From Dehalobacter sp. DCA (GTDB lineage Bacteria > Bacillota > Desulfitobacteriia > Desulfitobacteriales > Syntrophobotulaceae), in NCBI RefSeq assembly GCF_000305775.1, contig NC_018866.1, positions 2,375,001 to 2,439,000 on the forward strand: a stretch of DNA of 64,000 nucleotides, written 5' to 3'. A program made the translations under genes and the position numbers. The number at the start of each line of letters is the position of its first letter. Within the stretch, counting starts at the first letter, position 1. This document shows positions 1-64,000 of the stretch, piece after piece. A model generated the notes under the pieces. That model was not told the DNA's origin. It did no database searches and worked only from the letters and a program-made list of their open reading frames with translations.

Positions 1-221
1 GCAGGCGCACATCGATGACCGGAATGATCTTCCCTCTCAAATTGACAATTCCACGAACATAATTGGGCAGCTCCGGCACTTCAGTAACCGGCTGGATACC
101 GATAATTTCTGTCACGTACTTAATTTCAATCCCGTAGATTTCGTTGCCTAGAGAAAAGGTTAAAAACTTGTTTTTCTGAGTATCTTCTTCCAAATAATCT
201 TCTGCAATCATTTCTGCCATT
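1..221 (-). CDS. cheW: CheW chemotaxis coupling protein (3' part outside window)
   Basis: This is the first ~73 residues of a CheW adaptor, which links chemoreceptors to CheA at the membrane. The start reads MAEMIAEDYLEED, and the SH3-like CheW fold follows: FLTFSLGNEIYGIEI, then VTEIIG, then PNYVRGIVNLRGKIIPVIDVR, which is the classic CheW core around the conserved NLRG. A ribosome site (AAAGGAGTGATTTTA before ATG) fixes the start. It lies 18 bp downstream of cheA in the same direction, so it is very likely in the same operon. The C-terminal half runs off the left edge. Confidence 0.93.
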
Positions 222-239
222 AAAATCACTCCTTTCTTG

Positions 240-2387
240 TTATTTCTTCACAAGTCTGGTTATACTCTGGATGTCAAGGATTAAACTAATGCTTCCGTCA
301 CCTAAAAGCGTACACCCTCCTAACTCATTATCTTTTTTAAGATTTTGTATGTAATACGGCAGTGCTTTAACAACGACCTGTTGTTCTCCAAGCAGTTCAT
401 CAGCAAATATACAACAAGATGTTTCTTCATTTTCAACCATGATAAATATGCCCTGGCTTAATTCCGTAATTTCAGTTTTGACTTTGTACAGCGTATGGAG
501 CCTGATAACCGGATAACACTCACCCCTTACCATAATCATTTCATTTTCATCAGGGTCTCTGATAATATCGGATTCTTTCGGCCTGAATGATTCTCTGATG
601 GATATTGTCGGTATGGTATACCTTGAATTTCCGACTTTAATATTCATTCCGCCGATAATCGCCAATGTTAATGGGATCTTCATCGTAATGGCAGTGCCTG
701 CACCTTCAGTACTGTCTACCGAAACGGATCCGCCTACCGTCTGGATATTCTTGGAGACGACATCCATGCCGACGCCTCTTCCGGAAAATTCCGTGATGTT
801 CTCTTTGGTTGAAAATCCGGGCAGAAAGATCAGATTAAAGATTTCGCGGTCGCTTATCTCCTGTTCCGATTTGGTCAGAAGGCCATTCTGTCTGGCTCTG
901 CTCAGGATTTTTTCTTTATTCAGTCCTTTACCATCATCCCTGACAATGATCAGAACATCGCTTCCAGCATTTTTTGCTTCCAGGGTGATTGTCCCAGCTT
1001 TGGACTTCTCTGCCGCAACCCGTTCCCCAGCCGCCTCAATCCCATGATCAATCGCGTTGCGGATCAGATGCATCAGCGGATCAGAAATATGTTCAATAAT
1101 ATTTTTGTCAACTTCCGTTTCCTCACCGATGATCTCTAAACGCACTTCTTTGTTCAGCTTCTTACTCATATCGCGTACGATTCTGTGCATTTTGTGAAAA
1201 GTCGTCGACAGCGGAACCATCCGGATCGCCATGACCATATCCTGCAATTCCCCAGTGATTTTCCCGAGCTGCCGGGCTGCCTTATAGAAATTATCTAGCT
1301 GCAGCCCTATAAGGTCAGGGTTTTGGGTAACCATGGCCTCGGCAATCACCATTTCTCCGACCAGGTCCATCAGTCTGTCCAGCTTGGCGACATTGACACT
1401 GATGATGCTCTGCTGGGCAGAAGAAAGAGAGACTTCCTTCTCGGCCTTTTCCCCCCTTTCAACTGTCTGTAGGACAGGAATCTGTGGGGTTAAAGCATTC
1501 TCATGTTGATTCATCACCGGTTCGTCTTCCTGATCTTCGATCTGCTCCAACTTCAGCTCTCTGAGGAAAATCGTCTGCATGAAGAATTCATGCATTTCTT
1601 CATAGCTTTTATCTGTCCTTAAGACTACTGTAAAGCCCTGTTCTTTAATGACCTGAGCACTCAGATCATTTTCAATAATATCTTCCGGGGTGAAAATGTA
1701 CTTGTCCGCAATTTCTTTCAAATTATGGATGACGGTGTAGGCTCTGATATTTTCCATTTCACAGCCGTCCTGATAGAAGATTACAGCCTTGTACCAGTTC
1801 TTTTTAGACAGGGCCGCCGGGGGCTCTGTTATGTTCGGGGCAATATAATATCTGGGTTTTTCTTCAGGTATTTTTTCAGGTATTTCTTCTATGTCTTCCG
1901 GTATGTCCTTCAGATCTTCTACTGAATTTTTCTTCGTTTCTTTCCTGGATGTAAATACTTTTTCTGCTGAAGAATTTTGTAATTTCAGTTTGTTCAGGAA
2001 ATCTGCAATCGTCTCTTTCAGACGCTGTGCATCTCCGTCAACGGGATCTTTGGCTTTGACTTTTTCCAGTTCGACTTTGAGAAAATCGACACCTTCGAGC
2101 ACAATATCCGAAAGCGCGGAGCAGTCGACCTCCCGTGGATCGTTTTCGCGGATGAAATAAAACAAGTCCTCAATGGAATGGGCGAGAGAGGCGATGTTGT
2201 CAAAAAGCATCATTGCAGATGAACCCTTAATGGTATGCATGATCCGGAAGATCTCATTGACATCGTCTTTGGAAATATGATTGGATTTTTCACTGGCCAG
2301 AATGGAGTGCTCTAGCTGTTCAAGCAAATTGGACGTTTCGAAAATATACAGGTCTAACATGGATTCATTGGAATAATTACCAGCCAT
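240..2387 (-). CDS. cheA: Chemotaxis histidine kinase CheA
   Basis: CheA autophosphorylates in response to receptors and passes phosphate to CheY. The domains are in CheA order: an N-terminal Hpt domain with the phospho-acceptor His in IMHTIKGSSAMM (about residue 51), a P2-like region, an acidic linker, a dimerisation helix pair (SVNVAKLDRLMDLVGEMVI), a GHKL ATPase (HLIRNAIDHGIE N-box, DDGKGL, FSGRGVGMDVV) and a CheW-like C-terminus. I chose the ATG at 2387 because a G-rich stretch precedes it. An in-frame ATG at 2408 has no ribosome site and would add seven residues. The gene lies between cheY and cheW. The 715-aa length is normal for the family. Confidence 0.95.
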   Translation of the reverse strand: MAGNYSNESMLDLYIFETSNLLEQLEHSILASEKSNHISKDDVNEIFRIMHTIKGSSAMMLFDNIASLAHSIEDLFYFIRENDPREVDCSALSDIVLEGVDFLKVELEKVKAKDPVDGDAQRLKETIADFLNKLKLQNSSAEKVFTSRKETKKNSVEDLKDIPEDIEEIPEKIPEEKPRYYIAPNITEPPAALSKKNWYKAVIFYQDGCEMENIRAYTVIHNLKEIADKYIFTPEDIIENDLSAQVIKEQGFTVVLRTDKSYEEMHEFFMQTIFLRELKLEQIEDQEDEPVMNQHENALTPQIPVLQTVERGEKAEKEVSLSSAQQSIISVNVAKLDRLMDLVGEMVIAEAMVTQNPDLIGLQLDNFYKAARQLGKITGELQDMVMAIRMVPLSTTFHKMHRIVRDMSKKLNKEVRLEIIGEETEVDKNIIEHISDPLMHLIRNAIDHGIEAAGERVAAEKSKAGTITLEAKNAGSDVLIIVRDDGKGLNKEKILSRARQNGLLTKSEQEISDREIFNLIFLPGFSTKENITEFSGRGVGMDVVSKNIQTVGGSVSVDSTEGAGTAITMKIPLTLAIIGGMNIKVGNSRYTIPTISIRESFRPKESDIIRDPDENEMIMVRGECYPVIRLHTLYKVKTEITELSQGIFIMVENEETSCCIFADELLGEQQVVVKALPYYIQNLKKDNELGGCTLLGDGSISLILDIQSITRLVKK

Positions 2388-2417
2388 TTTTATCTGCCCC
2401 CCAAACATATCAACTGA

Positions 2418-2783
2418 CTATTTTAATGCATTCACCTGATTTAAGGTTTTGACTACGACATCCTCTTTGAACGGTTTGATAATAAAGGACTTTGCACCAA
2501 GCGCAACAGCCTGCCTTACCATACTTTCCTGTCCCATCGCGGAAACCATCACGACCTTGGCTTTCGGATCAAATTTCATGATTTCAGGTAATGCTTCCAA
2601 ACCGGACATTTCAGGCATCGTAATATCCATGGTAACGACATCAGGTTGCAATTGTTTATAGCTTTCCAGGCCTTCCAACCCGTTCGCAGCCTCACCGACG
2701 ACCTCAAAACCGTTGTTCTGAAGCATATTTCTGATCGCCAGCCGCATAAATGCCGCATCATCTACAATCAGTACTCTAATCAA
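2418..2783 (-). CDS. cheY: CheY-type response regulator
   Basis: A single receiver domain of 121 aa with no output domain. The acidic pair D8/D9 (LIVDDAAF), the phospho-acceptor Asp53 in VTMDITMPEMSG, the VSAMG switch segment and the KPF lysine near residue 104 are all present. The start codon is TTG, preceded by a strong AAGGAGGG. The start overlaps the end of the TetR gene by 8 bp, which suggests coupled translation. Together with cheA and cheW it forms a small chemotaxis unit; whether it controls a flagellar motor or something else cannot be seen here. Confidence 0.93.
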   Translation of the reverse strand: MIRVLIVDDAAFMRLAIRNMLQNNGFEVVGEAANGLEGLESYKQLQPDVVTMDITMPEMSGLEALPEIMKFDPKAKVVMVSAMGQESMVRQAVALGAKSFIIKPFKEDVVVKTLNQVNALK

Positions 2784-3393
2784 TGGACTCCCTCCTTTGA
2801 GGATTAATCTTGTCTTGAATGAAAGAACCCAGGATCGTGTTAACTGCCTCCAGGCATTTTCCCCGCAAAGAGAAAGAATACTGCTGTAGTCTCCACCTCG
2901 CGCAAAGCGCTACGCAGGTTCCGATAATGATATCAGTCAGCATCTCGCTCGATAGTTTCGGAGGTATTTCCCCTGTCTCCTGGCCTCTCTGAATAATTTT
3001 CTTTAAAAAGACAAATCGCGTTGAATAAATGTCTTCGACTTTTGATTTTAACGCTTCGTCATAGCGCATAATTTCCAAAGATAGAAGTACTGCGGTGATT
3101 GACGGATAATTTTCGTAATACGAAGAAAGTGATTCGACAAGAAAAATAATCGCTTCTTCCGTGGTTTCTTTCTGCTGGGCCGTAAGGAACAGGTCGCTGT
3201 CATACTGCGAGAAATAATCCAGGACGCCGAGCATCAGTTCATTTTTGCTTTTAAAATGCTTATAGATGGCTCCCTCGGTGATATTCTGCTTTTTGGCAAT
3301 CTCGCGTGTCGAAATTTGGTGGATTCCGTATTTATCGATCAAATCAATTGTCGTTAAGATGATGCTTTCTTTCCGATGTATTAGTAAATTCAT
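2776..3393 (-). CDS. TetR/AcrR family transcriptional regulator
   Basis: A 205-aa TetR-type repressor. The N-terminal helix-turn-helix is clear (ILTTIDLIDKYGIHQISTRE followed by IAKKQNITEGAIYKHFKSKNELML), and the C-terminal part is the usual helical ligand and dimer domain. I prefer the ATG at 3393, which has GGGAGGAG upstream, to the ATG at 3438, which has no ribosome site and would place an operator-like palindrome (3420-3435) inside the coding region. The gene is first in the unit with cheY, cheA and cheW, an unusual partner for chemotaxis genes. The ligand is unknown. Confidence 0.88.
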   Translation of the reverse strand: MNLLIHRKESIILTTIDLIDKYGIHQISTREIAKKQNITEGAIYKHFKSKNELMLGVLDYFSQYDSDLFLTAQQKETTEEAIIFLVESLSSYYENYPSITAVLLSLEIMRYDEALKSKVEDIYSTRFVFLKKIIQRGQETGEIPPKLSSEMLTDIIIGTCVALCARWRLQQYSFSLRGKCLEAVNTILGSFIQDKINPQRRESID

Positions 3394-3419
3394 ATGGTAA
3401 TAAACTCCTCCCTTGGAAA

Positions 3420-3435
3420 GTAAGTGTTTACTTAC
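3420..3435. promoter_or_regulatory. Inverted repeat, candidate TetR operator
   Basis: GTAAGT-N4-ACTTAC lies just upstream of the preferred TetR start. Perfect 6-bp arms with a 4-bp spacer next to a tetR-type gene suggest an autoregulatory operator. This is inference from position and symmetry only. Confidence 0.45.
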
Positions 3436-3647
3436 CATCTTTTACACCTAATATACTGCATAATTTGTCGAATGTCTACAATTTTTGACATAATATTTTA
3501 AATATTTTGATATATTCTTCGTATGGCTAAATATATATTTGGATTGGCTTACATACAATTTTAGGGAATAAAAAAAGGCTTCCTGTTAAATCAGATAAGC
3601 CTGTTTCCCTATTTAATATTTTTTCGTTGAATTTGGATTAAAGGAAT

Positions 3648-3692
3648 CAAAAAAGAGATTGATGCAATTTGATTGATTCAATCTCTTTTTTG
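3648..3692 (-). terminator. Rho-independent terminator after the HesB-like gene
   Basis: The arms AAAAAAGAGATTGA (3649-3662) and TCAATCTCTTTTTT (3678-3691) form a 14-bp stem with A/T tracts on both sides, so it could work in both directions. It starts 5 bp from the stop of the HesB-like gene. Confidence 0.8.
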
Positions 3693-3696
3693 AGCT

Positions 3697-4026
3697 TTAT
3701 GATTCACAGCTTCCGGAACTGCAGTCCGATCCGCACTCACCTTTTAAGGGTGATTTAATTTCAAATTGGTCCCCATCGGGGGTGTCAATATAATTGATCA
3801 CAACACCCTCAAGAACTTCTGTAAATTGCTTGTCTGCAACAATTTTTAGTCCATGCTGTTCATCAAATATATCGTCAGGGGTCTTTGACTCATCCAGAGT
3901 CATGCCGTAATTCGGCCCCCTTCAGCCAATGCCGGCTACATAGAGCCGTAAGTAAGAATTATCCATATTCTGAGTCACCATGATGTCTATAATTCTCTTG
4001 GCCGCGATTTCAGTAACTTCAAACAT
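3697..4026 (-). CDS. HesB-like selenoprotein (in-frame UGA read as Sec)
   Basis: A 109-codon reading frame of the HesB/IscA-like family, interrupted by one TGA at 3922-3924. The N-terminal part reads MFEVTEIAAKRIIDIM and later LRLYVAGIG; the UGA comes next, then RGPNYGMTLDESK continues in the same frame to a Cys-rich tail (GECGSDCSSGSCES). In HesB/IscA proteins the residue after the Gly-x-Gly of this motif is normally a cysteine, so UGA falls exactly at a cluster or redox cysteine position. A family of HesB-like selenoproteins is known, and this one fits it. AAGGAGGTGCGATT before the ATG at 4026 fixes the start. An automatic caller would start at 3903 and lose the first 41 residues. The protein may take part in Fe-S or redox chemistry; the exact role is unknown. 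Confidence 0.85.
3886..3924 (-). promoter_or_regulatory. Putative bacterial SECIS element
   Basis: On the coding (minus) strand the UGA is followed 19 nt later by a perfect hairpin: TGACTC, loop TGGAT, GAGTCA (3886-3902). The loop contains GG, and it starts 25 nt after the UGA, within the range in which bacterial SECIS loops work. It supports recoding by SelB. Folding was done by eye. Confidence 0.65.
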
Positions 4027-4145
4027 AATCGCACCTCCTTTTTAGTCTGACAATCGTTATCCATATTACATGAATAAGAAATGCTTGTCAAAATGATTGA
4101 AAAACAAATTGAAAAGTTGTAGTATGTCTAATTAATTAGCAGATT

Positions 4146-4694
4146 TTACATATCGTCAAGCAGGTTATTAAACCGGTTTGTTGCCTTGATATATTTCACC
4201 AGTTCGTTAATCATAATTCCGGTTATGATTCCGGTAGGCACTGAAAACAGTAGCATAACCGGCAAGTAAAAAAAGATCCCTGAAAACCTTAGAACCAAGG
4301 CTGCCATGGCCAATTGCCCGAGATTATGGGCTACAGCCCCTGCTACACTGATACCAACCATACTCAGACCTGTAAATAGATGTAACAGCACTGCCATGAC
4401 GATCGCAGCTGCAACAGCGCCTAAAAAGCTCATAAAAAAACCCATGCCGAATAAGGTCCCACTGAGCAGAGAGCCGAGAATTGTCCGCAGTACGGTAATC
4501 TGCAGGGCCGTCTTAAAGTCAAAGACAACCAAAGCCACCAAGGTAATAATATTGGCCAAACCCAGCTTCACTCCCGGTATAGGCAGCGGACTAGGGAACA
4601 TACTCTCAAGATAATGAAGAACGGAGGCTTGCGCCACGAGAATGGCAATAACAGCCAGTTTCTTTGTTGATATCACATTTTTGACATGTTCCAT
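4146..4694 (-). CDS. Gx transporter family membrane protein (ECF S-component-like)
   Basis: A 182-aa protein with about five or six membrane helices. It matches the family once named heptaprenyl diphosphate synthase component I and now called Gx transporter, for example FPSPLPIPGVKLGLANIITL near the N-terminus and VAHNLGQLAMAALVL later. The family is thought to behave as an S-component of ECF transporters. I chose the ATG at 4694 (GGAGGA upstream); the ATG at 4721 would add nine residues. It is divergent from the ecfT-ecfA1-ecfA2 genes that start at 4866, so the pair may form one uptake system. The substrate is unknown. Confidence 0.8.
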   Translation of the reverse strand: MEHVKNVISTKKLAVIAILVAQASVLHYLESMFPSPLPIPGVKLGLANIITLVALVVFDFKTALQITVLRTILGSLLSGTLFGMGFFMSFLGAVAAAIVMAVLLHLFTGLSMVGISVAGAVAHNLGQLAMAALVLRFSGIFFYLPVMLLFSVPTGIITGIMINELVKYIKATNRFNNLLDDM

Positions 4695-4865
4695 AACTGG
4701 ATCTTCCTCCGAATTATGCATTCCCCTTCAGATCATGCAATTTTTATTTGATGTCTTGTTTTAATCGAAGTCTTATTTTAATCAAATAGATTTATTTTAT
4801 TTGCATTAAACCCATATAAGTACTATTATTCATACGAAACAGAAATTGTCAAAGGAGCCTTTTCA

Positions 4866-5663
4866 ATGATCGGTATGAAATTAGGCCAATACGTCTATGG
4901 GAATTCCCTGCTCCATTTATTGGATCCCCGAACGAAAATATTGAGCTGCTTATTGGTCATTTTTTCCGTCATAATTACCGATAATTTGTATTTTCTGCTT
5001 TTCTTGATTCTATTAATGGCTGCTGCCATTATTTCTTCCGGATTAAGCTATCAATTAATTCTGAGCAGTTTATTGAAATTAAGATATCTGCTTCTTTTTA
5101 CGCTGGTCTTCCAGGGATTTCTCACGCCGGGCGAAACTGTTTTGATGGTTGGAAAGCTTAGTATGACCAGAGAAGGTCTGATCTTAGGGCTGATCAATAT
5201 ATCGCGGCTGGTTATTTTATTTTTAGGCTCTATGATTTTACTGATGACAACATCATCCCTCAAATTGTCCGCAGGAATCGAATACTTGCTGCTACCATTA
5301 AGGAAATTACATATTCCTATTCATAATTATACAACCATCCTCAGCATTTCTTTTCGTTTTCTTCCTACTTTATTTGAAGAAGCGGCCATCATAAAAAATG
5401 CTCAAAAATCAAGGGGAGCCCAATTTGATTCATCAAATATTGTTGTCCGGATAAAGAGCTATACTGCCATTCTGATTCCCTTATTTGAAGCGTCCCTGGT
5501 TCGGGCCGCTGACTTGGGTGAAGCGATGGACAGCAGGTGCTTTACTTCCCATCCCAATCAGTTAAGGTTAAACCGTTTACAAATGAAACGTCGGGATATC
5601 CTGTTTTTAATCCAAATGACCGCCGTTTTAGGTACAGGTATTACGATTAGCATTCTTCTATAA
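4866..5663 (+). CDS. ecfT: Energy-coupling factor transporter T component
   Basis: A 265-aa membrane protein of the EcfT/CbiQ family. This component couples the two ATPases to a substrate-binding S protein in vitamin and metal uptake. It has the usual helices at the N-terminus (HLLDPRTKILSCLLVIFSVI), and the family Ala-Arg-Gly coupling region is seen as KNAQKSRGAQFD and AADLGEAMDSR. The start has AAAGGAGCC upstream. It is followed 17 bp later by ecfA1, and ecfA2 overlaps ecfA1, so the three form an operon. No riboswitch was recognised in the 170-bp divergent region in front. Confidence 0.9.
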   Translation: MIGMKLGQYVYGNSLLHLLDPRTKILSCLLVIFSVIITDNLYFLLFLILLMAAAIISSGLSYQLILSSLLKLRYLLLFTLVFQGFLTPGETVLMVGKLSMTREGLILGLINISRLVILFLGSMILLMTTSSLKLSAGIEYLLLPLRKLHIPIHNYTTILSISFRFLPTLFEEAAIIKNAQKSRGAQFDSSNIVVRIKSYTAILIPLFEASLVRAADLGEAMDSRCFTSHPNQLRLNRLQMKRRDILFLIQMTAVLGTGITISILL

Positions 5664-5679
5664 GTCAGGAGCCGAAAGT

Positions 5680-6519
5680 ATGACTGCTCAAGGTATCGAA
5701 TTCGTCAAGGTCACAAAGCATTATATAGATTACTCTCAAGGGAAAACACCTGCGCTGAAAGATATCTCCTTGTCGATCAGGAAGGGCGAATATGTCGGTT
5801 TGCTTGGGATGAATGGTTCGGGAAAATCTACCCTGGCCAAACTATTAAATGGCCTGCTTAAACCAACGGATGGAAAGGTCTTTATCAATGGGCTTGATAC
5901 GGCAAACATTGAACAACTGCCTGAAATCCGCAGACTCGTCGGTATGGTTTTTCAAAACCCCGATAATCAATTAATCAGTCCTGTTATTGAGGAAGAAATT
6001 GCTTTTGGCCCTGAAAATTTAGGACTGCCAGTTCCAGAGATCAATCGCCGGATCAATTGGGCACTTCAGGTGTGCGGCCTCGAAGACAAAAGGCATCATG
6101 CACCGCATCTGCTTTCAGGCGGACAAAAACAAAGGGTGGCTCTGGCTTCGGCCTTGGCGATGCTGCCTGAATACCTCGTTCTTGATGAGCCGACTTCGAT
6201 GCTGGATCCGGCAGGCAGGAAGGAACTGCTTGAACAGCTGCGGGTCTTAAATAAGCAGGAAGACATGACCATCCTGATCATCAGCCATAATCCAGAGGAT
6301 TTGGTCCAGGCAGACAGGCTAATTGTTCTGGATCACGGATCAATCTTTTTACAGGGGACCCCAAGGGAAGTCTATGCCAACGCCAAATTGGCAGAACTGG
6401 GACTGGATACCCCCGCGGTTTACCAATTGATCAACCAATTGGGATCAAACGGATATCCTGTTCCCGAAAACGTCAAATCAGTCCGGGAGTTGGTGGATTA
6501 TCTATGCCTGCAGTTGTAG
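5680..6519 (+). CDS. ecfA1: Energy-coupling factor ATPase EcfA1
   Basis: A 279-aa ABC ATPase of the ECF type. Visible motifs are Walker A GMNGSGKST, the Q-loop VFQNPDNQ (the NPDNQ form is typical of EcfA), signature LLSGGQKQRVALAS, Walker B YLVLDEPTSM and the switch His in IIISHNPEDL. It would pair with EcfA2 and power EcfT. Its 3' end overlaps ecfA2 by 16 bp, consistent with coupled translation. Confidence 0.93.
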   Translation: MTAQGIEFVKVTKHYIDYSQGKTPALKDISLSIRKGEYVGLLGMNGSGKSTLAKLLNGLLKPTDGKVFINGLDTANIEQLPEIRRLVGMVFQNPDNQLISPVIEEEIAFGPENLGLPVPEINRRINWALQVCGLEDKRHHAPHLLSGGQKQRVALASALAMLPEYLVLDEPTSMLDPAGRKELLEQLRVLNKQEDMTILIISHNPEDLVQADRLIVLDHGSIFLQGTPREVYANAKLAELGLDTPAVYQLINQLGSNGYPVPENVKSVRELVDYLCLQL

Positions 6520-7382
6520 AAACGAATCATCTTTCTTATACGTACTTACCCGGTTCAGTTTATGAACATCAAGCTCTCAAAGACATTAGTATTTCTCTGG
6601 CAAAAGGAGAATTCCTTGGCATACTGGGACCCAACGGCTCCGGTAAATCGACACTCGCCCAACATTTCAACGGATTGCTCCGGCCTACGTCCGGTCAAAT
6701 GACTGTATGCGGAATTCCAACTTCAGATCCTAAACGAAGTAAGGATCTTTGGAAAAAAGCAGGGCTGGTTTTTCAATATCCCGAACAGCAGATTTTTCAA
6801 ATTACAGTCTTTGATGAAGTGGCCTATGGACCAAGGAATTTAGGCCTGCCTGAAACGGAAGTAGCAGAAAGAGTCCATGATGCCCTACAGCAAGTTGGTA
6901 TAAACCAGGAGAATATCAACCAATTGGCCCCGGTCACACTGAGCGGCGGCATGCGAAGAAGAATTGCCATTGCCGGGATACTGGCCATCCAGCCGGAAAT
7001 ACTCATCCTCGATGAACCCATGGCAGGTTTGGATGCTGCCGGCCGGAGACTGCTTTCTGATATATTTAAACAACGTCAAGAAAAAAAAGAAACAACGGTC
7101 ATGATTTCTCACAACCTCAAAGAAATCATGACTATCACAGATAAGATTGCTATCCTGGACAGCGGGTCCATGATCTTTTTTGGAGACGTTAAAGACCTGC
7201 TGATGAAACCTGAAATTCTTAGTCGATATCAACTGGAATTGCCGGAGTACTTGCAAGTTGTTTATCGGCTGGCTGAGAAAGGGTTTGCTATCAAAACCGA
7301 CATTAGCAGTACAGAAGAAGCCGGCGAAGAAATCCTAAGATTTCTTCAAGAAAATAAGTATGGGGGCGTAACGAAACTTTAG
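6504..7382 (+). CDS. ecfA2: Energy-coupling factor ATPase EcfA2 (3' end formed by an IS end)
   Basis: A 292-aa ECF ABC ATPase with Walker A GPNGSGKST, Q-loop VFQYPEQQ, signature TLSGGMRRRIAIAG, Walker B ILILDEPMAG and a switch His in MISHNLKEI. It pairs with EcfA1. The last codons (GGVTKL and stop) lie in the 42-bp hairpin repeat at 7362-7403. The same repeat occurs downstream of the full IS1182-type transposase at 41374-41411, so the natural C-terminus was replaced by element sequence. All ATPase motifs lie well upstream, so the enzyme is probably still active. Confidence 0.92.
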   Translation: MPAVVETNHLSYTYLPGSVYEHQALKDISISLAKGEFLGILGPNGSGKSTLAQHFNGLLRPTSGQMTVCGIPTSDPKRSKDLWKKAGLVFQYPEQQIFQITVFDEVAYGPRNLGLPETEVAERVHDALQQVGINQENINQLAPVTLSGGMRRRIAIAGILAIQPEILILDEPMAGLDAAGRRLLSDIFKQRQEKKETTVMISHNLKEIMTITDKIAILDSGSMIFFGDVKDLLMKPEILSRYQLELPEYLQVVYRLAEKGFAIKTDISSTEEAGEEILRFLQENKYGGVTKL

Positions 7383-7403
7383 TTTAAGTTTCGTTGCGCC
7401 CCC
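7362..7403. repeat. IS1182-type end: 18-bp hairpin repeat, copy 1
   Basis: GGGGGCGTAACGAAACTT and its near-perfect complement form a long hairpin around a short loop. A second copy lies at 41374-41411, in the same relation to a full transposase gene of the same family. It overlaps the ecfA2 stop codon and could also end transcription of the ecf operon. Confidence 0.7.
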
Positions 7404-7439
7404 TGTCTCTGTTATAAGATGTAATTTTGGATATTAAGT

Positions 7440-7605
7440 TTCTCTTTAACTGGCCATTTTTCATATGGTCTTTCTTCATACGCATAAAGGTGGCATCATG
7501 ATCCGTCTTGAAGTAACTATTTCTTTCTTCCAGTATAAGCTCTTGCTGTTCATATTTCTGCATTCTTGGACCCGGTCTCTCTTCATCCGATTTCTTGGCC
7601 AATCT
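7440..7605 (-). pseudogene. Remnant of an IS1182-family transposase
   Basis: The reading frame contains MQKYEQQELILEERNSYF and KTDHDATFMRMKKDHMKNGQ, nearly identical to the middle of the intact transposase at 41449-43053. A short piece (AKKSDEE) from about 20 residues upstream is joined directly to it, so there is an internal deletion. Both the catalytic N-terminal and C-terminal regions are gone. No function is expected. Confidence 0.85.
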
Positions 7606-7711
7606 CTCGGCCCCTTTTTACAGGTGCGCCGGCGGCAAAAGTAAAATAAATCGATAGAATACTCCTTTAGGGGTGGTTGTGTTTTGTCCATTTTCCAAAC
7701 CTGAACATATC

Positions 7712-7742
7712 ATATTCCAGCAAATGTTTGGAATATTTTTTT
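7712..7742 (+). terminator. Terminator-like hairpin in front of the topoisomerase-like gene
   Basis: The arms ATATTCCA and TGGAATAT, with a 9-nt loop, are followed by seven T. The structure ends 5 bp before the AGGAGG ribosome site of the gene at 7759. It may insulate the gene from upstream reading or act as an attenuator. Confidence 0.5.
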
Positions 7743-7758
7743 GTTTCAGGAGGAATGA

Positions 7759-9978
7759 ATGCAGAACATGTTTTTTGAACGGGAAGACTGGAAATTATTC
7801 AGAAATATGGAAACCTTGCCCCAAAAAGCGGGGGTGCCGAGAAGTAAATTATCCATGCTGGTTTGCAAGGAACTCACGGATAATGCGCTGGATCTGGGCG
7901 GCGATTGTGAAATCGGTTATGAGGGCGATTTTTTCTATGTTAAGGATCACGGCAGCGGCCTGGATCCGGAATTGTTTTCCATCAACAGGCCGCTACGGTC
8001 CTCCAAGTATTTAAGACTGCCAACCCGAGGGGCATTGGGTAACGGTCTGCGCGTGGTAGCCGGGGCGGTAGTGGCGTCGGGCGGCGAACTCTATGTTTCA
8101 ACCCGAGGCCAAAATTATAAAATCCATTTTCAAAATGACGGTACAGCCTTCCCGGAGAGCTTAAGCGATTATCACGACGCCGGGACAAAGATCAGATTTA
8201 CTTTGGGCGGAATGCCTATTAATTCAAGCTGGGCCAGTCTGGCAATGGAATATGCCCAAGGTGAAACCTACCGGGGAAAGACCTCGCCCTATTGGTATAC
8301 CAGTGAAAACTTTTTTGAATTGTTTCAGTCCTATAGCGGATCGGTTCGGGAACTCATCACGCAGTTCGACGGTTGTACCGGTGGGAAAGCCGGGAAGATA
8401 GCCGCAGAATATACCAAGATGTCCGCCGCAGCCTTGGAGTTTGACGAGACGGAAGCGCTTTTGGCTGAGCTCCGAGCAGCGGTAAAAAATGTGAGTCCCG
8501 AGAGGCTGGGGCGGATCGGCAAGCTGGATGGGTACAGCTGCTATTGTAAATCAGCCGGCACCTTTAAGGCCAGGACCGTCAAAGGGAAACACGACGCGGA
8601 AATAGCGTTTGTCCTTGAAGTGTACGCGATCCCCTCCGATACGCCCCATATAACGGTACTACTCAATAAATCCCCTGTGACCGGCAATGTCAATATCGAC
8701 TACAACAAAAATTTGCTCAGTATTTTCGGCTGCGGTTTAATCCTATGTGTAAAAGCCAAACCTGCCGTTATTCTGATCAATATCATAACGCCCTATATCC
8801 CGATTGTGACAGATGGGAAAGAACCGGATCTCTCGATCATCAGCGACACCATCGCAGAAAGCATTCAAAAGGCGGTCAGCAGAGCCCAAAAATCCCTGCC
8901 GGGCGATGTGGTGGAGCGAAAGAAATCTCAGAAAGAAGTCGTTACGGCATGCTTGGAACAAGCCATTGCTAAAGCCAGCGGCAACGGCGAATACCGTTTC
9001 AGCCTGCGTCAGCTTTATTATGCCGTCCGGCCGTATGTGATCAAGGAAAGCGGCAAAGAACCGGATTACGCTTATTTCTGCACGGAATTGATCAGCAGTT
9101 ATGAAGCACAGCACGGTGACATTCCGCTGATGTACCGGGATGAGCGGGGGACGTTGTATCATCCCCACTCAGGCCAGGATATTCCTATCGGCACGATTGC
9201 GGTGGAAAACTATCAGAAGCCCGTCTGGACGTTCAATAAAATCCTGTATATTGAAAAAGAAGGCTTCTTCAATGTGCTCAAAGAAAAGAAAATCCCGGAG
9301 AAATATGATATGGCTTTACTCACCAGCAAAGGTTATGCCAGCCGGGCGGTCAAGGATTTGCTGGATACGCTCGGGGAGAATTCGGAGGAAGAGATAGCTT
9401 TTTTCTGCATTCATGACGCGGACGCATATGGCACGACGATCTATGATACCCTGCAAAATGAAACCAAAGCCAGGCCCGGCAGAAAAGTGAAGATCATCAA
9501 TCTGGGGCTGGACCCGAAAGAAGCCATCAGCATGGGGCTGGAAATCGAAAAGGCAGGAAAAACAGGCCGCAGGAAGGGCGTAGCCAGCTATATTGATCCC
9601 GAGTGGGAGAGCTGGCTGCAGAACTACAGAGTGGAACTGAACGCCATGAGTACGCCGCAGTTTCTTGCCTGGCTGGAAGGGAAAATCAGGCTTTACGATA
9701 AAGGCAAAGTGATACCGCCCGAAAGTACCATGCTGGAGAGCCTGGACCATAGCCTTCAGGATAAACTCGGCCAAAAGCTTGCAGCGGAAATCTTGGAACA
9801 AAATCACTATGCTGATCAGGTCACTCAAGCAGTCCGGCAAGTTAAAGAACGCTGCGGCGACAGCCAAATTCGGTTAGCTGAGACAGTGCAGGCGGAGCTT
9901 AAGAAGGAACCGGTCAATCTATGGAAGGATGTCATTAAGGCCGTGTCTGAGGATATGATTAAAAATTTTCGTTTTTAA
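7759..9978 (+). CDS. Fused type IIB topoisomerase-like protein (TopoVI-B-like ATPase + Spo11/TopoVI-A-like)
   Basis: A 739-aa protein with two recognisable halves. Residues about 1-370 resemble a GHKL ATPase of the topoisomerase VI B type: ELTDNALD N-box (E38, N42), VKDHGSGLD (D63), RGALGNGLRVV (G91-G96). Residues about 385-739 resemble TopoVI-A/Spo11: a winged-helix segment SLRQLYYAV with the Tyr pair Y420/Y421, then a TOPRIM-like fold with YIEKEGFF (E499/E501) and HDADAYG (D553, D555). The B-then-A order in one chain is that of topoisomerase VIII-like proteins, known mostly from plasmids and integrated elements, where DNA cleavage has been shown for some. The start has AGGAGG. There is no operon partner. 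It sits between an IS1182 end and a structured repeat and is richer in G+C than its flanks. A DNA-cleaving or element-maintenance role is inference; a defence role is possible but unsupported. Confidence 0.78.
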   Translation: MQNMFFEREDWKLFRNMETLPQKAGVPRSKLSMLVCKELTDNALDLGGDCEIGYEGDFFYVKDHGSGLDPELFSINRPLRSSKYLRLPTRGALGNGLRVVAGAVVASGGELYVSTRGQNYKIHFQNDGTAFPESLSDYHDAGTKIRFTLGGMPINSSWASLAMEYAQGETYRGKTSPYWYTSENFFELFQSYSGSVRELITQFDGCTGGKAGKIAAEYTKMSAAALEFDETEALLAELRAAVKNVSPERLGRIGKLDGYSCYCKSAGTFKARTVKGKHDAEIAFVLEVYAIPSDTPHITVLLNKSPVTGNVNIDYNKNLLSIFGCGLILCVKAKPAVILINIITPYIPIVTDGKEPDLSIISDTIAESIQKAVSRAQKSLPGDVVERKKSQKEVVTACLEQAIAKASGNGEYRFSLRQLYYAVRPYVIKESGKEPDYAYFCTELISSYEAQHGDIPLMYRDERGTLYHPHSGQDIPIGTIAVENYQKPVWTFNKILYIEKEGFFNVLKEKKIPEKYDMALLTSKGYASRAVKDLLDTLGENSEEEIAFFCIHDADAYGTTIYDTLQNETKARPGRKVKIINLGLDPKEAISMGLEIEKAGKTGRRKGVASYIDPEWESWLQNYRVELNAMSTPQFLAWLEGKIRLYDKGKVIPPESTMLESLDHSLQDKLGQKLAAEILEQNHYADQVTQAVRQVKERCGDSQIRLAETVQAELKKEPVNLWKDVIKAVSEDMIKNFRF

Positions 9979-10029
9979 GATTTGACTACACTAGTGTAAT
10001 TAATCTTAAAACAACCGAATTTTTAAACA

Positions 10030-10304
10030 GGGGCTGTGATGACCCTCAGAGAAAACCAGACTTGCACAGATTCACAAGCGGACGTTAGTGGCGGCAGCGT
10101 AAAGAAACCAGAAAACCGCAGCATTAAAACATGCCAACGGTTAGCATACAGAAACAGCGGGGTTTTGGCATGTTAGCGGGAGATTTCTGTTTTTAGCTGC
10201 GAGAACGAGGGAACGGTGGATCTGTGCAAGGCTGCATCACCTAAGAAAGAAAAGACAGTTCTGATTGACGTCTTTAGTTTGGGACTAAGTTGTGATACAG
10301 CCCC
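10030..10304. repeat. Long structured intergenic repeat, copy 1
   Basis: About 248 bp (10057-10304) are shared with 43152-43403, upstream of the intact IS1182-type transposase. The repeat folds into nested arms: CTTGCACAGATTCAC with GTGGATCTGTGCAAG, and AAAACATGCCAAC with GTTTTGGCATGTT, among others. This copy is bounded by inverted GGGGCTGT (10030-10037) and ACAGCCCC (10297-10304), so it may be a MITE-like or IS-end structure. No coding frame is seen. It fills most of the gap 9979-10471. Confidence 0.65.
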
Positions 10305-10392
10305 ATGCTGCAAAAAACCCTAAAGACAATCTCTCGGGGGTCAAAAGGCTTGACGATATATTTGTCAACTCCCAGTTGGAAGCCAAGTGCTT
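10305..10392 (-). pseudogene. Fragment of an OmpR-type response regulator
   Basis: On the minus strand the frame reads KALGFQLGVDKYIVKPFDPR followed by EIVFRV. This is the end of a receiver domain, with the conserved Lys-Pro pair and the PREL-like start of the linker of OmpR-family regulators. The frame runs straight into the structured repeat at 10304 and no start or N-terminal half is present. It is a relic cut by the repeat or element end. Confidence 0.7.
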
Positions 10393-10471
10393 TATTGTAC
10401 CTTAGTTTGCATGATAACAATACAATTGTATAATTATGATGAGATATTAAGAACTTCTTGCTGTTTAAGCC

Positions 10472-10690
10472 TCATTTCCATGGGTTTATTCCCTTAAATA
10501 TGGGGTGAGAAAAACTCATTGCTTTCCTGCGTAAATACTGGGGCTCTACAACATGGATGTCAGTAAAAAGTTCAGACGATATTCCCCTTTCCTGGTCTTT
10601 TTTTATCCGTTCCTCGAGATACGCAATTTCTTCTGTCGCCCGGATTTTTTCCATCTCGATCACAGCGTCTAAAATATGCTCCTTGATCAT
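10472..10690 (-). CDS. Small hypothetical protein, 72 aa
   Basis: A short open frame, rich in charged residues at first (MEKIRATEEIAYLEERIKKD, likely helical or coiled), ending FKGINPWK. I do not recognise a family. No convincing ribosome site precedes the ATG at 10690. It lies between the relic-rich region and the germination operon and could itself be the tail of a lost gene. Treat as doubtful. Confidence 0.35.
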   Translation of the reverse strand: MIKEHILDAVIEMEKIRATEEIAYLEERIKKDQERGISSELFTDIHVVEPQYLRRKAMSFSHPIFKGINPWK

Positions 10691-10830
10691 TCTCTTCGCT
10701 GCTTCTTCCTTACATTCCTACAATATTCAGTTAAAATCTAAGTGGTACGGTATAAAAATATTTGAAAAGGAAATTCTAGTAAAAATATTAATTATAACTT
10801 AGGGGTGACTGAAAGATATTTGGGAGCGGT

Positions 10831-12441
10831 ATGTTTAAAAAACTGTTGAAGAGCGCTCTAGGCTTTAGCGGCAAAAGAGACTCTGGTAAGATAACTTCCC
10901 GACAACCGGGAGAAAAGCGGCCCCTCTCTGCAGACTATGATGATAATTTACAGACTTTACGGCAAGTTTTCGACCAGTGTTTTGATATTCTCTTCCGCGA
11001 ATTTTTCATTAATGCCGATATGCCTCTACGGGCTTTTATTGTTTATGTAACCGGATTAACCAACCATGAAATGGTAAATGATCACTTATTGAAGAGTATC
11101 ATGCAGGAGACGGCTAATTTACCATCATCCGTGCATCTGTCCAAGGCCAATGCACAGCAAGTCATTCAGGAACGTTTAATCAATTTGGACGAAACCAGCA
11201 CGACTACAGATTTAATTGAACTAGTCAAGAAAGTTTTAGAAGGCAATACCGTCCTGCTTCTGGACGGATCGGCTACTGCGATTATTGCCGGTGTACGGGG
11301 TGTAGAAAGTAGGGCAATCAACGAGCCTGACAGCGAGCCTGGGGTGAGGGGACCGAAAGACGGATTTGTGGAAGCTCTCGACACAAACATGAGTTTAATC
11401 CGACGCCGGATAAAAACCAGCCGTCTCAAAGCGGAAATCTTCGAGACAGGGCTGTTGACAAAGACTAAACTGGCAGTATGTTACATCAAAGGGATCGCCA
11501 ATGATAAAGTTGTGCAAGAGGTGAAGCAGCGGATTGGCCGGATTAATATTGATAGTGTACTCAGTGGCAACCAGATTGAAGAATTAATTATGGATGAGGC
11601 GTTCTCTTTATTCCCCCTTGTGCAGTATACCGAGCGTCCGGACAAAGCAGCGGCTTCCTTATTGGAAGGACGGGTTGTTATCTTAGTGGATAACTCACCA
11701 ATGCCCCTGATTGTTCCTGTAACGTTTATTTCTCTGCTCCAGGCTGCCGAGGATTATTACAATAACGCGGTGTTCGCCACTTCAGTCCGGCTTTTGCGAT
11801 TTATTGCCTTGAACATTGCGTTATTGCTGCCGGCCTTAACTGTGGCAGCCTTCTCATTTCACCAGGAGTTGCTGCCAACAGCGTTAATAAATACTGTCGC
11901 TGGTGCTCGGCAAGGTTTACCTCTGCCAATCGTCTTAGAAATTTTGATGATTGAATTCGCCTTTGAACTCTTGCGCGAAGCCGGAGTACGCCTGCCCAAG
12001 ACGATTGGTCAAGCCATCAGCACTGTCGGTGGTTTGGTCATTGGGCAGGCGGCAGTAAACGCTGGCCTGGTCTCACCAATCTCGGTCATTGTTGTGGCGA
12101 CTACAGCCATCGCTTCATTCACAATTCCGAATTATGCTGCAGGTACTGCGCTGAGAATTTTGCGGTTTGTTTTGATTATTCTTGCAGGTTTTCTCGGCGG
12201 AGTGGGAATCATCTCCGGTTTGATGGTTATTCTATTTCATCTCTGTAGCTTACGGTCTTTCGGTATCCCCTACTTGTCACCTATTGCTCCCCTAAGCCTG
12301 GGTGACTTAAAGGACACCATGGTGCGTGCGCCCTGGTGGGCTATGCTCAGGCGGCCATGGATGTCCGTCAGCAATGAGCCGGTCAGGCAGGACCCTGATC
12401 AAGGTCCGCAAAAACCGGATAAGGGAGGGCAAACGTCATAA
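10831..12441 (+). CDS. gerA: Spore germination receptor subunit A (GerA family)
   Basis: A 536-aa protein of the GerAA/GerKA family, part of the inner-membrane receptor that senses nutrients in dormant spores. It has a large soluble N-terminal domain with family motifs (DCSATAIIAGVRGVESRAI-like region, here LLLDGSATAIIAG and VRGPKDGFVEAL) and a C-terminal block of about five membrane helices with PLPIVLEILMIEFAFELLRE. It starts an operon with gerB and gerC; the stop overlaps the proposed gerB start. The presence of this operon indicates a spore-forming ancestry or ability. Confidence 0.94.
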   Translation: MFKKLLKSALGFSGKRDSGKITSRQPGEKRPLSADYDDNLQTLRQVFDQCFDILFREFFINADMPLRAFIVYVTGLTNHEMVNDHLLKSIMQETANLPSSVHLSKANAQQVIQERLINLDETSTTTDLIELVKKVLEGNTVLLLDGSATAIIAGVRGVESRAINEPDSEPGVRGPKDGFVEALDTNMSLIRRRIKTSRLKAEIFETGLLTKTKLAVCYIKGIANDKVVQEVKQRIGRINIDSVLSGNQIEELIMDEAFSLFPLVQYTERPDKAAASLLEGRVVILVDNSPMPLIVPVTFISLLQAAEDYYNNAVFATSVRLLRFIALNIALLLPALTVAAFSFHQELLPTALINTVAGARQGLPLPIVLEILMIEFAFELLREAGVRLPKTIGQAISTVGGLVIGQAAVNAGLVSPISVIVVATTAIASFTIPNYAAGTALRILRFVLIILAGFLGGVGIISGLMVILFHLCSLRSFGIPYLSPIAPLSLGDLKDTMVRAPWWAMLRRPWMSVSNEPVRQDPDQGPQKPDKGGQTS

Positions 12442-13535
12442 ATACGGAAAAGCTTTCAAGTACGCAGATTGCTGTCCTGCTGTACATAATCATCATGATT
12501 TCAGCTCTCCTGTTGGTGCCCGGGCTGACAGCCGAAAAGGCGAAACAATCCGCCTGGATCGCGGTCGGTTTAGCCTCACTCCCCGGTTTTTTTTGCTTAT
12601 GGATTGTTTGGAAATTGGGTAAAAGGTTTCCAAACAATACTTTGCCTGAATATGCAGAAATCATCCTGGGCAAAGCCTTAGGCAAGGTTGTAGGCGGAGC
12701 CTATATATTATTTTTTCTTTTGGTTAATATTCTATCCGTATGTGAGTTTTCCAAATTCCTGACAGTCTGCTTTATGCCGCAAACCCCGGCAATGGTTTTT
12801 AATGTCATTCTTGTCCTCATCGGGGCTTATGCGGCATCTAGAGGAATTGAGGTAATTGCCCGTGCAGCTCAATTTGTCTTTCCTCTATTCGTGATTTCTT
12901 TACTTATTCTATTTGTATCTGTATTACCCGTCGTGAAATTAGGAAGACTACTACCTTTTCTGGAGGGTGGGATTGAACCTGTGATTTGGGGATCTGTCCC
13001 CTCCATCATCGTGTATGGTGAGGTTATTATATTGGCTGTTCTGCTTTCCATGGTCAACAAGCCCGAGGAAGTGAAGCGCAAAGGAGCTTTTGCCTTATTA
13101 GCAGCGGCAATTTTTCTCTCGGCAGGTATGATGTTCACCTTGATGATATTTGGGCCGAACCTTTCTGGGGAGCTGTTATTTCCTTTTTGGTTCCTCAGCA
13201 AATCTATTGAATTTAGCAGTTACCTGCAACGTGTAGAGGGCATCATTGCGCTCCTTTGGATGGTTGGAATCATCATTAAAATTGCAGTTCTATATTATCT
13301 GGTATGTTTTGCAACAGCCAAAACCCTTGGTCTCAAAAGTTATAACCCAGTTGTTTATCCAATGGCGCTTGTCTATATCCCCGCGGCAACTTTTCTATTT
13401 CGTAATACAGCAGAATTCCGTCATTTTCTTGAATTGTACTGGCCGTATTTAGGATTTATTTTCGAACTTGTGTTGCCTTTGATTCTTTTGTTAGTAGCCG
13501 TAATCAGAAAAAAGCATAGGAGAGTTAGGCAATGA
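12438..13535 (+). CDS. gerB: Spore germination receptor subunit B (GerB family), possible AUA start
   Basis: A GerAB/YndE-like permease of the APC type with about ten membrane helices. The family N-terminus (EKLSSTQIAVLLYIII before MISALLLVPG) is encoded upstream of the first ATG at 12495. In that frame, between the stop at 12420 and 12495, there is no ATG, GTG or TTG. The codon in the expected place is ATA (12438), which overlaps the gerA stop as ATAA and sits 8 nt after AAGGGAGGG. I therefore propose initiation at ATA, or a recent ATG-to-ATA change; initiation at 12495 would remove most of helix 1. The 3' end overlaps gerC by ATGA. Confidence 0.85.
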   Translation: MNTEKLSSTQIAVLLYIIIMISALLLVPGLTAEKAKQSAWIAVGLASLPGFFCLWIVWKLGKRFPNNTLPEYAEIILGKALGKVVGGAYILFFLLVNILSVCEFSKFLTVCFMPQTPAMVFNVILVLIGAYAASRGIEVIARAAQFVFPLFVISLLILFVSVLPVVKLGRLLPFLEGGIEPVIWGSVPSIIVYGEVIILAVLLSMVNKPEEVKRKGAFALLAAAIFLSAGMMFTLMIFGPNLSGELLFPFWFLSKSIEFSSYLQRVEGIIALLWMVGIIIKIAVLYYLVCFATAKTLGLKSYNPVVYPMALVYIPAATFLFRNTAEFRHFLELYWPYLGFIFELVLPLILLLVAVIRKKHRRVRQ

Positions 13536-14692
13536 AAAAAAATTACCGTATTTTAGGCCTATTCATATTGATTATCTTACAGTCTGTTATAAGCACCGGC
13601 TGTTGGAGCAGTAAGGAAGTTGAAAGCCTTGCCGTTGTCACACTAATGGGATTGGACTATACGAATGAAAATGGCAGCGACATGTGGACAATATCTGCAA
13701 CAATCTTAAATCCACTCGGCCAGGATAAAGTGGGAGAGCAATCAAGCGGAAAAGGTAATCAGGAAACACTATTGGTAGGTACCGGAAGGACTATAGATGA
13801 GACTATTTCAGCATTTTCTGCCCATTCATCTCGTACACCGTTTTACGGACATATTAGTGCTTTTATCATTGGTGAGAAGACCGCCAAGGAAAAAATGTGC
13901 GAATTCACAGAGGCCGCAATACGGTATTGGGGAAACCGTCCAAGAACATTAATAATCGTAACAGAGGGAAAAGCTCTTGAGGTATTGCAAGCGGGACCAG
14001 CAGTCGATAAGCTGCTCTCAAAAGAATTGAAGGAATTGGGTATGAACAAAGCGTTAGCTACCGGTTATTCCTACGGTGTAACTTTGACTGATTTTGCGGA
14101 TTGGTTAAAAAGTCCCGACAGGGATCCGGTAGCAACACTCGTCAATGTCATTCCTTCGGAAGTGCCCGGATTGAACCAGCAAAATCTGATGAAGGGATTA
14201 GCTGTTTTCCAAGGGGGTAGACTCATAGGTTGGCTGAATAAAGACGAAACCACAGGATATTTATTAATAACACAAAATATAAATGGGTATATTCCGTTAA
14301 CGTATATAAAAGATAATAAATTATTCTCATATTACATTAGTACTGCAAAAAGTAAAATTCTGCCGGTAGTAACTGGTGATAAAATATTTTACCGCGTACA
14401 AATTAAAGTTATGGGTGGGATTGCTGAAAATTCAGGACTTAGACTGAATTCAGAAGATATTAGAGCACTTGAAAATATTATCGAAGACAGGCTGCGGGAT
14501 CTTTCCACGCAGGCAGTTGATAAGGCCAAGGAATACAATTCAGATTTTCTTGGTTTTACAGAAAAACTCCATCGTACTAACCTCTCAGCATGGCAGACGC
14601 TAGGACCGGACTGGCGGAAAGTTTTTCGTACAGCGGAAGTAGAAATCGTGGTCGATGCTAAGATCGTCCAAACCGGGATGATGGGGGAATAA
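13532..14692 (+). CDS. gerC: Spore germination lipoprotein, Ger(x)C family
   Basis: A 386-aa lipoprotein. The signal peptide (RILGLFILIILQSVI) ends in the lipobox STGC, with Cys24 as the likely lipidated residue, and CWSSKEVESLAVV is the usual GerC N-terminus (Cys-Trp then Glu-Leu/Ser-Leu). GerC anchors to the membrane and joins GerA and GerB in the germinant receptor. It starts inside the gerB stop (ATGA). Nothing suggests which germinant is sensed. Confidence 0.93.
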   Translation: MKKNYRILGLFILIILQSVISTGCWSSKEVESLAVVTLMGLDYTNENGSDMWTISATILNPLGQDKVGEQSSGKGNQETLLVGTGRTIDETISAFSAHSSRTPFYGHISAFIIGEKTAKEKMCEFTEAAIRYWGNRPRTLIIVTEGKALEVLQAGPAVDKLLSKELKELGMNKALATGYSYGVTLTDFADWLKSPDRDPVATLVNVIPSEVPGLNQQNLMKGLAVFQGGRLIGWLNKDETTGYLLITQNINGYIPLTYIKDNKLFSYYISTAKSKILPVVTGDKIFYRVQIKVMGGIAENSGLRLNSEDIRALENIIEDRLRDLSTQAVDKAKEYNSDFLGFTEKLHRTNLSAWQTLGPDWRKVFRTAEVEIVVDAKIVQTGMMGE

Positions 14693-14710
14693 ATTATATT
14701 ATTTCGCAGA

Positions 14711-17700
14711 TTAAATCTCTACGCTTCCTTCGAATACCTTTTCCGGTTTTCCTGTCATATAGACTGTCTCATCTGTATATTTAACGACTAGGTCGCCGCC
14801 TTTTAGCTTCACCAGAATATGCTGGTCTTTTTGGCAGAAACCGTTCAGTACTGCAGCAACGACAGCCGCGCAGGCGCTGGTACCGGCCGCAAGTGTTTCG
14901 CCGTTGCCGCGTTCCCAGACCCGCATTTTCAAGGTGTTTTGATCGATCATCGTAACAAATTCCACATTGACTCTTTCCGGAAATAACGGAGAATATTCGA
15001 AGGCCGGTCCTTCAGTATCCATCTGAATGCTTTCCTGGTTCTCCACAAAAATCACACTATGCGGATTCCCCATGGACACACAGGTGATGCGGTAATCGCG
15101 ACCAGCAATTGTAACCGACTGGTTCACGATAACCTCTCCCGGCAATTTAACCGGAATCTTCTGAGGTTCCAGCTCCGCCGGCCCCATATCCACGCAGACC
15201 GAATCGACTTTCCCGTTTTGGATATAGAGTTTCAGTTTTTTAGTCCCGCTCAAGGTTTCAATCGAAATCCGATCCTTAACGATGATCTCGTTGTCGTACA
15301 GATATTTCCCAATGCATGTCAGTGCATTGCCGCTCATTTTGCTCTCGCTGCCATCTAGATTGAACATCTGCATCCTCGCATCAGCTTTGTCGGACGGACA
15401 GATCAGCACAATCCCATCCCCGCCGATACCATAGTGCCTATCGGATAAATAAACACTCAGGGATTCTGGGCTGACGATTTGTTGATCGAAGCAGTTGAAA
15501 TAGATATAATCGTTGCCGCAGGACTGCATTTTTGTAAAGGTAAGCTGCCGCCGTTCGCTGCGCATATGGTTGATGTCCACAAGCTCCGTGTTGTTCTGGG
15601 AATACCGGCTCTTCAGACTGTTGGCTAACGCATTGGCGGTATCCAGCGAGGTCAGGCACGGAATTGCTGTCTCAACTGCCTTGCGGCGGATTTTGACACT
15701 GTCCAGGCCTGGCAGCCTGCCTTTAGCAGAAGTCGAAATAATGTAATGGATCTTGCCGCTTTCCAGCAGCGTTTGGATATTGTCATGCTCTGATTCATGA
15801 ATCTTCTTGACCGAAATTACCTGCAGCCCCGCTTGCTCCAGCACTTTGGCCGTTCCGCCGGTCGCATAGAGTTTAAAGCCCAGCTCGCTGTATTTCCTGG
15901 CGATATCAACCATCTCCGGCTTATCGCCGTTGCGAACCGTAATTAAAACGCCACCCTGCTTCACCATCTTATACCCGGCAGCCACAAGTCCCTTATAAAG
16001 CGCCTCGGCCAGCGATTTGCCGATACCCAGCACCTCGCCCGTCGACTTCATCTCCGGGCCCAGCTGCACATCGACGTCGATCAGTTTTTCAAACGAAAAT
16101 ACCGGAACCTTGACCGCGACATAAGGTGGGGTTTTATACAGCCCTGTGCCATAGCCCATATCGGTCAGTTTTTCGCCAAGCATCGCCCGGGTCGCGAGGT
16201 CAACCATCGGCACGCCGGTCACTTTGCTGATATACGGGATCGTCCTTGAGGAACGCGGGTTCACTTCAATCACGTAGATTTCTCCGGCATGAACGACATA
16301 CTGAATATTGACCAGCCCCTGGGTGTTTAAGGCCAGGGCCAATTTTCTGGAATAGTCAATGACCCGTTCCGTCAGTTCTCCGCTTAAGTTCCAGGCGGGA
16401 TAGACTGCAATCGAATCACCGGAATGGATACCTGCCCGCTCAATATGCTCCATGATCCCGGGGATCAGAATCTCTTCACCGTCACAGATCGCATCGACCT
16501 CGATTTCAATACCTGACAGGTATTTATCGATCAGAACGGGATTTTCGATGTTGTAAGTCAGGATAATGTCCATGTATTCACAGATATCCTGGTCACTAAA
16601 CGCAATAATCATATTCTGGCCACCCAGAACATAGGAAGGCCGCATCAGTACCGGATAGCCGAGCTTATTCGCCGCCTGCAGCGCTTCATCGGTGTTCATC
16701 ACGGTATGTCCCTGAGGCCGTTTAATGGAGAGTCGTTCCAACAAAGCGTCAAACCGTTCCCTGTCTTCGGCCGCATCAATGCTGTCGGCCGGTGTGCCCA
16801 GAATCCGTACCCCCTGGGCTTCCAAGAACTTCGTCAGCTTAATGGCCGTCTGTCCGCCAAAAGCCACGACGACGCCATAGGGCTGCTCCGTATGAATCAC
16901 ATTCAGAACGTCCTCATTGGTCAGCGGTTCAAAATACAGGCGGTCAGCCGTGTCAAAATCGGTCGAGACGGTCTCCGGGTTATTGTTGACAATCACGACC
17001 TCATAGCCTGCTTTTTTCAGCGCCCAGACACAATGTACGGAAGCATAGTCAAACTCGATCCCCTGACCGATTCGAATCGGTCCGGATCCAAAGACAATAA
17101 TTGTCTTCTTGCTGCTGTTCCTGGCTTTAATAAACTGCTCAGCCTCATTGGCTTCATCATACGTCGAGTAAAAATACGGAGTCTCTGCCTCAAATTCAGC
17201 TGCGCAGGTATCGACCATTTTGTAAGAAGCCCAGCGTTTCTGATAGATCCCCTGCGCGATCCCCTGTTCAATCCTGCAGCCCGAAAGCCGTTCAATCACT
17301 TTATCAGGATACCCAAGTTTCTTGGCCTCTTCGTACAGCTCCTGCGTTAGAGGTCCGACGGCCAGCTCTTTCTCCAAAGCTGTAAGGTGAGCCAGTTTGT
17401 ATAAGAACCAGAGGTCGATCTTGGTGATCTCATGAATCAATTCGCAAGAAATGCCCCTCTGCAACGCTTCAAATATCACAAAAAGCCGTTCATCGTTGCA
17501 CACCGCAATCAGCTGTTCAATCTCGGCATCCGTCAGTTTCTTGAGTTTGGGCAGGTTTAAGCTGTCCAGGGAAATCTCCGCTCCCCTGACCGCTTTCATA
17601 ATGGCCTGCTCAAAGTTCACACCGATGGCCATCACTTCGCCGGTTGCTTTCATCTGCGTGCCCAGTGTGCGTTTCGCGTAAACAAATTTATCAAACGGCC

Positions 17701-18778
17701 ACTTGGGCAGTTTCACCACGACATAATCCAGTGCCGGTTCAAAACAGGCATAGGTCTTCCCAGTAACGGCGTTTTTAATCTCATCGAGCGTATAGCCGAC
17801 CGCAATTTTCGCGGCGACTTTAGCAATCGGATATCCGGTCGCCTTGGAGGCCAGAGCCGAGGAACGGGATACCCTCGGATTCACCTCAATGACGGCATAG
17901 TCAAAGCTGTCCGGATGCAGCGCAAACTGGCAGTTACAGCCGCCTTCCACTTCCAGGGCCGTAATGATATTCAAGGCAGCCGAGCGCAGCATTTGATATT
18001 CTTTGTCCGAAAGCGTAACGGCCGGCGCGATAACGATGCTATCCCCGGTATGAACCCCGACCGGATCGAAATTCTCCATACTGCAGACGGTAATAACATT
18101 CCCCACCCGGTCCCGCATCACTTCAAACTCAATCTCTTTCCACCCGGAAATACATTTTTCAATTAGGACCTGGGTAATCGGTGAAAGCCTCAGACCGTTG
18201 GCCGCAATTTCCTGCAGCACGGTTTCATTATAGGCAATCCCCCCGCCTGTTCCTCCCAGCGTAAAGGCCGGACGGACAATGACCGGATAGGAGATCTCCT
18301 CCGCAAAGGCGAGGGCAGCAGGGACATCCGTCACGACCAGAGAAGGGATGACAGGCTCGCTGATCGCTGCCATGGTATCCTTAAACATCTGCCGGTCTTC
18401 AGCTTTATCGATAGTTACCGGATTTGCGCCTAACAGCTTGACACCTTGCTTTTCTAGAAATCCTTCTTTGGCAAGCTGCATGGAAAGTGTCAGGCCGGTC
18501 TGACCTCCTAACGTAGATAAAATGCTGTCCGGTCTTTCCTTGATGATGACTCTTTTGATGGTCTCCAACGTTAACGGCTCGATGTAAATTTGATCGGCCA
18601 TTGCGTTATCCGTCATGATCGTAGCTGGATTGGAGTTGATCAGAACGACTTCCAGCCCCTCTTCTTTCAAGGCCCTGCACGCCTGGGTCCCCGCGTAATC
18701 AAATTCAGCAGCCTGCCCGATGACGATCGGACCTGAGCCAATGACCAGTACTTTTTTTATTGTTTTATTTAACGGCAT
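14711..18778 (-). CDS. carB: Carbamoyl-phosphate synthase large chain fused to a DapF-like domain without catalytic cysteines
   Basis: Residues 1 to about 1071 are a full CarB: two ATP-grasp synthetase halves ([17 protein letters not shown] at the start, [17 protein letters not shown] in the second half) and a C-terminal MGS-like allosteric domain ([16 protein letters not shown]). It makes carbamoyl phosphate for arginine and pyrimidine synthesis with CarA. From about residue 1072 ([20 protein letters not shown]) the chain continues without a stop into a complete diaminopimelate-epimerase fold of about 284 aa. Both catalytic cysteines of DapF are replaced: MSGNALTC has Ser1149 in place of the Cys of CGN, and [10 protein letters not shown] has Ala1298 in place of the second Cys. 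Epimerase activity is therefore unlikely; a regulatory or structural role is inference. A weak internal ATG at residue 1072 has no good ribosome site. It overlaps carA by 10 bp. Confidence 0.92.
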
Positions 18779-19932
18779 GTTGAGCAGTCCTTCCTCATCA
18801 AATCAATAAATTGATCAAATAAATAGCTGGTATCCAAGGGTCCTGCCGAAGCTTCCGGATGAAACTGCGCCGAAAAAGCAGGCATATTCAGATACTCAAT
18901 TCCTTCGCAAGTCCCGTCATTGGCATTCTGAAAACGCATGCAGGCATGGGTTGGAAGACTGTCAGCGACGACTGCATAGCCATGGTTTTGGCTTGTAATA
19001 TAGACTCGGCCAGTCTTCAGGTCCTTCACGGGCTGATTGGCACCCCGGTGTCCGTATTTCAGTTTGGAAGTTTTGGCACCCTGCGCCAGGGCCAACAGCT
19101 GGTGGCCGAGGCAGATCCCAAAGATCGGTAGGCCGGATGCCGATAGCTTCGCCAGTTCTTCGATAATCACCGGATTGTCGGCCGGATCGCCCGGCCCGTT
19201 GGAAAGCATGATCCCATCCGGCTTCAGATTAAGGATACTTTCAGCTATTGCCTCCGCAGACACCGTAATGACTTCACAGCCGCGTTTGATGAGCTCGCGG
19301 CGGATATTCTCCTTTGCACCAAAATCCCATAAGACTACCCGATATTTGCCTGAAACTTCTTTGGTACCCGTTGTATCTCCGGCAACTGTTGTGTCCTTAG
19401 CTTTATCTGTTTTCCGCCCTGCGACTACGTCTCCTACAGGGATAGTTTTCCTGGCCGATACTTTCTGGACAGCATCCGTAATTTTATACTGATTAATCTC
19501 TGCCAGATCTTTTTCAAGATTGTCCAGGGTTGCGGTGATTTTGGCGTTCATTACGCCGACCTCGCGGATGATCTTGGTGAGTTCCCGGGTGTCAACCCCA
19601 TAAACCCCGACAATATTCTGTGCTCTTAAAAAAGCGTCAAGCTCACCCTCACAGCGAAAGTTGGAAGGAACTTGACACCACTCCCGGACAACATAGGCTT
19701 TCAATTTCGGGGAATCATTTTCAAAATCGTCCGGAATAATCCCATAATTTCCGATCAAAGGGAACGTCTGAACCACAATCTGCCCGTAATAGCTCGGGTC
19801 AGTCAGGGTTTCTAGATATCCGGTCATTGCAGTAGTAAAGACAATCTCACCGACTGCCTCTCCTGCTGCCCCGAAAGGCTTCCCTTTAAAAACCTGGCCA
19901 TTGGCCAGGATAATATACACATTCTGCTGCAC
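18769..19932 (-). CDS. carA: Carbamoyl-phosphate synthase small chain
   Basis: A 387-aa glutamine amidotransferase subunit that delivers ammonia to CarB. It has the N-terminal CPSase domain ([19 protein letters not shown]) and the class I GATase triad: Cys in [12 protein letters not shown], and His and Glu in QFHPEAS. Between the two domains, at about residues 170-195, there is a Thr/Lys/Asp-rich linker ([19 protein letters not shown]) longer than usual. It is upstream of carB and overlaps it by 10 bp, so the two are co-translated. Confidence 0.95.
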
Positions 19933-20224
19933 GCGGATCCCTCCATTATTCTTATTTCGATAGGCTGATCATCAGCCTGTTTGCCGTAACTAAGTAAAAT
20001 GATCTGAAGAGTAAAATCAATGGAATAGAGTTCTCCAAATAGCATTATATCACGGGAATCGCTGAAGATAAAACGACGCCCTTTCATGAATACTGTATTC
20101 TCTTGGTGCCGGAATCGAATACCAAGCTTTTTATAGCAACATAAAATTGAGGACATTTTTGTAACCTCTTGTCCACAGAACAACATATGATGTTATTGGA
20201 AAAAATTGGAGGTAGAATAAATTT
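19933..20224. other. Divergent intergenic region carA / glycosyltransferase
   Basis: 292 bp between carA (minus) and a glycosyltransferase (plus). It must hold the promoters of both. I see a good ribosome site (GGAGGT) before 20225 but no clear attenuator, PyrR-type structure, T-box or riboswitch. Confidence 0.4.
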
Positions 20225-21124
20225 ATGACACCACCTTTTATCACCTATTCGACATTTCACAGACTGGGATTAAATTCCAGAAATTTAAACTCCCTTTTCA
20301 ATACCACAGATGATTTTGAACTCCATATCATTGACAGCAATTCGCAGGACGGAACATGGGATTATATTCAAAGTCTTAATGACAGCCGCATCAAATCTAA
20401 AACAAGACTGCCCGTAAATTATGGTCCCATTTACGCGCTTAATTACAATCTGGCCCGCAGAAAACCAGACCAGTATTTTATTGTCCTCGAAAGTGATGTG
20501 TATTTTTATGTCCCGGATTGGATAAGCCGGTTTATGAAAATATTTAGAACTTTCCCGGAGGTAGGGCTGCTGGGGTTGTCCAAGGCCCACCCGTATCCAT
20601 CCTATTATCCGGAGGTTTCCGTTCAAGAGAGAAGCGGTGTCAGCTACCTGCAGTTAATGCATACTGAGGTCGGCAATGTCCTTGATTTTGTACCCGGGCA
20701 ATGCCAGATCCTAAGACCGGAACTTATTAACCTTATCGGCTATTGGTCCGAGGAAAACGGCTACGGGGATGCCGAACTGTCGCTCAGAATTAATAAATAT
20801 ACGCCGTTTAAAGCAGGATATGCAATCGACATCCCAATCGATATGCTCCAGACTGTACCTTGTGCAACCTGTGAGGGCAGCCGATGGTGCATCTGCAATA
20901 GAATAAATCTTACTTGCTTTGACCTTAGAAATACCAAGCATAAGAATGAATCCTTTGTCTTGACCCACGGGTGGAAATACCTTGAATGCTTCAAAGAAAT
21001 TCGTGAAGGTAAACGAACAGTATACTGCGCATCAATTCATGATTCGGAATCCTACAAGAATCACCTTTACCATATGGATTGGGCCCTGGAGAATTTCAAC
21101 TTCTATGTAAGTAATGCCAACTAG
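20225..21124 (+). CDS. Glycosyltransferase family 2-like protein
   Basis: A 299-aa protein with a GT-A fold signature. FITYSTFHRLGLNSRNL and HIIDSNSQDGTWDYI at the N-terminus match the nucleotide-sugar binding strand, and VLESDVYFY is a DxD-like metal site. Later, GYWSEENGYGDAELSLR resembles the catalytic ED segment. The C-terminal part has a cysteine group (CATCEGSRWCICN) that I cannot assign. GGAGGT precedes the ATG. It is the first of three such genes in a row, probably for a surface glycan or glycoprotein. Confidence 0.75.
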   Translation: MTPPFITYSTFHRLGLNSRNLNSLFNTTDDFELHIIDSNSQDGTWDYIQSLNDSRIKSKTRLPVNYGPIYALNYNLARRKPDQYFIVLESDVYFYVPDWISRFMKIFRTFPEVGLLGLSKAHPYPSYYPEVSVQERSGVSYLQLMHTEVGNVLDFVPGQCQILRPELINLIGYWSEENGYGDAELSLRINKYTPFKAGYAIDIPIDMLQTVPCATCEGSRWCICNRINLTCFDLRNTKHKNESFVLTHGWKYLECFKEIREGKRTVYCASIHDSESYKNHLYHMDWALENFNFYVSNAN

Positions 21125-21249
21125 TAGATTAATTTATCCATTACAGAGACTTGGTCTGGAGCTAATGAAATCAACGTTACTCTAGAGAAATAGAAATTAA
21201 AAAAGCATTGCTAAAAATAATGTTAAGAAGAATGAAAGGACAAAAATTA

Positions 21250-22362
21250 ATGAATACAATCAATCAAAAAAAAATAGCAATTCTCGATGACTATTTTCCT
21301 AATCTGACGACGGGTTTTAGGATATCTGAATTTAATTACTATTTGGAGAAGTATCCGAACTGTGAAGTGTACGCGACCAGATATGACATGCATCATCATG
21401 AATATGCTGCCGTATATCCGCAGTATAAGGATAAAGTAAAGCCGTTTACCCAGTTTGACTGGACCGGCCAGTCTTACGCGCTGTATTATATGGTATTTTT
21501 AAGTAACGCCGCTGCTTTTCATTTTGTCTATGAAATGTTTAACACGCCGTTTATATTTGAACTCTATCCCGGAGGGGGATTTTGGATCAATGATGACGAA
21601 ATTGATGCCAGGCTGATCAAAGTCCTGCAATCCCCTCTTTTGAGAAAAGTCATTGTTACTCAGAATAGGACGTACGACTATATTACCAGCCGCGGTTTTG
21701 TTACGCCGGACAAGATTGCCTATATTTATGGGATGGTTACGTATCCGGAGTATTTCCACTCGACCGTACCCAAGCGATTCTACGGAAAAGATAAAAATAC
21801 GCTCGACATCTGCTTTGTGGCTCACAAATATATGCCAACGGGAATGGATAAGGGGTATCCCATATTTATCGAGATGTGCAAAAAGCTCGCTTCAATAACA
21901 GAGGATATCAGGTTCCATGTCGTCGGCAATTTTGACCGGGATGAAATTGATGTCAGTGAGTTGGGCAGCCGGATCGTATTTTATGGTCTTAGAGATAAAA
22001 GCTTTTTCCCGCAATTCTTTTCCGGAATGGACATGATCGTTTCACCGAATCTTCCTTTTGTCCTGATACCGGGTAAGAACTTTGACGGCTTCCCTACAGG
22101 CTGCTGCATCGATGCTGCTTTGCACAACGTTGCTGTTTTCTGTACCGACGAACTGAACATGAACGAACATTTTGAACACAAAAAGGACCTTTTTATTATC
22201 CCCGCCGATGCCGGCAAGATTGCTGACAGTATTATGGAATATTACCAAAGCCCCGAAAAGTTATACAGTATGTCGGCGTGCGGGCAGGCAAAATTCAGAG
22301 AGATCTTTGACTTTGAAAAACAAATGAGAGACAGAGTATCAGTCATAGAACAATACGTGTAA
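21250..22362 (+). CDS. Glycosyltransferase-like protein (GT-B type suggested)
   Basis: About 370 aa. The start MNTINQKKIAILDDYFPNL and the later RFHVVGNFDRDE, LGSRIVFYGLRD and MDMIVSPNL segments, followed by a GFPTGCCIDAALHN block, resemble the C-terminal donor-binding half of GT-B glycosyltransferases (family 4-like). I chose the ATG at 21250 (AAAGGA upstream) over 21208. The acceptor and sugar are unknown. It lies between two GT2-like genes on the same strand. Confidence 0.65.
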   Translation: MNTINQKKIAILDDYFPNLTTGFRISEFNYYLEKYPNCEVYATRYDMHHHEYAAVYPQYKDKVKPFTQFDWTGQSYALYYMVFLSNAAAFHFVYEMFNTPFIFELYPGGGFWINDDEIDARLIKVLQSPLLRKVIVTQNRTYDYITSRGFVTPDKIAYIYGMVTYPEYFHSTVPKRFYGKDKNTLDICFVAHKYMPTGMDKGYPIFIEMCKKLASITEDIRFHVVGNFDRDEIDVSELGSRIVFYGLRDKSFFPQFFSGMDMIVSPNLPFVLIPGKNFDGFPTGCCIDAALHNVAVFCTDELNMNEHFEHKKDLFIIPADAGKIADSIMEYYQSPEKLYSMSACGQAKFREIFDFEKQMRDRVSVIEQYV

Positions 22363-22421
22363 TCGAATAATTGAACAATCAGACAAATATCGAATAGAAT
22401 CATTTATTTAGGGAGCCGCCA

Positions 22422-23108
22422 ATGACAAAGCCGGATGGAATATCCATTATTACCTGTACGCACTTCCCTTTTTACCTGGACAATATCTTCGCGAATTATG
22501 CCAGACAAACCTACCCTGTCAAGGAACTTATTATCATCCTGAATGGCCCCGGTATTAATCTTTCCGATTTTTACAAGAGGGCGGAATTGCATCCTCATGT
22601 AAGAATCATTCAGCTGCCTGAAAGCTGCTCGGCAGGAACGTGTTTAAATTATGCTGTCGGGCAGACCCATTATCCTTACATCGCTAATTTTGATCATGAC
22701 GATTATTATGCTCCAGAATACTTGAATGATTTTATGAAAATAGCGCCTTCCAGTGAGGCGGGTGTTTTCGGAAAGAAAACGCACTTTGTCTTCTTTGAAG
22801 AGCAAAGAATCCTGGCGCTTTTGCATCCTGGCAGAGAAAACAGCTATGTTGACTATCTTATCGGCTGTACCCTTTTTATGAAAAAAAATATTTTTGAAAA
22901 AGTACAGTTTATTGATGCCAATATTGCGGACGAACAATTTGGTGCAGACTGTACCAAAAACGGCATCAAAATTTATGCGATTGATAAATACAATTTTGCT
23001 TATATTCGCCGAAATGATCTCAGCCTGCATACCTACAAATTAGATAATCAGCAATTAATGGAACAATATTGTCAGGTTGTCGCACAGGTTTCTGACTTTA
23101 AACACTAG
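22422..23108 (+). CDS. Glycosyltransferase family 2
   Basis: A 228-aa GT2 domain: GISIITCTHFPFYLDNIFAN and VKELIIILNGPG at the N-terminus, then YIANFDHDDYYAPEYL with the DHDD metal-binding motif. The protein is short and has no membrane segment, so it is likely cytosolic. GGGAGCC precedes the ATG. It closes the three-gene glycosyltransferase group; the next genes are convergent. Confidence 0.82.
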   Translation: MTKPDGISIITCTHFPFYLDNIFANYARQTYPVKELIIILNGPGINLSDFYKRAELHPHVRIIQLPESCSAGTCLNYAVGQTHYPYIANFDHDDYYAPEYLNDFMKIAPSSEAGVFGKKTHFVFFEEQRILALLHPGRENSYVDYLIGCTLFMKKNIFEKVQFIDANIADEQFGADCTKNGIKIYAIDKYNFAYIRRNDLSLHTYKLDNQQLMEQYCQVVAQVSDFKH

Positions 23109-23141
23109 GTATTAGGGCCATTTACTTTTCATGCTTGTTGA

Positions 23142-25010
23142 TTACCTGAGCCGGTTCTTGCTGCTGGTCGTCACGAGCTCCACCCGGAAACCTTTGCGGC
23201 TTTGCCGGACTGTCGCAGTCATAAATCCGAAGAAGATGAGTAACCATAGCCCGCTGGTCAACAGAATTCCGAGTAAAATCCTGAACAGAACGGGCCAAAA
23301 TAACGGACGGCTGAGGAAATACAACCCGCTAAGTAGTCCTGACTGTACATTCCATTCGAAGGTGACCGATGGAAGCATCCGAAGCGCTGAGACCAATTCG
23401 GCAGGAGGGAATAAATAGCATAGACTTAAACCTAAAATAAGGATGAAACAAAAATTGATCAGATACATCATTAACGAAGCACTTGGCGATATCCGCATTT
23501 GTGGTTTGTCCGGATTATAGCGGCAGTTCTTGATGGAATAATACAGCCCGATGGCACTGGAACCCAGGCTTAAGAAAATCGCCGCCAGCGCCAGGATAAG
23601 CGTTAAGCTCGTTGAAACTCCGACTGCCAATGAAGTGCCAACCAGAAGAGCCTCCATCAATAGTAACGTGGGAAGCACAGCTGCAGTTAATTTTCCCCAG
23701 ACGACAGGCCACCCTGCCAAGGGCACACTATTTAGCAGCCAGTCAGACTCCCCTTCCCTGCCAAACGCCTGCAAGGCCAAATTGCCGCTGAACATAATCG
23801 TGTACATGATAAGAACCATTACCAAGCTGGATACACTCGATGCCGAAGCATTGAACAGAAACTGAACCACAAAGAAGGCCATAATGATCAGAGGGATCAA
23901 ATAGCTAAACCATTCTCTGGTATCCCTTTTCAAGGTCAGCAGATCTTTTTTGGCCACGGCCCACATGCCTGCCCACGTCGAGGCCGGCAAGACTACTGTT
24001 TCCTGCTCCTGGCCAACAGTCCCGAAGAAAATCTTTTCCTGTTGGCGGTTCGTCGTATCAACGCTGGAAACTGAACGTCTTTTGCGCCGTCTTCCGCCAT
24101 CTCCTTGGCTGATGGAAATGAAGCCCTGCCGGAATCCCCGTTCCAAAAGAATCAAGGCAATCAAGAAAAGAAACGCACTGAAAATAAGGATCAGAAGGCT
24201 CCATCCCAGCCCAGCGGCAAAGCTATCGGTTATTCCGCTGGTTAAAGCAAGTGAACCCCATCCCCACGGAAAAAAATTCATGACGTGGATCAGCTGCTCT
24301 TTGCCTGCCAGCATGGTCCCAATATCCAAGTTACCTTGGCTTCCCAGCATCATTCCCGGAATCTGAAATACTAACGCGATCAAGACACCTGCCAGCCCTC
24401 CCATCAGTCCGACGGCTTCTTTGCTCCTGTGAGGCGGAACAATACGCATAACCAAAAGGTTCAGCAGTTCGGCCAGCGCTGTCCCGCTAAGCCATAAACC
24501 GCAGCCTGACAGAAAAACAAGAAGATAATAGGATGCTTTGGCCTCAAAAAGCAGACCGCAGAACACCCCCGGCAAAAAAACAAACAAGAACGCAACTAAA
24601 AGATTGCTCACAAGTACAGAGACTGTTTTCACGGCAAAAACGACCCGCAGAGGAACCGGTGCCATGAAAAGGAGTTCCAAATCTTCAGACATATACAGCG
24701 CTGCAAAAGCTGCCGTAAGACCAAAGAATATCTGGCTGGCCAGTCCCACCAGAAAGAACAGGGAGAGAAAACCCTGGACGGTCTCAGGCTGCATCGATTT
24801 CAACATCCCATAGGATATGGCCCCCATGGAAATCAGAAAACTCAAAAACACAATCATCAGGATACCCATTCCGATGAAAGTTCTCTTCCGTTGATGTTTC
24901 AGCGTGTTAAGTGTCACCCGCAGCTGATTTTTTAGCAGCAGGACAAAATCCTGAACAAACGACTTTTCCGCAGGCGGGGTATCCAGAGGCGGCGGTATGA
25001 TCATTTTCAC
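23142..25010 (-). CDS. ABC-2 type exporter permease
   Basis: A 622-aa membrane protein with about a dozen hydrophobic segments in two blocks separated by a soluble region that includes an Arg/Lys-rich run (GGRRRKRRSVSSV). FMAPVPLRVVFAVKTVSVL and WLLNSVPLAGWPVVWGKL, one in each half, mark it as an ABC-2 exporter permease with duplicated organisation. Its ATPase is the gene immediately upstream (3 bp gap). The substrate cannot be told. Confidence 0.85.
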   Translation of the reverse strand: MKMIIPPPLDTPPAEKSFVQDFVLLLKNQLRVTLNTLKHQRKRTFIGMGILMIVFLSFLISMGAISYGMLKSMQPETVQGFLSLFFLVGLASQIFFGLTAAFAALYMSEDLELLFMAPVPLRVVFAVKTVSVLVSNLLVAFLFVFLPGVFCGLLFEAKASYYLLVFLSGCGLWLSGTALAELLNLLVMRIVPPHRSKEAVGLMGGLAGVLIALVFQIPGMMLGSQGNLDIGTMLAGKEQLIHVMNFFPWGWGSLALTSGITDSFAAGLGWSLLILIFSAFLFLIALILLERGFRQGFISISQGDGGRRRKRRSVSSVDTTNRQQEKIFFGTVGQEQETVVLPASTWAGMWAVAKKDLLTLKRDTREWFSYLIPLIIMAFFVVQFLFNASASSVSSLVMVLIMYTIMFSGNLALQAFGREGESDWLLNSVPLAGWPVVWGKLTAAVLPTLLLMEALLVGTSLAVGVSTSLTLILALAAIFLSLGSSAIGLYYSIKNCRYNPDKPQMRISPSASLMMYLINFCFILILGLSLCYLFPPAELVSALRMLPSVTFEWNVQSGLLSGLYFLSRPLFWPVLFRILLGILLTSGLWLLIFFGFMTATVRQSRKGFRVELVTTSSKNRLR

Positions 25011-25013
25011 CGT

Positions 25014-25787
25014 TTATTCCTCCTCCAGGCTTTTGATTAATTCAGCATTCTCACGGACTCCGGTAAGTTCCAGGAAGATATCTTCCAGGCTTTCCCCACC
25101 GTGCCCAACTTTTTGTCGGAGTTCTTCAGGGCTGCCCTGCGCGATCAGCATGCCATCTTTCAGAATACCGACCCGGTGGCACATTCTCTCGGCAATCTCA
25201 AGAATATGGGTCGAAACAAATACCGCAGCACCCTGCCGGGCCATTTCCTGAAGAATATCTTTGAGGAGGCGTGCGCTGGCCGGGTCAAGGCCCACAGTCG
25301 GCTCATCCAAAAGAATCACCTTAGGCTGATGAATTAAGGCCCCCGCCAGAACAACCTTTTGTCTCATACCATGAGAGTAACCCTCCAATAGCTCATCTGC
25401 ACGCTCCATGAGACCGAAAATTCCTAAGAGCTGCTCAGCCCGCTCTTTGGCAATGCCTTTTGGGACTCGGTACAGGGCTGAAATAAGGTGCAAAAATTCA
25501 CGGGCTGACAGTTTGTTATACAATTTTGGCTGGTCCGGTACATAAGCCATTAAGGCTTTGGCCTGAGTGGGCTGCCTACGAATATCGTAATCACAGATGG
25601 ATATCTCTCCCTCGCTGGGATCCAGCAATCCAGTAAGCATTTTAATCGTTGTTGTTTTACCGGCACCGTTCGGTCCCAAGAAACCGAAAATCTCTCCGCT
25701 TCTTACCTCCAGGTTTAGATCGTTGACAACCGGCACTGAACCATACCTTTTGGTTAAACGATTTGTTCTGATCAAGACCCTTTCCAT
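25014..25787 (-). CDS. ABC exporter ATP-binding protein
   Basis: A 257-aa ABC ATPase: Walker A GPNGAGKTT, Q-loop YVPDQPKLY, signature GYSHGMRQKVVLAGAL, Walker B VILLDEPTVGLD, switch His VSTHILEIAE. The closest group by motif is the ABC-2 exporter type (CcmA/YhaQ-like). It is translated just ahead of the permease at 23142-25010. Confidence 0.92.
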   Translation of the reverse strand: MERVLIRTNRLTKRYGSVPVVNDLNLEVRSGEIFGFLGPNGAGKTTTIKMLTGLLDPSEGEISICDYDIRRQPTQAKALMAYVPDQPKLYNKLSAREFLHLISALYRVPKGIAKERAEQLLGIFGLMERADELLEGYSHGMRQKVVLAGALIHQPKVILLDEPTVGLDPASARLLKDILQEMARQGAAVFVSTHILEIAERMCHRVGILKDGMLIAQGSPEELRQKVGHGGESLEDIFLELTGVRENAELIKSLEEE

Positions 25788-25839
25788 TGCGTACCTCCTG
25801 CTAACTTTTTTGGCTTAAGACCTATTCATAAATTGAAGG

Positions 25840-27003
25840 TTATAGTAATCGTGCCCTTGTGATACTGTTCTTTCCATATTTTGAGTTGACTTGATCGATC
25901 ACTTTTGTCAGATTTCCCATATCATTTTGAGGTTCATCAAACAACGTCAGTTGCTCAGTTTGATCCGTTAAGTTATTCAAGGTAATTCCAATTAGTCTAA
26001 GCGGCTGATTCATGGAGATCCCGCGCAAGAGCGTACAGGCTTCGTGGTAGATCCGATCATCCAGATCTGTGGCCTGAGGGAGTGTGCTGGAACGTGACAG
26101 GGTTCTGAAATCCGGATAACGCGCTTTCAGCGTGATTGTTTTCGCTTTCAGCGAATGTTTGCGCATGCGTCTTCCGACATCTACCGCAAGTTCCAGCAGT
26201 TCTTTTTCAAGTACATCGACATCAGCAATATCTGATAGAAATGTCGTCTCCCTGCCAACGGATTTCGTCATTCTTTCGGTTTCTACGGAGCGGTTGTCAA
26301 TACCCCGGGCGAGTTCGTAAAGTCGTTTGCCCATGACCCCAAATCGTTTCGAGAGAGCACTTTCATCCAAAGAACGCAGATCTTTCACTGTTCTTACCCG
26401 AAGTTCATGCAGCTGTTCTGCCGTTTTGATGCCGACCCCCCACACTCTTTCCACTTCCAGAGGATCGAGAAACTCCTGTACTTTATCCGGAGGGACAACG
26501 ACAAAACCGTTCGGCTTTTGCAGATCGGAAGCAATCTTAGCGAGGAATTTATTGGGGGCCAAACCCACTGAAGCCGTCAGGCCAAGTTCCTGCCGGATAC
26601 GTTGTTTGATCAGTACGGCGATATCTTGGGCAAATCCAAAAAGAGCTGTTGATCGCGTAACGTCCAAAAAAGCTTCATCAAGGGACAAGGGCTCGACGAG
26701 CGGCGTGTAGGACAAAAATATTTCGTGTATCCGGTCTGAGGCTTCCTGATATTTTTGCATATTGACAGGGAGAAATACGGCCTGCGGACAGCGTCTAAAG
26801 GCCTCGGTCATGGGCATCGCAGAATGAATGCCAAATTTACGAGCCTCATAAGAAGCAGCAGAAACAACACCCCGGCTGTTTGGCTTGCCGCCCACGATAA
26901 CAGGCTTTCCGAGTAAGACTGGATTATCTCTCTGTTCTACCGCGGCATAGAAAGCATCCATATCGATATGAAGTATTTTTCGATGGTTTTGCCATTTTTC
27001 CAT
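25840..27003 (-). CDS. dinB: DNA polymerase IV
   Basis: A 387-aa Y-family polymerase for translesion synthesis. Catalytic acids are visible in LHIDMDAFYAAVEQRDNP and SLDEAFLDVT; the helix-hairpin-helix region (VWGVGIKTAEQLHELRV) and little-finger domain follow, and a beta-clamp-binding sequence is seen near the end (QLTLFD). It stands alone between the ABC genes and the tat genes. A LexA box was not identified in front of it. Confidence 0.95.
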   Translation of the reverse strand: MEKWQNHRKILHIDMDAFYAAVEQRDNPVLLGKPVIVGGKPNSRGVVSAASYEARKFGIHSAMPMTEAFRRCPQAVFLPVNMQKYQEASDRIHEIFLSYTPLVEPLSLDEAFLDVTRSTALFGFAQDIAVLIKQRIRQELGLTASVGLAPNKFLAKIASDLQKPNGFVVVPPDKVQEFLDPLEVERVWGVGIKTAEQLHELRVRTVKDLRSLDESALSKRFGVMGKRLYELARGIDNRSVETERMTKSVGRETTFLSDIADVDVLEKELLELAVDVGRRMRKHSLKAKTITLKARYPDFRTLSRSSTLPQATDLDDRIYHEACTLLRGISMNQPLRLIGITLNNLTDQTEQLTLFDEPQNDMGNLTKVIDQVNSKYGKNSITRARLL

Positions 27004-27196
27004 AAATCAATTATACCACTATGCGCTCGACGTTTTCCATGTATCCGTGGTGATTGGTTATTTTCAGTCTAATGAATCGTCTTGCCGATTCAGCATGCAG
27101 AAGCACTATATAAAAGTTGAGCTAAATCATAAAAAGATGACCCCCGCGCAAGACAGAGATCATCTTCTAAGTGCATCATGCCTTGTAAATTGTCCT

Positions 27197-27541
27197 TCAC
27201 ATAGGGTCGACTTCATTGGTCCCATCATGTTTTACAGCGACCCCATTATCCTCAGCTTTTTTCTCTGTTTCTTCATCATTGCTCTGTAACACATTCGTGT
27301 CTTCTTTTTGTTTAGGCTCTTCTTGGGAAACCTTTTCTTTGGGAGATGTATCCTTTAAGCTGTCCATTATCGTGTCACTCTGCATACTAATCGTATTTGA
27401 AAATTCTCTTGTCAATTCGTTCATCATCTTGCGACCTTGTCTAACCAATTTTCCAATTGTACTTGCAATTACAGGCAAATCATCGGGGCCAAAAAGAATC
27501 AAGGCGACAAATAAGATTAATGCAATTTCTGTTAAACCCAT
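27197..27541 (-). CDS. tatB: Twin-arginine translocase TatA/TatB-type protein
   Basis: A 114-aa protein with one N-terminal membrane helix (EIALILFVALILFGPDDLPV) containing the FGP motif, then an amphipathic helix (GKLVRQGRKMMNELTRE) and a long acidic/Lys-rich tail. The tail is longer than in minimal TatA, so a TatB-like role is possible. It is 1 bp from tatC. The Tat system exports folded, cofactor-loaded proteins such as the seven RdhA enzymes in this window. Confidence 0.85.
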   Translation of the reverse strand: MGLTEIALILFVALILFGPDDLPVIASTIGKLVRQGRKMMNELTREFSNTISMQSDTIMDSLKDTSPKEKVSQEEPKQKEDTNVLQSNDEETEKKAEDNGVAVKHDGTNEVDPM

Positions 27542-28315
27542 TTAAATCACCTCTTCCTCTTCTCGCTTCAGCATTTTTGTTCTTCTTCTTACTACAATAT
27601 AGCCTACCCAAATACTGATTTCATAGAGAAGATACATCGGACCGATGATCAAAACCTGGGTCATCAGATCGGGAGTTGGAGAAAGAACAACAGCCAATAT
27701 CACAATCACAAAAAAGGCCCATTTCCTATATTTTGCGAGAGCCTGAGGAGATACGACGCCTATTCGAATTAACAGTATCAATACAATGGGTAGTTGGAAA
27801 AATAACCCAAAGCTAAGTGCCAAAGTGAAAACAAAATTAATATAGGAAGACTTGGTGACAAATGGTGTTGTATCAATTGCCCCTATCCCTGCTAAAAGTA
27901 AAAACTTTAAGCAGATAGGCAGTACAAATAAAATAACAAAAGCTGCGCCTGCAAAAAAGAGAAGAAGAGATGAAGGAAAGATGAAATAGAGGTATTTTCG
28001 TTCATTAGATTTTAAAGCCGGCAGGATAAAACTCCATAACTGCCATATGATGATGGGCAAAGCCACAACTACACCCGCAATGAGTGACACTTTTAATTTA
28101 ACCATTAATGGTTCCATCGGTGTTGTCGTAATGAAATGCACCTCACTGAGACCGGACATTGGTATAGCCAGGAAACGAAATGCATAATCACTGAACGCCC
28201 ATCCCACTATTGCTCCGATGGCGATCGCATATACAGAAAATAAAAGCACTTTGCGCATTTCTTTAAAGTGGCTAAAGAAAGACATTTCGTCACTTTGCTT
28301 CTTCCTACGTTGCAC
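27542..28315 (-). CDS. tatC: Twin-arginine translocase subunit TatC
   Basis: A 257-aa protein with six membrane helices. The family N-terminus (MSFFSHFKEMRKVLLFSVYA) and first periplasmic loop, and the FVTKSSYINFVFTLALSFGLFF-type segment around helix 3-4, are recognisable. TatC is the receptor for twin-arginine signal peptides. It is in the block tatA-apbE-tatC-tatB placed directly downstream of the rdhBA1 unit, so it may be dedicated to RdhA export. Confidence 0.93.
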   Translation of the reverse strand: MQRRKKQSDEMSFFSHFKEMRKVLLFSVYAIAIGAIVGWAFSDYAFRFLAIPMSGLSEVHFITTTPMEPLMVKLKVSLIAGVVVALPIIIWQLWSFILPALKSNERKYLYFIFPSSLLLFFAGAAFVILFVLPICLKFLLLAGIGAIDTTPFVTKSSYINFVFTLALSFGLFFQLPIVLILLIRIGVVSPQALAKYRKWAFFVIVILAVVLSPTPDLMTQVLIIGPMYLLYEISIWVGYIVVRRRTKMLKREEEEVI

Positions 28316-28371
28316 AGTACAAACCCCTTCCTTTTCCTGATCTAATTAAAATTAATTTTTCCAAATACGGT

Positions 28372-29397
28372 CTACTCGGGAGTCTCTGGTTTAAACATTT
28401 CTTTCATTTTTGCGGATAATACCATCTTGCCGTCAGTATCAATGATCAGGCCCCATGCGTTATTCTTTTCGATTAATTGCAAGCCCTTTTCAGGACCTAA
28501 TACGAAAGCTGCTGTAGCCAAAGCATCCGCCATTATCGGATTCTCCGTGACGACAGTACAACCGCTGACCTCTTTTGAAGGATACCCAGTACGAGGATCA
28601 AGAATATGACTGTATTGTATTCCGTCAACAGTGAAAAACCGCTCATAGTTGCCTGATGTATCGATTGTGAGATTCTCCAATTCAACATAGCCAATGATCT
28701 GTCCTTTGTTTAAAGGATCTCTAATTCCAATGTGCCAAGGCGTTCCTCCGTCTTTTTTGCCTATGGCATAAATATTTCCGCCTGCTGATACCATCCCTGA
28801 TGGGATATTACGATCCTTAAATGCATCTAGCGCTTTGCTTACGGCATAGCCCTTGGCAATCGCTCCGAGGTCTAAGCTCATCCCCTTCTCAACTAAAAAA
28901 ACGGTCCTTTGTTCTTTATTCAATATTACTTTCTTGTAATCAACTAAATGAATGGTTTGGGCAATCTGTTCCTGTGGCGGTACAGATTTCTGAATGCCGT
29001 TTTCTCCGAATCCCCACAATTTAACTAAGGGACTAATGGTCGGATCAAAAGCGCCATTGCTCAAATCCGCAATTTTCAAGGACTGTTCAATAACATCAAA
29101 CGTTAACTCCGATACCGCGACAGGTTGTTCTCCTGCATGAATATTGATAGCGTATACCTCACTATCAGGCGAGAACTTATTAAGCTTAGAATCTATTTCT
29201 TCCATAATGCCGAGAGCTTCTGTTACTGCCTTCTTTGCTCCCCAGCCATGAGCCTCAACATATACTTCTGTGTCAAAAAACAATTTGGTTTCTTGATAAT
29301 TAACATTACGTTGATAATACTCATAACCTTGCCAAGACGATATACCGATAATGATCAACAGAAATAAAAGTATCTTAAAGCTCTTTTTATGGTACAT
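28372..29397 (-). CDS. apbE: FAD:protein FMN transferase ApbE
   Basis: A 341-aa ApbE with an N-terminal membrane anchor (FKILLFLLIIIGISSW). ApbE attaches FMN covalently to Thr or Ser in SGAT motifs outside the membrane. Family features are seen: SNGAFDPTISPLVKLWGFG, DLGAIAKGYAV, GMVSAGGNIYAIG, SHILDPRTGYPS. The three RdhC proteins here carry the target motif DRISGATFS, so they are likely substrates. AGAGGA precedes the ATG at 29397, which I prefer over 29421. Its place inside the tat block supports a maturation role in organohalide respiration. Confidence 0.92.
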   Translation of the reverse strand: MYHKKSFKILLFLLIIIGISSWQGYEYYQRNVNYQETKLFFDTEVYVEAHGWGAKKAVTEALGIMEEIDSKLNKFSPDSEVYAINIHAGEQPVAVSELTFDVIEQSLKIADLSNGAFDPTISPLVKLWGFGENGIQKSVPPQEQIAQTIHLVDYKKVILNKEQRTVFLVEKGMSLDLGAIAKGYAVSKALDAFKDRNIPSGMVSAGGNIYAIGKKDGGTPWHIGIRDPLNKGQIIGYVELENLTIDTSGNYERFFTVDGIQYSHILDPRTGYPSKEVSGCTVVTENPIMADALATAAFVLGPEKGLQLIEKNNAWGLIIDTDGKMVLSAKMKEMFKPETPE

Positions 29398-29446
29398 GCT
29401 GAACTTATCCTCTATTTGCATTTAAATAATATTTTATTGCGTTATG

Positions 29447-29629
29447 CTATGCCTCTTTTATTGTCTCACTCTCTTCTTTTTCGCCCTCAGAAGCACTCCT
29501 GAATTCCTTAATCCCTCCGCCTAAAGCTTTTCCTAATTGGGGCAGCTTTCCTGGTCCAAATACGATTAGAGCGATGACCAAACCTATTACAGCTATAGTT
29601 GGGGTAATCATTCCAAAAATCAATTGCAT
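29447..29629 (-). CDS. tatA: Twin-arginine translocase subunit TatA
   Basis: A 60-aa TatA: one membrane helix (TIAVIGLVIALIVFGPGKLP) with the FGP hinge, then an amphipathic helix (QLGKALGGGIKEFRSA) and a short acidic tail. TatA forms the transport pore. GGAGGAGATAAAA precedes the ATG at 29629. An ATG at 29644 overlaps this ribosome site and is less likely. It heads the tatA-apbE-tatC-tatB block. Confidence 0.93.
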   Translation of the reverse strand: MQLIFGMITPTIAVIGLVIALIVFGPGKLPQLGKALGGGIKEFRSASEGEKEESETIKEA

Positions 29630-29944
29630 TTTTATCTCCTCCATTTTATATGATTAGTATGGACTCACAAAAACATTAAGAATTCCCCTGCTTATAGATT
29701 ATCTCTAGATATAAAAGTATTATTCAATATATCCTAAAGTAAATAATAATTGTTTGTAGAGTTAGTGTCAATATTCGTCCACCAAAAGCTCGTAAAAACC
29801 ATCTAGCTGTTCCTGATGTTAAGCACAGAAAATGATTTAAGAAAGAGAGTTCCTTATACCAATGGTTATTCAGATCTCGCATTCTATATAGGATGGGTTA
29901 ATAGGCTAGATACTAATGGCATAGTGCCATCCGCAGCAAGATTT

Positions 29945-29988
29945 ATAAAAATGCTGATAATAGTCTGTAAGGGCTATTACCAGCATTA
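29945..29988 (-). terminator. Rho-independent terminator of the rdhB1-rdhA1 unit
   Basis: On the minus strand AATGCTGGTAATAG pairs with CTATTATCAGCATT (one mismatch) and is followed by TTTTATAA. It lies about 65 bp after the rdhA1 stop and separates it from tatA. The rest of 29630-30052 holds the tatA promoter region; I see no credible gene in it. Confidence 0.75.
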
Positions 29989-30052
29989 CATCAATTTAGA
30001 ATTATTCTTGTTTAGGGGGATGCCCCAACATTTGACAGAGGACCTTTAATTA

Positions 30053-31420
30053 TTAATGCGTCTGTGGCGCTTGAGCAACCGCCGGATACTTGTACATCTC
30101 CGGCCACTCCAGCCACCATCTATATTTATCGATGCTTTCTGTGCCGTACCCAAACATATCGTCAATTGTTTTCAGCAATTTTGCCGAAGCTTCATTTTTA
30201 CTTCCAATCCAAGTTCCAGCCTGGTGGAACCAGGAATCCTCCTTGGAGTTCCAGGGGCAGACCTTCATGCACCGTCCGCAGGACACTCCGTCTTCGTTAA
30301 GTATCCTGAATTCTGCACATTTTTTCATGTCGCTGTTCCAACGCAGGTATCCGTTATACTCCACAAGATCCGAATCATACGTAATGGATTGGTTCGGACA
30401 GTTTTCAGCGCATTTTTTGCATACTCTGCAGAAATCCTGGAGTCCAAAATCAATCGGTTTGTCGGGTGCCAGCGGCAAATCAGTGGTAACCGCAGCAACC
30501 TTGTGCCGGAACCCCAAGCGGGGATGAATTGAACAGTCACCGGTACGGGAAAGCTCCCCCAACCCCGCTGAAATAACCGCGGGTGGCATGACTGCGTTAT
30601 AATTAAACGCATGCTGCGCCCTGGCATTATACCCAAGGCTCCGGATATAGGTAGCTAAAATAACTGCGATGTTCCCGGTTGCATGATAACTCTTCATAGA
30701 CATTGCACCGCTGATTCCATCATACCCGGTCGATCCCATCATAGTTAGAAGATTTTGGTCAACCATCACGACGATGACGTAAGGCAAGCGTTCTGTTACC
30801 GGTATGACACATTCTTCTACAGGTTTGGTCATCAAACCAGCCTTATCCGTAAGCTTCTGGGAATAATAAGCATATTCCGGCATCTTGCCGATACCGACTT
30901 CATCAGCGCGCAAAAAATAGGCGGCATCTTTAATATGCTGGGACATTTGTTCCGGATCAGGGATCTCCAGTTTTTTGGGAGACGGCTTTCCTTCTACCGC
31001 AGCGGGCGGAGCAACAAACATGCCTGCATTGGCTATTGCCGCTCCAAAAGGATGCCTGAAAAAGAAACTCAAAGACGCCGCTTGTGTCTTTTTATTAGGA
31101 AGCAGCCCCCTGGTAGCCAAATTGAATCCCATATCAGCTTCGCTGAAGTTCTTAACTTTTCCGACAATTTTTGTGGTACCCAACCACTGATCATTGCTTT
31201 CTACAAAACGTACTGTCGCACTGCCGTAGTCATGTTCGGGATGAAGCTTTGACCATTGTCCCTTCGCTGCAGCAGTATACTTCAGACTTGCTCCGGCTGC
31301 GTTGGCCACTTTGGCTGGAGCTGATATCGCTCCAATCACTCCCATCGCAGAGGCTGCAACGCCGGCTTTGAGAAAATTCCTGCGACTTAGCTGATACTTT
31401 TTCTCTTGTTCATTAATCAC
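30053..31420 (-). CDS. rdhA: Reductive dehalogenase catalytic subunit, CprA-like (RdhA1)
   Basis: A 455-aa corrinoid/iron-sulfur enzyme that removes halogen from organic acceptors outside the membrane. The Tat signal is [17 protein letters not shown]. The corrinoid-binding core is followed by two cluster motifs, [12 protein letters not shown] and, after a lone Cys, [12 protein letters not shown]. The [20 protein letters not shown] segment is the family core and resembles CprA of Desulfitobacterium. The start is uncertain: GTG at 31420 lines up with RdhA7 and RdhA3, while TTG at 31441 overlaps the rdhB1 stop. It follows rdhB1 in B-A order. The substrate cannot be read from sequence; CprA relatives act on chlorophenols. 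Confidence 0.95.
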
Positions 31421-31437
31421 CGTATTTTCACATCCTA

Positions 31438-31758
31438 TCAAGCTTGTAATTCACCTGTATTCCCCGCTTTTTTCACACCAATGAAGCCCAGCAGGCGGGC
31501 TTGAACAACGGCAAGAACCACAGATATCCCCAGAAACAGGAATATCGCTGTGCTTGTGGCTTTGACATGCCCAACCGATGCGTTAATGTAAACAAAGGAA
31601 ATCCCCATCCAGGTAATCCCATACCAAATAACAAATAGGGCCCAATTTACTACTGTTTTCCACATTTGTTCACGTTTAGCACGAGGTTTAATAAATAAAA
31701 TACCCGCTAAGAATAATACACCTGCTAAAAAAATTAAGAATGTACCCATCATTTTCAC
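31438..31758 (-). CDS. rdhB: Reductive dehalogenase membrane anchor (RdhB1)
   Basis: A 106-aa protein with three hydrophobic helices ([53 protein letters not shown]) that fits the CprB/RdhB anchor family. It fixes RdhA1 to the outer face of the membrane. The CTCCC complement of GGGAGG precedes its start. It is first in the unit, ahead of rdhA1, and is nearly identical to RdhB3 at 39519-39839 (differences at a few residues only). Confidence 0.92.
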
Positions 31759-31792
31759 CTCCCTTTTGATGATTCAGTCATTTTTATGACTA

Positions 31793-31843
31793 TAGGTACA
31801 TTGTATTAAATGATTTTATTGGAAGTTTAGTTATATAACTAAA
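31793..31843 (-). promoter_or_regulatory. Dehalobox promoter of rdhB1-rdhA1
   Basis: A perfect 18-bp palindrome TTTAGTTATATAACTAAA (31826-31843) lies 20 bp before a -10 hexamer TACAAT (31805-31800). If transcription starts near 31793, the palindrome is centred at -41.5, the class II position for FNR/CprK activators. No strong -35 is present, as expected for activator dependence. Confidence 0.8.
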
Positions 31844-31943
31844 ACGATACATCTGGAAAAAAATTTTTATCAAAAATATTAGCCAATACCTTAAAGTATA
31901 ACTGCTTAAGACTAGTTTATTAGGTTTCCGCATTTTCTTTGTT

Positions 31944-32087
31944 TTAAAAGATTGCCAGCATAAACAAATAGCTGAAAACCATTTCCTGCCCCATATCCCA
32001 ACTCATTCCAATAGCGGGATCTTGGTCTGCAAGTTCCGGGTGCTGTTTAAGTATTTCACTCCAAGAGATCAATAATTTTTCTTCCAT
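31944..32087 (-). CDS. Small protein, 47 aa, after the methyltransferase gene
   Basis: A short frame with AGGAGGT 10 nt before its ATG. It begins MEEKLLISWSEILKQHPELA, continues DQDPAIGMSWDMGQEMVFSY and ends in a hydrophobic LFMLAIF. It starts 18 bp after the stop of the MtaA-like methyltransferase and is on the same strand, so it is probably the last gene of that unit. I do not recognise a family. It is too short for most gene callers. Confidence 0.55.
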   Translation of the reverse strand: MEEKLLISWSEILKQHPELADQDPAIGMSWDMGQEMVFSYLFMLAIF

Positions 32088-32105
32088 TGCAAGGCACACC
32101 TCCTA

Positions 32106-33275
32106 TTAATAAATACCATACTCCATAACAAATTTATTTACAGCGATAATGTTTTCTGATTTGCCATCCTGTGCTGCAATCAGTTCCCTATCGGTGGTAA
32201 AAATGTATCCGCCGCCGGGGGCCATTATATCCAATATTTCCTTGGCCTTGGCAATACATTCTTGTTCAGTTCCATATTGCAGTAAAGTCGCCGGGAAAAG
32301 TCCAACAATGCACATGGTATCTTTCAAACTTTGCTTAATTTCTTTGAAATTTGCATGTTCAAACCAGCCAAATGATTTCTTCGCCGGCAATTCTTGAAGA
32401 TGATCATAATAGCGTGACCAGTCGCCTTCATAGAATCCAAGAACACAGACGTTTTGAGCAGCAAAAAAGTCCATCATCTTTTTAAAGGCCGGCCAGTAAA
32501 ACTTGTCAAAATCCGCCAGTTTCATCATGGTTGGCAAATGCATCGGGAGAAAAAGCACTTTGGGGGTTGCTTTCGGCGGCACCATATGAACCTGTCCCAT
32601 ACCAAACCTCAATATAACAGGCAGTAAGGCTTCAATCGCTTCTAAGACTTCCTCCGGGCGGCGGCGCATGTCCCCGAACATTCCTTTAATACCACGGTAC
32701 ATATCCGCAATTAAATCCATCGGGTGAATAAGTAAGCCATCCCCTAAGAGAGGCATTCCCTGTTGAGCAAGCGCACCCGTTATTCCCCCCGATTTTGCTC
32801 CATAAATGGCAAAGTGCATGGCACCTCTGGCCAAAGCGACGTCTTTCGCGGGAGAAGACTTAGCCAATTCGGCAAATTTTCGTGGTAAAATCTTTTCAAC
32901 AATGAATCTTAACGGATCTTTATTAAATTCGGGATATTCGTCTCCACTCATTATCCCGGCTTGTTCGTCACTATACTGGGGAATATTATCTTTACTTAAA
33001 TAGTTAAAACTTTTGCTTCCCAGCGATTGAAGCAGAGCGGCAGGCCTGGTAGACACCATATGAAGCATATCTACCGGAATATCATTGGCTACTTTCACAC
33101 TGGCCTTCGCACATTTATCCAGATCGATATCGACTTGGGCCGGCGTGTAACCTGCATAGTAGGCACTCCATGTCCCATAAGTGCCTAACACAGGAACGCG
33201 GTCGGCTTGTTCCAAATTTATTGTCTTGAAAATACGGTTCAAACGTTCTTGATACAGCGCCATTACGTTGCTCAT
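32106..33275 (-). CDS. Uroporphyrinogen decarboxylase-family methyltransferase (MtaA/CmuA-like)
   Basis: A 389-aa protein of the URO-D superfamily as used by corrinoid methyltransferases. Supporting segments are RLNRIFKTINLEQADRVPVL at the N-terminus, MLHMVSTRPAALL, VLGFYEGDWSRYYDHL and IMAPGGGYIFTTDRELIAAQ near the end. Such enzymes move methyl groups between a corrinoid protein and a substrate or coenzyme, for example in O-demethylation of methoxylated aromatics. Its partner corrinoid protein gene is at 35819-36457, now separated by an insertion sequence. The start and ribosome site survive because 505 bp around the gene junction are duplicated. The substrate is unknown. Confidence 0.8.
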   Translation of the reverse strand: MSNVMALYQERLNRIFKTINLEQADRVPVLGTYGTWSAYYAGYTPAQVDIDLDKCAKASVKVANDIPVDMLHMVSTRPAALLQSLGSKSFNYLSKDNIPQYSDEQAGIMSGDEYPEFNKDPLRFIVEKILPRKFAELAKSSPAKDVALARGAMHFAIYGAKSGGITGALAQQGMPLLGDGLLIHPMDLIADMYRGIKGMFGDMRRRPEEVLEAIEALLPVILRFGMGQVHMVPPKATPKVLFLPMHLPTMMKLADFDKFYWPAFKKMMDFFAAQNVCVLGFYEGDWSRYYDHLQELPAKKSFGWFEHANFKEIKQSLKDTMCIVGLFPATLLQYGTEQECIAKAKEILDIMAPGGGYIFTTDRELIAAQDGKSENIIAVNKFVMEYGIY

Positions 33276-33502
33276 GATTTATCCCACCCACCTTTGACAA
33301 ATTTTTACGCCTTCGGCAGCGTTTGTTGAAAAACCATCAGCGCCTATACTTTTGCAAACCACTTCATTAACCGGTACGCCGCCGATAATCACCTTGACTG
33401 AATTTCTAAGGCCTGCTTCAGTAAGCGCATCAACCGTTTCTTTCATACTGTCCAGCGCCAAGGTGAGTACGCCGCTTAATCCGACAATATCAGGGTTAAC
33501 CT
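32998..33502. repeat. 505-bp direct repeat flanking an IS, left copy
   Basis: This segment covers the 5' part of the methyltransferase gene and the 3' part of the corrinoid protein gene. It is identical, as far as I can compare by eye, to 35538-36042. The two copies flank the insertion sequence at 33503-35537 exactly. Confidence 0.9.
33279..33502 (-). pseudogene. 3' fragment of the corrinoid protein gene
   Basis: This duplicates the last ~74 codons of the intact corrinoid protein gene (35819-36457), ending CQRWVG. The 5' part is absent: the frame runs into the IS end at 33503. It lies where the real gene would stand directly ahead of the methyltransferase gene. Confidence 0.88.
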
Positions 33503-35537
33503 CCTGACTTTAGGACTTATAAGACGAAAAACTGCTAGCACTCAGCCCTGAAAACCGTTTAGATAGCGGAGTTCAGGGCTGATTTTTATGTAGAAAATAT
33601 ATTATATTTTGTCCTATTATGTCCTTTTATATTAGTTGCGATTATGGTATAATAGTTTTAGATATTTTTATCCAGAGGAGCCTTCTGTATGTACGTTGCC
33701 ATAACAGGCTCGGGCAAGGCCCGGGTCATACAGTTTAGAGAAGATACCCGTATTCCGGGAACAACGAAGAAAAAGACGCATGTCGTGAAGACGATTGGTA
33801 ACTATGAACGAATGCTCGCTGAGGATCCGGACATTATTGCCAAGCTTAAGGCTGAAGCAGCTGAACTGACAAGGGCAAAGAAGGAAACGAACGCTCCTCT
33901 CGCTTTAAGCGTTACCGTTATGGACATCACATCACCTCAGGATGTTGTTCCTTCCTTCAGGTTCGGTCATGCGCTAATCAAACAGCTTTGGAGCACTATG
34001 GGGTTAGACGCCTTTTTTCTTGCTAATTGCGGAAAGCGCAATGCTACAGCTGTTGGACAAGCTCTATTCTACCTTGTCGCCCATCGCTGCGCAGATCCTT
34101 GCAGTATCCATGCGAGTGCATTGGAACAGAATTCCTATGCGGGTATCCTTTCTCTTGGGATCGATGTCCTTTACGATGTTCTTGATGTACTCTCCCAGCA
34201 GAAAGAGGCCATCATAAGCCACCTTGCTGACTTCTTTGAAAAGAAAACCAGCCGCAGTGGTCCTGAAGCATACTATGACGTCACAACGTACGCTTTTGAG
34301 AGCACCCGCTGGGGCGAATTACGAATGTTTGGCTTCTCGAAGGATCACAAAAATAACGAAGTTCAGGTGGTCATGGGGCTGCTTTTGGACAACAACGGCA
34401 TACCCATAACGTATGAACTTTTTCCAGGCAACACGATGGATCAGTGTACTCTGACCCGATCGGTAGAGAAGCTTAAGAGTCTGTACAGGCTGGAAAAGAT
34501 CACGGTGGTTGCCGACAGAGGACTCAACAGCGGCAGCAATCTTGAGTACCTCTGCAAGGGTGGGCACGACTTCGTCATCAGCTATACTTTAAAGCGTTCT
34601 CCTGACTCCTTTAAGGAACTTGTATGGAACGACGAAGGATGGCAAGATAGTGTGGACCTTGCCACAGGGGAGATAACCTCTCGTTCCAAGATCGTAGAGC
34701 AAATACTGGAGGTCAAGGTTCCCATAGATCAGGATGAGGAAAGTGCTGAAAAGAAAAAAAGAGGAAGGCCCAGGAAGTACACTATTGAAAAAATTCCCGT
34801 AAAGATACACTTAACCTGGTCGGCCAAACGGGCTAACAAAGACAGATCCGACAGGGAACGCGTACTAGAGAAGCTCAAGAAACGCCTTGACAAACCCTAT
34901 CAGCTTAAGGCTGCAGTAAAACGGGGTTGCAATCAGTTTTTGCAGATGGAGCTTGACACAGAAGATTGGAAGCTGGATGAAGCAAAAATTGAGCAAGCCG
35001 CCCGCTATGATGGGTATTATGCGGTCATTACCAACAACCTGAACTTGAGCACAGATGAGGTTTCCAAGATATACGGAGGACTATGGAAGATCGAAGAGAG
35101 TTTTAGAATACTTAAGACTGACCTTAGAGCACGACCGGTTTTCGTATGGAATGACGAACATATTAAGGGGCACTTTGCCATGTGTTTCATCGCGTTATGC
35201 ATACTCCGTTATGCACAGTACTTACTCGAACAATCAATGGGCAAGAGCGTTTCGGCCGCGCAAATCATGGAAGCAATACAGGACCCCCTTGCATTAGTTC
35301 AGGGAGAATACCCAAATAATATCGTTACCCCAACCCAAGTTTCCCAGACTTATCTCGATCTCGCATCGATACTCAAACTGACTCCTCTAAAGACAAACAT
35401 GACACTGACCAAGTTCCGTTCATGCACAAAATTGGATCTAACAATAAACCTAAAATAATAGGACAATTTAAAATCGCTGAATCTCTTGCGCATCAAGTGA
35501 TTCAGCGATTTTTCGTCTTTTATCTTCTAAAGTCAGG
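33503..35537 (+). mobile_element. IS1634-type insertion sequence
   Basis: About 2035 bp with imperfect terminal inverted repeats beginning CCTGACTTTAG and sharing AAGACGAAAAA further in. One transposase gene fills it. Instead of a short target duplication it is flanked by 505-bp identical direct repeats (32998-33502 and 35538-36042). The transposase type gives the family call; no database was used. Confidence 0.85.
33689..35458 (+). CDS. IS1634-family DDE transposase
   Basis: A 589-aa transposase. It has the N-terminal MYVAITGSGKARVIQFRED region, then catalytic Asp candidates in YYDVTTYAFES and VVADRGLNSGSN, and Glu in LWKIEESFRILKTDL, in DDE order. A Lys/Arg-rich insert (EEKKKRGRPRKY type, here AEKKKRGRPRKYTIEK) contains an AT-hook-like GRPRK. 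The frame is intact, so the element may be active. GAGGAGCC precedes the ATG. Confidence 0.9.
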   Translation: MYVAITGSGKARVIQFREDTRIPGTTKKKTHVVKTIGNYERMLAEDPDIIAKLKAEAAELTRAKKETNAPLALSVTVMDITSPQDVVPSFRFGHALIKQLWSTMGLDAFFLANCGKRNATAVGQALFYLVAHRCADPCSIHASALEQNSYAGILSLGIDVLYDVLDVLSQQKEAIISHLADFFEKKTSRSGPEAYYDVTTYAFESTRWGELRMFGFSKDHKNNEVQVVMGLLLDNNGIPITYELFPGNTMDQCTLTRSVEKLKSLYRLEKITVVADRGLNSGSNLEYLCKGGHDFVISYTLKRSPDSFKELVWNDEGWQDSVDLATGEITSRSKIVEQILEVKVPIDQDEESAEKKKRGRPRKYTIEKIPVKIHLTWSAKRANKDRSDRERVLEKLKKRLDKPYQLKAAVKRGCNQFLQMELDTEDWKLDEAKIEQAARYDGYYAVITNNLNLSTDEVSKIYGGLWKIEESFRILKTDLRARPVFVWNDEHIKGHFAMCFIALCILRYAQYLLEQSMGKSVSAAQIMEAIQDPLALVQGEYPNNIVTPTQVSQTYLDLASILKLTPLKTNMTLTKFRSCTKLDLTINLK

Positions 35538-35815
35538 AAATAGTTAAAACTTTTGCTTCCCAGCGATTGAAGCAGAGCGGCAGGCCTGGTAGACACCATA
35601 TGAAGCATATCTACCGGAATATCATTGGCTACTTTCACACTGGCCTTCGCACATTTATCCAGATCGATATCGACTTGGGCCGGCGTGTAACCTGCATAGT
35701 AGGCACTCCATGTCCCATAAGTGCCTAACACAGGAACGCGGTCGGCTTGTTCCAAATTTATTGTCTTGAAAATACGGTTCAAACGTTCTTGATACAGCGC
35801 CATTACGTTGCTCAT
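35538..35815 (-). pseudogene. 5' fragment of the methyltransferase gene (right repeat copy)
   Basis: This repeats the first 93 codons of the intact methyltransferase gene (32106-33275) with the same start and ribosome site. The frame then runs into the IS end and stops there. It lies 3 bp after the intact corrinoid protein gene, so a short useless product may be translated. Confidence 0.88.
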
Positions 35816-36042
35816 GATTTATCCCACCCACCTTTGACAAATTTTTACGCCTTCGGCAGCGTTTGTTGAAAAACCATCAGCGCCTATACTTTTGCAAACC
35901 ACTTCATTAACCGGTACGCCGCCGATAATCACCTTGACTGAATTTCTAAGGCCTGCTTCAGTAAGCGCATCAACCGTTTCTTTCATACTGTCCAGCGCCA
36001 AGGTGAGTACGCCGCTTAATCCGACAATATCAGGGTTAACCT
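35538..36042. repeat. 505-bp direct repeat flanking an IS, right copy
   Basis: Identical to 32998-33502. It contains the 5' end of the methyltransferase gene and the 3' end of the intact corrinoid protein gene. Confidence 0.9.
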
Positions 36043-36457
36043 CTTTTACCTTGTCCACGACCTGGTTAACCGGAACATTGATCCCCAGGTCGATCACCTC
36101 GAAACCTGCGGCTTCAACCATGGATCTGAAAATATTTTTGCCGATATCATGAAGATCTCCAAAAACTGTGGCCAGGACAATTTTTCCGCCTTTTGCTGAG
36201 GATTCTGCACTTAAAGCCGGCTTCAGCTTGTCCATTACATTTTGCAACACTTCCCCGGCGAAGACCAAGTCCCCGATAAAGTACTCACCCGAATCATAAC
36301 GCTCACCCACGAGCGTCATACCTTGCTGACAGGCTTTAACAACTTCTTGAGCTTCGGCGGCGTTGTCGTCTTTGCTTAGCGCTTCATCAATAGCCTTTTT
36401 TAACACGTCTTCGTCCAAATCGGACATCGCTTGAGTCAGGACTTTCAAATCCACCAC
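35819..36457 (-). CDS. Methyltransferase corrinoid protein (MtaC/MtbC-like)
   Basis: A 212-aa two-domain B12 protein: an N-terminal helical cap (MTLVGERYDSGEYFIGDLVF with the typical Tyr-Phe-Leu/Ile region) and a C-terminal cobalamin-binding domain with the lower-ligand motif GDLHDIGKNI, then GLSGVLTLALDSM and IIGGVPVNE. It carries the methyl group between methyltransferases, as in O-demethylase systems. The start is GTG with AAAGGAGGATGA upstream. Originally followed directly by the MtaA-like gene, it is now split from it by an IS. A link to RdhA corrinoid supply is possible but not supported. Confidence 0.9.
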   Translation of the reverse strand: MVDLKVLTQAMSDLDEDVLKKAIDEALSKDDNAAEAQEVVKACQQGMTLVGERYDSGEYFIGDLVFAGEVLQNVMDKLKPALSAESSAKGGKIVLATVFGDLHDIGKNIFRSMVEAAGFEVIDLGINVPVNQVVDKVKEVNPDIVGLSGVLTLALDSMKETVDALTEAGLRNSVKVIIGGVPVNEVVCKSIGADGFSTNAAEGVKICQRWVG

Positions 36458-36582
36458 TTTGAATCATCCTCCTTTAAATTCCTCTTTGATACCGGTTGGA
36501 TCCTACAGTTTTGCCTCGTAATGGTATCTCATATATCCATACATGCAAAATATATCAGAACTATTTTTATATTTTTGATAAA

Positions 36583-36618
36583 CTGCTGGCAACAAATATT
36601 AAAATTTGTTGCCAGCAG
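36583..36618 (-). terminator. Terminator between rdhA2 and the corrinoid protein gene
   Basis: CTGCTGGCAACAAAT pairs perfectly with ATTTGTTGCCAGCAG around a small loop. It lies about 55 bp past the rdhA2 stop and 125 bp before the corrinoid protein start, so it separates the dehalogenase unit from the methyltransferase unit. Confidence 0.75.
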
Positions 36619-36671
36619 CCGCTAATAGTACCTATTAACTGACAAATTTCTAACTTCCCGCATCCGGCGAC

Positions 36672-38042
36672 TTAATGTTTAAAGACAGGTCCTGAAAGGT
36701 CGGGGGGTGTATACTTATACAATTCGGGCCACTCCAGCCACCATTTATATTTCTCTATCTGTTCCGTTCCGTACCCGAACATATCGTCAATTGCTTTCAG
36801 CAATTTTGAAGAAGATTCGTTTTGACTGCCTACCCACGTTCCCGCCTGGTGGAACCAGGAGTCCTCTTTGGAGTTCCATGGGCAAACCTTCATACACCGT
36901 CCACAGCCTTGACCATTTTCGTTAATTATTCTAAGTTGCGTACATGTATCACTATTGAGGTTCCATCGTATATATCCGTTGTACTCGGTCTGATCCGTAT
37001 CAGTCGAAATTGATTGGGTCGGGCAGTTTTCCGCACATTTTTTACATACCCTGCAAAACTCCTGGATCCCAAAATCAATTGGTTTATCAGGTGCCAGTGG
37101 TAAATCAGTGGTCACAGCAGCTGCTTTATGCCTGAATCCTAAACGGGGATGAATTGTGCAGTCACCGGCCCGGGACATTTCCCCTAAGCCTGCAGATATG
37201 AGAACCGTCGGCATTACTACAGCATAATTGACAAAATGACTCGCCCGGGCATTATATCCAAGGGCACGGATATAGCTTGCCAAAATGACAGCAATGTTTG
37301 CGACCGCATGATAACCCCTTAGTGACTGCGAGCCGCTAATCCCATCATATCCGGTCGACGCCAGCATGGTTTCCAAGTGTTGGTCAACCATCACGGCGAT
37401 GACATAGGGCAGCCGTTCTGTTACCGGTTTAACACACTCCGACACCGGTTTGTTCAATAGCCCCGCCGGGTCAACAACCTTCTCAGAATAATATCCGAAC
37501 TCAGGCATTTTTCCGATAGCGACATCGTCGGCGCGCAAAAAATAGGCAGTATCTTTAATATGTTGTGACATCTGCTCAGGATCAGGTATCGGTAATTTTT
37601 TCGGGGCGGCCGGTCCTTCAACTACAGGGTCTGGCCCTACTAAAACAACCGTCATCAGCTGTGCCAATGGAAAAGGATGGGTAGGAAGCGCTAAAGACGC
37701 CAGCTGTATCCGGGGATCTGGGAGCAACCCCCTGGTAGCACGATTAAATCCATTATCTGCTTCACTGACATTTTTGATTTTCCCAACTATTTTTGAGGTA
37801 CCCAGCCACTGATCATTGCTTTCTACATAACGTATGCTGGCACTGCCGAGGTCATGTACCGGATGCAATTTGGACCATTGTCCTTTCGCTGCAGCAGTAT
37901 ACCCCAGACTTCCTCCCGCCGCATTTGCCGCCTTAGAAGGAGTTTTGACCACTCCAACTACGCCCAAGGCTATGGCTGTGGCACCGGCTTTGAGAAAATT
38001 CCTGCGGCTTAGCTGGAACTTCCTGTCGTGTTTATTAATCAC
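36672..38042 (-). CDS. rdhA: Reductive dehalogenase catalytic subunit, CprA-like (RdhA2), without own anchor
   Basis: About 456 aa. The Tat signal is [17 protein letters not shown], and cluster motifs [12 protein letters not shown] and [12 protein letters not shown] are intact. It is close to RdhA1 and RdhA3 over the core ([19 protein letters not shown]). The start is taken as GTG at 38042 by comparison with its relatives; TTG at 38060 is the alternative. It stands 28-46 bp after rdhA3 with no rdhB between, so it is the third gene of rdhB3-A3-A2 and may share RdhB3. In place of the [10 protein letters not shown] partner loop VSCG it has QGCG. The substrate is unknown. Confidence 0.94.
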
Positions 38043-38088
38043 CGTTTTATTCACATCCAATCAGCTTATTGTTTTAACTTTCGGATTG

Positions 38089-39501
38089 TTACGGTTTATT
38101 TTTCCCTAATGCTGAAAAAATGGGATCCGGCGGCAAAGGTTCAGTCAGAATGCTTACAGGTGGAAGCTTATACAGTTCCGGCCATTCCAGCCACCATTTA
38201 TATTTATCGATGGTTTCTGTTCCATACCCGAACATATCATCAATCGATTTTAATAATTTTGATGATGTTTCACTTTTGCTTCCAATCCAGGTACCAGCTT
38301 GATGGAACCAGGATTCCTCTTTGGAATTCCAGGGACAGACCTTCATGCATCGTCCGCAGCATACCCCGTCCTCATTACTAGCCCGAAATTCGGCACATTT
38401 GTTCGTGTCATTGTTCCAACGCAAATAGCCGTTATACTGACCCATATCACTATCAATGTTGATAGCTCCGGCAGGACAATTTTCCGCACATTTCTTGCAT
38501 ATGCGGCAGAAGTCGAGTAACCCAAAATCAATTGGCTTATCCGGTGCAAGCGGCAAATCCGTAGTGACCGCAGCAACTTTATGGCGGAATCCTAACCGGG
38601 GGTGAATCGCGCAATCGCCTGTACGGGATAGTTCTCCCAACCCTGCGGCGATAATAACAGGCGGCATGACACCGTTATAATCCACAGCATAATTAGCCCT
38701 GGCGTTATATCCCAGATTCCGGATATATTGGGCCATAATAGCAGCAATAACCCCTGTCGCATGATAGCCTCTGAAGGACTGGGAGATGCTAATTGCGTCA
38801 TAACCCGTCGAAGCGAGCATTGTCTCCAAATGCTGGTCAATCATGACCACGATCGCATACGGCAGGCGTTCGGTAACCGGCCTAACTAATTGTTCCCTGG
38901 GAAATTCCACATACTGTCTCCCCGGAAAAGGCGGATAGATACATTTGGTACTATAATAGGCATACGAGGGCATCCTGCCTATACCTACGTCATCAGCCCG
39001 CAAAAAGTAGGCAACATCCTTGATGTGTTGTGACATTTGTTCAGGATCAGGGATCTCCATTTTCTTTGGGGCAGGAATACCTTCCAGGAAACCTGCTACC
39101 ATCCCGGCTCCCATTATAATTGCACCACCAAAAGGATCCTTCGTATTCATGTTATAAAGCCCCAATTGGCCCCTTTGACTGACTTTTCCCGCGGCAATCT
39201 GTTCAAATCCGCCATCGTATTCACTCGGATTTTTGATTGGGCCTATTATCTTTGAGGTTCCCAACCACTGGTCGTTATGTTCTACAAAATGTATTGTTGC
39301 GCTGCCCATGTCATGCACAGGATGCAGTTTGGACCACTGTCCCTTTGCCGCAGGCGTATACTTCATGCTCTCGCCAACCGCTCCCGCCACTATGGTAGGT
39401 GCTTTCAGGGCCGTCGCTACTCCCAGGGCTGCAGCTCCGGCACCAGCTTTGAGAAAATCCCTGCGGCCTAACTGAAACTTTTTCTCTTGTTCATTAATCA
39501 C
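38089..39501 (-). CDS. rdhA: Reductive dehalogenase catalytic subunit, CprA-like (RdhA3)
   Basis: 470 aa starting at GTG (AGGATGTG upstream). The Tat signal is LGRRDFLKAGAGAAALG, and cluster motifs [12 protein letters not shown] and [13 protein letters not shown] are present. It differs from RdhA1 and RdhA2 in a longer middle loop (YPPFPGRQYVEFPREQLVRP), a region that lines the active site in known RdhA structures, so a different substrate range is likely (inference). It follows rdhB3 by 17 bp and precedes rdhA2. Confidence 0.95.
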   Translation of the reverse strand: MINEQEKKFQLGRRDFLKAGAGAAALGVATALKAPTIVAGAVGESMKYTPAAKGQWSKLHPVHDMGSATIHFVEHNDQWLGTSKIIGPIKNPSEYDGGFEQIAAGKVSQRGQLGLYNMNTKDPFGGAIIMGAGMVAGFLEGIPAPKKMEIPDPEQMSQHIKDVAYFLRADDVGIGRMPSYAYYSTKCIYPPFPGRQYVEFPREQLVRPVTERLPYAIVVMIDQHLETMLASTGYDAISISQSFRGYHATGVIAAIMAQYIRNLGYNARANYAVDYNGVMPPVIIAAGLGELSRTGDCAIHPRLGFRHKVAAVTTDLPLAPDKPIDFGLLDFCRICKKCAENCPAGAINIDSDMGQYNGYLRWNNDTNKCAEFRASNEDGVCCGRCMKVCPWNSKEESWFHQAGTWIGSKSETSSKLLKSIDDMFGYGTETIDKYKWWLEWPELYKLPPVSILTEPLPPDPIFSALGKNKP

Positions 39502-39518
39502 CGTATTCTCACATCCTA

Positions 39519-39839
39519 TCAGGCTTGTAATTCACCTGTATTCCCCGCTTTTTTTACACCAATGAATCCCAGCAGGCGGGCCTGAACAACGGCAAGAACC
39601 ACAGATATCCCCAGAAACAGAAATATCGCTGTGCTTGTGGCTTTGACATGTCCAACCGATGCGTTAATGTAGACAAAGGAAATTCCCATCCAGGTAATCC
39701 CATACCAGGTAACAAACAAGGCCCAATTTACTACTGTTTTCCACATTTGTTCACGTTTCGCACGAGGTTTAATAAATAAAATACCCGCTAAGCATAATAC
39801 GCCTGCTAAAAAAATTAAGAATGTACCCATCATTTTCAC
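39519..39839 (-). CDS. rdhB: Reductive dehalogenase membrane anchor (RdhB3)
   Basis: 106 aa with three membrane helices, almost identical to RdhB1 (Leu/Cys near residue 16 and Ile/Thr in the second helix are visible differences). It heads the rdhB3-A3-A2 unit under a dehalobox promoter. It is probably the anchor for both catalytic subunits behind it. The near-identity to RdhB1 extends into the promoter, which points to a recent duplication or gene conversion. Confidence 0.92.
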   Translation of the reverse strand: MKMMGTFLIFLAGVLCLAGILFIKPRAKREQMWKTVVNWALFVTWYGITWMGISFVYINASVGHVKATSTAIFLFLGISVVLAVVQARLLGFIGVKKAGNTGELQA

Positions 39840-39872
39840 CTCCCTTTTGTACTTCAGCCATTTTTATGACTA

Positions 39873-39923
39873 TAGGTACATTGTATTTAATAATTTTGAG
39901 TGAAGTTTAGTTGTATAACTAAA
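39873..39923 (-). promoter_or_regulatory. Dehalobox promoter of rdhB3-A3-A2
   Basis: TTTAGTTGTATAACTAAA (39906-39923) is an 18-bp palindrome with one central change, 20 bp before the -10 hexamer TACAAT (39885-39880). The predicted centre is -41.5, identical in geometry to the rdhB1 promoter. It fits a CprK-activated promoter. Confidence 0.8.
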
Positions 39924-39975
39924 AACTATACATCTACAAAATATTTTCGCTGAACTGTTGACTGGAAAATTCAAT

Positions 39976-40021
39976 AGGCTATGAGAACTGAAAAAAATAT
40001 ATCTTTCAGTTCTCATAGCCT
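39976..40021 (-). terminator. Terminator after cprK1
   Basis: AGGCTATGAGAACTGAAA and its exact complement form an 18-bp stem with a 10-nt A/T-rich loop. It lies 108 bp past the cprK1 stop and just before the rdhB3 promoter, so it should prevent read-through into the dehalogenase unit. Confidence 0.8.
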
Positions 40022-40128
40022 GCTAATAGAGACACAGGTAATTTACAATAATACAAAAAAATACTCCATTTCTCTAATGAAATGGAATTCAAAAAATAAT
40101 CTGTCTGAATAAATTGTTAAACTTAATT

Positions 40129-40842
40129 CTAATAAATATATTTATAAATATGCTTCTCATGGGTCAATTCTTTAAGCCTTTCCAGATCATGAATAATTAT
40201 TTTGTCTTTCTTCTTTTCAATAATTTTTTGTTCCTTTAAATACTTTAATACTTTTGAGACTGTAACATAATGTGCTCCTGTTATCTCAGAAATAAATTGC
40301 AATGATAAGTCCATACGTATTTCGTAAGAATCTCCTACCGATATTCCATTGGTAAGATAAAGTCCATGCAGCAATCTTAAGATTCTAATCGTTGGATTGT
40401 AAAAGTCTCTTTCTATCGTTTGTCTCATATAATAACTTACTTTGGAAAGACAATTTCTAAGCACTTCAAAGATCATGTCTTCATCTTGACGGAAAATAAT
40501 TCTGAGGTGCTCTTCGAAAAAAAGACATACTTTAGAATCTTCTATGGCAACTGCATAAGCATCATTATCATTTTCCATCTTATACAAACGACCCAAAATT
40601 CCATTTTCTCCGGAAAAATAAATCACTCTTTCCCTGCCGTCTTCCGTCATCAGGTTCAAACTTATCCTTCCGGAAAGCACATAAACCAGCATATAATCCT
40701 TGCCTCCCGGCAAGATCACATTACTGTCCTTAGCATAGGTTTTTACTACTCCTATATGCGTGAATTCCCTCAGTTTTTCAATCGGATAGAAAGTGTCAGG
40801 AATAGCCCTTGCCCCCTCGCATCTTCCATAATCGTATTGCAT
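40129..40842 (-). CDS. cprK: CprK-like CRP/FNR activator of dehalogenase genes (RdhK)
   Basis: A 237-aa CRP/FNR protein. The N-terminal AIPDTFYPIEKLREFTHIG, the beta-roll effector domain, the long dimer helix and FYNPTIRILRLLHGLYLTNG agree closely with CprK of Desulfitobacterium as I remember it. The recognition helix is GAHYVTVSKVLKYL. CprK binds halogenated phenols and then the dehalobox. A Cys near the N-terminus (Cys8) may correspond to the redox Cys of CprK. It lies upstream of rdhB3 and has its own predicted dehalobox promoter at 41078-41128. Confidence 0.92.
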   Translation of the reverse strand: MQYDYGRCEGARAIPDTFYPIEKLREFTHIGVVKTYAKDSNVILPGGKDYMLVYVLSGRISLNLMTEDGRERVIYFSGENGILGRLYKMENDNDAYAVAIEDSKVCLFFEEHLRIIFRQDEDMIFEVLRNCLSKVSYYMRQTIERDFYNPTIRILRLLHGLYLTNGISVGDSYEIRMDLSLQFISEITGAHYVTVSKVLKYLKEQKIIEKKKDKIIIHDLERLKELTHEKHIYKYIY

Positions 40843-41077
40843 ACGCTTCCTCCTTCCAATTATTTACCACCATTACCATCCCCAGATTTATTTTGCCACC
40901 CGTTAAGTCCTTTTGTAAAAAACAAACGTACGTCCCACAACTAATTCTACACCAAAAAATAATAAAAAATATAACAATTGAATCTAGCAGAAAGAACACA
41001 TTAACCAAAATATCGCAGTTAAAAAGCAATACAAAGTTAATGCATATATTTTACATTAATATATTTTACATTATACT

Positions 41078-41128
41078 TAAATTTATTATACAATCATTTT
41101 TGATATTTTAATTTAATATATAACTAAA
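41078..41128 (-). promoter_or_regulatory. Predicted dehalobox-type promoter upstream of cprK1
   Basis: TTTAGTTATATATTAAAT (41111-41128) keeps one full half site, and a perfect -10 TATAAT (41090-41085) follows exactly 20 bp later, giving the same -41.5 centre as the two rdhB promoters. The leader to the cprK1 start would be about 236 nt. The second half site is degenerate. I see no gene in 40843-41373 apart from this promoter and an A/T-rich leader. Confidence 0.6.
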
Positions 41129-41448
41129 ACCTCAAGTTTTACACTTTTAATATTTCCCCTGATCAGGTCTGTAGCACTCAGAAAAGGATGGGGTTATTTA
41201 CCGACCGTATTGTAAGTGCTAAGCGCTTATAATTTGGCGCTCTCTTGTATTTAGAGAATATATACTGGAAAATCAATATTGTATTTAGCAGTCTCTCTTG
41301 AATTTTTAAAAAACCGTTGCCTACGAACTATAAATTCGTTGGCAACAGCTCCCTTTTTGTTCTAAAATAGCAAGGGGGCGTAACGAAACTTTAGGTTTCG
41401 GTTGCGCCCCCTCACTTTTTATGGTGAATTTTTTTAAAATTTAGTTTC

Positions 41449-43053
41449 CTATCCAGTGATCAACGCCATTTTTCTCATATTATGAGCGATGCAATGTAAT
41501 CCCCACTCAATTTTAACCTTTTCTAGCCCTTTTAACAGGAATCTTCGCATACCGTGATTCCCTTTAATGTCTCCAAAGACGCTTTCAACCTCGACCGGCC
41601 TCAAGCTCCTCATGCGCAAACCTTCTTCTGAACACAAATTCCTGCGGGCCTGTTCTTTATAGGCATTCAGTTTGCGATTGACATATATTCTTCTGTTAGC
41701 GTATGGATCGGATGACTTCACGCACTGGTTCCGATGAGGACACCCGGAACAATTCAGGCATTCATAGATTCGGATCAAACTCCTATAGCCATTGTCACTT
41801 TTTTGGTGCCGCTCGTATAAGAAAATGAGTGTTCTCCCATAACCGCAGATATATTCATCATTTTCATGGTCATAGGTGAAGTTCTGTGGTTTCGTTATGT
41901 CTTCTTTCCATTTCTTACTGGCTTCTTTGTGGAAGGTATTATATTTGACATAAGACACAAGCTTTTTCTCCTGCAGATAGTCGTAATTTTCTTCGCTGCC
42001 ATAGCCGGCATCGGCAATAATATTCTTTGGTAATTCCCCATGCAGGAGCGTTTTTAATTCTTCCAGGTGATCCTTCATACAGCTGGTATCGCCCGGTCTC
42101 TGATGAACACTGTAACCGACCACAAACTGGTTCTCCGTCCCGATCTGGACATTGTAACCTGGCTTTAACTGACCGTTTTTCATATGGTCTTCTTTCATTC
42201 GCATAAAGGTGGCATCGTGATCTGTCTTGGAGTAACTGTTTCTTTCTTCCAGGATCAGTTCTTGCTGTTCATATTTCTGCATTCTTGGCAGATAATCTTT
42301 CGTAAGGGTGTTTCTTGTTTTCTTTAACTTTTTGGTTTCAGCATCTACTGTCTCTTCTTCCGATTTCTTAGCCAGTCTCTCGTCAATTTTCCTTACGGCT
42401 TCTTCAATAGCCTCTGAGTCAATGGGCTTGCCATTGCCTAGCTCTTCTAAATCACTGTCGCCGTATTCCGCATTTTCTTCTTCATTGATCTGATCGATTT
42501 CTTTAAATAATTCCCGGCATTTCTCCCTTAACGCTTCTTTATAGCGCTTCGTGGATTTGCCCCATACCCAACTGTATTTATTGGCATTGGCCTCAATTTT
42601 TGTCCCGTCTAAAAAATAATTTTCCAGCTTGATGTATTTTTCTTTGACTAAGAGTTCAATAACTTCAGCAAATACTTCTAGAATAACCTCTTTCATCCGT
42701 TCACTCCGGAAGCGGTTAACTGACATGAAATCCGGCTGATTGCCGCCGCACAGCCACATATACATAATATTTTCACGGGCCGCTTTTGCTATCCGGCGGC
42801 ATGAAAAAACCCTGTCCGTATACGCATAAACCAATAACTTGGTCATCATGACAGGGTGAAAGCTGGAACGGCCGCCTCCAGGATATTTGGCAAACAAGGG
42901 TTCGAGATTCATGCGATCGATAGCACGATTCACAACTCGGACGACATGGTTTTGAGGAATCAGGCTGTCGATGCTTAACGGCAGTGTTTGTTGTTCCTGC
43001 ACATAAGGTTTAAATACTTTCTTGGTATGTACTTTCTGCCCTTTCTTAGACAT
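41449..43053 (-). CDS. IS1182-family transposase
   Basis: A 534-aa DDE transposase with an N-terminal DUF772-like part (LPLSIDSLIPQNHVVRVVNR) and catalytic residues in YFLDGTKIEANANKY (Asp), IIADAGYGSEEN (Asp) and VESVFGDIKGNHGMRRF (Glu). A Cys group (CLNCSGCPHRNQC) lies before the C-terminal catalytic block. The frame is complete. The middle of this protein is the parent of the remnant at 7440-7605. Confidence 0.93.
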   Translation of the reverse strand: MSKKGQKVHTKKVFKPYVQEQQTLPLSIDSLIPQNHVVRVVNRAIDRMNLEPLFAKYPGGGRSSFHPVMMTKLLVYAYTDRVFSCRRIAKAARENIMYMWLCGGNQPDFMSVNRFRSERMKEVILEVFAEVIELLVKEKYIKLENYFLDGTKIEANANKYSWVWGKSTKRYKEALREKCRELFKEIDQINEEENAEYGDSDLEELGNGKPIDSEAIEEAVRKIDERLAKKSEEETVDAETKKLKKTRNTLTKDYLPRMQKYEQQELILEERNSYSKTDHDATFMRMKEDHMKNGQLKPGYNVQIGTENQFVVGYSVHQRPGDTSCMKDHLEELKTLLHGELPKNIIADAGYGSEENYDYLQEKKLVSYVKYNTFHKEASKKWKEDITKPQNFTYDHENDEYICGYGRTLIFLYERHQKSDNGYRSLIRIYECLNCSGCPHRNQCVKSSDPYANRRIYVNRKLNAYKEQARRNLCSEEGLRMRSLRPVEVESVFGDIKGNHGMRRFLLKGLEKVKIEWGLHCIAHNMRKMALITG

Positions 43054-43151
43054 TCAAATACCTCCAAATATGGCAATATTTATATCCATAGACATTATAC
43101 CACATTCACGTCAAAATATCTCCCTATATCTGCTGATTTCTTCAAATATTG

Positions 43152-43403
43152 CAGACTTGCACAGATTCACAAGCGGACGTTAGTGGCAGCAGCGTTAAAA
43201 AACAGAAATCCGCAGCGTTAAAACATGCCAACGGTTAACTTGCAGTAAACAGCGGGGTTTTGGCATGTTAGCGAGGGTTTCTGTTTTTAGCTGCGAGAAC
43301 GGGGGAGCGGTGGACTGTGCGAGTCTGCACTACCCCAAAAAGAAAAGACGCCATTTTTTTAAATTGACGTCTTTCGCTTGGGGCTAAGTTGTGATACAGC
43401 CCC
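43152..43403. repeat. Long structured intergenic repeat, copy 2
   Basis: This matches 10057-10304. The arms pair more regularly here: CAGACTTGCACAG with CTGTGCGAGTCTG, AAAAACAGAAA with TTTCTGTTTTT, and AAAACATGCCAAC with GGTTTTGGCATGTT, giving a nested hairpin of over 150 nt. It ends in GACGTC-paired and GGGGCTAAG...CAGCCCC segments. It is non-coding and lies upstream of the transposase. Confidence 0.65.
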
Positions 43404-43426
43404 TTTCTTTGTGTCTGTGGCTGACG

Positions 43427-43591
43427 TCATGGATCCGCTTTTAGTGGATCCATGTGTAAACGGGACGGAGCAATATTGAATTCTTTAACTCTTTTCATGA
43501 TGTTTGCAAATACTTCGAGCCTTTTTTCTGCTGTTTTTAAGATTCCGCTGGATCGCAAATAATAAATAGACGGTTTATAATTATACACCAT
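43427..43591 (-). pseudogene. Remnant of a pterin-binding methyltransferase (MtrH/AcsE-like)
   Basis: A 54-codon frame with ILKTAEKRLEVFANIMKRVK then EFNIAPSRLHMDPL resembles the DHPS-like fold of methyltetrahydrofolate:corrinoid methyltransferases, where an x-IDPL strand follows such a helix. Everything before and after is missing; the stop lies in a CATGGATCC palindrome. It may be the broken third partner of the corrinoid protein and methyltransferase at 32-36 kb. Confidence 0.5.
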
Positions 43592-43606
43592 AAGTAGAAA
43601 TATTTG

Positions 43607-43714
43607 TTAAGAAATAACATGGTAAGACTGAACTTCACTTATTACAATCATGATGGCGACCGCCGAAATTAATAGTATAAATACTAAATCTCCCATGCTT
43701 AATTTTCTTTTCAT
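43607..43714 (-). CDS. 35-aa membrane peptide after rdhC4
   Basis: A short gene whose ATG overlaps the rdhC4 stop as ATGA. The product has a basic N-terminus (MKRKLSMGD), a single hydrophobic helix VFILLISAVAIMIVISE and a short tail ending in Ser. The same gene follows rdhC5 and rdhC6 with the same overlap, length and core, so it is selected for. Topology by charge predicts the N-terminus inside. The function is unknown; association with the RdhA/B/C complex is inference. Confidence 0.8.
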   Translation of the reverse strand: MKRKLSMGDLVFILLISAVAIMIVISEVQSYHVIS

Positions 43715-44967
43715 TCTTCTACCCCGATGTTATTTAATTCTTTTGCTGATATTAATTCGATTCCTTCGGTCCCCTGAACCTTTTTCAATTTGGCTTTTTC
43801 TAGAATTTCTTTTTCCAAAATCCCCATGATATATTTCCTGGGGCGCAAAATGATCTCATTGAGTATGAGCCCCGGACAGAAAAACCTGCACCAGAATCTG
43901 CTGATAAAGAAGGAACTAAAAATCACGACCGGCAAGATAAGCCACTGAATGCCGAACCCCTGCCGGCCAAATAAAGTGGCAAATGGCTCATACCCGGCAA
44001 AACTCGGTGATTTTGTCAGGAATGCCCCTATGAGTGCTAAGTAGATCAATGCATACCTTATTTTAGCCGCTTTGGCTTCGACTGCTTTATTACAGCATTT
44101 GAATTTACCGCCGCCTACTTTGGCCGTGATTTCCTGCAAAGCGCCAAACGGACAAAGCCAGAAGCAGTAAACATTCTTTCCTAAGATAAAGGTGATCACC
44201 GGGATTCCGATTAAGAGGATATACCAAACGAGGTTTTCACGAATAGACGGGAAATTCCCCATGAGAAGTCCGGTAATATTTGCAAGCGAAATGGGCGTAT
44301 TATATTGGAAACCAATGATGACTAAACTTCCTAAAAGGACAAGCCAGCGTAATTTTTTTTGTTTGAATGCCACGCCAATCACCATCAGGATGACCAACGC
44401 TATGACGGCAATTTCCTTGGATCCGAACTTAAACGGCTCCACTTCATCCTTAACATTCAGCCCGAACTCGCTCCTGGCTACGGCATGGCTTCCCTGGGAA
44501 ACCGCTTTGGCTATCCCCCTTGTAGAAAAGGTTGCGCCCGATATCCGGTCGATATCCTTGTTAATGGATAAAGGATCTGTGATGTCTTTTCCGATAAATC
44601 TTTCCAAATATTTCTGATCTAGAATATTATCGATAAATGATGGTGTATCCTTGTGTGCAGCGATAACCGTCCCGACAATTTTTCCTTGCAGGTTAATTCC
44701 GGTAACCATCTTGATCGGACCGCCATAAGCAACCGCTTGCTCGATTACGACGTAGCCTATTTTTTCTTCCTTACCATCTTTGCTCTGTTTATTTGCTTCA
44801 TAAATAAGAGGGGAAGACGCAATCTTTTGAAAAGATTGCGCTTCCGAAAAAACTTGATTCATAAACGGTATGATATTGTTATCTGTATGAGTCCAACCGA
44901 AACCTAACGTTATGAGGAATATAACTGCTGCTGCAAACACAATGATTTTATTTGCTGAGTTTTTCAT
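43711..44967 (-). CDS. rdhC: PceC-like membrane FMN-binding protein (RdhC4)
   Basis: A 418-aa NosR/NirI-like membrane protein. Order: N-terminal helix, extracytoplasmic FMN-binding domain with the flavinylation motif DRISGATFSTRG, then about five helices and two polyferredoxin-like motifs, CFWLCPFGALQE and CRFFCPGL. It may move electrons from menaquinol to RdhA through covalent FMN (proposed for PceC). ApbE encoded at 28372-29397 could attach the FMN. AGGAGC precedes the ATG. It is third in rdhA4-B4-C4. Confidence 0.92.
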   Translation of the reverse strand: MKNSANKIIVFAAAVIFLITLGFGWTHTDNNIIPFMNQVFSEAQSFQKIASSPLIYEANKQSKDGKEEKIGYVVIEQAVAYGGPIKMVTGINLQGKIVGTVIAAHKDTPSFIDNILDQKYLERFIGKDITDPLSINKDIDRISGATFSTRGIAKAVSQGSHAVARSEFGLNVKDEVEPFKFGSKEIAVIALVILMVIGVAFKQKKLRWLVLLGSLVIIGFQYNTPISLANITGLLMGNFPSIRENLVWYILLIGIPVITFILGKNVYCFWLCPFGALQEITAKVGGGKFKCCNKAVEAKAAKIRYALIYLALIGAFLTKSPSFAGYEPFATLFGRQGFGIQWLILPVVIFSSFFISRFWCRFFCPGLILNEIILRPRKYIMGILEKEILEKAKLKKVQGTEGIELISAKELNNIGVEE

Positions 44968-45001
44968 TTCTTGCTCCTGTTAAAGGTCTGCCTGACTGAA
45001 A

Positions 45002-45304
45002 TTATGCGGCCTCTACTTTATCAGCTTTCTTTTTGGAGGGTATCAAAGAATTTAACCGTACCGTAACGATAACTAAGACAAGAAGGATCGCTCCGAAGAT
45101 TAACAGCCCCATGCCTGCAGCCTGCATCTCACCTTCGGCAATGCTGTAGACGATCCAAGCCAGGAGAAATGCTCCCCAGATCACGGATATTACTGTTAAA
45201 ATCCAGCGGGCTACGGACATTTTACCTGCAGCCTGGAACTTGATATAGACAAACCATAAGGATGATGCCATGAGTGCTCCCAAGATTAACCAGAAAATAA
45301 TCAT
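45002..45304 (-). CDS. rdhB: Reductive dehalogenase membrane anchor (RdhB4)
   Basis: 100 aa with three helices (FWLILGALMASSLWFVYI, WILTVISVIWGAFLLAWIV, GLLIFGAILLVLVIVTV) and a short loop SIAEGEMQAAG between helices 2 and 3; the EGE acidic residues are typical of PceB-type anchors. It is unrelated in detail to RdhB1/B3/B7. It lies 18 bp after rdhA4 and before rdhC4. Confidence 0.9.
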   Translation of the reverse strand: MIIFWLILGALMASSLWFVYIKFQAAGKMSVARWILTVISVIWGAFLLAWIVYSIAEGEMQAAGMGLLIFGAILLVLVIVTVRLNSLIPSKKKADKVEAA

Positions 45305-45322
45305 ATTACCTCTCCTCTTTTC

Positions 45323-46612
45323 TTATTTATTCCAGAATTCCTTTATTGCATCCGGAACAGAAATCTTACCATAACCGAACAAATCGTCAAAGAACCTCAG
45401 AACGGGTTTTGCAGGTGTTTCTGTGCCCAACCTTACTAAGTCGTGATGCCATTCCTGGCGTTTGTTGTAAGGGCAGGCCTTAATACAAATACCACAGTCA
45501 GTACCGACTTTTGACCATTGTGTCATACACTTCACGCCATCTTGAGCCCATTTTTTGACTCCCGGATTCGTTATGGCAGATGTTTTAAAACTTGGTTCTA
45601 CATCATGGGATATTGCTTGTGACGGGCAAGCGTCAGCACATTTCATGCAGGTTTTGCAGAATTCCATCGCTCCAAAGGTAACCGGTTTATCAATAGCCAA
45701 TGGCATATCCGTGAACAATTTATATATCCGCACTCTCGGCCCATATTCCTTAGTGACCATAATACCGATTCTGCTGATCTCCCCTAGGCCGGCCTGAATA
45801 GCCAAGGGAATACTTAAAGCCGTATCATTGGAACAAGGTATGGCCTGGTAGCCTAATGTCCTGATAAATTTAGCCAACTTATGGAGGAGAACACCCGCAT
45901 CGGAGTATTCATTGCCGGAAGCAGCCCCTTGGGGCAAAGCTGGGGCAGTCTGATAGCAGTCATAATCCATTTCAAAAAGCGCCACAATAACATTTGTAGG
46001 CGTAAACGGTAACTTATTTGGAACAGGTTTACCCGTTGCGAGATCGAGAACTTCAGAAAAGAGCCACCGTTCATCATAAGGGCCAATCCCGACCTTACAT
46101 GATCCCCAGAATTTTGTTACTCTTTTGATGATCGCGCTCGCAGCTTCGGGGCTTTCAAATTGGTACTTGTTGGGGTTTACTTCGCCTTCCCAAGTAAATA
46201 ACCCTTGTGATTGAAAACCCGGAGCGCCCAGACCCTTATTGATATCCTCTTCAATCGACCAGCAGGCATGATCAAAGGCGAACTCAAGCTGTCCCCAGCC
46301 CTCTCCTCCTTCTTGAGGTATTGTCCCAAACCTTTTTCCGGCATATTCTGCAGAGACAGCACCAATCGGAGCCTGAGAAGCCATGCTATACCGTTTGTAG
46401 TCACTGGAGATTTCCACCGGCATGTCATCATGCTCGACAACTTGTGCATTTGCGATGCTATTACTTCCCAGCAGTTCAGAACCGAACAATGCGGCACCTG
46501 CTGCTCCGACCCCTACTCCTAGAGAGGTCTTCAAAAAACCGCGTCTGCTAAATTCTTTGGAAAAGGTTTTTTTCTTCTGAGTTTTTTTCTCTTTGGCATT
46601 TTCAGGAATCAT
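45323..46612 (-). CDS. rdhA: Reductive dehalogenase catalytic subunit, A-B-C type (RdhA4)
   Basis: 429 aa with Tat signal FSRRGFLKTSLGVGVGAAG. Cluster motifs are CKTCMKCADACP and CGICIKACPYNK; the end FFDDLFGYGKISVPDAIKEF resembles PceA/CfrA-type enzymes. The SRIGIMVTKEYGPRVR segment belongs to the corrinoid core. GGAGGAGATAAGGT precedes the ATG. The gene order A-B-C and the partners differ from the CprA-like group, and its regulator gene is divergent at 46941. Known relatives act on chloroalkanes or chloroethenes; the substrate here is not predictable. Confidence 0.95.
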   Translation of the reverse strand: MIPENAKEKKTQKKKTFSKEFSRRGFLKTSLGVGVGAAGAALFGSELLGSNSIANAQVVEHDDMPVEISSDYKRYSMASQAPIGAVSAEYAGKRFGTIPQEGGEGWGQLEFAFDHACWSIEEDINKGLGAPGFQSQGLFTWEGEVNPNKYQFESPEAASAIIKRVTKFWGSCKVGIGPYDERWLFSEVLDLATGKPVPNKLPFTPTNVIVALFEMDYDCYQTAPALPQGAASGNEYSDAGVLLHKLAKFIRTLGYQAIPCSNDTALSIPLAIQAGLGEISRIGIMVTKEYGPRVRIYKLFTDMPLAIDKPVTFGAMEFCKTCMKCADACPSQAISHDVEPSFKTSAITNPGVKKWAQDGVKCMTQWSKVGTDCGICIKACPYNKRQEWHHDLVRLGTETPAKPVLRFFDDLFGYGKISVPDAIKEFWNK

Positions 46613-46940
46613 ACCTTATCTCCTCCTTAAAATATTTGAACTACAAATATCATAGATAAAATAAAATATAATGAATAGATCTCTATTTAACAGATGTTCA
46701 CTATACAACATTAATTAAATTTTAGGACAAAATAGAATTAGTTGTTTCAATATTTAAAGGGAGAATCAAGCGTAATAGAAAAAATTAGGCTGGTCTCTGA
46801 CAAAAAATTGGTGTACACTAAATATTGTCAAAATGATATTGCAGGATCATATTAAAGAAATATCCTCTAACAACGAAATTATGATGCTTTATACCCTAGA
46901 TGAATTTCAGGGAAATCTATCGAAGGTGAGTGTGCCATTT

Positions 46941-47627
46941 ATGAAAGAAATTAGAAAAGATAATTTTACACAAATCATCAAACTTTCTAATATCTCTCAA
47001 AAATTATTGGACGTAGGAGAAGAAGTTTTCTTTGCCAAAAATAAGATACTTGTTTCTGCCGGAGATGTCCCCGATGGATTTTATTATCTAAAAGATGGAC
47101 TGGTTAAATCTTGTGTATACTCTACAAATGGTAATGAATATATATGTGGCCTTATAGACAAGGGAAGTATCTTTTTGGAAGCCAACGCAATTTTCAGTAT
47201 TCCTAGTGATGGTTATTTCAAGATCATGGAGCCTTCGCATTTACTTTTTTTTAGGAAAGAAAACTTTTTGAATTTGTTACAAACCGACTTTGATGTAACG
47301 CTATCAATATTACAATCGATTACCTGCAAATTTTTAGCAAGTGGTTATTTTTTTACTGAACTGCTGGTTCATGACTCAGAATGGAGACTATGCCGCCTAT
47401 TATTAACATTTGCCGATAATTTTGGAATAGAAATAGAAAATAAAATAAAGCTGAATATTAAAATCAGTCAGCAGTTTATTAGTGACATGCTGGGTGTCAA
47501 TAGAGGTACGGCCATAAAGGTGATCAATAAATTAAAAGAAATGAATTTAATCGAGCAAACAAACGGCTATTATTTTATTAAAGATTTGCAACGGCTAAAA
47601 AACCATCAGGCCAAAATTACGACTTAA
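46941..47627 (+). CDS. CRP/FNR-family regulator, second type (with rdhA4)
   Basis: About 228 aa from the ATG at 46941 (AAGGTGAG upstream). An ATG at 46833 without ribosome site would add 36 residues not present in the relatives. The protein has a cyclic-nucleotide-like beta-roll (LVSAGDVPDGFYYLKDGLV) and a C-terminal winged helix (KISQQFISDMLGVNRGTAIK). It is closer to the genes at 58314-59006 and 50982-53318 than to CprK. No Cys group for an FNR cluster is seen. It is divergent from rdhA4 and presumably controls it; the effector is unknown. Confidence 0.88.
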   Translation: MKEIRKDNFTQIIKLSNISQKLLDVGEEVFFAKNKILVSAGDVPDGFYYLKDGLVKSCVYSTNGNEYICGLIDKGSIFLEANAIFSIPSDGYFKIMEPSHLLFFRKENFLNLLQTDFDVTLSILQSITCKFLASGYFFTELLVHDSEWRLCRLLLTFADNFGIEIENKIKLNIKISQQFISDMLGVNRGTAIKVINKLKEMNLIEQTNGYYFIKDLQRLKNHQAKITT

Positions 47628-47792
47628 ATGGTAGCTGATACTGTCCATCCCCCGTAAAAGTCGCCAATGAAAAAATAACCAAGGCTGAAAGCCAGGGCTA
47701 TAGTGAATTTTATATTATTAATAAACTTACTTTTTGGATTATTGCTTATATGCGATGTTTCATATTATTACAAACATAAATCAAAATATTTG

Positions 47793-47900
47793 TTAAGAAA
47801 CAGCATGATAAGCCTGCCATTCACTTATTACAATCATGATAGCGACCGCAGATATCAATAAGATAAATACTATATCCCTCATGCTTAATTTGCTGTTCAT
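47793..47900 (-). CDS. 35-aa membrane peptide after rdhC5
   Basis: The second copy of the small gene. It begins MNSKLSMRD, contains VFILLISAVAIMIVISE and ends QAYHAVS. Its ATG overlaps the rdhC5 stop by ATGA. The core helix is unchanged from the copy at 43607 although the flanking residues differ, which argues for a real protein. Confidence 0.82.
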   Translation of the reverse strand: MNSKLSMRDIVFILLISAVAIMIVISEWQAYHAVS

Positions 47901-49168
47901 TCTTTTACCTCGATGTTATTCAATTCATTTGCAGATCTTGCTTCGATTCCTATCCCTTTGATTCCTTCTATTCCCCGAACCTTTTTCAATTTTGCTTTTT
48001 TAAAGATTCCTTTTTCTAAAATCCCCATAATATATTTCCTGGGACGTAAAATGATCTCATTGAGTATCAAGCCTGGACAGAAAAACCTGCACCAGAACCT
48101 GCTGATAAAGAAAGAACTAAAAATCACGACCGGCAAAATAAGCCACTGGATACCGAATCCCTGCAGGCCAAACAAAGTGGCGAATGGCTCGTAACCGGCA
48201 AAACTCGGTGTCTTTGTCAGAAATGCCCCTATCAGTGCCAGGTAGATGAGTATATATCTTATTTTAGCCGCTTTTGCTTCGATCCTTTTATTGCAGCATT
48301 TGAATTTACCGCCGCCTACTTTTGCAGTTATTTCCTGCAAAGCGCCAAACGGGCAAAGCCAGAAACAGTAAACATTCTTTCCTAATATGAAGGTGATAAT
48401 AGGGATTCCGATTAAGAGGATATACCAAACGAGGTTTTCACGGATGGACGGGAGATTCCCCATTAATAATGCGGCAATGTTGGCAAGGGAAATCGATGTA
48501 TTGTATTGAAAGCCAATGAAGACCAAGCTGCCTATCAGGGCAATCCAGCGCAGTTTTCTTTTTTTGAATGCGACACCAATTACCGCCAGGATGACCAAAG
48601 CGATGACTGCAATTTCCTTTGCCCCGAACTTAAACGGCTCTACTTCATCCTTCACATCCAGCCCGAACTCGCCCCTGGCTACGGCATGGCTTCCCTGGGA
48701 AATAGCTTTGGCAATCCCGCGGGAAGAAAATGTGGCGCCGGAAATACGGTCAATATCCTTGTCAATGGACAAGGGGTCCGTGATGTCTTTGCCGATGAAT
48801 TTCTCCAGGTATTTCTGGTCGATGACCTTATCGATAAAGGATGGCGTATCCTTATGGGCGGCAATAACCGTTCCTACAATCTTTCCTTGCAGGTCAATTC
48901 CGGTGACCATTTTGATCGGGCCGCCATAAGCAACCGCTTGCTCGATTACGACGTAGCCTATTTTTTCTTCTTTGCCGTTTTGATCTTTCGTTATTCCTTC
49001 GTAAATAACAGGGGAAGACGCAATCTTTTGAAAAGATTGCGCTTCCGGAAAAACTTGATTCATAAAAGGTATGATATCACGATCAGTATGAGTCCAACTG
49101 AAACCCAACGTTAGGAGGAATATAACTGTTGCTGCAAAAACAATAATATTACTTAAAAATTTTTTCAT
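47897..49168 (-). CDS. rdhC: PceC-like membrane FMN-binding protein (RdhC5)
   Basis: About 423 aa from the ATG at 49168; same architecture as RdhC4 with DRISGATFSSRG, CFWLCPFGALQE and CRFFCPGL. The start region is odd. The ribosome site AGGAGC is followed by an ATG that opens a four-codon frame (ATGAGAAAATTATGA) whose stop overlaps the ATG at 49168; the in-frame upstream ATG at 49195 precedes the ribosome site. Reinitiation from the mini-frame, or use of 49195, are the two options. It is third in rdhA5-B5-C5. Confidence 0.9.
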   Translation of the reverse strand: MKKFLSNIIVFAATVIFLLTLGFSWTHTDRDIIPFMNQVFPEAQSFQKIASSPVIYEGITKDQNGKEEKIGYVVIEQAVAYGGPIKMVTGIDLQGKIVGTVIAAHKDTPSFIDKVIDQKYLEKFIGKDITDPLSIDKDIDRISGATFSSRGIAKAISQGSHAVARGEFGLDVKDEVEPFKFGAKEIAVIALVILAVIGVAFKKRKLRWIALIGSLVFIGFQYNTSISLANIAALLMGNLPSIRENLVWYILLIGIPIITFILGKNVYCFWLCPFGALQEITAKVGGGKFKCCNKRIEAKAAKIRYILIYLALIGAFLTKTPSFAGYEPFATLFGLQGFGIQWLILPVVIFSSFFISRFWCRFFCPGLILNEIILRPRKYIMGILEKGIFKKAKLKKVRGIEGIKGIGIEARSANELNNIEVKE

Positions 49169-49216
49169 AATTTTCTCATTTTTTGCTCCTGTCAAAAGGT
49201 CTGCCTTACCCTGATG

Positions 49217-49522
49217 TCATGCGGCCTCTACTTTATTGGCTTTCTTTTTTGAGGATATTAAAGAATTTAACCGCACTGTAAGGATAATTAGTCCAATAAG
49301 AATGGCTCCGAAGATTAACAGTCCCATACCGGCAGCCTGCATCTCACCTTCAGCAATGCTGCTGACAATCCAGGCCAGGGTAAAGGCTCCCCACAGTACA
49401 GATATGGAAGTCAAAACCCAGCGAGTTACGGACATTTTGCCTGCAGCCTGGAACTTGATATAGACAAACCATAGGGATGATACCATGAGTGCACCCAGAA
49501 TTAACCAGAATATGATCATCAT
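49217..49522 (-). CDS. rdhB: Reductive dehalogenase membrane anchor (RdhB5)
   Basis: 101 aa, three helices, close to RdhB4 and RdhB6 (SIAEGEMQAAGMGLLIFGAI shared). It would anchor RdhA5. It lies 24 bp after rdhA5 and 22 bp before the longest rdhC5 frame. Confidence 0.9.
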   Translation of the reverse strand: MMIIFWLILGALMVSSLWFVYIKFQAAGKMSVTRWVLTSISVLWGAFTLAWIVSSIAEGEMQAAGMGLLIFGAILIGLIILTVRLNSLISSKKKANKVEAA

Positions 49523-49546
49523 TCTCTCCTCTTTTCTAAAATATTT

Positions 49547-50851
49547 TTACTTATTCCAGAAGTTCTTTGTCGCATCTGAAGCACTCACTTTTCCGTATCC
49601 AAACAGATCATCAAAGAACCTTAGGATTGGACGGGCTGGCGTTCTTGTTCCCAGCTTCACGAAATCATGGTGCCATTCATCAAGTTTGTTATATGGACAT
49701 ACTTTAACGCAGATTCCACAGTCAGTTCCAACTTGTGCCCATTGGGACAAGCATTTTTCGGCATCTAAAGCCCATTTTTTTACACCGCCACTTGTGGATA
49801 CCGTTATAGTTTTAAAACTTGGTTCTTTGTCATGCGATATCGCTTGCGAAGGACAAGCGTCGGCGCACTTCCTGCAGGTTTTACAAAATTCTGCAACCCC
49901 GAAAGTAATCGGTTTATCAACAGCTAACGGCAAATTGGTAAAGATCTTGCACAATCTGACTCTTGGTCCATATTTAGGCGTAATGAGGATCCCAATTCTG
50001 CTAAGTTCTCCTAATCCTGCGTGAACGCCCAAGGGAACACTTAATGCTGTATCATTGCCGCAAGGTATGGCCCGATAACCTAATCTTCTCAAGAAAGTTG
50101 CCACCTTATGAGCCGTTACACCCATATTGGAGTAGATATTGCCGGCAGAAGCACCTTCAAGCAGGGCCGGAGCAGCTTGAAAACTTTCATAATTCATTTC
50201 AAAAGCCATTACGATTACGTTTGTCGGTTCAAACGGGAAGACATTTGGTTTTAAAGTCGCCGTCTTCGGGTCAGTGATAACATCCGTGTAGACCCATCTA
50301 TCATCATAGGGTGCGATTCCTACTAAATCTGCTCCAAAAAAGGTGGCTGCCTTCTTTACCGCTTGGCTTGCAAGTTCAGGCGTTTGAAATTTGTAAGCAT
50401 TAGGACTTACTTTTCCTTCCCAGTTATATAATCCTAAATTCGCGAATCCAGGAGCATGATAGCCATTGACATCATCCTCAACGGACCAAGCTGCATCATC
50501 CATAGCATATTCAAGCTGACCCCAGCCCTCTCCGCCTTCTTGAGGGATTTCACCGGTTTTTTTCCCGACATACTTAAAAAAGTCTGCTTGAACAATTTGA
50601 TCCCCACTAAAAGCTCTCATAAACACAGTATTCTTTTGATTATAACGTTTGTAATCACTCGAAATCTCCATCGGCATTGTATCATGTTGTTCAATGCCTG
50701 CAGCATTCGCTACGCTGTTTACACCAGGAAGCTCGTAACCTAACAAAGCCGCACCGGCTGCCCCAACCCCCATTCCTATAGATTTTTTCAAGAAGTTCCG
50801 CCTACTCAGTCTTAACTTTTTTCCATCAGAATCCTGTTTGACCAAAGTCAT
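49547..50851 (-). CDS. rdhA: Reductive dehalogenase catalytic subunit, A-B-C type (RdhA5)
   Basis: 434 aa with Tat signal [19 protein letters not shown]; cluster motifs CKTCRKCADACP and CGICVKVCPYNK; C-terminus FFDDLFGYGKVSASDATKNF. It is a paralogue of RdhA4 and RdhA6 with different loops in the first half (RAFSGDQIVQADFFKYVGKK), so a distinct substrate is possible. AAGGAGGC precedes the ATG. The regulator gene immediately upstream on the same strand is broken by an IS, which may leave this unit silent or deregulated. Confidence 0.95.
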   Translation of the reverse strand: MTLVKQDSDGKKLRLSRRNFLKKSIGMGVGAAGAALLGYELPGVNSVANAAGIEQHDTMPMEISSDYKRYNQKNTVFMRAFSGDQIVQADFFKYVGKKTGEIPQEGGEGWGQLEYAMDDAAWSVEDDVNGYHAPGFANLGLYNWEGKVSPNAYKFQTPELASQAVKKAATFFGADLVGIAPYDDRWVYTDVITDPKTATLKPNVFPFEPTNVIVMAFEMNYESFQAAPALLEGASAGNIYSNMGVTAHKVATFLRRLGYRAIPCGNDTALSVPLGVHAGLGELSRIGILITPKYGPRVRLCKIFTNLPLAVDKPITFGVAEFCKTCRKCADACPSQAISHDKEPSFKTITVSTSGGVKKWALDAEKCLSQWAQVGTDCGICVKVCPYNKLDEWHHDFVKLGTRTPARPILRFFDDLFGYGKVSASDATKNFWNK

Positions 50852-50910
50852 GTTTTTGCCTCCTTTTTTCTTATTTAATTCAAAATACCATGGAGAAAAA
50901 AAGAGAACCA

Positions 50911-50924
50911 GTAGTCTGGATTAC
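50911..50924. promoter_or_regulatory. Imperfect palindrome upstream of rdhA5
   Basis: GTAGTCTGGATTAC differs by two bases from the perfect GTAGTCTAGACTAC at 58206-58219. It lies 60 bp before rdhA5, and a weak TATTTT hexamer places its centre near -42. It is a candidate operator for the second regulator type. Confidence 0.4.
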
Positions 50925-51165
50925 CGTAGTAAGCCCAAATTACTAGTTCGTATATCTGAAAAATCGTATTTAATAAGAAAATTATTTAATCTTTTGTCTT
51001 GCCTGGTACTGTTCTAGTCCGTTTAAATCCTTAATATAGTAGTAGCCGTCAATTTGCTCAATATAATTCATACCTTTAAGCTTTTTGATAATTTTGATGC
51101 TGGTGATCCTATTGATCCCGAGTAAATGGCCAATAAATTGGTGACTGATTTTGAAATTCAATTTA

Positions 51166-52817
51166 GGGGCTGCTGAATAACGGTAAAATCAGCATAAACA
51201 CTGGGTTTTAACCCCGACTTTTGGTAAAATAGTACATGTAAACATAAATATTATGTTAAAAAACCTTGCACTTGGGAGCGTGTTTTCATGTACAAACCTA
51301 CCGAACAGCAGATTACATTTCCGCACGAATTCTTTCTGCCTTTTGGCGGGAACTTAAACCCGGACAATAAATGGTGTAAGCTCGCATTAATGATCCCCTG
51401 GGCCGAAGTTGAGAAGAAGTATGCCAGAAGTTTTCCTGTCAGTCGCGGACAAAAAGCCTATTCGGTGCGTTTGGCACTCGGATCTCTGATCATTCAAAAT
51501 GTGAAATCATTATCTGACCGTGACACGGTCGAAGAGATCACAGAAAATCCGTACATGCAATATTTCATTGGCCTAAGTGCATTTGTAGATAAACCGCCAT
51601 TCAATCATTCACTCATGACCCATTTCCGCAAACGTTTGGACAAGGATATTATCAACGAAATCAACGAGATTACTAGCAGACTAGCCGGAGAACATGAATA
51701 TCCAGAAAACCCAGATGACCCAGATGACTCAGATGGCTCAGACGACACCCCTCCTTCTGATGGTGAAGACTCTGATGATACAGGACAAGAAGAGAAAACG
51801 AATGAAGAACCTTCAGAAACCAAGAACTCAGGCAAGCTGATCCTGGATGCAACCTGCACCCCTGCGGATATTCACTATCCTACAGATATCTGGCTTTTGA
51901 ACACAACCCGGCAGGCTTTGGAAGAAATCATTGATGTACTGCATGCACCGCATGCCGGGATTCTCAAGAAACCCAGATCCTACCGTCGCAATGCACGCAA
52001 AAGCTATCTGAACATTGATAAAAAGAAACATAAGACTGCTAAGATGATCCGCAAAGGAATCGGAGGACAGCTGCGATATATTCGACGGGATCTGAAAAAC
52101 ATTAAGACTCTTGCTGAAAAAAGTTCGCTGACTCTCTTAACTAAACGCCAATACCGCAATCTGCTCGTCAGTCAAGAAATCTACTGGCAACAGCTGGAAA
52201 TGTACAAACAGGGTAAACATTCGGTAGAAGATCGCATCGTCAGCCTGCATATGCCTTTTGTCAGACCCATAGTACGAGGCAAGTCAAACGCAGATGTAGA
52301 ATTTGGAGCTAAGCTTGCCATCAGTGTTGTGAACGGATTCAGTTATATGGAGAGCTTGAGCTTTGACGCTTTCAATGAAAGCAAGACACTCATGCAATCG
52401 GTTGAAAACTACTACCAAAGGTATGGTTTTTATCCAGAAGCCGTGATGGCAGACAAGATCTACCGGAACAGAGATAACCTTAACTACTGCAAGAAACTGG
52501 GCATTCGATTGAGCGGTCCACCGCTCGGCAGACCAGCCAAAGATCAGGAACTATTAAGAGAACAAAAGAAACAAGAACGGCTGGATGCTGGAATACGAAA
52601 CGCTGTTGAAGGAAAATTCGGAGAAGGTAAGCGGTTTTATGGGCTCGGACGTATCATGGCACGTCTCAAAGAAACCAGTGAGACTGTTATCGCCATGCAG
52701 CTGTTGGTAATGAACCTGGAGCGCAGGCTCCGGATTCTTATACTCAATTTTATTAGAGAGAATTTCGGGCTGATCAGGTTAGCTTATTGAGAAAATAACA
52801 TCCTGTTCAGCAGCCCC
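51166..52817 (+). mobile_element. Insertion sequence in the regulator gene (IS5/IS1182-like)
   Basis: 1652 bp bounded by inverted GGGGCTGCTGAA and TTCAGCAGCCCC and by a 7-bp direct duplication CAATTTA (51159-51165, 52818-52824). All limits are exact. The duplication is perfect, which suggests a recent insertion. Confidence 0.92.
51288..52790 (+). CDS. DDE transposase, IS5/IS1182-like
   Basis: A 500-aa transposase with LPFGGNLNPDNKW at the N-terminus, a DUF772-like region (SRGQKAYSVRLALGSLIIQN), the first catalytic Asp in ILDATCTPADIHYPTD, a further Asp in AVMADKIYRN and Glu in AVEGKFGEGKRFYGLG. A very acidic low-complexity insert (Asp/Ser/Glu, residues about 140-185) precedes the catalytic core. 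The frame is intact. Confidence 0.88.
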   Translation: MYKPTEQQITFPHEFFLPFGGNLNPDNKWCKLALMIPWAEVEKKYARSFPVSRGQKAYSVRLALGSLIIQNVKSLSDRDTVEEITENPYMQYFIGLSAFVDKPPFNHSLMTHFRKRLDKDIINEINEITSRLAGEHEYPENPDDPDDSDGSDDTPPSDGEDSDDTGQEEKTNEEPSETKNSGKLILDATCTPADIHYPTDIWLLNTTRQALEEIIDVLHAPHAGILKKPRSYRRNARKSYLNIDKKKHKTAKMIRKGIGGQLRYIRRDLKNIKTLAEKSSLTLLTKRQYRNLLVSQEIYWQQLEMYKQGKHSVEDRIVSLHMPFVRPIVRGKSNADVEFGAKLAISVVNGFSYMESLSFDAFNESKTLMQSVENYYQRYGFYPEAVMADKIYRNRDNLNYCKKLGIRLSGPPLGRPAKDQELLREQKKQERLDAGIRNAVEGKFGEGKRFYGLGRIMARLKETSETVIAMQLLVMNLERRLRILILNFIRENFGLIRLAY

Positions 52818-53342
52818 CAATTTAATCATGTTCTCTGTTTCAATACCATAAGATTTGGCCATTGATATAAAGAGATTGCATATTCTCCATTCAACATCAT
52901 GAAAGAGTAATTCTTCTATTCGAGACATGCTTGAAAAAAATTTCTTTGTCAATGATTCCATAATAAATAATGATATATCCAGATTATTTAATATTAATTC
53001 CATAAGTTTATTTTTGGATAGATGAATTATATAAGAATCTTCAACTGCTTTGAAGTATGTAAAAGCCGGAACATCGAAAAGCAGATTAGACTCTAGGAAA
53101 ATACTTCCATCTTCAAGAATGAATTCTATTTTTTCGTTACCTTCAGGAGAGTATTCTATACATAATACCCTTCCCTTTAAAATATAATAAAATTTGTCAA
53201 TGATTTCGCCTGGCGAAGCTATCGTTGTATTTTTTTTGTAAAATTCTTTCTCTCCCGCTTCAATTAAAGTCTTCGACACTCTTTGTGATCTGAGGATGCT
53301 AGAAAACATTTCTTTCAAAATTAATTCACCCCCTAAGACCAA

Positions 53343-53778
53343 TTTTCAGAAAATCAAATTGGAGAGTCTCTATCTTAGATCAGTTTTATTATTTTTAGCT
53401 ATCTCTACTTTTAAAATTAATATTACACTCTTTCAATATTTTTTACAAAAATAAAAATAATCTTTTGCCCTATAAGGTCCATTTGTTTTACATAGAGTTA
53501 AAAAAGACGGTTTTCGATTGCAATACCGCCCGTTCTGTCCATTAATCTATTCACAATTAATTACACCAATATCTTCCGGAGGCAAAGGCTCAGAACGTTT
53601 TTAAGAATCCCGCCTAACATTCAGAATATAGCAGAAGACAGAGATCTACTAGTAGTCCAGACAACTAACGACCTTGGCTTTTGATACGTTATACCCTTTA
53701 TCTGGATATCCTGAAATTCGCCAACGTAAAAATGACCAAGGCTGAATGCCAAGGTCATAGAGAAGTTGAGATATTTGT
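53343..53778. other. Intergenic region upstream of the broken regulator
   Basis: 436 bp without a credible gene. GTAGTCCAGACAAC (53652-53665) resembles the palindrome at 58206-58219. A weak hairpin near 53729-53756 (ATGACC and GGTCAT arms) follows the small membrane-peptide gene and may end that unit. Confidence 0.4.
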
Positions 53779-53886
53779 TTAAGAGATAGCGTGATAAGCC
53801 TGCCATTCACTTATTACAATCATGATAGCGACCGCAGATATTAATAAGATAAATACTATATCCCTCATGCTTAATTTGCTGTTCAT
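53779..53886 (-). CDS. 35-aa membrane peptide after rdhC6
   Basis: The third copy: MNSKLSMRD, then VFILLISAVAIMIVISE, ending QAYHAIS. Its ATG overlaps the rdhC6 stop by ATGA. It differs from the rdhC5-linked copy at one residue (Ile for Val before the last Ser), and the whole 3' region here is shared with that unit. Confidence 0.82.
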   Translation of the reverse strand: MNSKLSMRDIVFILLISAVAIMIVISEWQAYHAIS

Positions 53887-55154
53887 TCTTTTACCTCGAT
53901 GTTATTCAATTCATTTGCAGATCTTGCTTCGATTCCTATCCCTTTGATTCCTTCTATTCCCGGAACCTTTTTCAATTTTGCTTTTTTAAAGATTCCTTTT
54001 TCTAAAATCCCCATAATATATTTCCTGGGACGTAAAATGATCTCATTGAGTATCAAGCCTGGACAGAAGAACCTGCACCAGAACCTGCTGATGAAGAAAG
54101 AACTAAAAATCACGACCGGCAAAATAAGCCACTGGATACCGAATCCCTGCCGTCCAAATAAAGTAGCAAATGGTTCATAACCGGCAAAACTCGGTGTCTT
54201 TGTTAGAAATGCCCCTATCAGTGCCAGGTAGATGAGTATATATCTTATTTTAGCCGCTTTTGCTTCGATCCTTTTATTGCAGCATTTGAATTTACCGCCG
54301 CCTACTTTTGCAGTTATTTCCTGCAAAGCGCCAAACGGACAAAGCCAGAAGCAGTAAACATTCTTTCCTAAGATAAAGGTGATCACCGGGATTCCGATTA
54401 AGAGGATATACCAAACGAGGTTTTCACGAACAGACGGGAAATTCCCCATGAGAAGTCCGGTAATATTTGCAAGCGAAATGGGCGTATTATATTGGAAACC
54501 AATGATGACTAAACTTCCTAAAAGGACAAGCCAGCGTAATTTTTTTTGTTTGAATGCCACGCCAATCACCATCAGGATGACCAACGCTATGACGGCAATT
54601 TCCTTGGATCCGAACTTAGACGGTTCCACTTCATCCTTAACATTCAGCCCGAACTCGCTCCTGGCTACGGCATGACTTCCCTGGGAAACCGCTTTGGCTA
54701 TCCCCCTTGTAGAAAAGGTTGCGCCCGATATCCGGTCGATATCCTTGTTAATGGACAAGGGATCCGTGATATCTTTGCCGATGAATTTCTCCAGGTATTT
54801 CTGTTCAATGACCTTATCGATAAAGGATGGCGTATCCTTATGGGCGGCAATAACCGTCCCTACAATTTTTCCTTTAAGATCGATTCCGGTGACCATTTTA
54901 ATCGGACCGCCATAAGCAACTGCTTGCTCGATTACGACGTAGCCTATTTTTTCTTCCTCACCGTTTTTCCCTTGGATTCTTCCTTCATAAATAACAGGGG
55001 AAGACGCAATCTTTTGAAAAGATTGCGCTTCCGGAAAAACTTGATTCATAAAAGGTATCATATCATTATCTGTATGAGTCCAACTCAAACCTAACGTTAG
55101 GAGGAATACAACTGCTGCTGCAAATACAATCATTTTATTTGCTGTGTTTTTCAT
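53883..55154 (-). CDS. rdhC: PceC-like membrane FMN-binding protein (RdhC6), mosaic
   Basis: 423 aa with DRISGATFSTRG, CFWLCPFGALQE and CRFFCPGL, as in RdhC4 and RdhC5. The sequence is a mosaic. The middle (from NKDIDRISGATFSTRG to PVITFILGKN) follows RdhC4 almost base for base. The C-terminus (from NKRIEAKAAKIRYILI) and the following small gene follow RdhC5. Gene conversion between units is the simplest reading. AGGAGC precedes the ATG. Confidence 0.92.
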   Translation of the reverse strand: MKNTANKMIVFAAAVVFLLTLGLSWTHTDNDMIPFMNQVFPEAQSFQKIASSPVIYEGRIQGKNGEEEKIGYVVIEQAVAYGGPIKMVTGIDLKGKIVGTVIAAHKDTPSFIDKVIEQKYLEKFIGKDITDPLSINKDIDRISGATFSTRGIAKAVSQGSHAVARSEFGLNVKDEVEPSKFGSKEIAVIALVILMVIGVAFKQKKLRWLVLLGSLVIIGFQYNTPISLANITGLLMGNFPSVRENLVWYILLIGIPVITFILGKNVYCFWLCPFGALQEITAKVGGGKFKCCNKRIEAKAAKIRYILIYLALIGAFLTKTPSFAGYEPFATLFGRQGFGIQWLILPVVIFSSFFISRFWCRFFCPGLILNEIILRPRKYIMGILEKGIFKKAKLKKVPGIEGIKGIGIEARSANELNNIEVKE

Positions 55155-55188
55155 TTCTTGCTCCTGATAAAGATCTACCTGACTAAAA

Positions 55189-55488
55189 TTATGCGGCCTC
55201 TACTTTATTGGCTTTCTTTTTTGGTATAAAGGAATTTAACCGTACCGTTACGATTACTAAGACAAGAAGAATTGCTCCGAATACCAGTAATCCCATACCG
55301 GCAGCCTGCATCTCACCTTCGGCAATGCTGCTAACGATCCAAGCCAGCGTAAATGCTCCCCAGATTACGGATATGGACGTTAAAATCCAGCGTGCTACGG
55401 ACATTTTGCCTGCAGCCTGGAATTTGATATAGACAAACCAAAATGATGATGCGATGAGTGCGCCCAGGATCAACCAAAAGATAGCCAT
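55189..55488 (-). CDS. rdhB: Reductive dehalogenase membrane anchor (RdhB6)
   Basis: 99 aa, three helices, the SIAEGEMQAAGMGLLVFGAI segment in common with RdhB4 and RdhB5, and a basic end (PKKKANKVEAA). It lies between rdhA6 and rdhC6 in the same direction. Confidence 0.9.
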   Translation of the reverse strand: MAIFWLILGALIASSFWFVYIKFQAAGKMSVARWILTSISVIWGAFTLAWIVSSIAEGEMQAAGMGLLVFGAILLVLVIVTVRLNSFIPKKKANKVEAA

Positions 55489-55518
55489 ATTATCTCTCCT
55501 TTTCTCACTAATACATTT

Positions 55519-56856
55519 TTATTTTTTCCAAAATTCTTTTATTGCTTCGGTAACCGTTGCTTTTCCATATCCAAACAAATCGTCAAAGAACCTAAGGACG
55601 GGTCTTGCAGGTGTTCTCGTCCCCAATTTCACGAAGTCATGATGCCATTCATTCGGTTTGTTGTAAGGACATACTTTAATACAGACTCCGCAGTCAGTTC
55701 CGGCCTCTCCCCACTGTTTCAAACATTTATCAGCATTGAGAGCCCATCTTTTCACACCAGCATTGGTGGAAGGTGTTGCCGCTACAAAACTTGGTTCTTT
55801 GTCATGGGATATTGCTTGAGAAGGACAAGCATCTGTACATTTCTTGCAGTTCATGCAAAATTCTTTAACCCCAAAAGTAATCGGCTTGTCAACCGCCAAA
55901 GGCAAATCGGTAAATATTTTGCATAAACGCTGTCTCGGTCCAAATTCCGGAGTGATAAGAATACCTATCCTGCTGAGTTCTCCCAGTCCCGCTTGAATCG
56001 CCATAGGAACACTTAAAGCAGTATCATTGCCGCAAGGTATGGTTTGGTAACCCAAACTTCTAATAAAATGAGAGAGCTTATTGACCAGAACACCCATATT
56101 GGAATAAATATTTCCGGTAGCAGCTAGTTCAAGAGAAGTGGGAGCAGCTTCAAAAGCTTGGTAATCCATTTCTAGTGCCAGTATAATTGCATTAGTAGGT
56201 TGAAACGGGAACACATTCGGAACGCTGTCCAGCTTTTGCATATCAAATACTTTTGAAAATACCCATCTTTCGTCATACGGAGTAATCCCAACCAGGCTTG
56301 CACCAAAGAATTTTGCAGCCCTTTTGACAGCTTCACTTGCTGCTTCTGGGCTCTCAAATTTATATTGATTAGGATTCACTTTGCCACTAACTTGTGAGGG
56401 CTTCCATTCATAGAGTCCCTGACTGGCAAAACCCGGTGCATGATAACCATTGAGACCGTCTTCTACACCCCAGGCGCCCGCTACCATCGCTTCTTCAAGT
56501 CTGCCATAGCCCTCGCCGGTGTTTATCGGTATCGTTTGCATATGCTTTCCGAAATACGTCTCAAATGAAGTCTTGACTGCAGGATCTCCCATCATAGCGC
56601 GAAAAATAACACCTTTTTTCTGATCATAACGCTGGTAATCACTGGAAATTTCTACCGGCATTGTATCATGCTGTACGACCTCTGCAGCATTGGCTATGCT
56701 GCCGTCGTAACCCAACAAAGCTGCACCTGCAGCCCCGGCCCCTATTCCGATTGAGGTTTTTAAGAAACCCCGTCTGCTAAATTTTTGGGACAAGGCCTTT
56801 TCTTGTTTTGTACTTTCTTGCGTTGTGCTTTTAGTTTTTTCGTTACCCAAATCCAT
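55519..56856 (-). CDS. rdhA: Reductive dehalogenase catalytic subunit, A-B-C type (RdhA6)
   Basis: 445 aa with Tat signal FSRRGFLKTSIGIGAGAAG and a longer leader before it (Lys/Gln/Thr-rich). Cluster motifs are CMNCKKCTDACP and CGVCIKVCPYNK. It is a paralogue of RdhA4 and RdhA5. GGGAGGAGATGTACT precedes the ATG. An IS3 element sits 83 bp upstream, between this gene and its presumed regulator at 58314. Confidence 0.95.
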   Translation of the reverse strand: MDLGNEKTKSTTQESTKQEKALSQKFSRRGFLKTSIGIGAGAAGAALLGYDGSIANAAEVVQHDTMPVEISSDYQRYDQKKGVIFRAMMGDPAVKTSFETYFGKHMQTIPINTGEGYGRLEEAMVAGAWGVEDGLNGYHAPGFASQGLYEWKPSQVSGKVNPNQYKFESPEAASEAVKRAAKFFGASLVGITPYDERWVFSKVFDMQKLDSVPNVFPFQPTNAIILALEMDYQAFEAAPTSLELAATGNIYSNMGVLVNKLSHFIRSLGYQTIPCGNDTALSVPMAIQAGLGELSRIGILITPEFGPRQRLCKIFTDLPLAVDKPITFGVKEFCMNCKKCTDACPSQAISHDKEPSFVAATPSTNAGVKRWALNADKCLKQWGEAGTDCGVCIKVCPYNKPNEWHHDFVKLGTRTPARPVLRFFDDLFGYGKATVTEAIKEFWKK

Positions 56857-56990
56857 AGTACATCTCCTCCCTAAAATATTTCTATGAATAAACTATCACT
56901 TCTCAAAATTAATAGTAGAAGTCCTGACCTAGATCACGTTTGATAGACACAGAGAATACCCCTATAATCAAAATAACGGAGGTATTCAAA

Positions 56991-57272
56991 ATGGCTTACG
57001 ACAAAGAGTACAAAGAGTTGGTTGTCAAGAGGATCATAAACAAGGAAACAACGATCAGAGAAATGGCAACAGAGCTAGGCGTGCATTACACAACAGTGCG
57101 CGACTGGGTCAGACAATATAAGCAACATGGAGACGAGTCCTTCCCAGGCAAGGGCAAACTGCGTCCCGAGGATGAGGAGATCATAAAGCTCCGCAAAGAA
57201 TTACTTGATCTTAAAGAGGAAAACGCAATCCTAAAAAAAGCGGCGGCCTACTTCGCGAAAAATCAGAAATAA
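56991..57272 (+). CDS. IS3-family transposase OrfA
   Basis: 93 aa with a helix-turn-helix ([20 protein letters not shown]) and a C-terminal leucine-rich coil ([20 protein letters not shown]). GGAGGTATTCAAA precedes the ATG at 56991. A run of seven A followed by G (near 57234-57241) within ILKKAAA is a typical -1 slippage site for making the OrfAB fusion. Confidence 0.9.
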
Positions 57273-57322
57273 AGAAGTTCAAATTTATTTATGAACATCG
57301 CTCCGTATTTCGGATTGCGAAG

Positions 57323-58123
57323 ATGTGTCAGGCCTTAAACGTATCAAGGAGCGGTTATTACGCTTTTCTAAAAAGACCGCCCAGCGCCAGAGCCGAAAGA
57401 AAAGCTGCGCTGCTGAAAACCGTTACAAGCCTCTTTTACAAATACAAGCGCATCTATGGTGCGACCAGAATAACCAAAGAGCTGCCTCAAGAGCAATTGG
57501 CCTGCAAGACAACAGTTGCCAAAGTGATGCGGGAGAACGGCCTTCGTTCAAAGGTGATTAAGAAATACAAAGCAACCACAAACTCACGTCACAACTTGCC
57601 AGTTGCTGAAAATATACTTAACCGTGAGTTCACTGCATCCCGTCGCAATGAAAAATGGGTTTCAGACATCACGTACATTGCTACGGATGAGGGCTGGCTC
57701 TATCTGGCAGGGATTCTGGATCTTTACGACCGTTCAATTGTCGGTTGGTCAATGGATAGCCGTATGAAAACGTCACTCGTGATATCGGCTCTAAGGAATG
57801 CCATCGGTCGCAAAAAACCTAAAGAAGGTCTCATTTTACATTCAGATCGTGGTGTACAGTATGCCAGTCATAACTACCAGAAACTAATCCAGGAAAAGAA
57901 CTTTGTTTGCAGCATGAGCCGCAAAGGCAACTGTTATGACAATGCCCCAATGGAATCATTCTGGGGTAAGTTGAAAACAGAATGGCTTAATGACATGCAT
58001 TTCAAGACCAGAGATGAAGCAAGATCAGCAGTATTTGAGTACATTGAGCTCTTTTACAATCGCAATCGCATTCATTCTTCCAACGATTACATAGCGCCAT
58101 TAAAGGTGCATGATGCAGCATGA
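57323..58123 (+). CDS. IS3-family transposase OrfB
   Basis: At least 266 aa with an HTH_21-type start ([20 protein letters not shown]) and rve integrase core: [19 protein letters not shown] (Asp), [15 protein letters not shown] (Asp) and [13 protein letters not shown] (Glu). The frame is open upstream to the -1 slippage site in orfA, so the functional product is most likely OrfAB made by frameshifting; 57323 is only the first ATG. Confidence 0.9.
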
Positions 58124-58198
58124 TTGCGTAATTCAATGAAAACAATAATTATTTAGGGTTTCTCCGTGTCTACCAAACGTAGGCAAGGTCATCCACGC

Positions 58199-58226
58199 TA
58201 CAAATGTAGTCTAGACTACATTTGTA
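58199..58226. promoter_or_regulatory. Perfect 28-bp palindrome upstream of the third regulator
   Basis: TACAAATGTAGTC and its exact complement meet without a loop, with core GTAGTCTAGACTAC (58206-58219). It lies 88 bp before the regulator start and follows the IS3 right end. Related cores occur at 50911 and 53652. It could be an operator for the CRP/FNR-type regulator. Confidence 0.55.
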
Positions 58227-58313
58227 TTTGTTTTAATAAAAGTATAATTAATGTGTGATAATATTTAATATAGGCAGGAAAGTACTATTAAACTATTGGG
58301 GAGTCTGATTTTT

Positions 58314-59006
58314 ATGAAATACTCACCCGTTGAAGAATTCTCAAGAATTTACAAGCTTGATAATTTTTCTAAAACGCTGATTGAAAACGGCAAGGAGTTA
58401 TTCTTCAAAAAAAATACAGTTATTGCCTCTCCTGGAGATATCATGGAAGGATTTTATTTTGTCAAAGAAGGCAGAGTCATTGCTTCGGAATTCTCTCCCA
58501 AAGGAAATGAACGGATCATGTGCATTCTTGAGAAGAGCAGTATTTTCTTAGAATCTAATGTCCTTTTTGATGTTCCGGTCTTTTGTTATTTTAAAACAAC
58601 TGTGGATACCACGCTCATCTTTTTGAAAAAAGAAGTACTTTTGGATTTATTGGCAAAAGACTTAAATGTAACGCTTTTTCTCTTGCAATCCCTTACAAAG
58701 AAATTTTATTCCAATATGAATCATATTGATGAATTGCTCTATCACGATACAGAATGGGGGATGTGCAACCTTTTTTTAACATTAGCCGAAAATTTCGGAG
58801 TTGAAGAAGACACAAAAATCAAGTTAAATATTAAAATCAGCCAGCAGTTTATCAGCAATCTTCTTGGTATAAATCGAATAACGACATTAAGGAATATTAA
58901 AAAGTTAAAAGAATTAATGTTAATCGAGCAGACCAACGGGTATTACTATATCAAAGATATCCAGAAGTTAAGAGACTATCAGACGATGTTACAAGCCCAA
59001 TTATAA
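58314..59006 (+). CDS. CRP/FNR-family regulator, second type (with rdhA6)
   Basis: 230 aa from the ATG at 58314 (GGGGAG upstream); a TTG at 58296 is possible. The beta-roll contains VIASPGDIMEGFYFVKEGRV, and the winged helix contains KISQQFISNLLGINRITTLR. It is a paralogue of the regulators at 46941 and 50982, and all three have LIEQTNGYYYIKD-like C-termini. It is divergent from rdhA6 but is now separated from it by an IS3 element. The effector is unknown. Confidence 0.9.
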   Translation: MKYSPVEEFSRIYKLDNFSKTLIENGKELFFKKNTVIASPGDIMEGFYFVKEGRVIASEFSPKGNERIMCILEKSSIFLESNVLFDVPVFCYFKTTVDTTLIFLKKEVLLDLLAKDLNVTLFLLQSLTKKFYSNMNHIDELLYHDTEWGMCNLFLTLAENFGVEEDTKIKLNIKISQQFISNLLGINRITTLRNIKKLKELMLIEQTNGYYYIKDIQKLRDYQTMLQAQL

Positions 59007-59201
59007 GTCTGATATACTTCGTCGCAATGAAAATGACCTGGGTTGAAAGCCGGTGCCGCACATTTTTTGTTTTCCCACCAGAATATTTAACGAATTCATG
59101 CGGACGAAAGAAGCGTGTCGCACTACGTTTTTCAATAAACGTTTTACAACACGCCCCATTAATCTATCATTTCAATTAAATCTTGTCTCCCAGTTAGGAT
59201 T

Positions 59202-60611
59202 CTAGAATGGCAATTTAGGTGGAATTTTGTTCATTTCCGGCCACTCTAGCCACCATTTATATTGTAAGAGCTGTTCTGTGCCATAGCCAAACATATCGTC
59301 AATCGATTTAAGTAATTTCGCTGATGATTCACCGTGGCTACCAATCCAAGTTCCGGCCTGATGGAACCAGGAATCCTCCTTGGAGTTCCAAGGGCAGACC
59401 TTCATGCATACTCCACAGCAATTACCTTCTTCATTTTCCGCCCGGAAGGCAGCGCACTTTCTCATATCGCTGTTCCAGCGCAAGTATCCGTTATATTCCA
59501 CAGGATCAGCATCTTGTGAGATTGCTTGGGCCGGACAGTTATCTGCACACTTTTTACATACTCTGCAGAAATCCAGCAACCCAAAATCAATTGGCTTATC
59601 GGGAGCAAGCGGCAAATCCGTAAGAACGGCAGAAGCTTTATGACGGAATCCCCACTTGGGATGAATTGAACTGTCACCGGTACGGGATAACTCTCCCAAC
59701 CCTGATGCAATAAGAGCAGGCGGGAATGGAAGATAGGAATTCATAGCATGGCATGCCCTGGCATTATAACCAAGGTTCCGGATGTATGCAGCCAGGACGA
59801 CGGAAGTACATGCGTTTGAGTGATAACACTTGTAGGACATCGAACCACTTATTGAGTCAAACCCAGTGCTGGCTAACATAGTCTCCATACCTTGGTCAAT
59901 AATAAACGTGATTACGTAAGGTAGGTATTCACTCTTCTCCACCGGACGGGTACATTGTTCTACAGGTTTTGAATACAAACCTAAAACGTCTATGATATGG
60001 TCAGAGTAGTATGCATATTCCGGCATCTTACCAATACCCACATCATCTACCCGCAGAAAATAGGCAAGATCTTTAATATGTTGCGACATCTGCTCAGGAT
60101 CGGGAATCTCCAACTTCTGCAGGATAGGCTTCCCATAAACAGCATCGTCCGAAGCAACGAAAAATGACCCAAAGTTAAGGGCATTAATCAACGGATACCT
60201 TGTCGTTAAGTACGCGAACGCCCGTTGTGCCTTGTCCCCGAGTATACCTCTTGCATCCAGGAACCACCCACTATCCGCCTCATTGAAATTTTTAATCTTT
60301 CCAACTATTTGAGTAGTTCCCAACCACTCGTTGTTATTTTCCACATAGTTTATTTTAGCACTGCCCAGATCATGCACTGGATGCAGTTTAGACCATTGTC
60401 CCTTCGGTGCCGGAGTATACTGCAAACCGTTACTGCCACTTGAACTTGCAACCTTGTTTGGGTCAATATACAGAATATTACCATCCGTCGCTTTTGCTAT
60501 CTTGGCAGGGGCTTTCAGTGCACCAACGACCCCTAGGACTGTGGCTGCAGCGCCAGCTCTTAAAAAACTTCTTCGGTTGATCTGAAACTTTTTCCCTTGT
60601 TCGTTATCCAT
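59202..60611 (-). CDS. rdhA: Reductive dehalogenase catalytic subunit, CprA-like (RdhA7)
   Basis: 469 aa with Tat signal [17 protein letters not shown]; cluster motifs [12 protein letters not shown] and [13 protein letters not shown]. The part after the signal carries an insert ([20 protein letters not shown]) absent from RdhA1-3. The core [20 protein letters not shown] has Ser in place of the usual Cys after GD. GAGGTGAAAAAGAA precedes a clear ATG, which helps to set the starts of the other CprA-like genes. It follows rdhB7 by 17 bp. Confidence 0.95.
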
Positions 60612-60628
60612 TTCTTTTTCACCTCTTT

Positions 60629-60949
60629 TTAAGCCTGTTCAGTACTGATTTTTTTTGTTTTTCCTACAGTGATGAATCCCAACAAACGTGCCAGAACAAT
60701 AGCAAGTACGACGGATATTCCCAAAAACAGGAATATTGCAGTACTTGTTGCTTTAACATGTCCTACGGACGCATTGATGTAAATAAAGGATATTCCCATC
60801 CAAGTAATGGCGTACCAAATAACATACAAGCCCCAGTTAAGAACTGTCTTCCACATTTGTTCCCGTTTGGCACGAGGTTTAATAAAAAGAATTCCGGCCA
60901 AAAATAATACGCCTGCGAGAAAGATTAAAAATGTAGCCATCATCTTCAC
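60629..60949 (-). CDS. rdhB: Reductive dehalogenase membrane anchor (RdhB7)
   Basis: 106 aa, three helices, same type as RdhB1 and RdhB3 ([20 protein letters not shown] shared) with a diverged C-terminus ([12 protein letters not shown]). It heads rdhB7-A7. GGGAGG precedes the ATG. No good copy of the 18-bp dehalobox was seen in the 60950-61130 region, although a TATAAT hexamer lies at about 61000. Confidence 0.9.
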
Positions 60950-61130
60950 CTCCCTTCTGATAATTCAGTTATTCTTTTATTTAATAACTGTGAGTTCATT
61001 ATAAATAATAATTTTTTGTAAATTTATAACGTATAGCAATCATTAGTTGGCTTCTCCTGATAAAGTCAGTGTTTTTTACAAAATAAAAGGCGCCCCCATT
61101 TACCGCCCAGTTAAGAGCCATTTATGGCGC

Positions 61131-61167
61131 ATAAAAAAGAGAACTGAGACATCACGTTCCAGTTCTC
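61131..61167 (-). terminator. Terminator after cprK2
   Basis: GAGAACTG and CAGTTCTC form a stem followed on the minus strand by TTTTTTAT. It lies 130 bp past the stop of the CprK-like gene and ahead of the rdhB7 promoter region. The rest of 60950-61296 holds no gene that I can see. Confidence 0.75.
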
Positions 61168-61296
61168 GTATTCCTCCGACAAAGACAAAGGTAATGTAAC
61201 TGCCATTTGCCGTTGTCATGTTTTTTCAATCACAGTAATGAGATCAGGAGGCAAGGGTTTGAGTAATTGTATGTAGGACAAATTGCTAAACTTCTT

Positions 61297-62007
61297 TTAA
61301 TAAATATTCCTATAAAAAAAGTTATCATTGCTTAATTCTTGTAATTTATCCGGATCATAAATAATAATTTTGTTTTTTATTTTTTCCACAATTTTTTGTT
61401 TCTTTAAATACCCTAAGACTCTGCAGACAGTAACATAATGTGCTCCTGTTATTTGCGAAATAAATTTCAAGGATAAATTTATACAGATTTCATAAGAATC
61501 TCCTACTAATATGCCGTTACTCAAATAAACTTCATGCAGCAATCTTAAAATTCTATTGGTTGGATTGTAATAAGTCAATTCCAAATTTTGTTTCGTACAA
61601 AAACGCACCTTTGAAATAAAACTTTTTATAATTTCAAAAATGATTGCGTTATCTTGACTAAATATTGTACTGAGTTGCTCCTCAGAAAAATAACACACTT
61701 TACTTTTTTGTGTTGCAACTATATAAATATTATCGTTATCCATATGATACATACGAGCACAAATAATTCCATTTTCACCGGTATAATAGATCAATTTCTC
61801 CTTTTCCTCATCCGCTAGCACGCTAACGCTTATCCTTCCAGAAAGCACATAAATCAGCATATAATTCTCGTCGTCCGGAAAGACAATCGTACTGCCTTTG
61901 GCATAGGTTTTTACTGTCCCCATATGAGTAAAATCTTTCAGTTTTTCAACTGGATAGAAAGTATCTGGAATAGACCTTAACCCCTCTTTTTCAAAACTAT
62001 ATTCCAT
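61297..62007 (-). CDS. cprK: CprK-like CRP/FNR activator (RdhK, copy 2)
   Basis: 236 aa, a paralogue of the protein at 40129-40842: SIPDTFYPVEKLKDFTHMG, YYNPTNRILRLLHEVYLSNG and the recognition helix GAHYVTVCRVLGYL. The recognition residues are nearly those of CprK1, so both could bind the same box. There is no Cys near the N-terminus, so redox control as in CprK of Desulfitobacterium hafniense is unlikely; a Cys is present inside the recognition helix instead. It lies upstream of rdhB7-A7 in the same direction. Confidence 0.92.
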   Translation of the reverse strand: MEYSFEKEGLRSIPDTFYPVEKLKDFTHMGTVKTYAKGSTIVFPDDENYMLIYVLSGRISVSVLADEEKEKLIYYTGENGIICARMYHMDNDNIYIVATQKSKVCYFSEEQLSTIFSQDNAIIFEIIKSFISKVRFCTKQNLELTYYNPTNRILRLLHEVYLSNGILVGDSYEICINLSLKFISQITGAHYVTVCRVLGYLKKQKIVEKIKNKIIIYDPDKLQELSNDNFFYRNIY

Positions 62008-62345
62008 ACTTTTCCTCCATCCTGGTAATTTAGTACCATTACAAATCTCTCTGACACCTCATGAAAGTCAGGTGGCGTTTTTCTAATCACTATTCTGAAA
62101 AGTAATAAATATTTTCGTAATATGATAAGTATTTTGATTGATTAAGTATAACATAATTGCCATATGATAATAACTAATATTCTATCGTATTTTTTCAAAA
62201 TGAAAACTGCGTTTTGTATTCTGCAAAACCTTCTATGGTAGTAGTATTTCCTTTTGTACTTTTTCTAAGATAATTTTATGTTTGAAGTTTTATTTGCTGA
62301 AGAATGTCATTAATATGTCTTGCCGTATTTAAGGTAGCACTATTA

Positions 62346-62375
62346 AAAAGAACGCCTAAAAAGACGTTCTTTTAT
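62346..62375 (-). terminator. Terminator after the YccF gene
   Basis: AAAAGAACG and CGTTCTTTT arms, followed on the minus strand by TTTTTAATAG, about 35 bp past the yccF-like stop. The rest of 62008-62410 is A/T-rich and should hold the cprK2 promoter; I see no gene in it. Confidence 0.7.
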
Positions 62376-62410
62376 TCAACAAACCCAATCAGGATACCAA
62401 TGGAAATGAT

Positions 62411-62779
62411 TTATTTGTCCGCGATTTTTGCCCCAAAGGGAATCAAAGCCAGCTGGGCAAACTTAAAATGCTGGAGCCCAAACGGAATGCCGACGATGGT
62501 GATGCAGAAAATAAGGCCGATAATTAAATGATGTACGGCCAGCTCCCATCCCAGAAAAATCAGCCAGAGAATATTTAAAAGTAATCCCCCCACCCCAAAG
62601 CCGCCAAGAATAACTTCTTTGCCGAATGGCCACAAAACGAGCAGGGATATTTTAAAACACTGCAGGCCAAAAGGAATGCCGACGATTGTGACACATAAAA
62701 CCAAGCCCGCCACAAACCACAGAATTGCTCCGATAATGCCGCCGAATATCAACCAAATCAGATTGCCAATGAAGTTCAT
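62411..62779 (-). CDS. YccF domain membrane protein
   Basis: 122 aa with two copies of the YccF domain (TIVGIPFGLQCFKI and TIVGIPFGLQHFKF) and about four hydrophobic stretches. The function of the family is not known. It is on the same strand as the pentapeptide and RDD genes, 54 bp after the pentapeptide gene, so co-transcription is likely. Confidence 0.88.
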   Translation of the reverse strand: MNFIGNLIWLIFGGIIGAILWFVAGLVLCVTIVGIPFGLQCFKISLLVLWPFGKEVILGGFGVGGLLLNILWLIFLGWELAVHHLIIGLIFCITIVGIPFGLQHFKFAQLALIPFGAKIADK

Positions 62780-62833
62780 CTTTGTTTTCCTCCAATCCGC
62801 ATTGAACGTCTAAGCCTATAGTCTTCGTTCTGC

Positions 62834-63487
62834 TTATTTGATAACAAGTCCGAGCAAACCAGCCAGAGAAACAGCCTGCATCGCATTGACGACAGCTCCG
62901 TTCACGTCGGCAGGGTTGACACCCAGCCCTTCAATATCACAGCTGGTGAAGTCGATGCCTTTCAACTTGGTGAAATTGAATTGCGCCTGCCGGAGATTGG
63001 AATCCGGAAACTCGACTTTCGTAAATGCACAGTTTTTAAAATCCGCGGAAGCGAACTGGCATTGCAGAAAGGATACCTGCTTACAATTCGCATAACTGAA
63101 AAAAGCATATTGGCTATTGCAGTTTTCAAAGGTCACATCCCGCAGCGTGGCTTCACTCAAGTTAATCCCTATCAGCTTACAGTCAATAAATTCGACCCGA
63201 TGCAGGAGGGCTTCACTAAAATCAGCATTGGATAAATCACAATTCTGGAACCGGACATTCATCAGGTCGGCATACCGGAAGATTGCTTCAGTAAACATGA
63301 CTTTTTGGAAGACGACTTGTTTAAACGTGATACGATCCGCTTCAACATGATCGAGCGTGCAGTCGCTTACTTCCACGTAGGAAAACATTGCTTCATCCGT
63401 GATATTCTCTCTTGCCAACGTGGCAGGTTCCAGTTCGTTATCAAATATTGGGCGGGTCGCATAGAATTGATCATTCCGCATTGGCAC
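62834..63487 (-). CDS. Pentapeptide-repeat protein
   Basis: 217 aa built of pentapeptide repeats (A/C-D/N-L/F-x-x), for example NVRFQNCDLSNADFSEALL and LIGINLSEATLRDVTFENCN, which fold as a right-handed beta-helix. Most of the protein from about residue 35 to 195 is repeats; the last 20 residues (AVVNAMQAVSLAGLLGLVIK) are hydrophobic and may touch the membrane. The start overlaps the RDD gene by 17 bp. The role is unknown; some relatives mimic DNA and protect gyrase, but most have no known function. Confidence 0.88.
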   Translation of the reverse strand: MPMRNDQFYATRPIFDNELEPATLARENITDEAMFSYVEVSDCTLDHVEADRITFKQVVFQKVMFTEAIFRYADLMNVRFQNCDLSNADFSEALLHRVEFIDCKLIGINLSEATLRDVTFENCNSQYAFFSYANCKQVSFLQCQFASADFKNCAFTKVEFPDSNLRQAQFNFTKLKGIDFTSCDIEGLGVNPADVNGAVVNAMQAVSLAGLLGLVIK

Positions 63488-63986
63488 TCAGTGCTACCGG
63501 GATCTGAACCCATTTGCCCCTCTTTTTATCCCCTGCATAAACAACATAGGTATCGCCGATGATATCAGTCAAGGCCTGTTTCCGGGGATGAAACGCGCAA
63601 ATCAAATAACCCAGATAGGTGCCGAGCAGCTGTGCCAGTGTTCTCCCGACGACTTCCCGCATGGTGACTGCAGACCAACTGAGCGGGCTGCCATCTTTGC
63701 TTACAACTTTTATTCCCATGATCATTTTCCCGAGTGTTTGTCCGAAATACATCGTCAGCAAAACGAAATATATACTTCCCCAGATGCCTGGAAAGAGTGC
63801 ATTGATTAGAAAAAATGATTTGATGGTTGTCGTTTCAAGACCTGCCGGCCATATGACCCGGAAAAATATCTGACTGCTCATCGCAATGACTGCCAGATCA
63901 ATGATAAAGGCCCAGAATCGGGTCCAAAAACCAACGATTCTTAAATCTACAACATTGACACTTTCCACTGTATTTGAACTTTCCAC
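63471..63986 (-). CDS. RDD family membrane protein (start may lie beyond the window)
   Basis: 171 aa from a GTG at 63986; the frame stays open to the window edge, so the start is uncertain. The RDD signature is seen: RIVGFWTRFWAFIIDLAVIA with Arg and Asp in helix 1, then MYFGQTLGKMIMGIKVV and the REVVGRTLAQLLGTYLGYLI block. It is an integral membrane protein of poorly known role. Its stop overlaps the pentapeptide-repeat gene. Confidence 0.88.
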   Translation of the reverse strand: MESSNTVESVNVVDLRIVGFWTRFWAFIIDLAVIAMSSQIFFRVIWPAGLETTTIKSFFLINALFPGIWGSIYFVLLTMYFGQTLGKMIMGIKVVSKDGSPLSWSAVTMREVVGRTLAQLLGTYLGYLICAFHPRKQALTDIIGDTYVVYAGDKKRGKWVQIPVALSANAE

Positions 63987-64000
63987 TGTCTGATCACCGC

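Follow-up and report, generated by a model that had tools for sequence, protein, structure and literature searches.

A HesB/IscA-family gene of Dehalobacter sp. DCA with an in-frame UGA is predicted to encode a selenoprotein

RESULTS AND DISCUSSION

A HesB-like frame runs across an in-frame UGA

In the 64,000 nucleotides of the Dehalobacter sp. DCA genome analyzed here (the window), a HesB-like frame of 109 codons extends on the minus strand from an ATG at 4026-4024 to a TAA at 3699-3697 (Table 1), and its sole interruption upon translation is an in-frame TGA at codon 35 (3924-3922). With this TGA read as selenocysteine (Sec), the product is MFEVTEIAAKRIIDIMVTQNMDNSYLRLYVAGIGURGPNYGMTLDESK...KGECGSDCSSGSCES. 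A preliminary description of this DNA had placed the gene at 3697-4026 with a continuous HesB-like frame on both sides of the TGA, and had predicted that automatic calling would return a truncated 68-aa protein; the coordinates and the frame are correct, the strand, which it did not give, is minus, and the table-11 ORF list indeed shows just the 68-aa piece at 3697-3903, opened by an internal ATG, making the locus a clean example of a gene halved by a default caller. Its claim that a strong ribosome site accompanies the upstream start alone also holds, as a Shine-Dalgarno sequence precedes the ATG at 4026 and none could be read at the internal ATG at 3903.

A consensus scan placed a possible promoter upstream, which is merely suggestive because six such matches were found in the region against 3.4 expected. 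Directly past the stop lies an AT-rich perfect inverted repeat, AAAAAAGAGATTGA...TCAATCTCTTTTTT, a probable terminator whose 15-nt loop exceeds the limits of our terminator scan. The downstream neighbor is a TetR-like regulator (2776-3438), and on the other side lie a small protein with no NCBIfam match (4146-4721) and a CbiQ-similar component of an ECF-type transporter (4866-5663). The possible promoter, the inverted repeat and the lack of an obvious functional relation to these neighbors suggest that the hesB-like gene probably stands alone as a monocistronic unit. Among relatives, the longest ORFs flanking hesB-like genes vary; at one Sec-form locus (L091, 1498-1815; L and G numbers are our handles for loci and genomes), an ORF at 2-1156 just upstream was recognized by eye as cysteine-desulfurase-like. 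A codon-usage scan of the window for in-frame TGAs flanked on either side by coding signal returned three candidates including the hesB-like gene, the other two of which overlap long opposite-strand ORFs.

Table 1. Features of the hesB-like locus, in window coordinates
Feature	Position	Strand	Description	Basis
hesB-like selenoprotein gene (predicted)	3697..4026	minus	109 aa with UGA as Sec (Sec35), TAA stop	translation, profiles, homologues
UGA codon 35, predicted Sec	3922..3924	minus	aligned with the conserved Cys of A-type carriers, GIGURGP	alignment
Predicted SECIS, whole	3877..3921	minus	three-way junction of GCCG/CGGC and the apical hairpin, closed by the lower stem AGGGG/CCCCU	fold
Predicted bSECIS apical hairpin	3886..3902	minus	UGACUC-UGGAU-GAGUCA	fold, core conservation, covariation
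Shine-Dalgarno	4034..4040	minus	AAGGAGG, 7 nt ahead of ATG	read from sequence
Possible promoter	4063..4091	minus	TTGACA-17-TAATAT, 10/12 consensus matches	consensus scan
Inverted repeat, probable terminator	3649..3691	minus	14 bp, perfect, AT-rich	read from sequence

The encoded protein is predicted to have the fold of A-type iron-sulfur carriers

The protein scores 69.1 bits against TIGR00049 (iron-sulfur cluster assembly accessory protein; cut-off 58.8) and matches Pfam Fe-S_biosyn above its cut-off, but falls far below the equivalog cut-offs for ErpA, IscA and SufA. It combines a HesB/IscA domain with the motif GIGURGP, the UxGP signature by which HesB-like selenoproteins are defined. Nevertheless, it remains under the curated cut-offs of both NCBI models for such proteins, with 42.9 bits for TIGR01911 (HesB_rel_seleno; cut-off 66.35) and 60.7 bits for NF038090 (IscA_HesB_Se; cut-off 85), and the other class members scanned, both Sec and Cys forms, likewise score below these two cut-offs. 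As default calling splits the gene and both models leave it under threshold, annotation of the class may lack many copies.

By sequence, the nearest experimental structures are 2apn (E 1.8e-11), 1nwb and IscA. An AlphaFold2 model (pLDDT 84) adopts an IscA/SufA-like fold, and Foldseek matched it to IscA/SufA structures (1s98, 1x0g, 2d2a) at E of ~1e-6 to 1e-5 and TM of ~0.7. Sec35 aligns with the conserved Cys of Escherichia coli IscA (GCSG), so that the TGA does fall at the motif cysteine as first proposed. The C-terminal CxC cluster ligands are absent; the tail instead reads CGSDCSSGSC and carries Cys98, Cys102 and Cys107, of which Cys98 alone is invariant in the alignment.

A bacterial SECIS element follows the UGA

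Exactly 19 nt after the UGA begins the perfect hairpin with a GG loop that the preliminary description had pointed out, with six pairs, a 5-nt loop starting 25 nt past the UGA and G at loop position 2. Folding the 55 nt from the UGA onward gives a minimum free energy (MFE) of -21.4 kcal/mol, compared to -11.4 +/- 2.4 for shuffled sequences (z = -4.15), with none of 200 shuffles folding as well. Published bSECIS criteria (PMC13188914) call for a loop of 3-9 nt located 16-37 nt from the UGA, an upper stem of 4-16 bp, G in the first two loop positions and an MFE of <= -7.5, and the hairpin falls within all of them (UGGAU, 6 bp, 25 nt, -21.4 kcal/mol). The window had no Rfam matches at gathering scores.

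Comparison with homologues indicates that Sec forms conserve the hairpin at synonymous sites and that it erodes among Cys forms. The SECIS core CUCUGGANGAG, i.e., CTCTGGA[TAC]GAG, occurs in 53/54 Sec forms versus 7/36 non-Sec forms, counts that are not independent because the sequences are related. On the tree, three independent pairs contrasting Sec and the SECIS motif lie on starred (well-supported) branches, of which two agree on average and none disagrees, a number too small for significance. Within the hairpin, Sec forms use CTG for Leu (54/54), GAG for Glu (54/54) and always ACT for Thr, compared to mixed synonymous usage in Cys forms. The stem pair 24:38 covaries (G-C in 48 Sec forms, A-U in 5), and Sec forms show A-U, G-U or G-C at pair 25:37. 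Weaker counterparts of the lower stem, which is strong in this gene, occur in the nearest Sec relatives (L030, L038, L045), and L046 and L033 lack it.

Selenocysteine and cysteine alternate across the class

Homologues were found in 57 of the 82 genomes of the class. We read 91 loci and counted 90, leaving out a distant paralogue in the gene's own genome (L022). In the alignment with homologues, a check proposed earlier, the motif column holds nothing but UGA or Cys codons apart from a single Ser (TGA in 54, TGC/TGT in 35, AGT in 1). Placed on the tree, the Sec/Cys states require at least 4 changes versus 28 with shuffled labels. Within the class, Sec and Cys forms with the SECIS intact, decaying or lost make up a dense natural series in which the exchange of Sec and Cys at an iron-sulfur ligand can be studied.

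Four near-identical copies from the same genus differ at 25 sites, which fall at codon positions 1/2/3 in the proportions 4/2/19 and lie on both sides of the UGA. None lies within gene positions 78-156, a stretch of 79 nt comprising the UGA and the SECIS; by our own estimate, such a variation-free stretch has a chance of ~0.001 if substitutions are even. The third-position bias on either side of the UGA and the invariant stretch together indicate selection on the entire 109-aa frame as protein, with additional constraint on the RNA near the UGA. On the tree, a long branch (0.93) leads to the genus clade, and the protein departs from near-constant positions (e.g., Gln87 for Gly and Tyr40 for Phe) and has Arg36 following Sec35.

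Further variants were observed among the paralogues. Genome G050 carries two Sec-containing HesB-like paralogues (L030 and L110), one with a Cys-rich tail and one without. The excluded L022 (own genome, C1:158442-158606) is a Cys-type HesB paralogue reading GCGCKGP that remains under all NCBIfam cut-offs. The single Ser form (L095, AGT, ESSDGP) has apparently lost the ligand and groups near other divergent Cys paralogues.

The genome can decode selenocysteine

A search for selA, selB, selC and selD, the first check recommended for this locus, recovered all four. The selC gene encodes tRNA-SeC with a TCA anticodon and lies near selB (376 bits), while selA (547 bits) adjoins selD (402 bits). The selD gene contains its own in-frame TGA, reading GUGCK; it is itself a selenoprotein gene (L018, C1:1518436-1519356), and the Sec pathway therefore depends on its own product. 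Two formate dehydrogenase loci in the genome also carry an in-frame TGA, as previously reported for Dehalobacter genomes (PMC4751268). We conclude that this genome is able to decode Sec.

Across the class, a hand tally found a selA match in 47/50 genomes with a Sec form versus 1/7 Cys-only genomes (Fisher p = 1.5e-5, ignoring kinship among genomes), with two of the 50 (G048, G049) counted as Sec-form genomes by the TGA flag alone. In the three Sec-form genomes where selA went undetected (G030, G041, G042), completeness is 78-90%. Genomes of the gene's own family that hold a Cys form only (G059-G062) are without selA.

A HesB/IscA-family selenoprotein gene is the best explanation of the locus

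On these sequence comparisons, we consider it very probable that the locus holds a functional and probably monocistronic gene whose product is a HesB/IscA-family selenoprotein, an A-type Fe-S carrier with Sec at UGA codon 35. The earlier reading as a HesB-like selenoprotein drew support from every in silico check proposed with it, including folding downstream of the UGA, and neither of the two outcomes named as counting against it, a lack of Sec machinery or random sequence at the UGA and ahead of it, was found. We propose that ribosomes would start at the ATG at 4026, that SelB, Sec-tRNA-Sec and the downstream SECIS hairpin would insert selenocysteine at the UGA, and that translation would then continue past Sec35 to the TAA at 3697. 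Insertion of Sec at codon 35 is strongly supported, and the organism presumably incorporates it. Sec35 would replace the conserved first Cys ligand of IscA/ErpA/SufA and, together with Cys98, Cys102 and Cys107, probably bind iron or an Fe-S cluster and then pass it on, an assignment put forward only as likely, since the CGC motif of IscA is missing from the C-terminus. Family membership and the modeled fold point to a role as an A-type carrier, and the selenolate may have a redox role.

Other readings of the UGA were weighed against the same evidence. Since a single-base change from TGC or TGT suffices to create TGA, and Cys homologues are common, the gene could in principle be dead, its Cys codon mutated, or its sequence misread. 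However, the identical TGA recurs in four same-genus genomes and in 54/90 homologues, the genus copies have diverged mostly by synonymous substitutions on both sides of it, a SECIS follows it and the Sec machinery is present; we rejected this explanation on the recurrence of the UGA in independent genomes and the codon-position bias, and its probability is negligible. It is extremely unlikely that the UGA is a true stop with the 68-aa ORF at 3697-3903 translated separately from its internal ATG. Mechanical gene calling does list that ORF, yet its start has no ribosome site and Leu takes the place of its Met in several Sec forms (e.g., L030, L091), both of which led us to discard the idea; the 34 N-terminal codons are conserved as protein, and the UGA lies inside the conserved family domain.

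The data require readthrough as such and do not fix the identity of the residue in silico, which leaves room for near-cognate suppression of the UGA by an ordinary amino acid such as Trp or Cys. We regard this as very unlikely: the column alternates with Cys and not with Trp, the SECIS is strict at synonymous sites in Sec forms but relaxed in Cys forms, the full Sec machinery is encoded, the UGA form is nearly absent from genomes without selA, and a family member from Methanococcus maripaludis has been labeled with 75Se (PMC11097638).

Relation to known HesB-like selenoproteins

The preliminary description was right that a HesB-like selenoprotein family exists: such proteins have featured in surveys since at least 2005 (PMC1088965, PMC1242214, PMC1794560) and ranked sixth in frequency among bacterial selenoprotein families in 2016, with 86 organisms (PMC5029168). 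As HesB-like selenoproteins are already described, the present gene belongs to a known family. With that family (TIGR01911, NF038090; UxGP, PMC13188914) it shares a small A-type-carrier-like protein, Sec at the motif Cys followed by xGP (here URGP), a bSECIS right after the UGA, an anaerobic host and existing Cys homologues; it differs in its sub-cut-off scores, C-terminal Cys-rich tail, Arg after Sec and long SECIS closing stem. What is modestly new is a branch under both NCBI HesB-selenoprotein cut-offs, with Arg after Sec and a SECIS whose three-way junction is closed by a long stem. The A-type carriers IscA, SufA and ErpA (PDB 1s98, 1x0g, 2d2a, 2apn) share the fold and the position of the first conserved Cys, but have Cys in place of Sec and CGC at the C-terminus where CGSDCSSGSC stands here.

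A HesB-like Cys protein of Desulfitobacterium hafniense with a remnant SECIS has been interpreted as a Sec-to-Cys conversion (PMC1794560, Fig. 4b). The same pattern is seen here in the Cys forms that partly keep the hairpin (core in 7/36), whereas the Sec form described here is intact. In M. maripaludis, 75Se labeling showed that the HesB-like selenoprotein MMJJ_08070 carries selenium (PMC11097638), although this member belongs to an archaeon, whose Sec system and SECIS are of the archaeal type. Disruption of the family member left nitrogen fixation in the M. maripaludis mutant unimpaired (PMC11097638) and thus offers no functional clue. A tentative and rather unlikely extension is that the Desulfitobacteriia branch with UxGP and the Cys-rich tail might form a distinct selenoprotein subfamily of A-type carriers with its own role, e.g., as a selenolate-ligated cluster carrier, beside a co-occurring tail-less Sec subfamily, as in the single genome encoding both L030 and L110.

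The window contains an organohalide-respiration gene cluster

Elsewhere in the window, at least five reductive dehalogenase genes (TIGR02486) occur within ~30 kb on the minus strand (30053-31441, 36672-38060, 38089-39501, 49547-50851 and 59202-60611). Among them lie genes for NosR/RnfG-like proteins (43711-44967, 47897-49195 and 53883-55154), and the two sets together constitute an organohalide-respiration gene cluster, within which an IS1182-family transposase is encoded on the minus strand (41449-43053). Closer to the hesB-like gene, a 739-aa protein encoded on the plus strand (7759-9978) has one stretch similar to topoisomerase VI subunit A, fused to other sequence.

Follow-up and report, generated by a model that had tools for sequence, protein, structure and literature searches.

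Topoisomerase VIII (Topo VIII), in its 2014 description, is said to be the smallest known type IIB topoisomerase. Enzymes of this kind are mostly homodimeric, carry a short C-terminal extension and are found mainly on mobile elements (PMC8185306). The Topo VIII of a Paenibacillus polymyxa plasmid has been tested biochemically and displays Mg2+-dependent relaxation, cleavage alone was observed for the Ammonifex enzyme, and the tested proteins are weakly active, many being in "variable states of inactivation"; a review grades the cellular role of Topo VIII as unclear (PMC7614492).

The gene considered here lies in a 64,000-nucleotide stretch of DNA from Dehalobacter sp. DCA (NC_018866.1, positions 2,375,001 to 2,439,000; hereafter "the window"), whose genome is 3.07 Mb in a single contig. 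Read from the sequence and the list of open reading frames, it is a single, intact frame of 739 codons for amino acids, beginning with an ATG at 7759 and ending with a stop codon at 9976-9978. Its parts, in window coordinates, are as follows.

7748..7753, plus strand: Shine-Dalgarno sequence AGGAGG upstream of the ATG, read from the sequence
7759..9978, plus strand: topoisomerase VIII gene, single chain with the B half before the A half, 739 aa (Toprim match; 46% identity to the pPPM1a Topo VIII)
7780..8916, plus strand: B half, residues 8-386, with GHKL ATPase, H2TH-like helical stretch and transducer (VIA-align, profile match)
8923..9696, plus strand: A half, residues 389-646, with winged helix/CAP and Toprim (VIA-align, Pfam PF21180)
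9019..9021, plus strand: codon of Tyr421, the predicted DNA-cleaving tyrosine (invariant; aligned with S. shibatae Top6A Tyr106)
9253..9423, plus strand: Toprim acids E499 (9253-9255), D553 (9415-9417) and D555 (9421-9423), all invariant
9697..9975, plus strand: C-terminal helical extension, residues 647-739 (model helices past the Top6A match)

The original prediction had described a 739-residue frame with GHKL motifs followed by a tyrosine-bearing winged helix and TOPRIM acids, and both frame and motif order were confirmed; the proposed Topo VIII-like fusion of B and A was borne out by sequence, fold and tree. The protein is a new member of the known Topo VIII family, and the suggestion of "something new" finds no support at the family level. 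It is 46% identical over 99% of its length to the tested plasmid pPPM1a protein of P. polymyxa M1 (WP_014600290.1), which is included in the same trees. It has the B-first A/B fusion, the GHKL motifs, a transducer with the switch lysine K354, the winged-helix tyrosine Y421, the Toprim glutamate and DxD (E499, D553, D555), and a short C-terminal extension (residues 647-739) beyond the Top6A match. Topo VI is recognized by separate A and B subunits; here there is one frame. As to mobile carriage, relatives occur on plasmids and in proviruses, and the Dehalobacter copy is a fixed chromosomal gene in insertion sequence (IS) debris.

In the B half the ATP-binding motifs read E38..N42, D63xG65xG67 and G91xxG94xG96, and the transducer lysine K354 sits in an invariant DGK motif; in the A half, R417-Q-L-Y-Y421 is followed by E499, D553 and D555. 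Every residue numbered in these motifs is invariant in alignments of 11 and 13 full-length relatives, and HATPase_c is matched by 11 of the 13. Two Pseudomonas plasmid relatives have Phe at position 420, and in S. shibatae Top6A the counterpart of Y421 in the alignment is Y106. Y421 is therefore the predicted nucleophile, and of the tyrosine pair put forward earlier Y421 stands as the predicted catalytic residue and Y420 does not. The catalytic tyrosine of M. mazei is likewise numbered Y106 (PMC11302465, PMC13040014).

Pfam places TOP6A-Spo11_Toprim (PF21180) on residues 495-630 with E=3.5e-12, and its transducer match is weak for the 739-aa protein. A family profile built from 13 relatives and searched against solved structures matched Top6B with the first half (2q2e_B, 1.1e-9) and Top6A with the second (1d3y_A, 3.8e-5), and aligned residues 198-257 with Top6B 252-310, which we take to be the H2TH region. 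An AlphaFold2 model from 13 sequences has a mean pLDDT of 81 and a pTM of 0.52; at that pTM and with that number of sequences, the mutual orientation of the modeled B and A halves is not reliable. Top Foldseek matches to the model were all Topo VI-B. VIA-align gave Z 22.8 to Top6B 1mu5 over 353 residues (model residues 8-386) and Z 16.2 to Top6A 1d3y over 241 residues (389-646); within the A half it also matched Spo11 (8urq_A, Z 12.8) and, over residues 460-644, JetD (Z 12.3). A missing transducer, or a missing TopoVI-A 5Y-CAP/TOPRIM arrangement, had been named as grounds for abandoning the identification, and in these VIA-align comparisons both folds are present.

The Topo VIII gene is situated downstream of ecfT-ecfA-ecfA2, and the same order after ecfA2 recurs in three congeners (G003, G004 and G005), with protein identity of 95-96%. 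Pieces of an IS lie on both sides of the gene, and a hairpin spans its 3' end.

7444..7609, minus strand: left-hand remains of an IS1182-type element, fragments of its transposase gene (90% identity with the intact copy, 42163-42382)
9958..10030, plus strand: long imperfect hairpin across the stop codon, CTAG at the apex, terminator-like (fold z = -3.7)
10057..10304, minus strand: remains of the right end of that IS, including a 19-nt inverted repeat (86% identity with the intact copy, 43152-43403)

Both remnants keep the relative orientation that they have in the intact copy (41449-43403). The "IS end" and the "structured repeat" of the original prediction both derive from a single IS1182-type element. 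All four genomes retain the first 46 nt, or more, of the right piece, which places the IS there before the species split; G003 is without the left piece. The gene does lie inside an IS wreck, as an "IS-bounded island" would have it, but the locus is an old, fixed chromosomal one in the genus and not a fresh cargo island. Nor is "plasmid maintenance cargo" supported for the Dehalobacter copy, no plasmid genes being seen beside it.

Outside the window, the genome holds about five more copies, or close relatives, of the intact IS1182-type element (DUF772, DDE_Tnp_1_6; 41449-43403, minus strand). The G003 alignment jumps from 10103 to 14474, and the gerKA/KB/KC-like spore-germination genes that adjoin the Topo VIII gene (window 10831-14692) are absent from that place in G003. 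In the 1355-aa product of window 14711-18778 (minus strand), a carbamoyl-phosphate synthase large chain is joined to a diaminopimelate epimerase domain; a CarA gene (18769-19932) adjoins it. The fusion protein is approximately 56% identical to the ordinary CarB of the same genus, and carB was rejected as a vertical yardstick, as the window's copy is a divergent paralogue. Further along, about seven reductive-dehalogenase-like proteins, with a TAT-like signal and two ferredoxin-type cysteine motifs, are encoded in a cluster at 30053-60611, along with three NosR/RdhC-like membrane proteins, a CRP-like regulator and transposases.

The 3' hairpin is an imperfect palindrome of about 70 nt that holds the stop codon, and RNAalifold returned a weak consensus for it. 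Related, near-perfect palindromes of about 70 nt, also with a CTAG centre, follow unrelated genes in Desulfosporosinus (L115-L134; loci in G042, G061 and G038), and more than 15 copies, nearly all on one strand, occupy a 360-kb stretch of G042 (2.43-2.79 Mb). A G+C-rich stem preceded by A-tracts and followed by T-tracts gives the dispersed palindromes the look of bidirectional terminators. Since the palindrome also follows unrelated genes, the shared right ends of Topo VIII units are no proof of transposition, and solo 3'-end "remnants" were rejected as transposon traces, being copies of this palindrome after unrelated genes. At one site (G003:C1:2056439-2057746), about 1.2 kb of other DNA interrupts the palindrome in the middle, an arrangement resembling an IS insertion.

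The Topo VIII gene is under strong purifying selection. By the Nei-Gojobori method, congeners compared with one another give a dN/dS of 0.13-0.20; for copies at 80-81% identity it is 0.17-0.18. In wider comparisons dN falls to a minimum around the tyrosine and Toprim regions, and the gene has no stop or frameshift across four genomes of the genus. Another congener (G006) and a family member (G010) hold fragments only, and so the gene is dispensable. Matches were found in 19 of 83 genomes of the class (4 of 27 genera) and in 5 of 398 genomes drawn evenly from the phylum. Intact copies in Desulfosporosinus, a Gracilibacter MAG and G027 are in unrelated contexts, comparison of the contexts of intact copies gave no shared neighbour and no conserved partner gene pointing to a pathway, and many genomes have remnants alone. 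In the tree, Desulfosporosinus copies form two clades, of which one joins the copies of the window's genus, a pattern that suggests either horizontal transfer or ancient duplication with losses, as both fit. A 394-nt derivative (43 nt, Topo VIII residues 644-739 and the hairpin) is present twice in G034 (L062 and L063; G034:C34), the copies being 98% identical with unrelated flanks and one of them following an IS3-type orfB fragment.

Relatives are also carried by proviruses. A search of IMG/VR with the family profile identified seven Topo VIII loci; a scan of IMG/VR with the single 739-aa protein gave no match, nor did 50,697 records of a phage genome collection. The provirus proteins are 51-56% (L135/L088, L136/L089, L137/L091) and 57% (L008) identical to the Dehalobacter protein. 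Their genes are part of a module (L135, L136, L137 and L008; L136:9983-20636 and L008:3066-19891) comprised of a helicase, a ParB-methyltransferase fusion, small terminase, tyrosine integrase, large terminase and a large polymerase-like protein of RdRP fold, the last shown for L008 (PF05183, E=3.3e-20). L136 additionally has portal, scaffold and major capsid genes. Tailed-phage-like proviruses carry the nearest outgroup of the Dehalobacter Topo VIII. For phages, reviews name only Mini-A (PMC7614492), so full-length Topo VIII in tailed proviruses, absent from those reviews, may be new. One origin of the Topo VIII family, to judge from these provirus relatives, may be a role in the replication or packaging of phages.

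Could the protein cut DNA for some purpose other than strand passage? A DNA-cleaving defence gene had been proposed. In such a defence or anti-plasmid gene the TopoVI-A-like module would serve as the nuclease, as Wadjet JetD and Gabija GajA do; TopoVI-like Toprim modules are the nuclease of both systems (PMC13040014), and JetD is among the structural matches noted above. The JetD profile match is weak, however (E=0.013), the ATPase and transducer are complete, the catalytic tyrosine is kept, and the gene is solitary: JetABC-type partners were not seen beside it, no defence system was present among ten neighbours of its relatives, and the simplest reading of a DndA/SspA-like match next to L004 is a cysteine desulfurase. 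The proposal is accordingly without support, and we consider it very improbable. We are equally disinclined to see a Spo11-style regulated break-maker that initiates recombination or the integration of mobile DNA. The A half does match Spo11, the family is often mobile, and the Ammonifex enzyme showed cleavage alone (PMC7614492), but the B half retains its ATP-binding motifs and the stretch aligned with the Top6B H2TH, unlike most Spo11 partner proteins, and the closest tested homologue, that of pPPM1a, relaxes DNA.

The history of the gene admits two further readings, each of which we hold to be extremely improbable. An inert mobile-element relic, open by chance, might be expected from the many remnants in sister genomes and from the position of the gene within IS debris; the dN/dS values within the genus and the absence of any stop or frameshift in four genomes argue against it. 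The other is a single-gene mobile unit with defined ends, to which units of about 2.35 kb with reproducible ends in unrelated contexts, several copies and remnants per genome, and the duplicated 394-nt derivative of G034 would all point. Yet neither an empty site nor a target duplication emerged from flank searches, the right end common to the units is a dispersed palindrome that also stands after unrelated genes, and L002 and G034x5 represent the same old site, so that the left ends record fewer events.

The Dehalobacter protein is most likely a chromosomally settled, homodimeric, single-chain type IIB topoisomerase of the Topo VIII family that acts by ATP-gated strand passage. Dimerization, the coupling of strand passage to ATP and the geometry of the cut are inferred by homology. 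Upon ATP binding, two chains would clamp via their GHKL domains, and the transducer would drive the winged helices toward DNA. The two Tyr421 residues would then cut the duplex, presumably with the 2-nt stagger of Topo VI, the required Mg2+ being bound by the partner chain's Toprim acids; another duplex would pass through the break before it is resealed. With less assurance, we suggest that this clade received the gene horizontally from plasmids or phages as mobile carriers, that it may have inserted into an IS1182 copy ahead of speciation within the genus, and that it could now be retained for relaxing or decatenating DNA beside gyrase.

A search for the GyrB/ParE C-terminal domain (PF00986) gave one match per genome in five genomes of the genus; the matched gene is gyrB-like and, where the genome is closed, lies near position 6000. 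This suggests from gene content that the genus has no topoisomerase IV. With one such match per genome a host decatenation role for Topo VIII is possible. Such a role is not essential, as G006 lacks both a second PF00986 gene and an intact Topo VIII. We therefore offer only tentatively, and think rather unlikely, the stronger proposal that a Topo VIII lineage left its mobile carriers and is now a vertically inherited, selected host topoisomerase (for decatenation or positive-supercoil relief) in a genus that seems to have gyrase and no topoisomerase IV. A fixed, selected gene at one site, together with a sister genome that has lost it, makes the role testable by comparing natural carriers with non-carriers.

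Compared with Topo VI (Top6A/Top6B; 2q2e, 2zbk, 1mu5, 1d3y), the Dehalobacter protein has the same GHKL, H2TH-like, transducer, winged-helix and Toprim folds, but in one chain instead of two subunits and at about 16-19% identity; it lacks the Top6B C-terminal domain between the halves and has extra C-terminal helices. Spo11 and the Wadjet JetD and Gabija proteins share the CAP/Toprim cleavage module (PMC13040014) but are without a fused, complete ATPase-transducer half. The provirus enzymes (L136, L137, L135 and L008) have the same architecture at 51-57% identity and are embedded in a phage module, whereas the Dehalobacter copy is not. The pPPM1a Topo VIII is likewise a single chain of B then A with all catalytic residues and the same tail; it is plasmid-borne, whereas the Dehalobacter gene is chromosomal, at one locus in four congeners.
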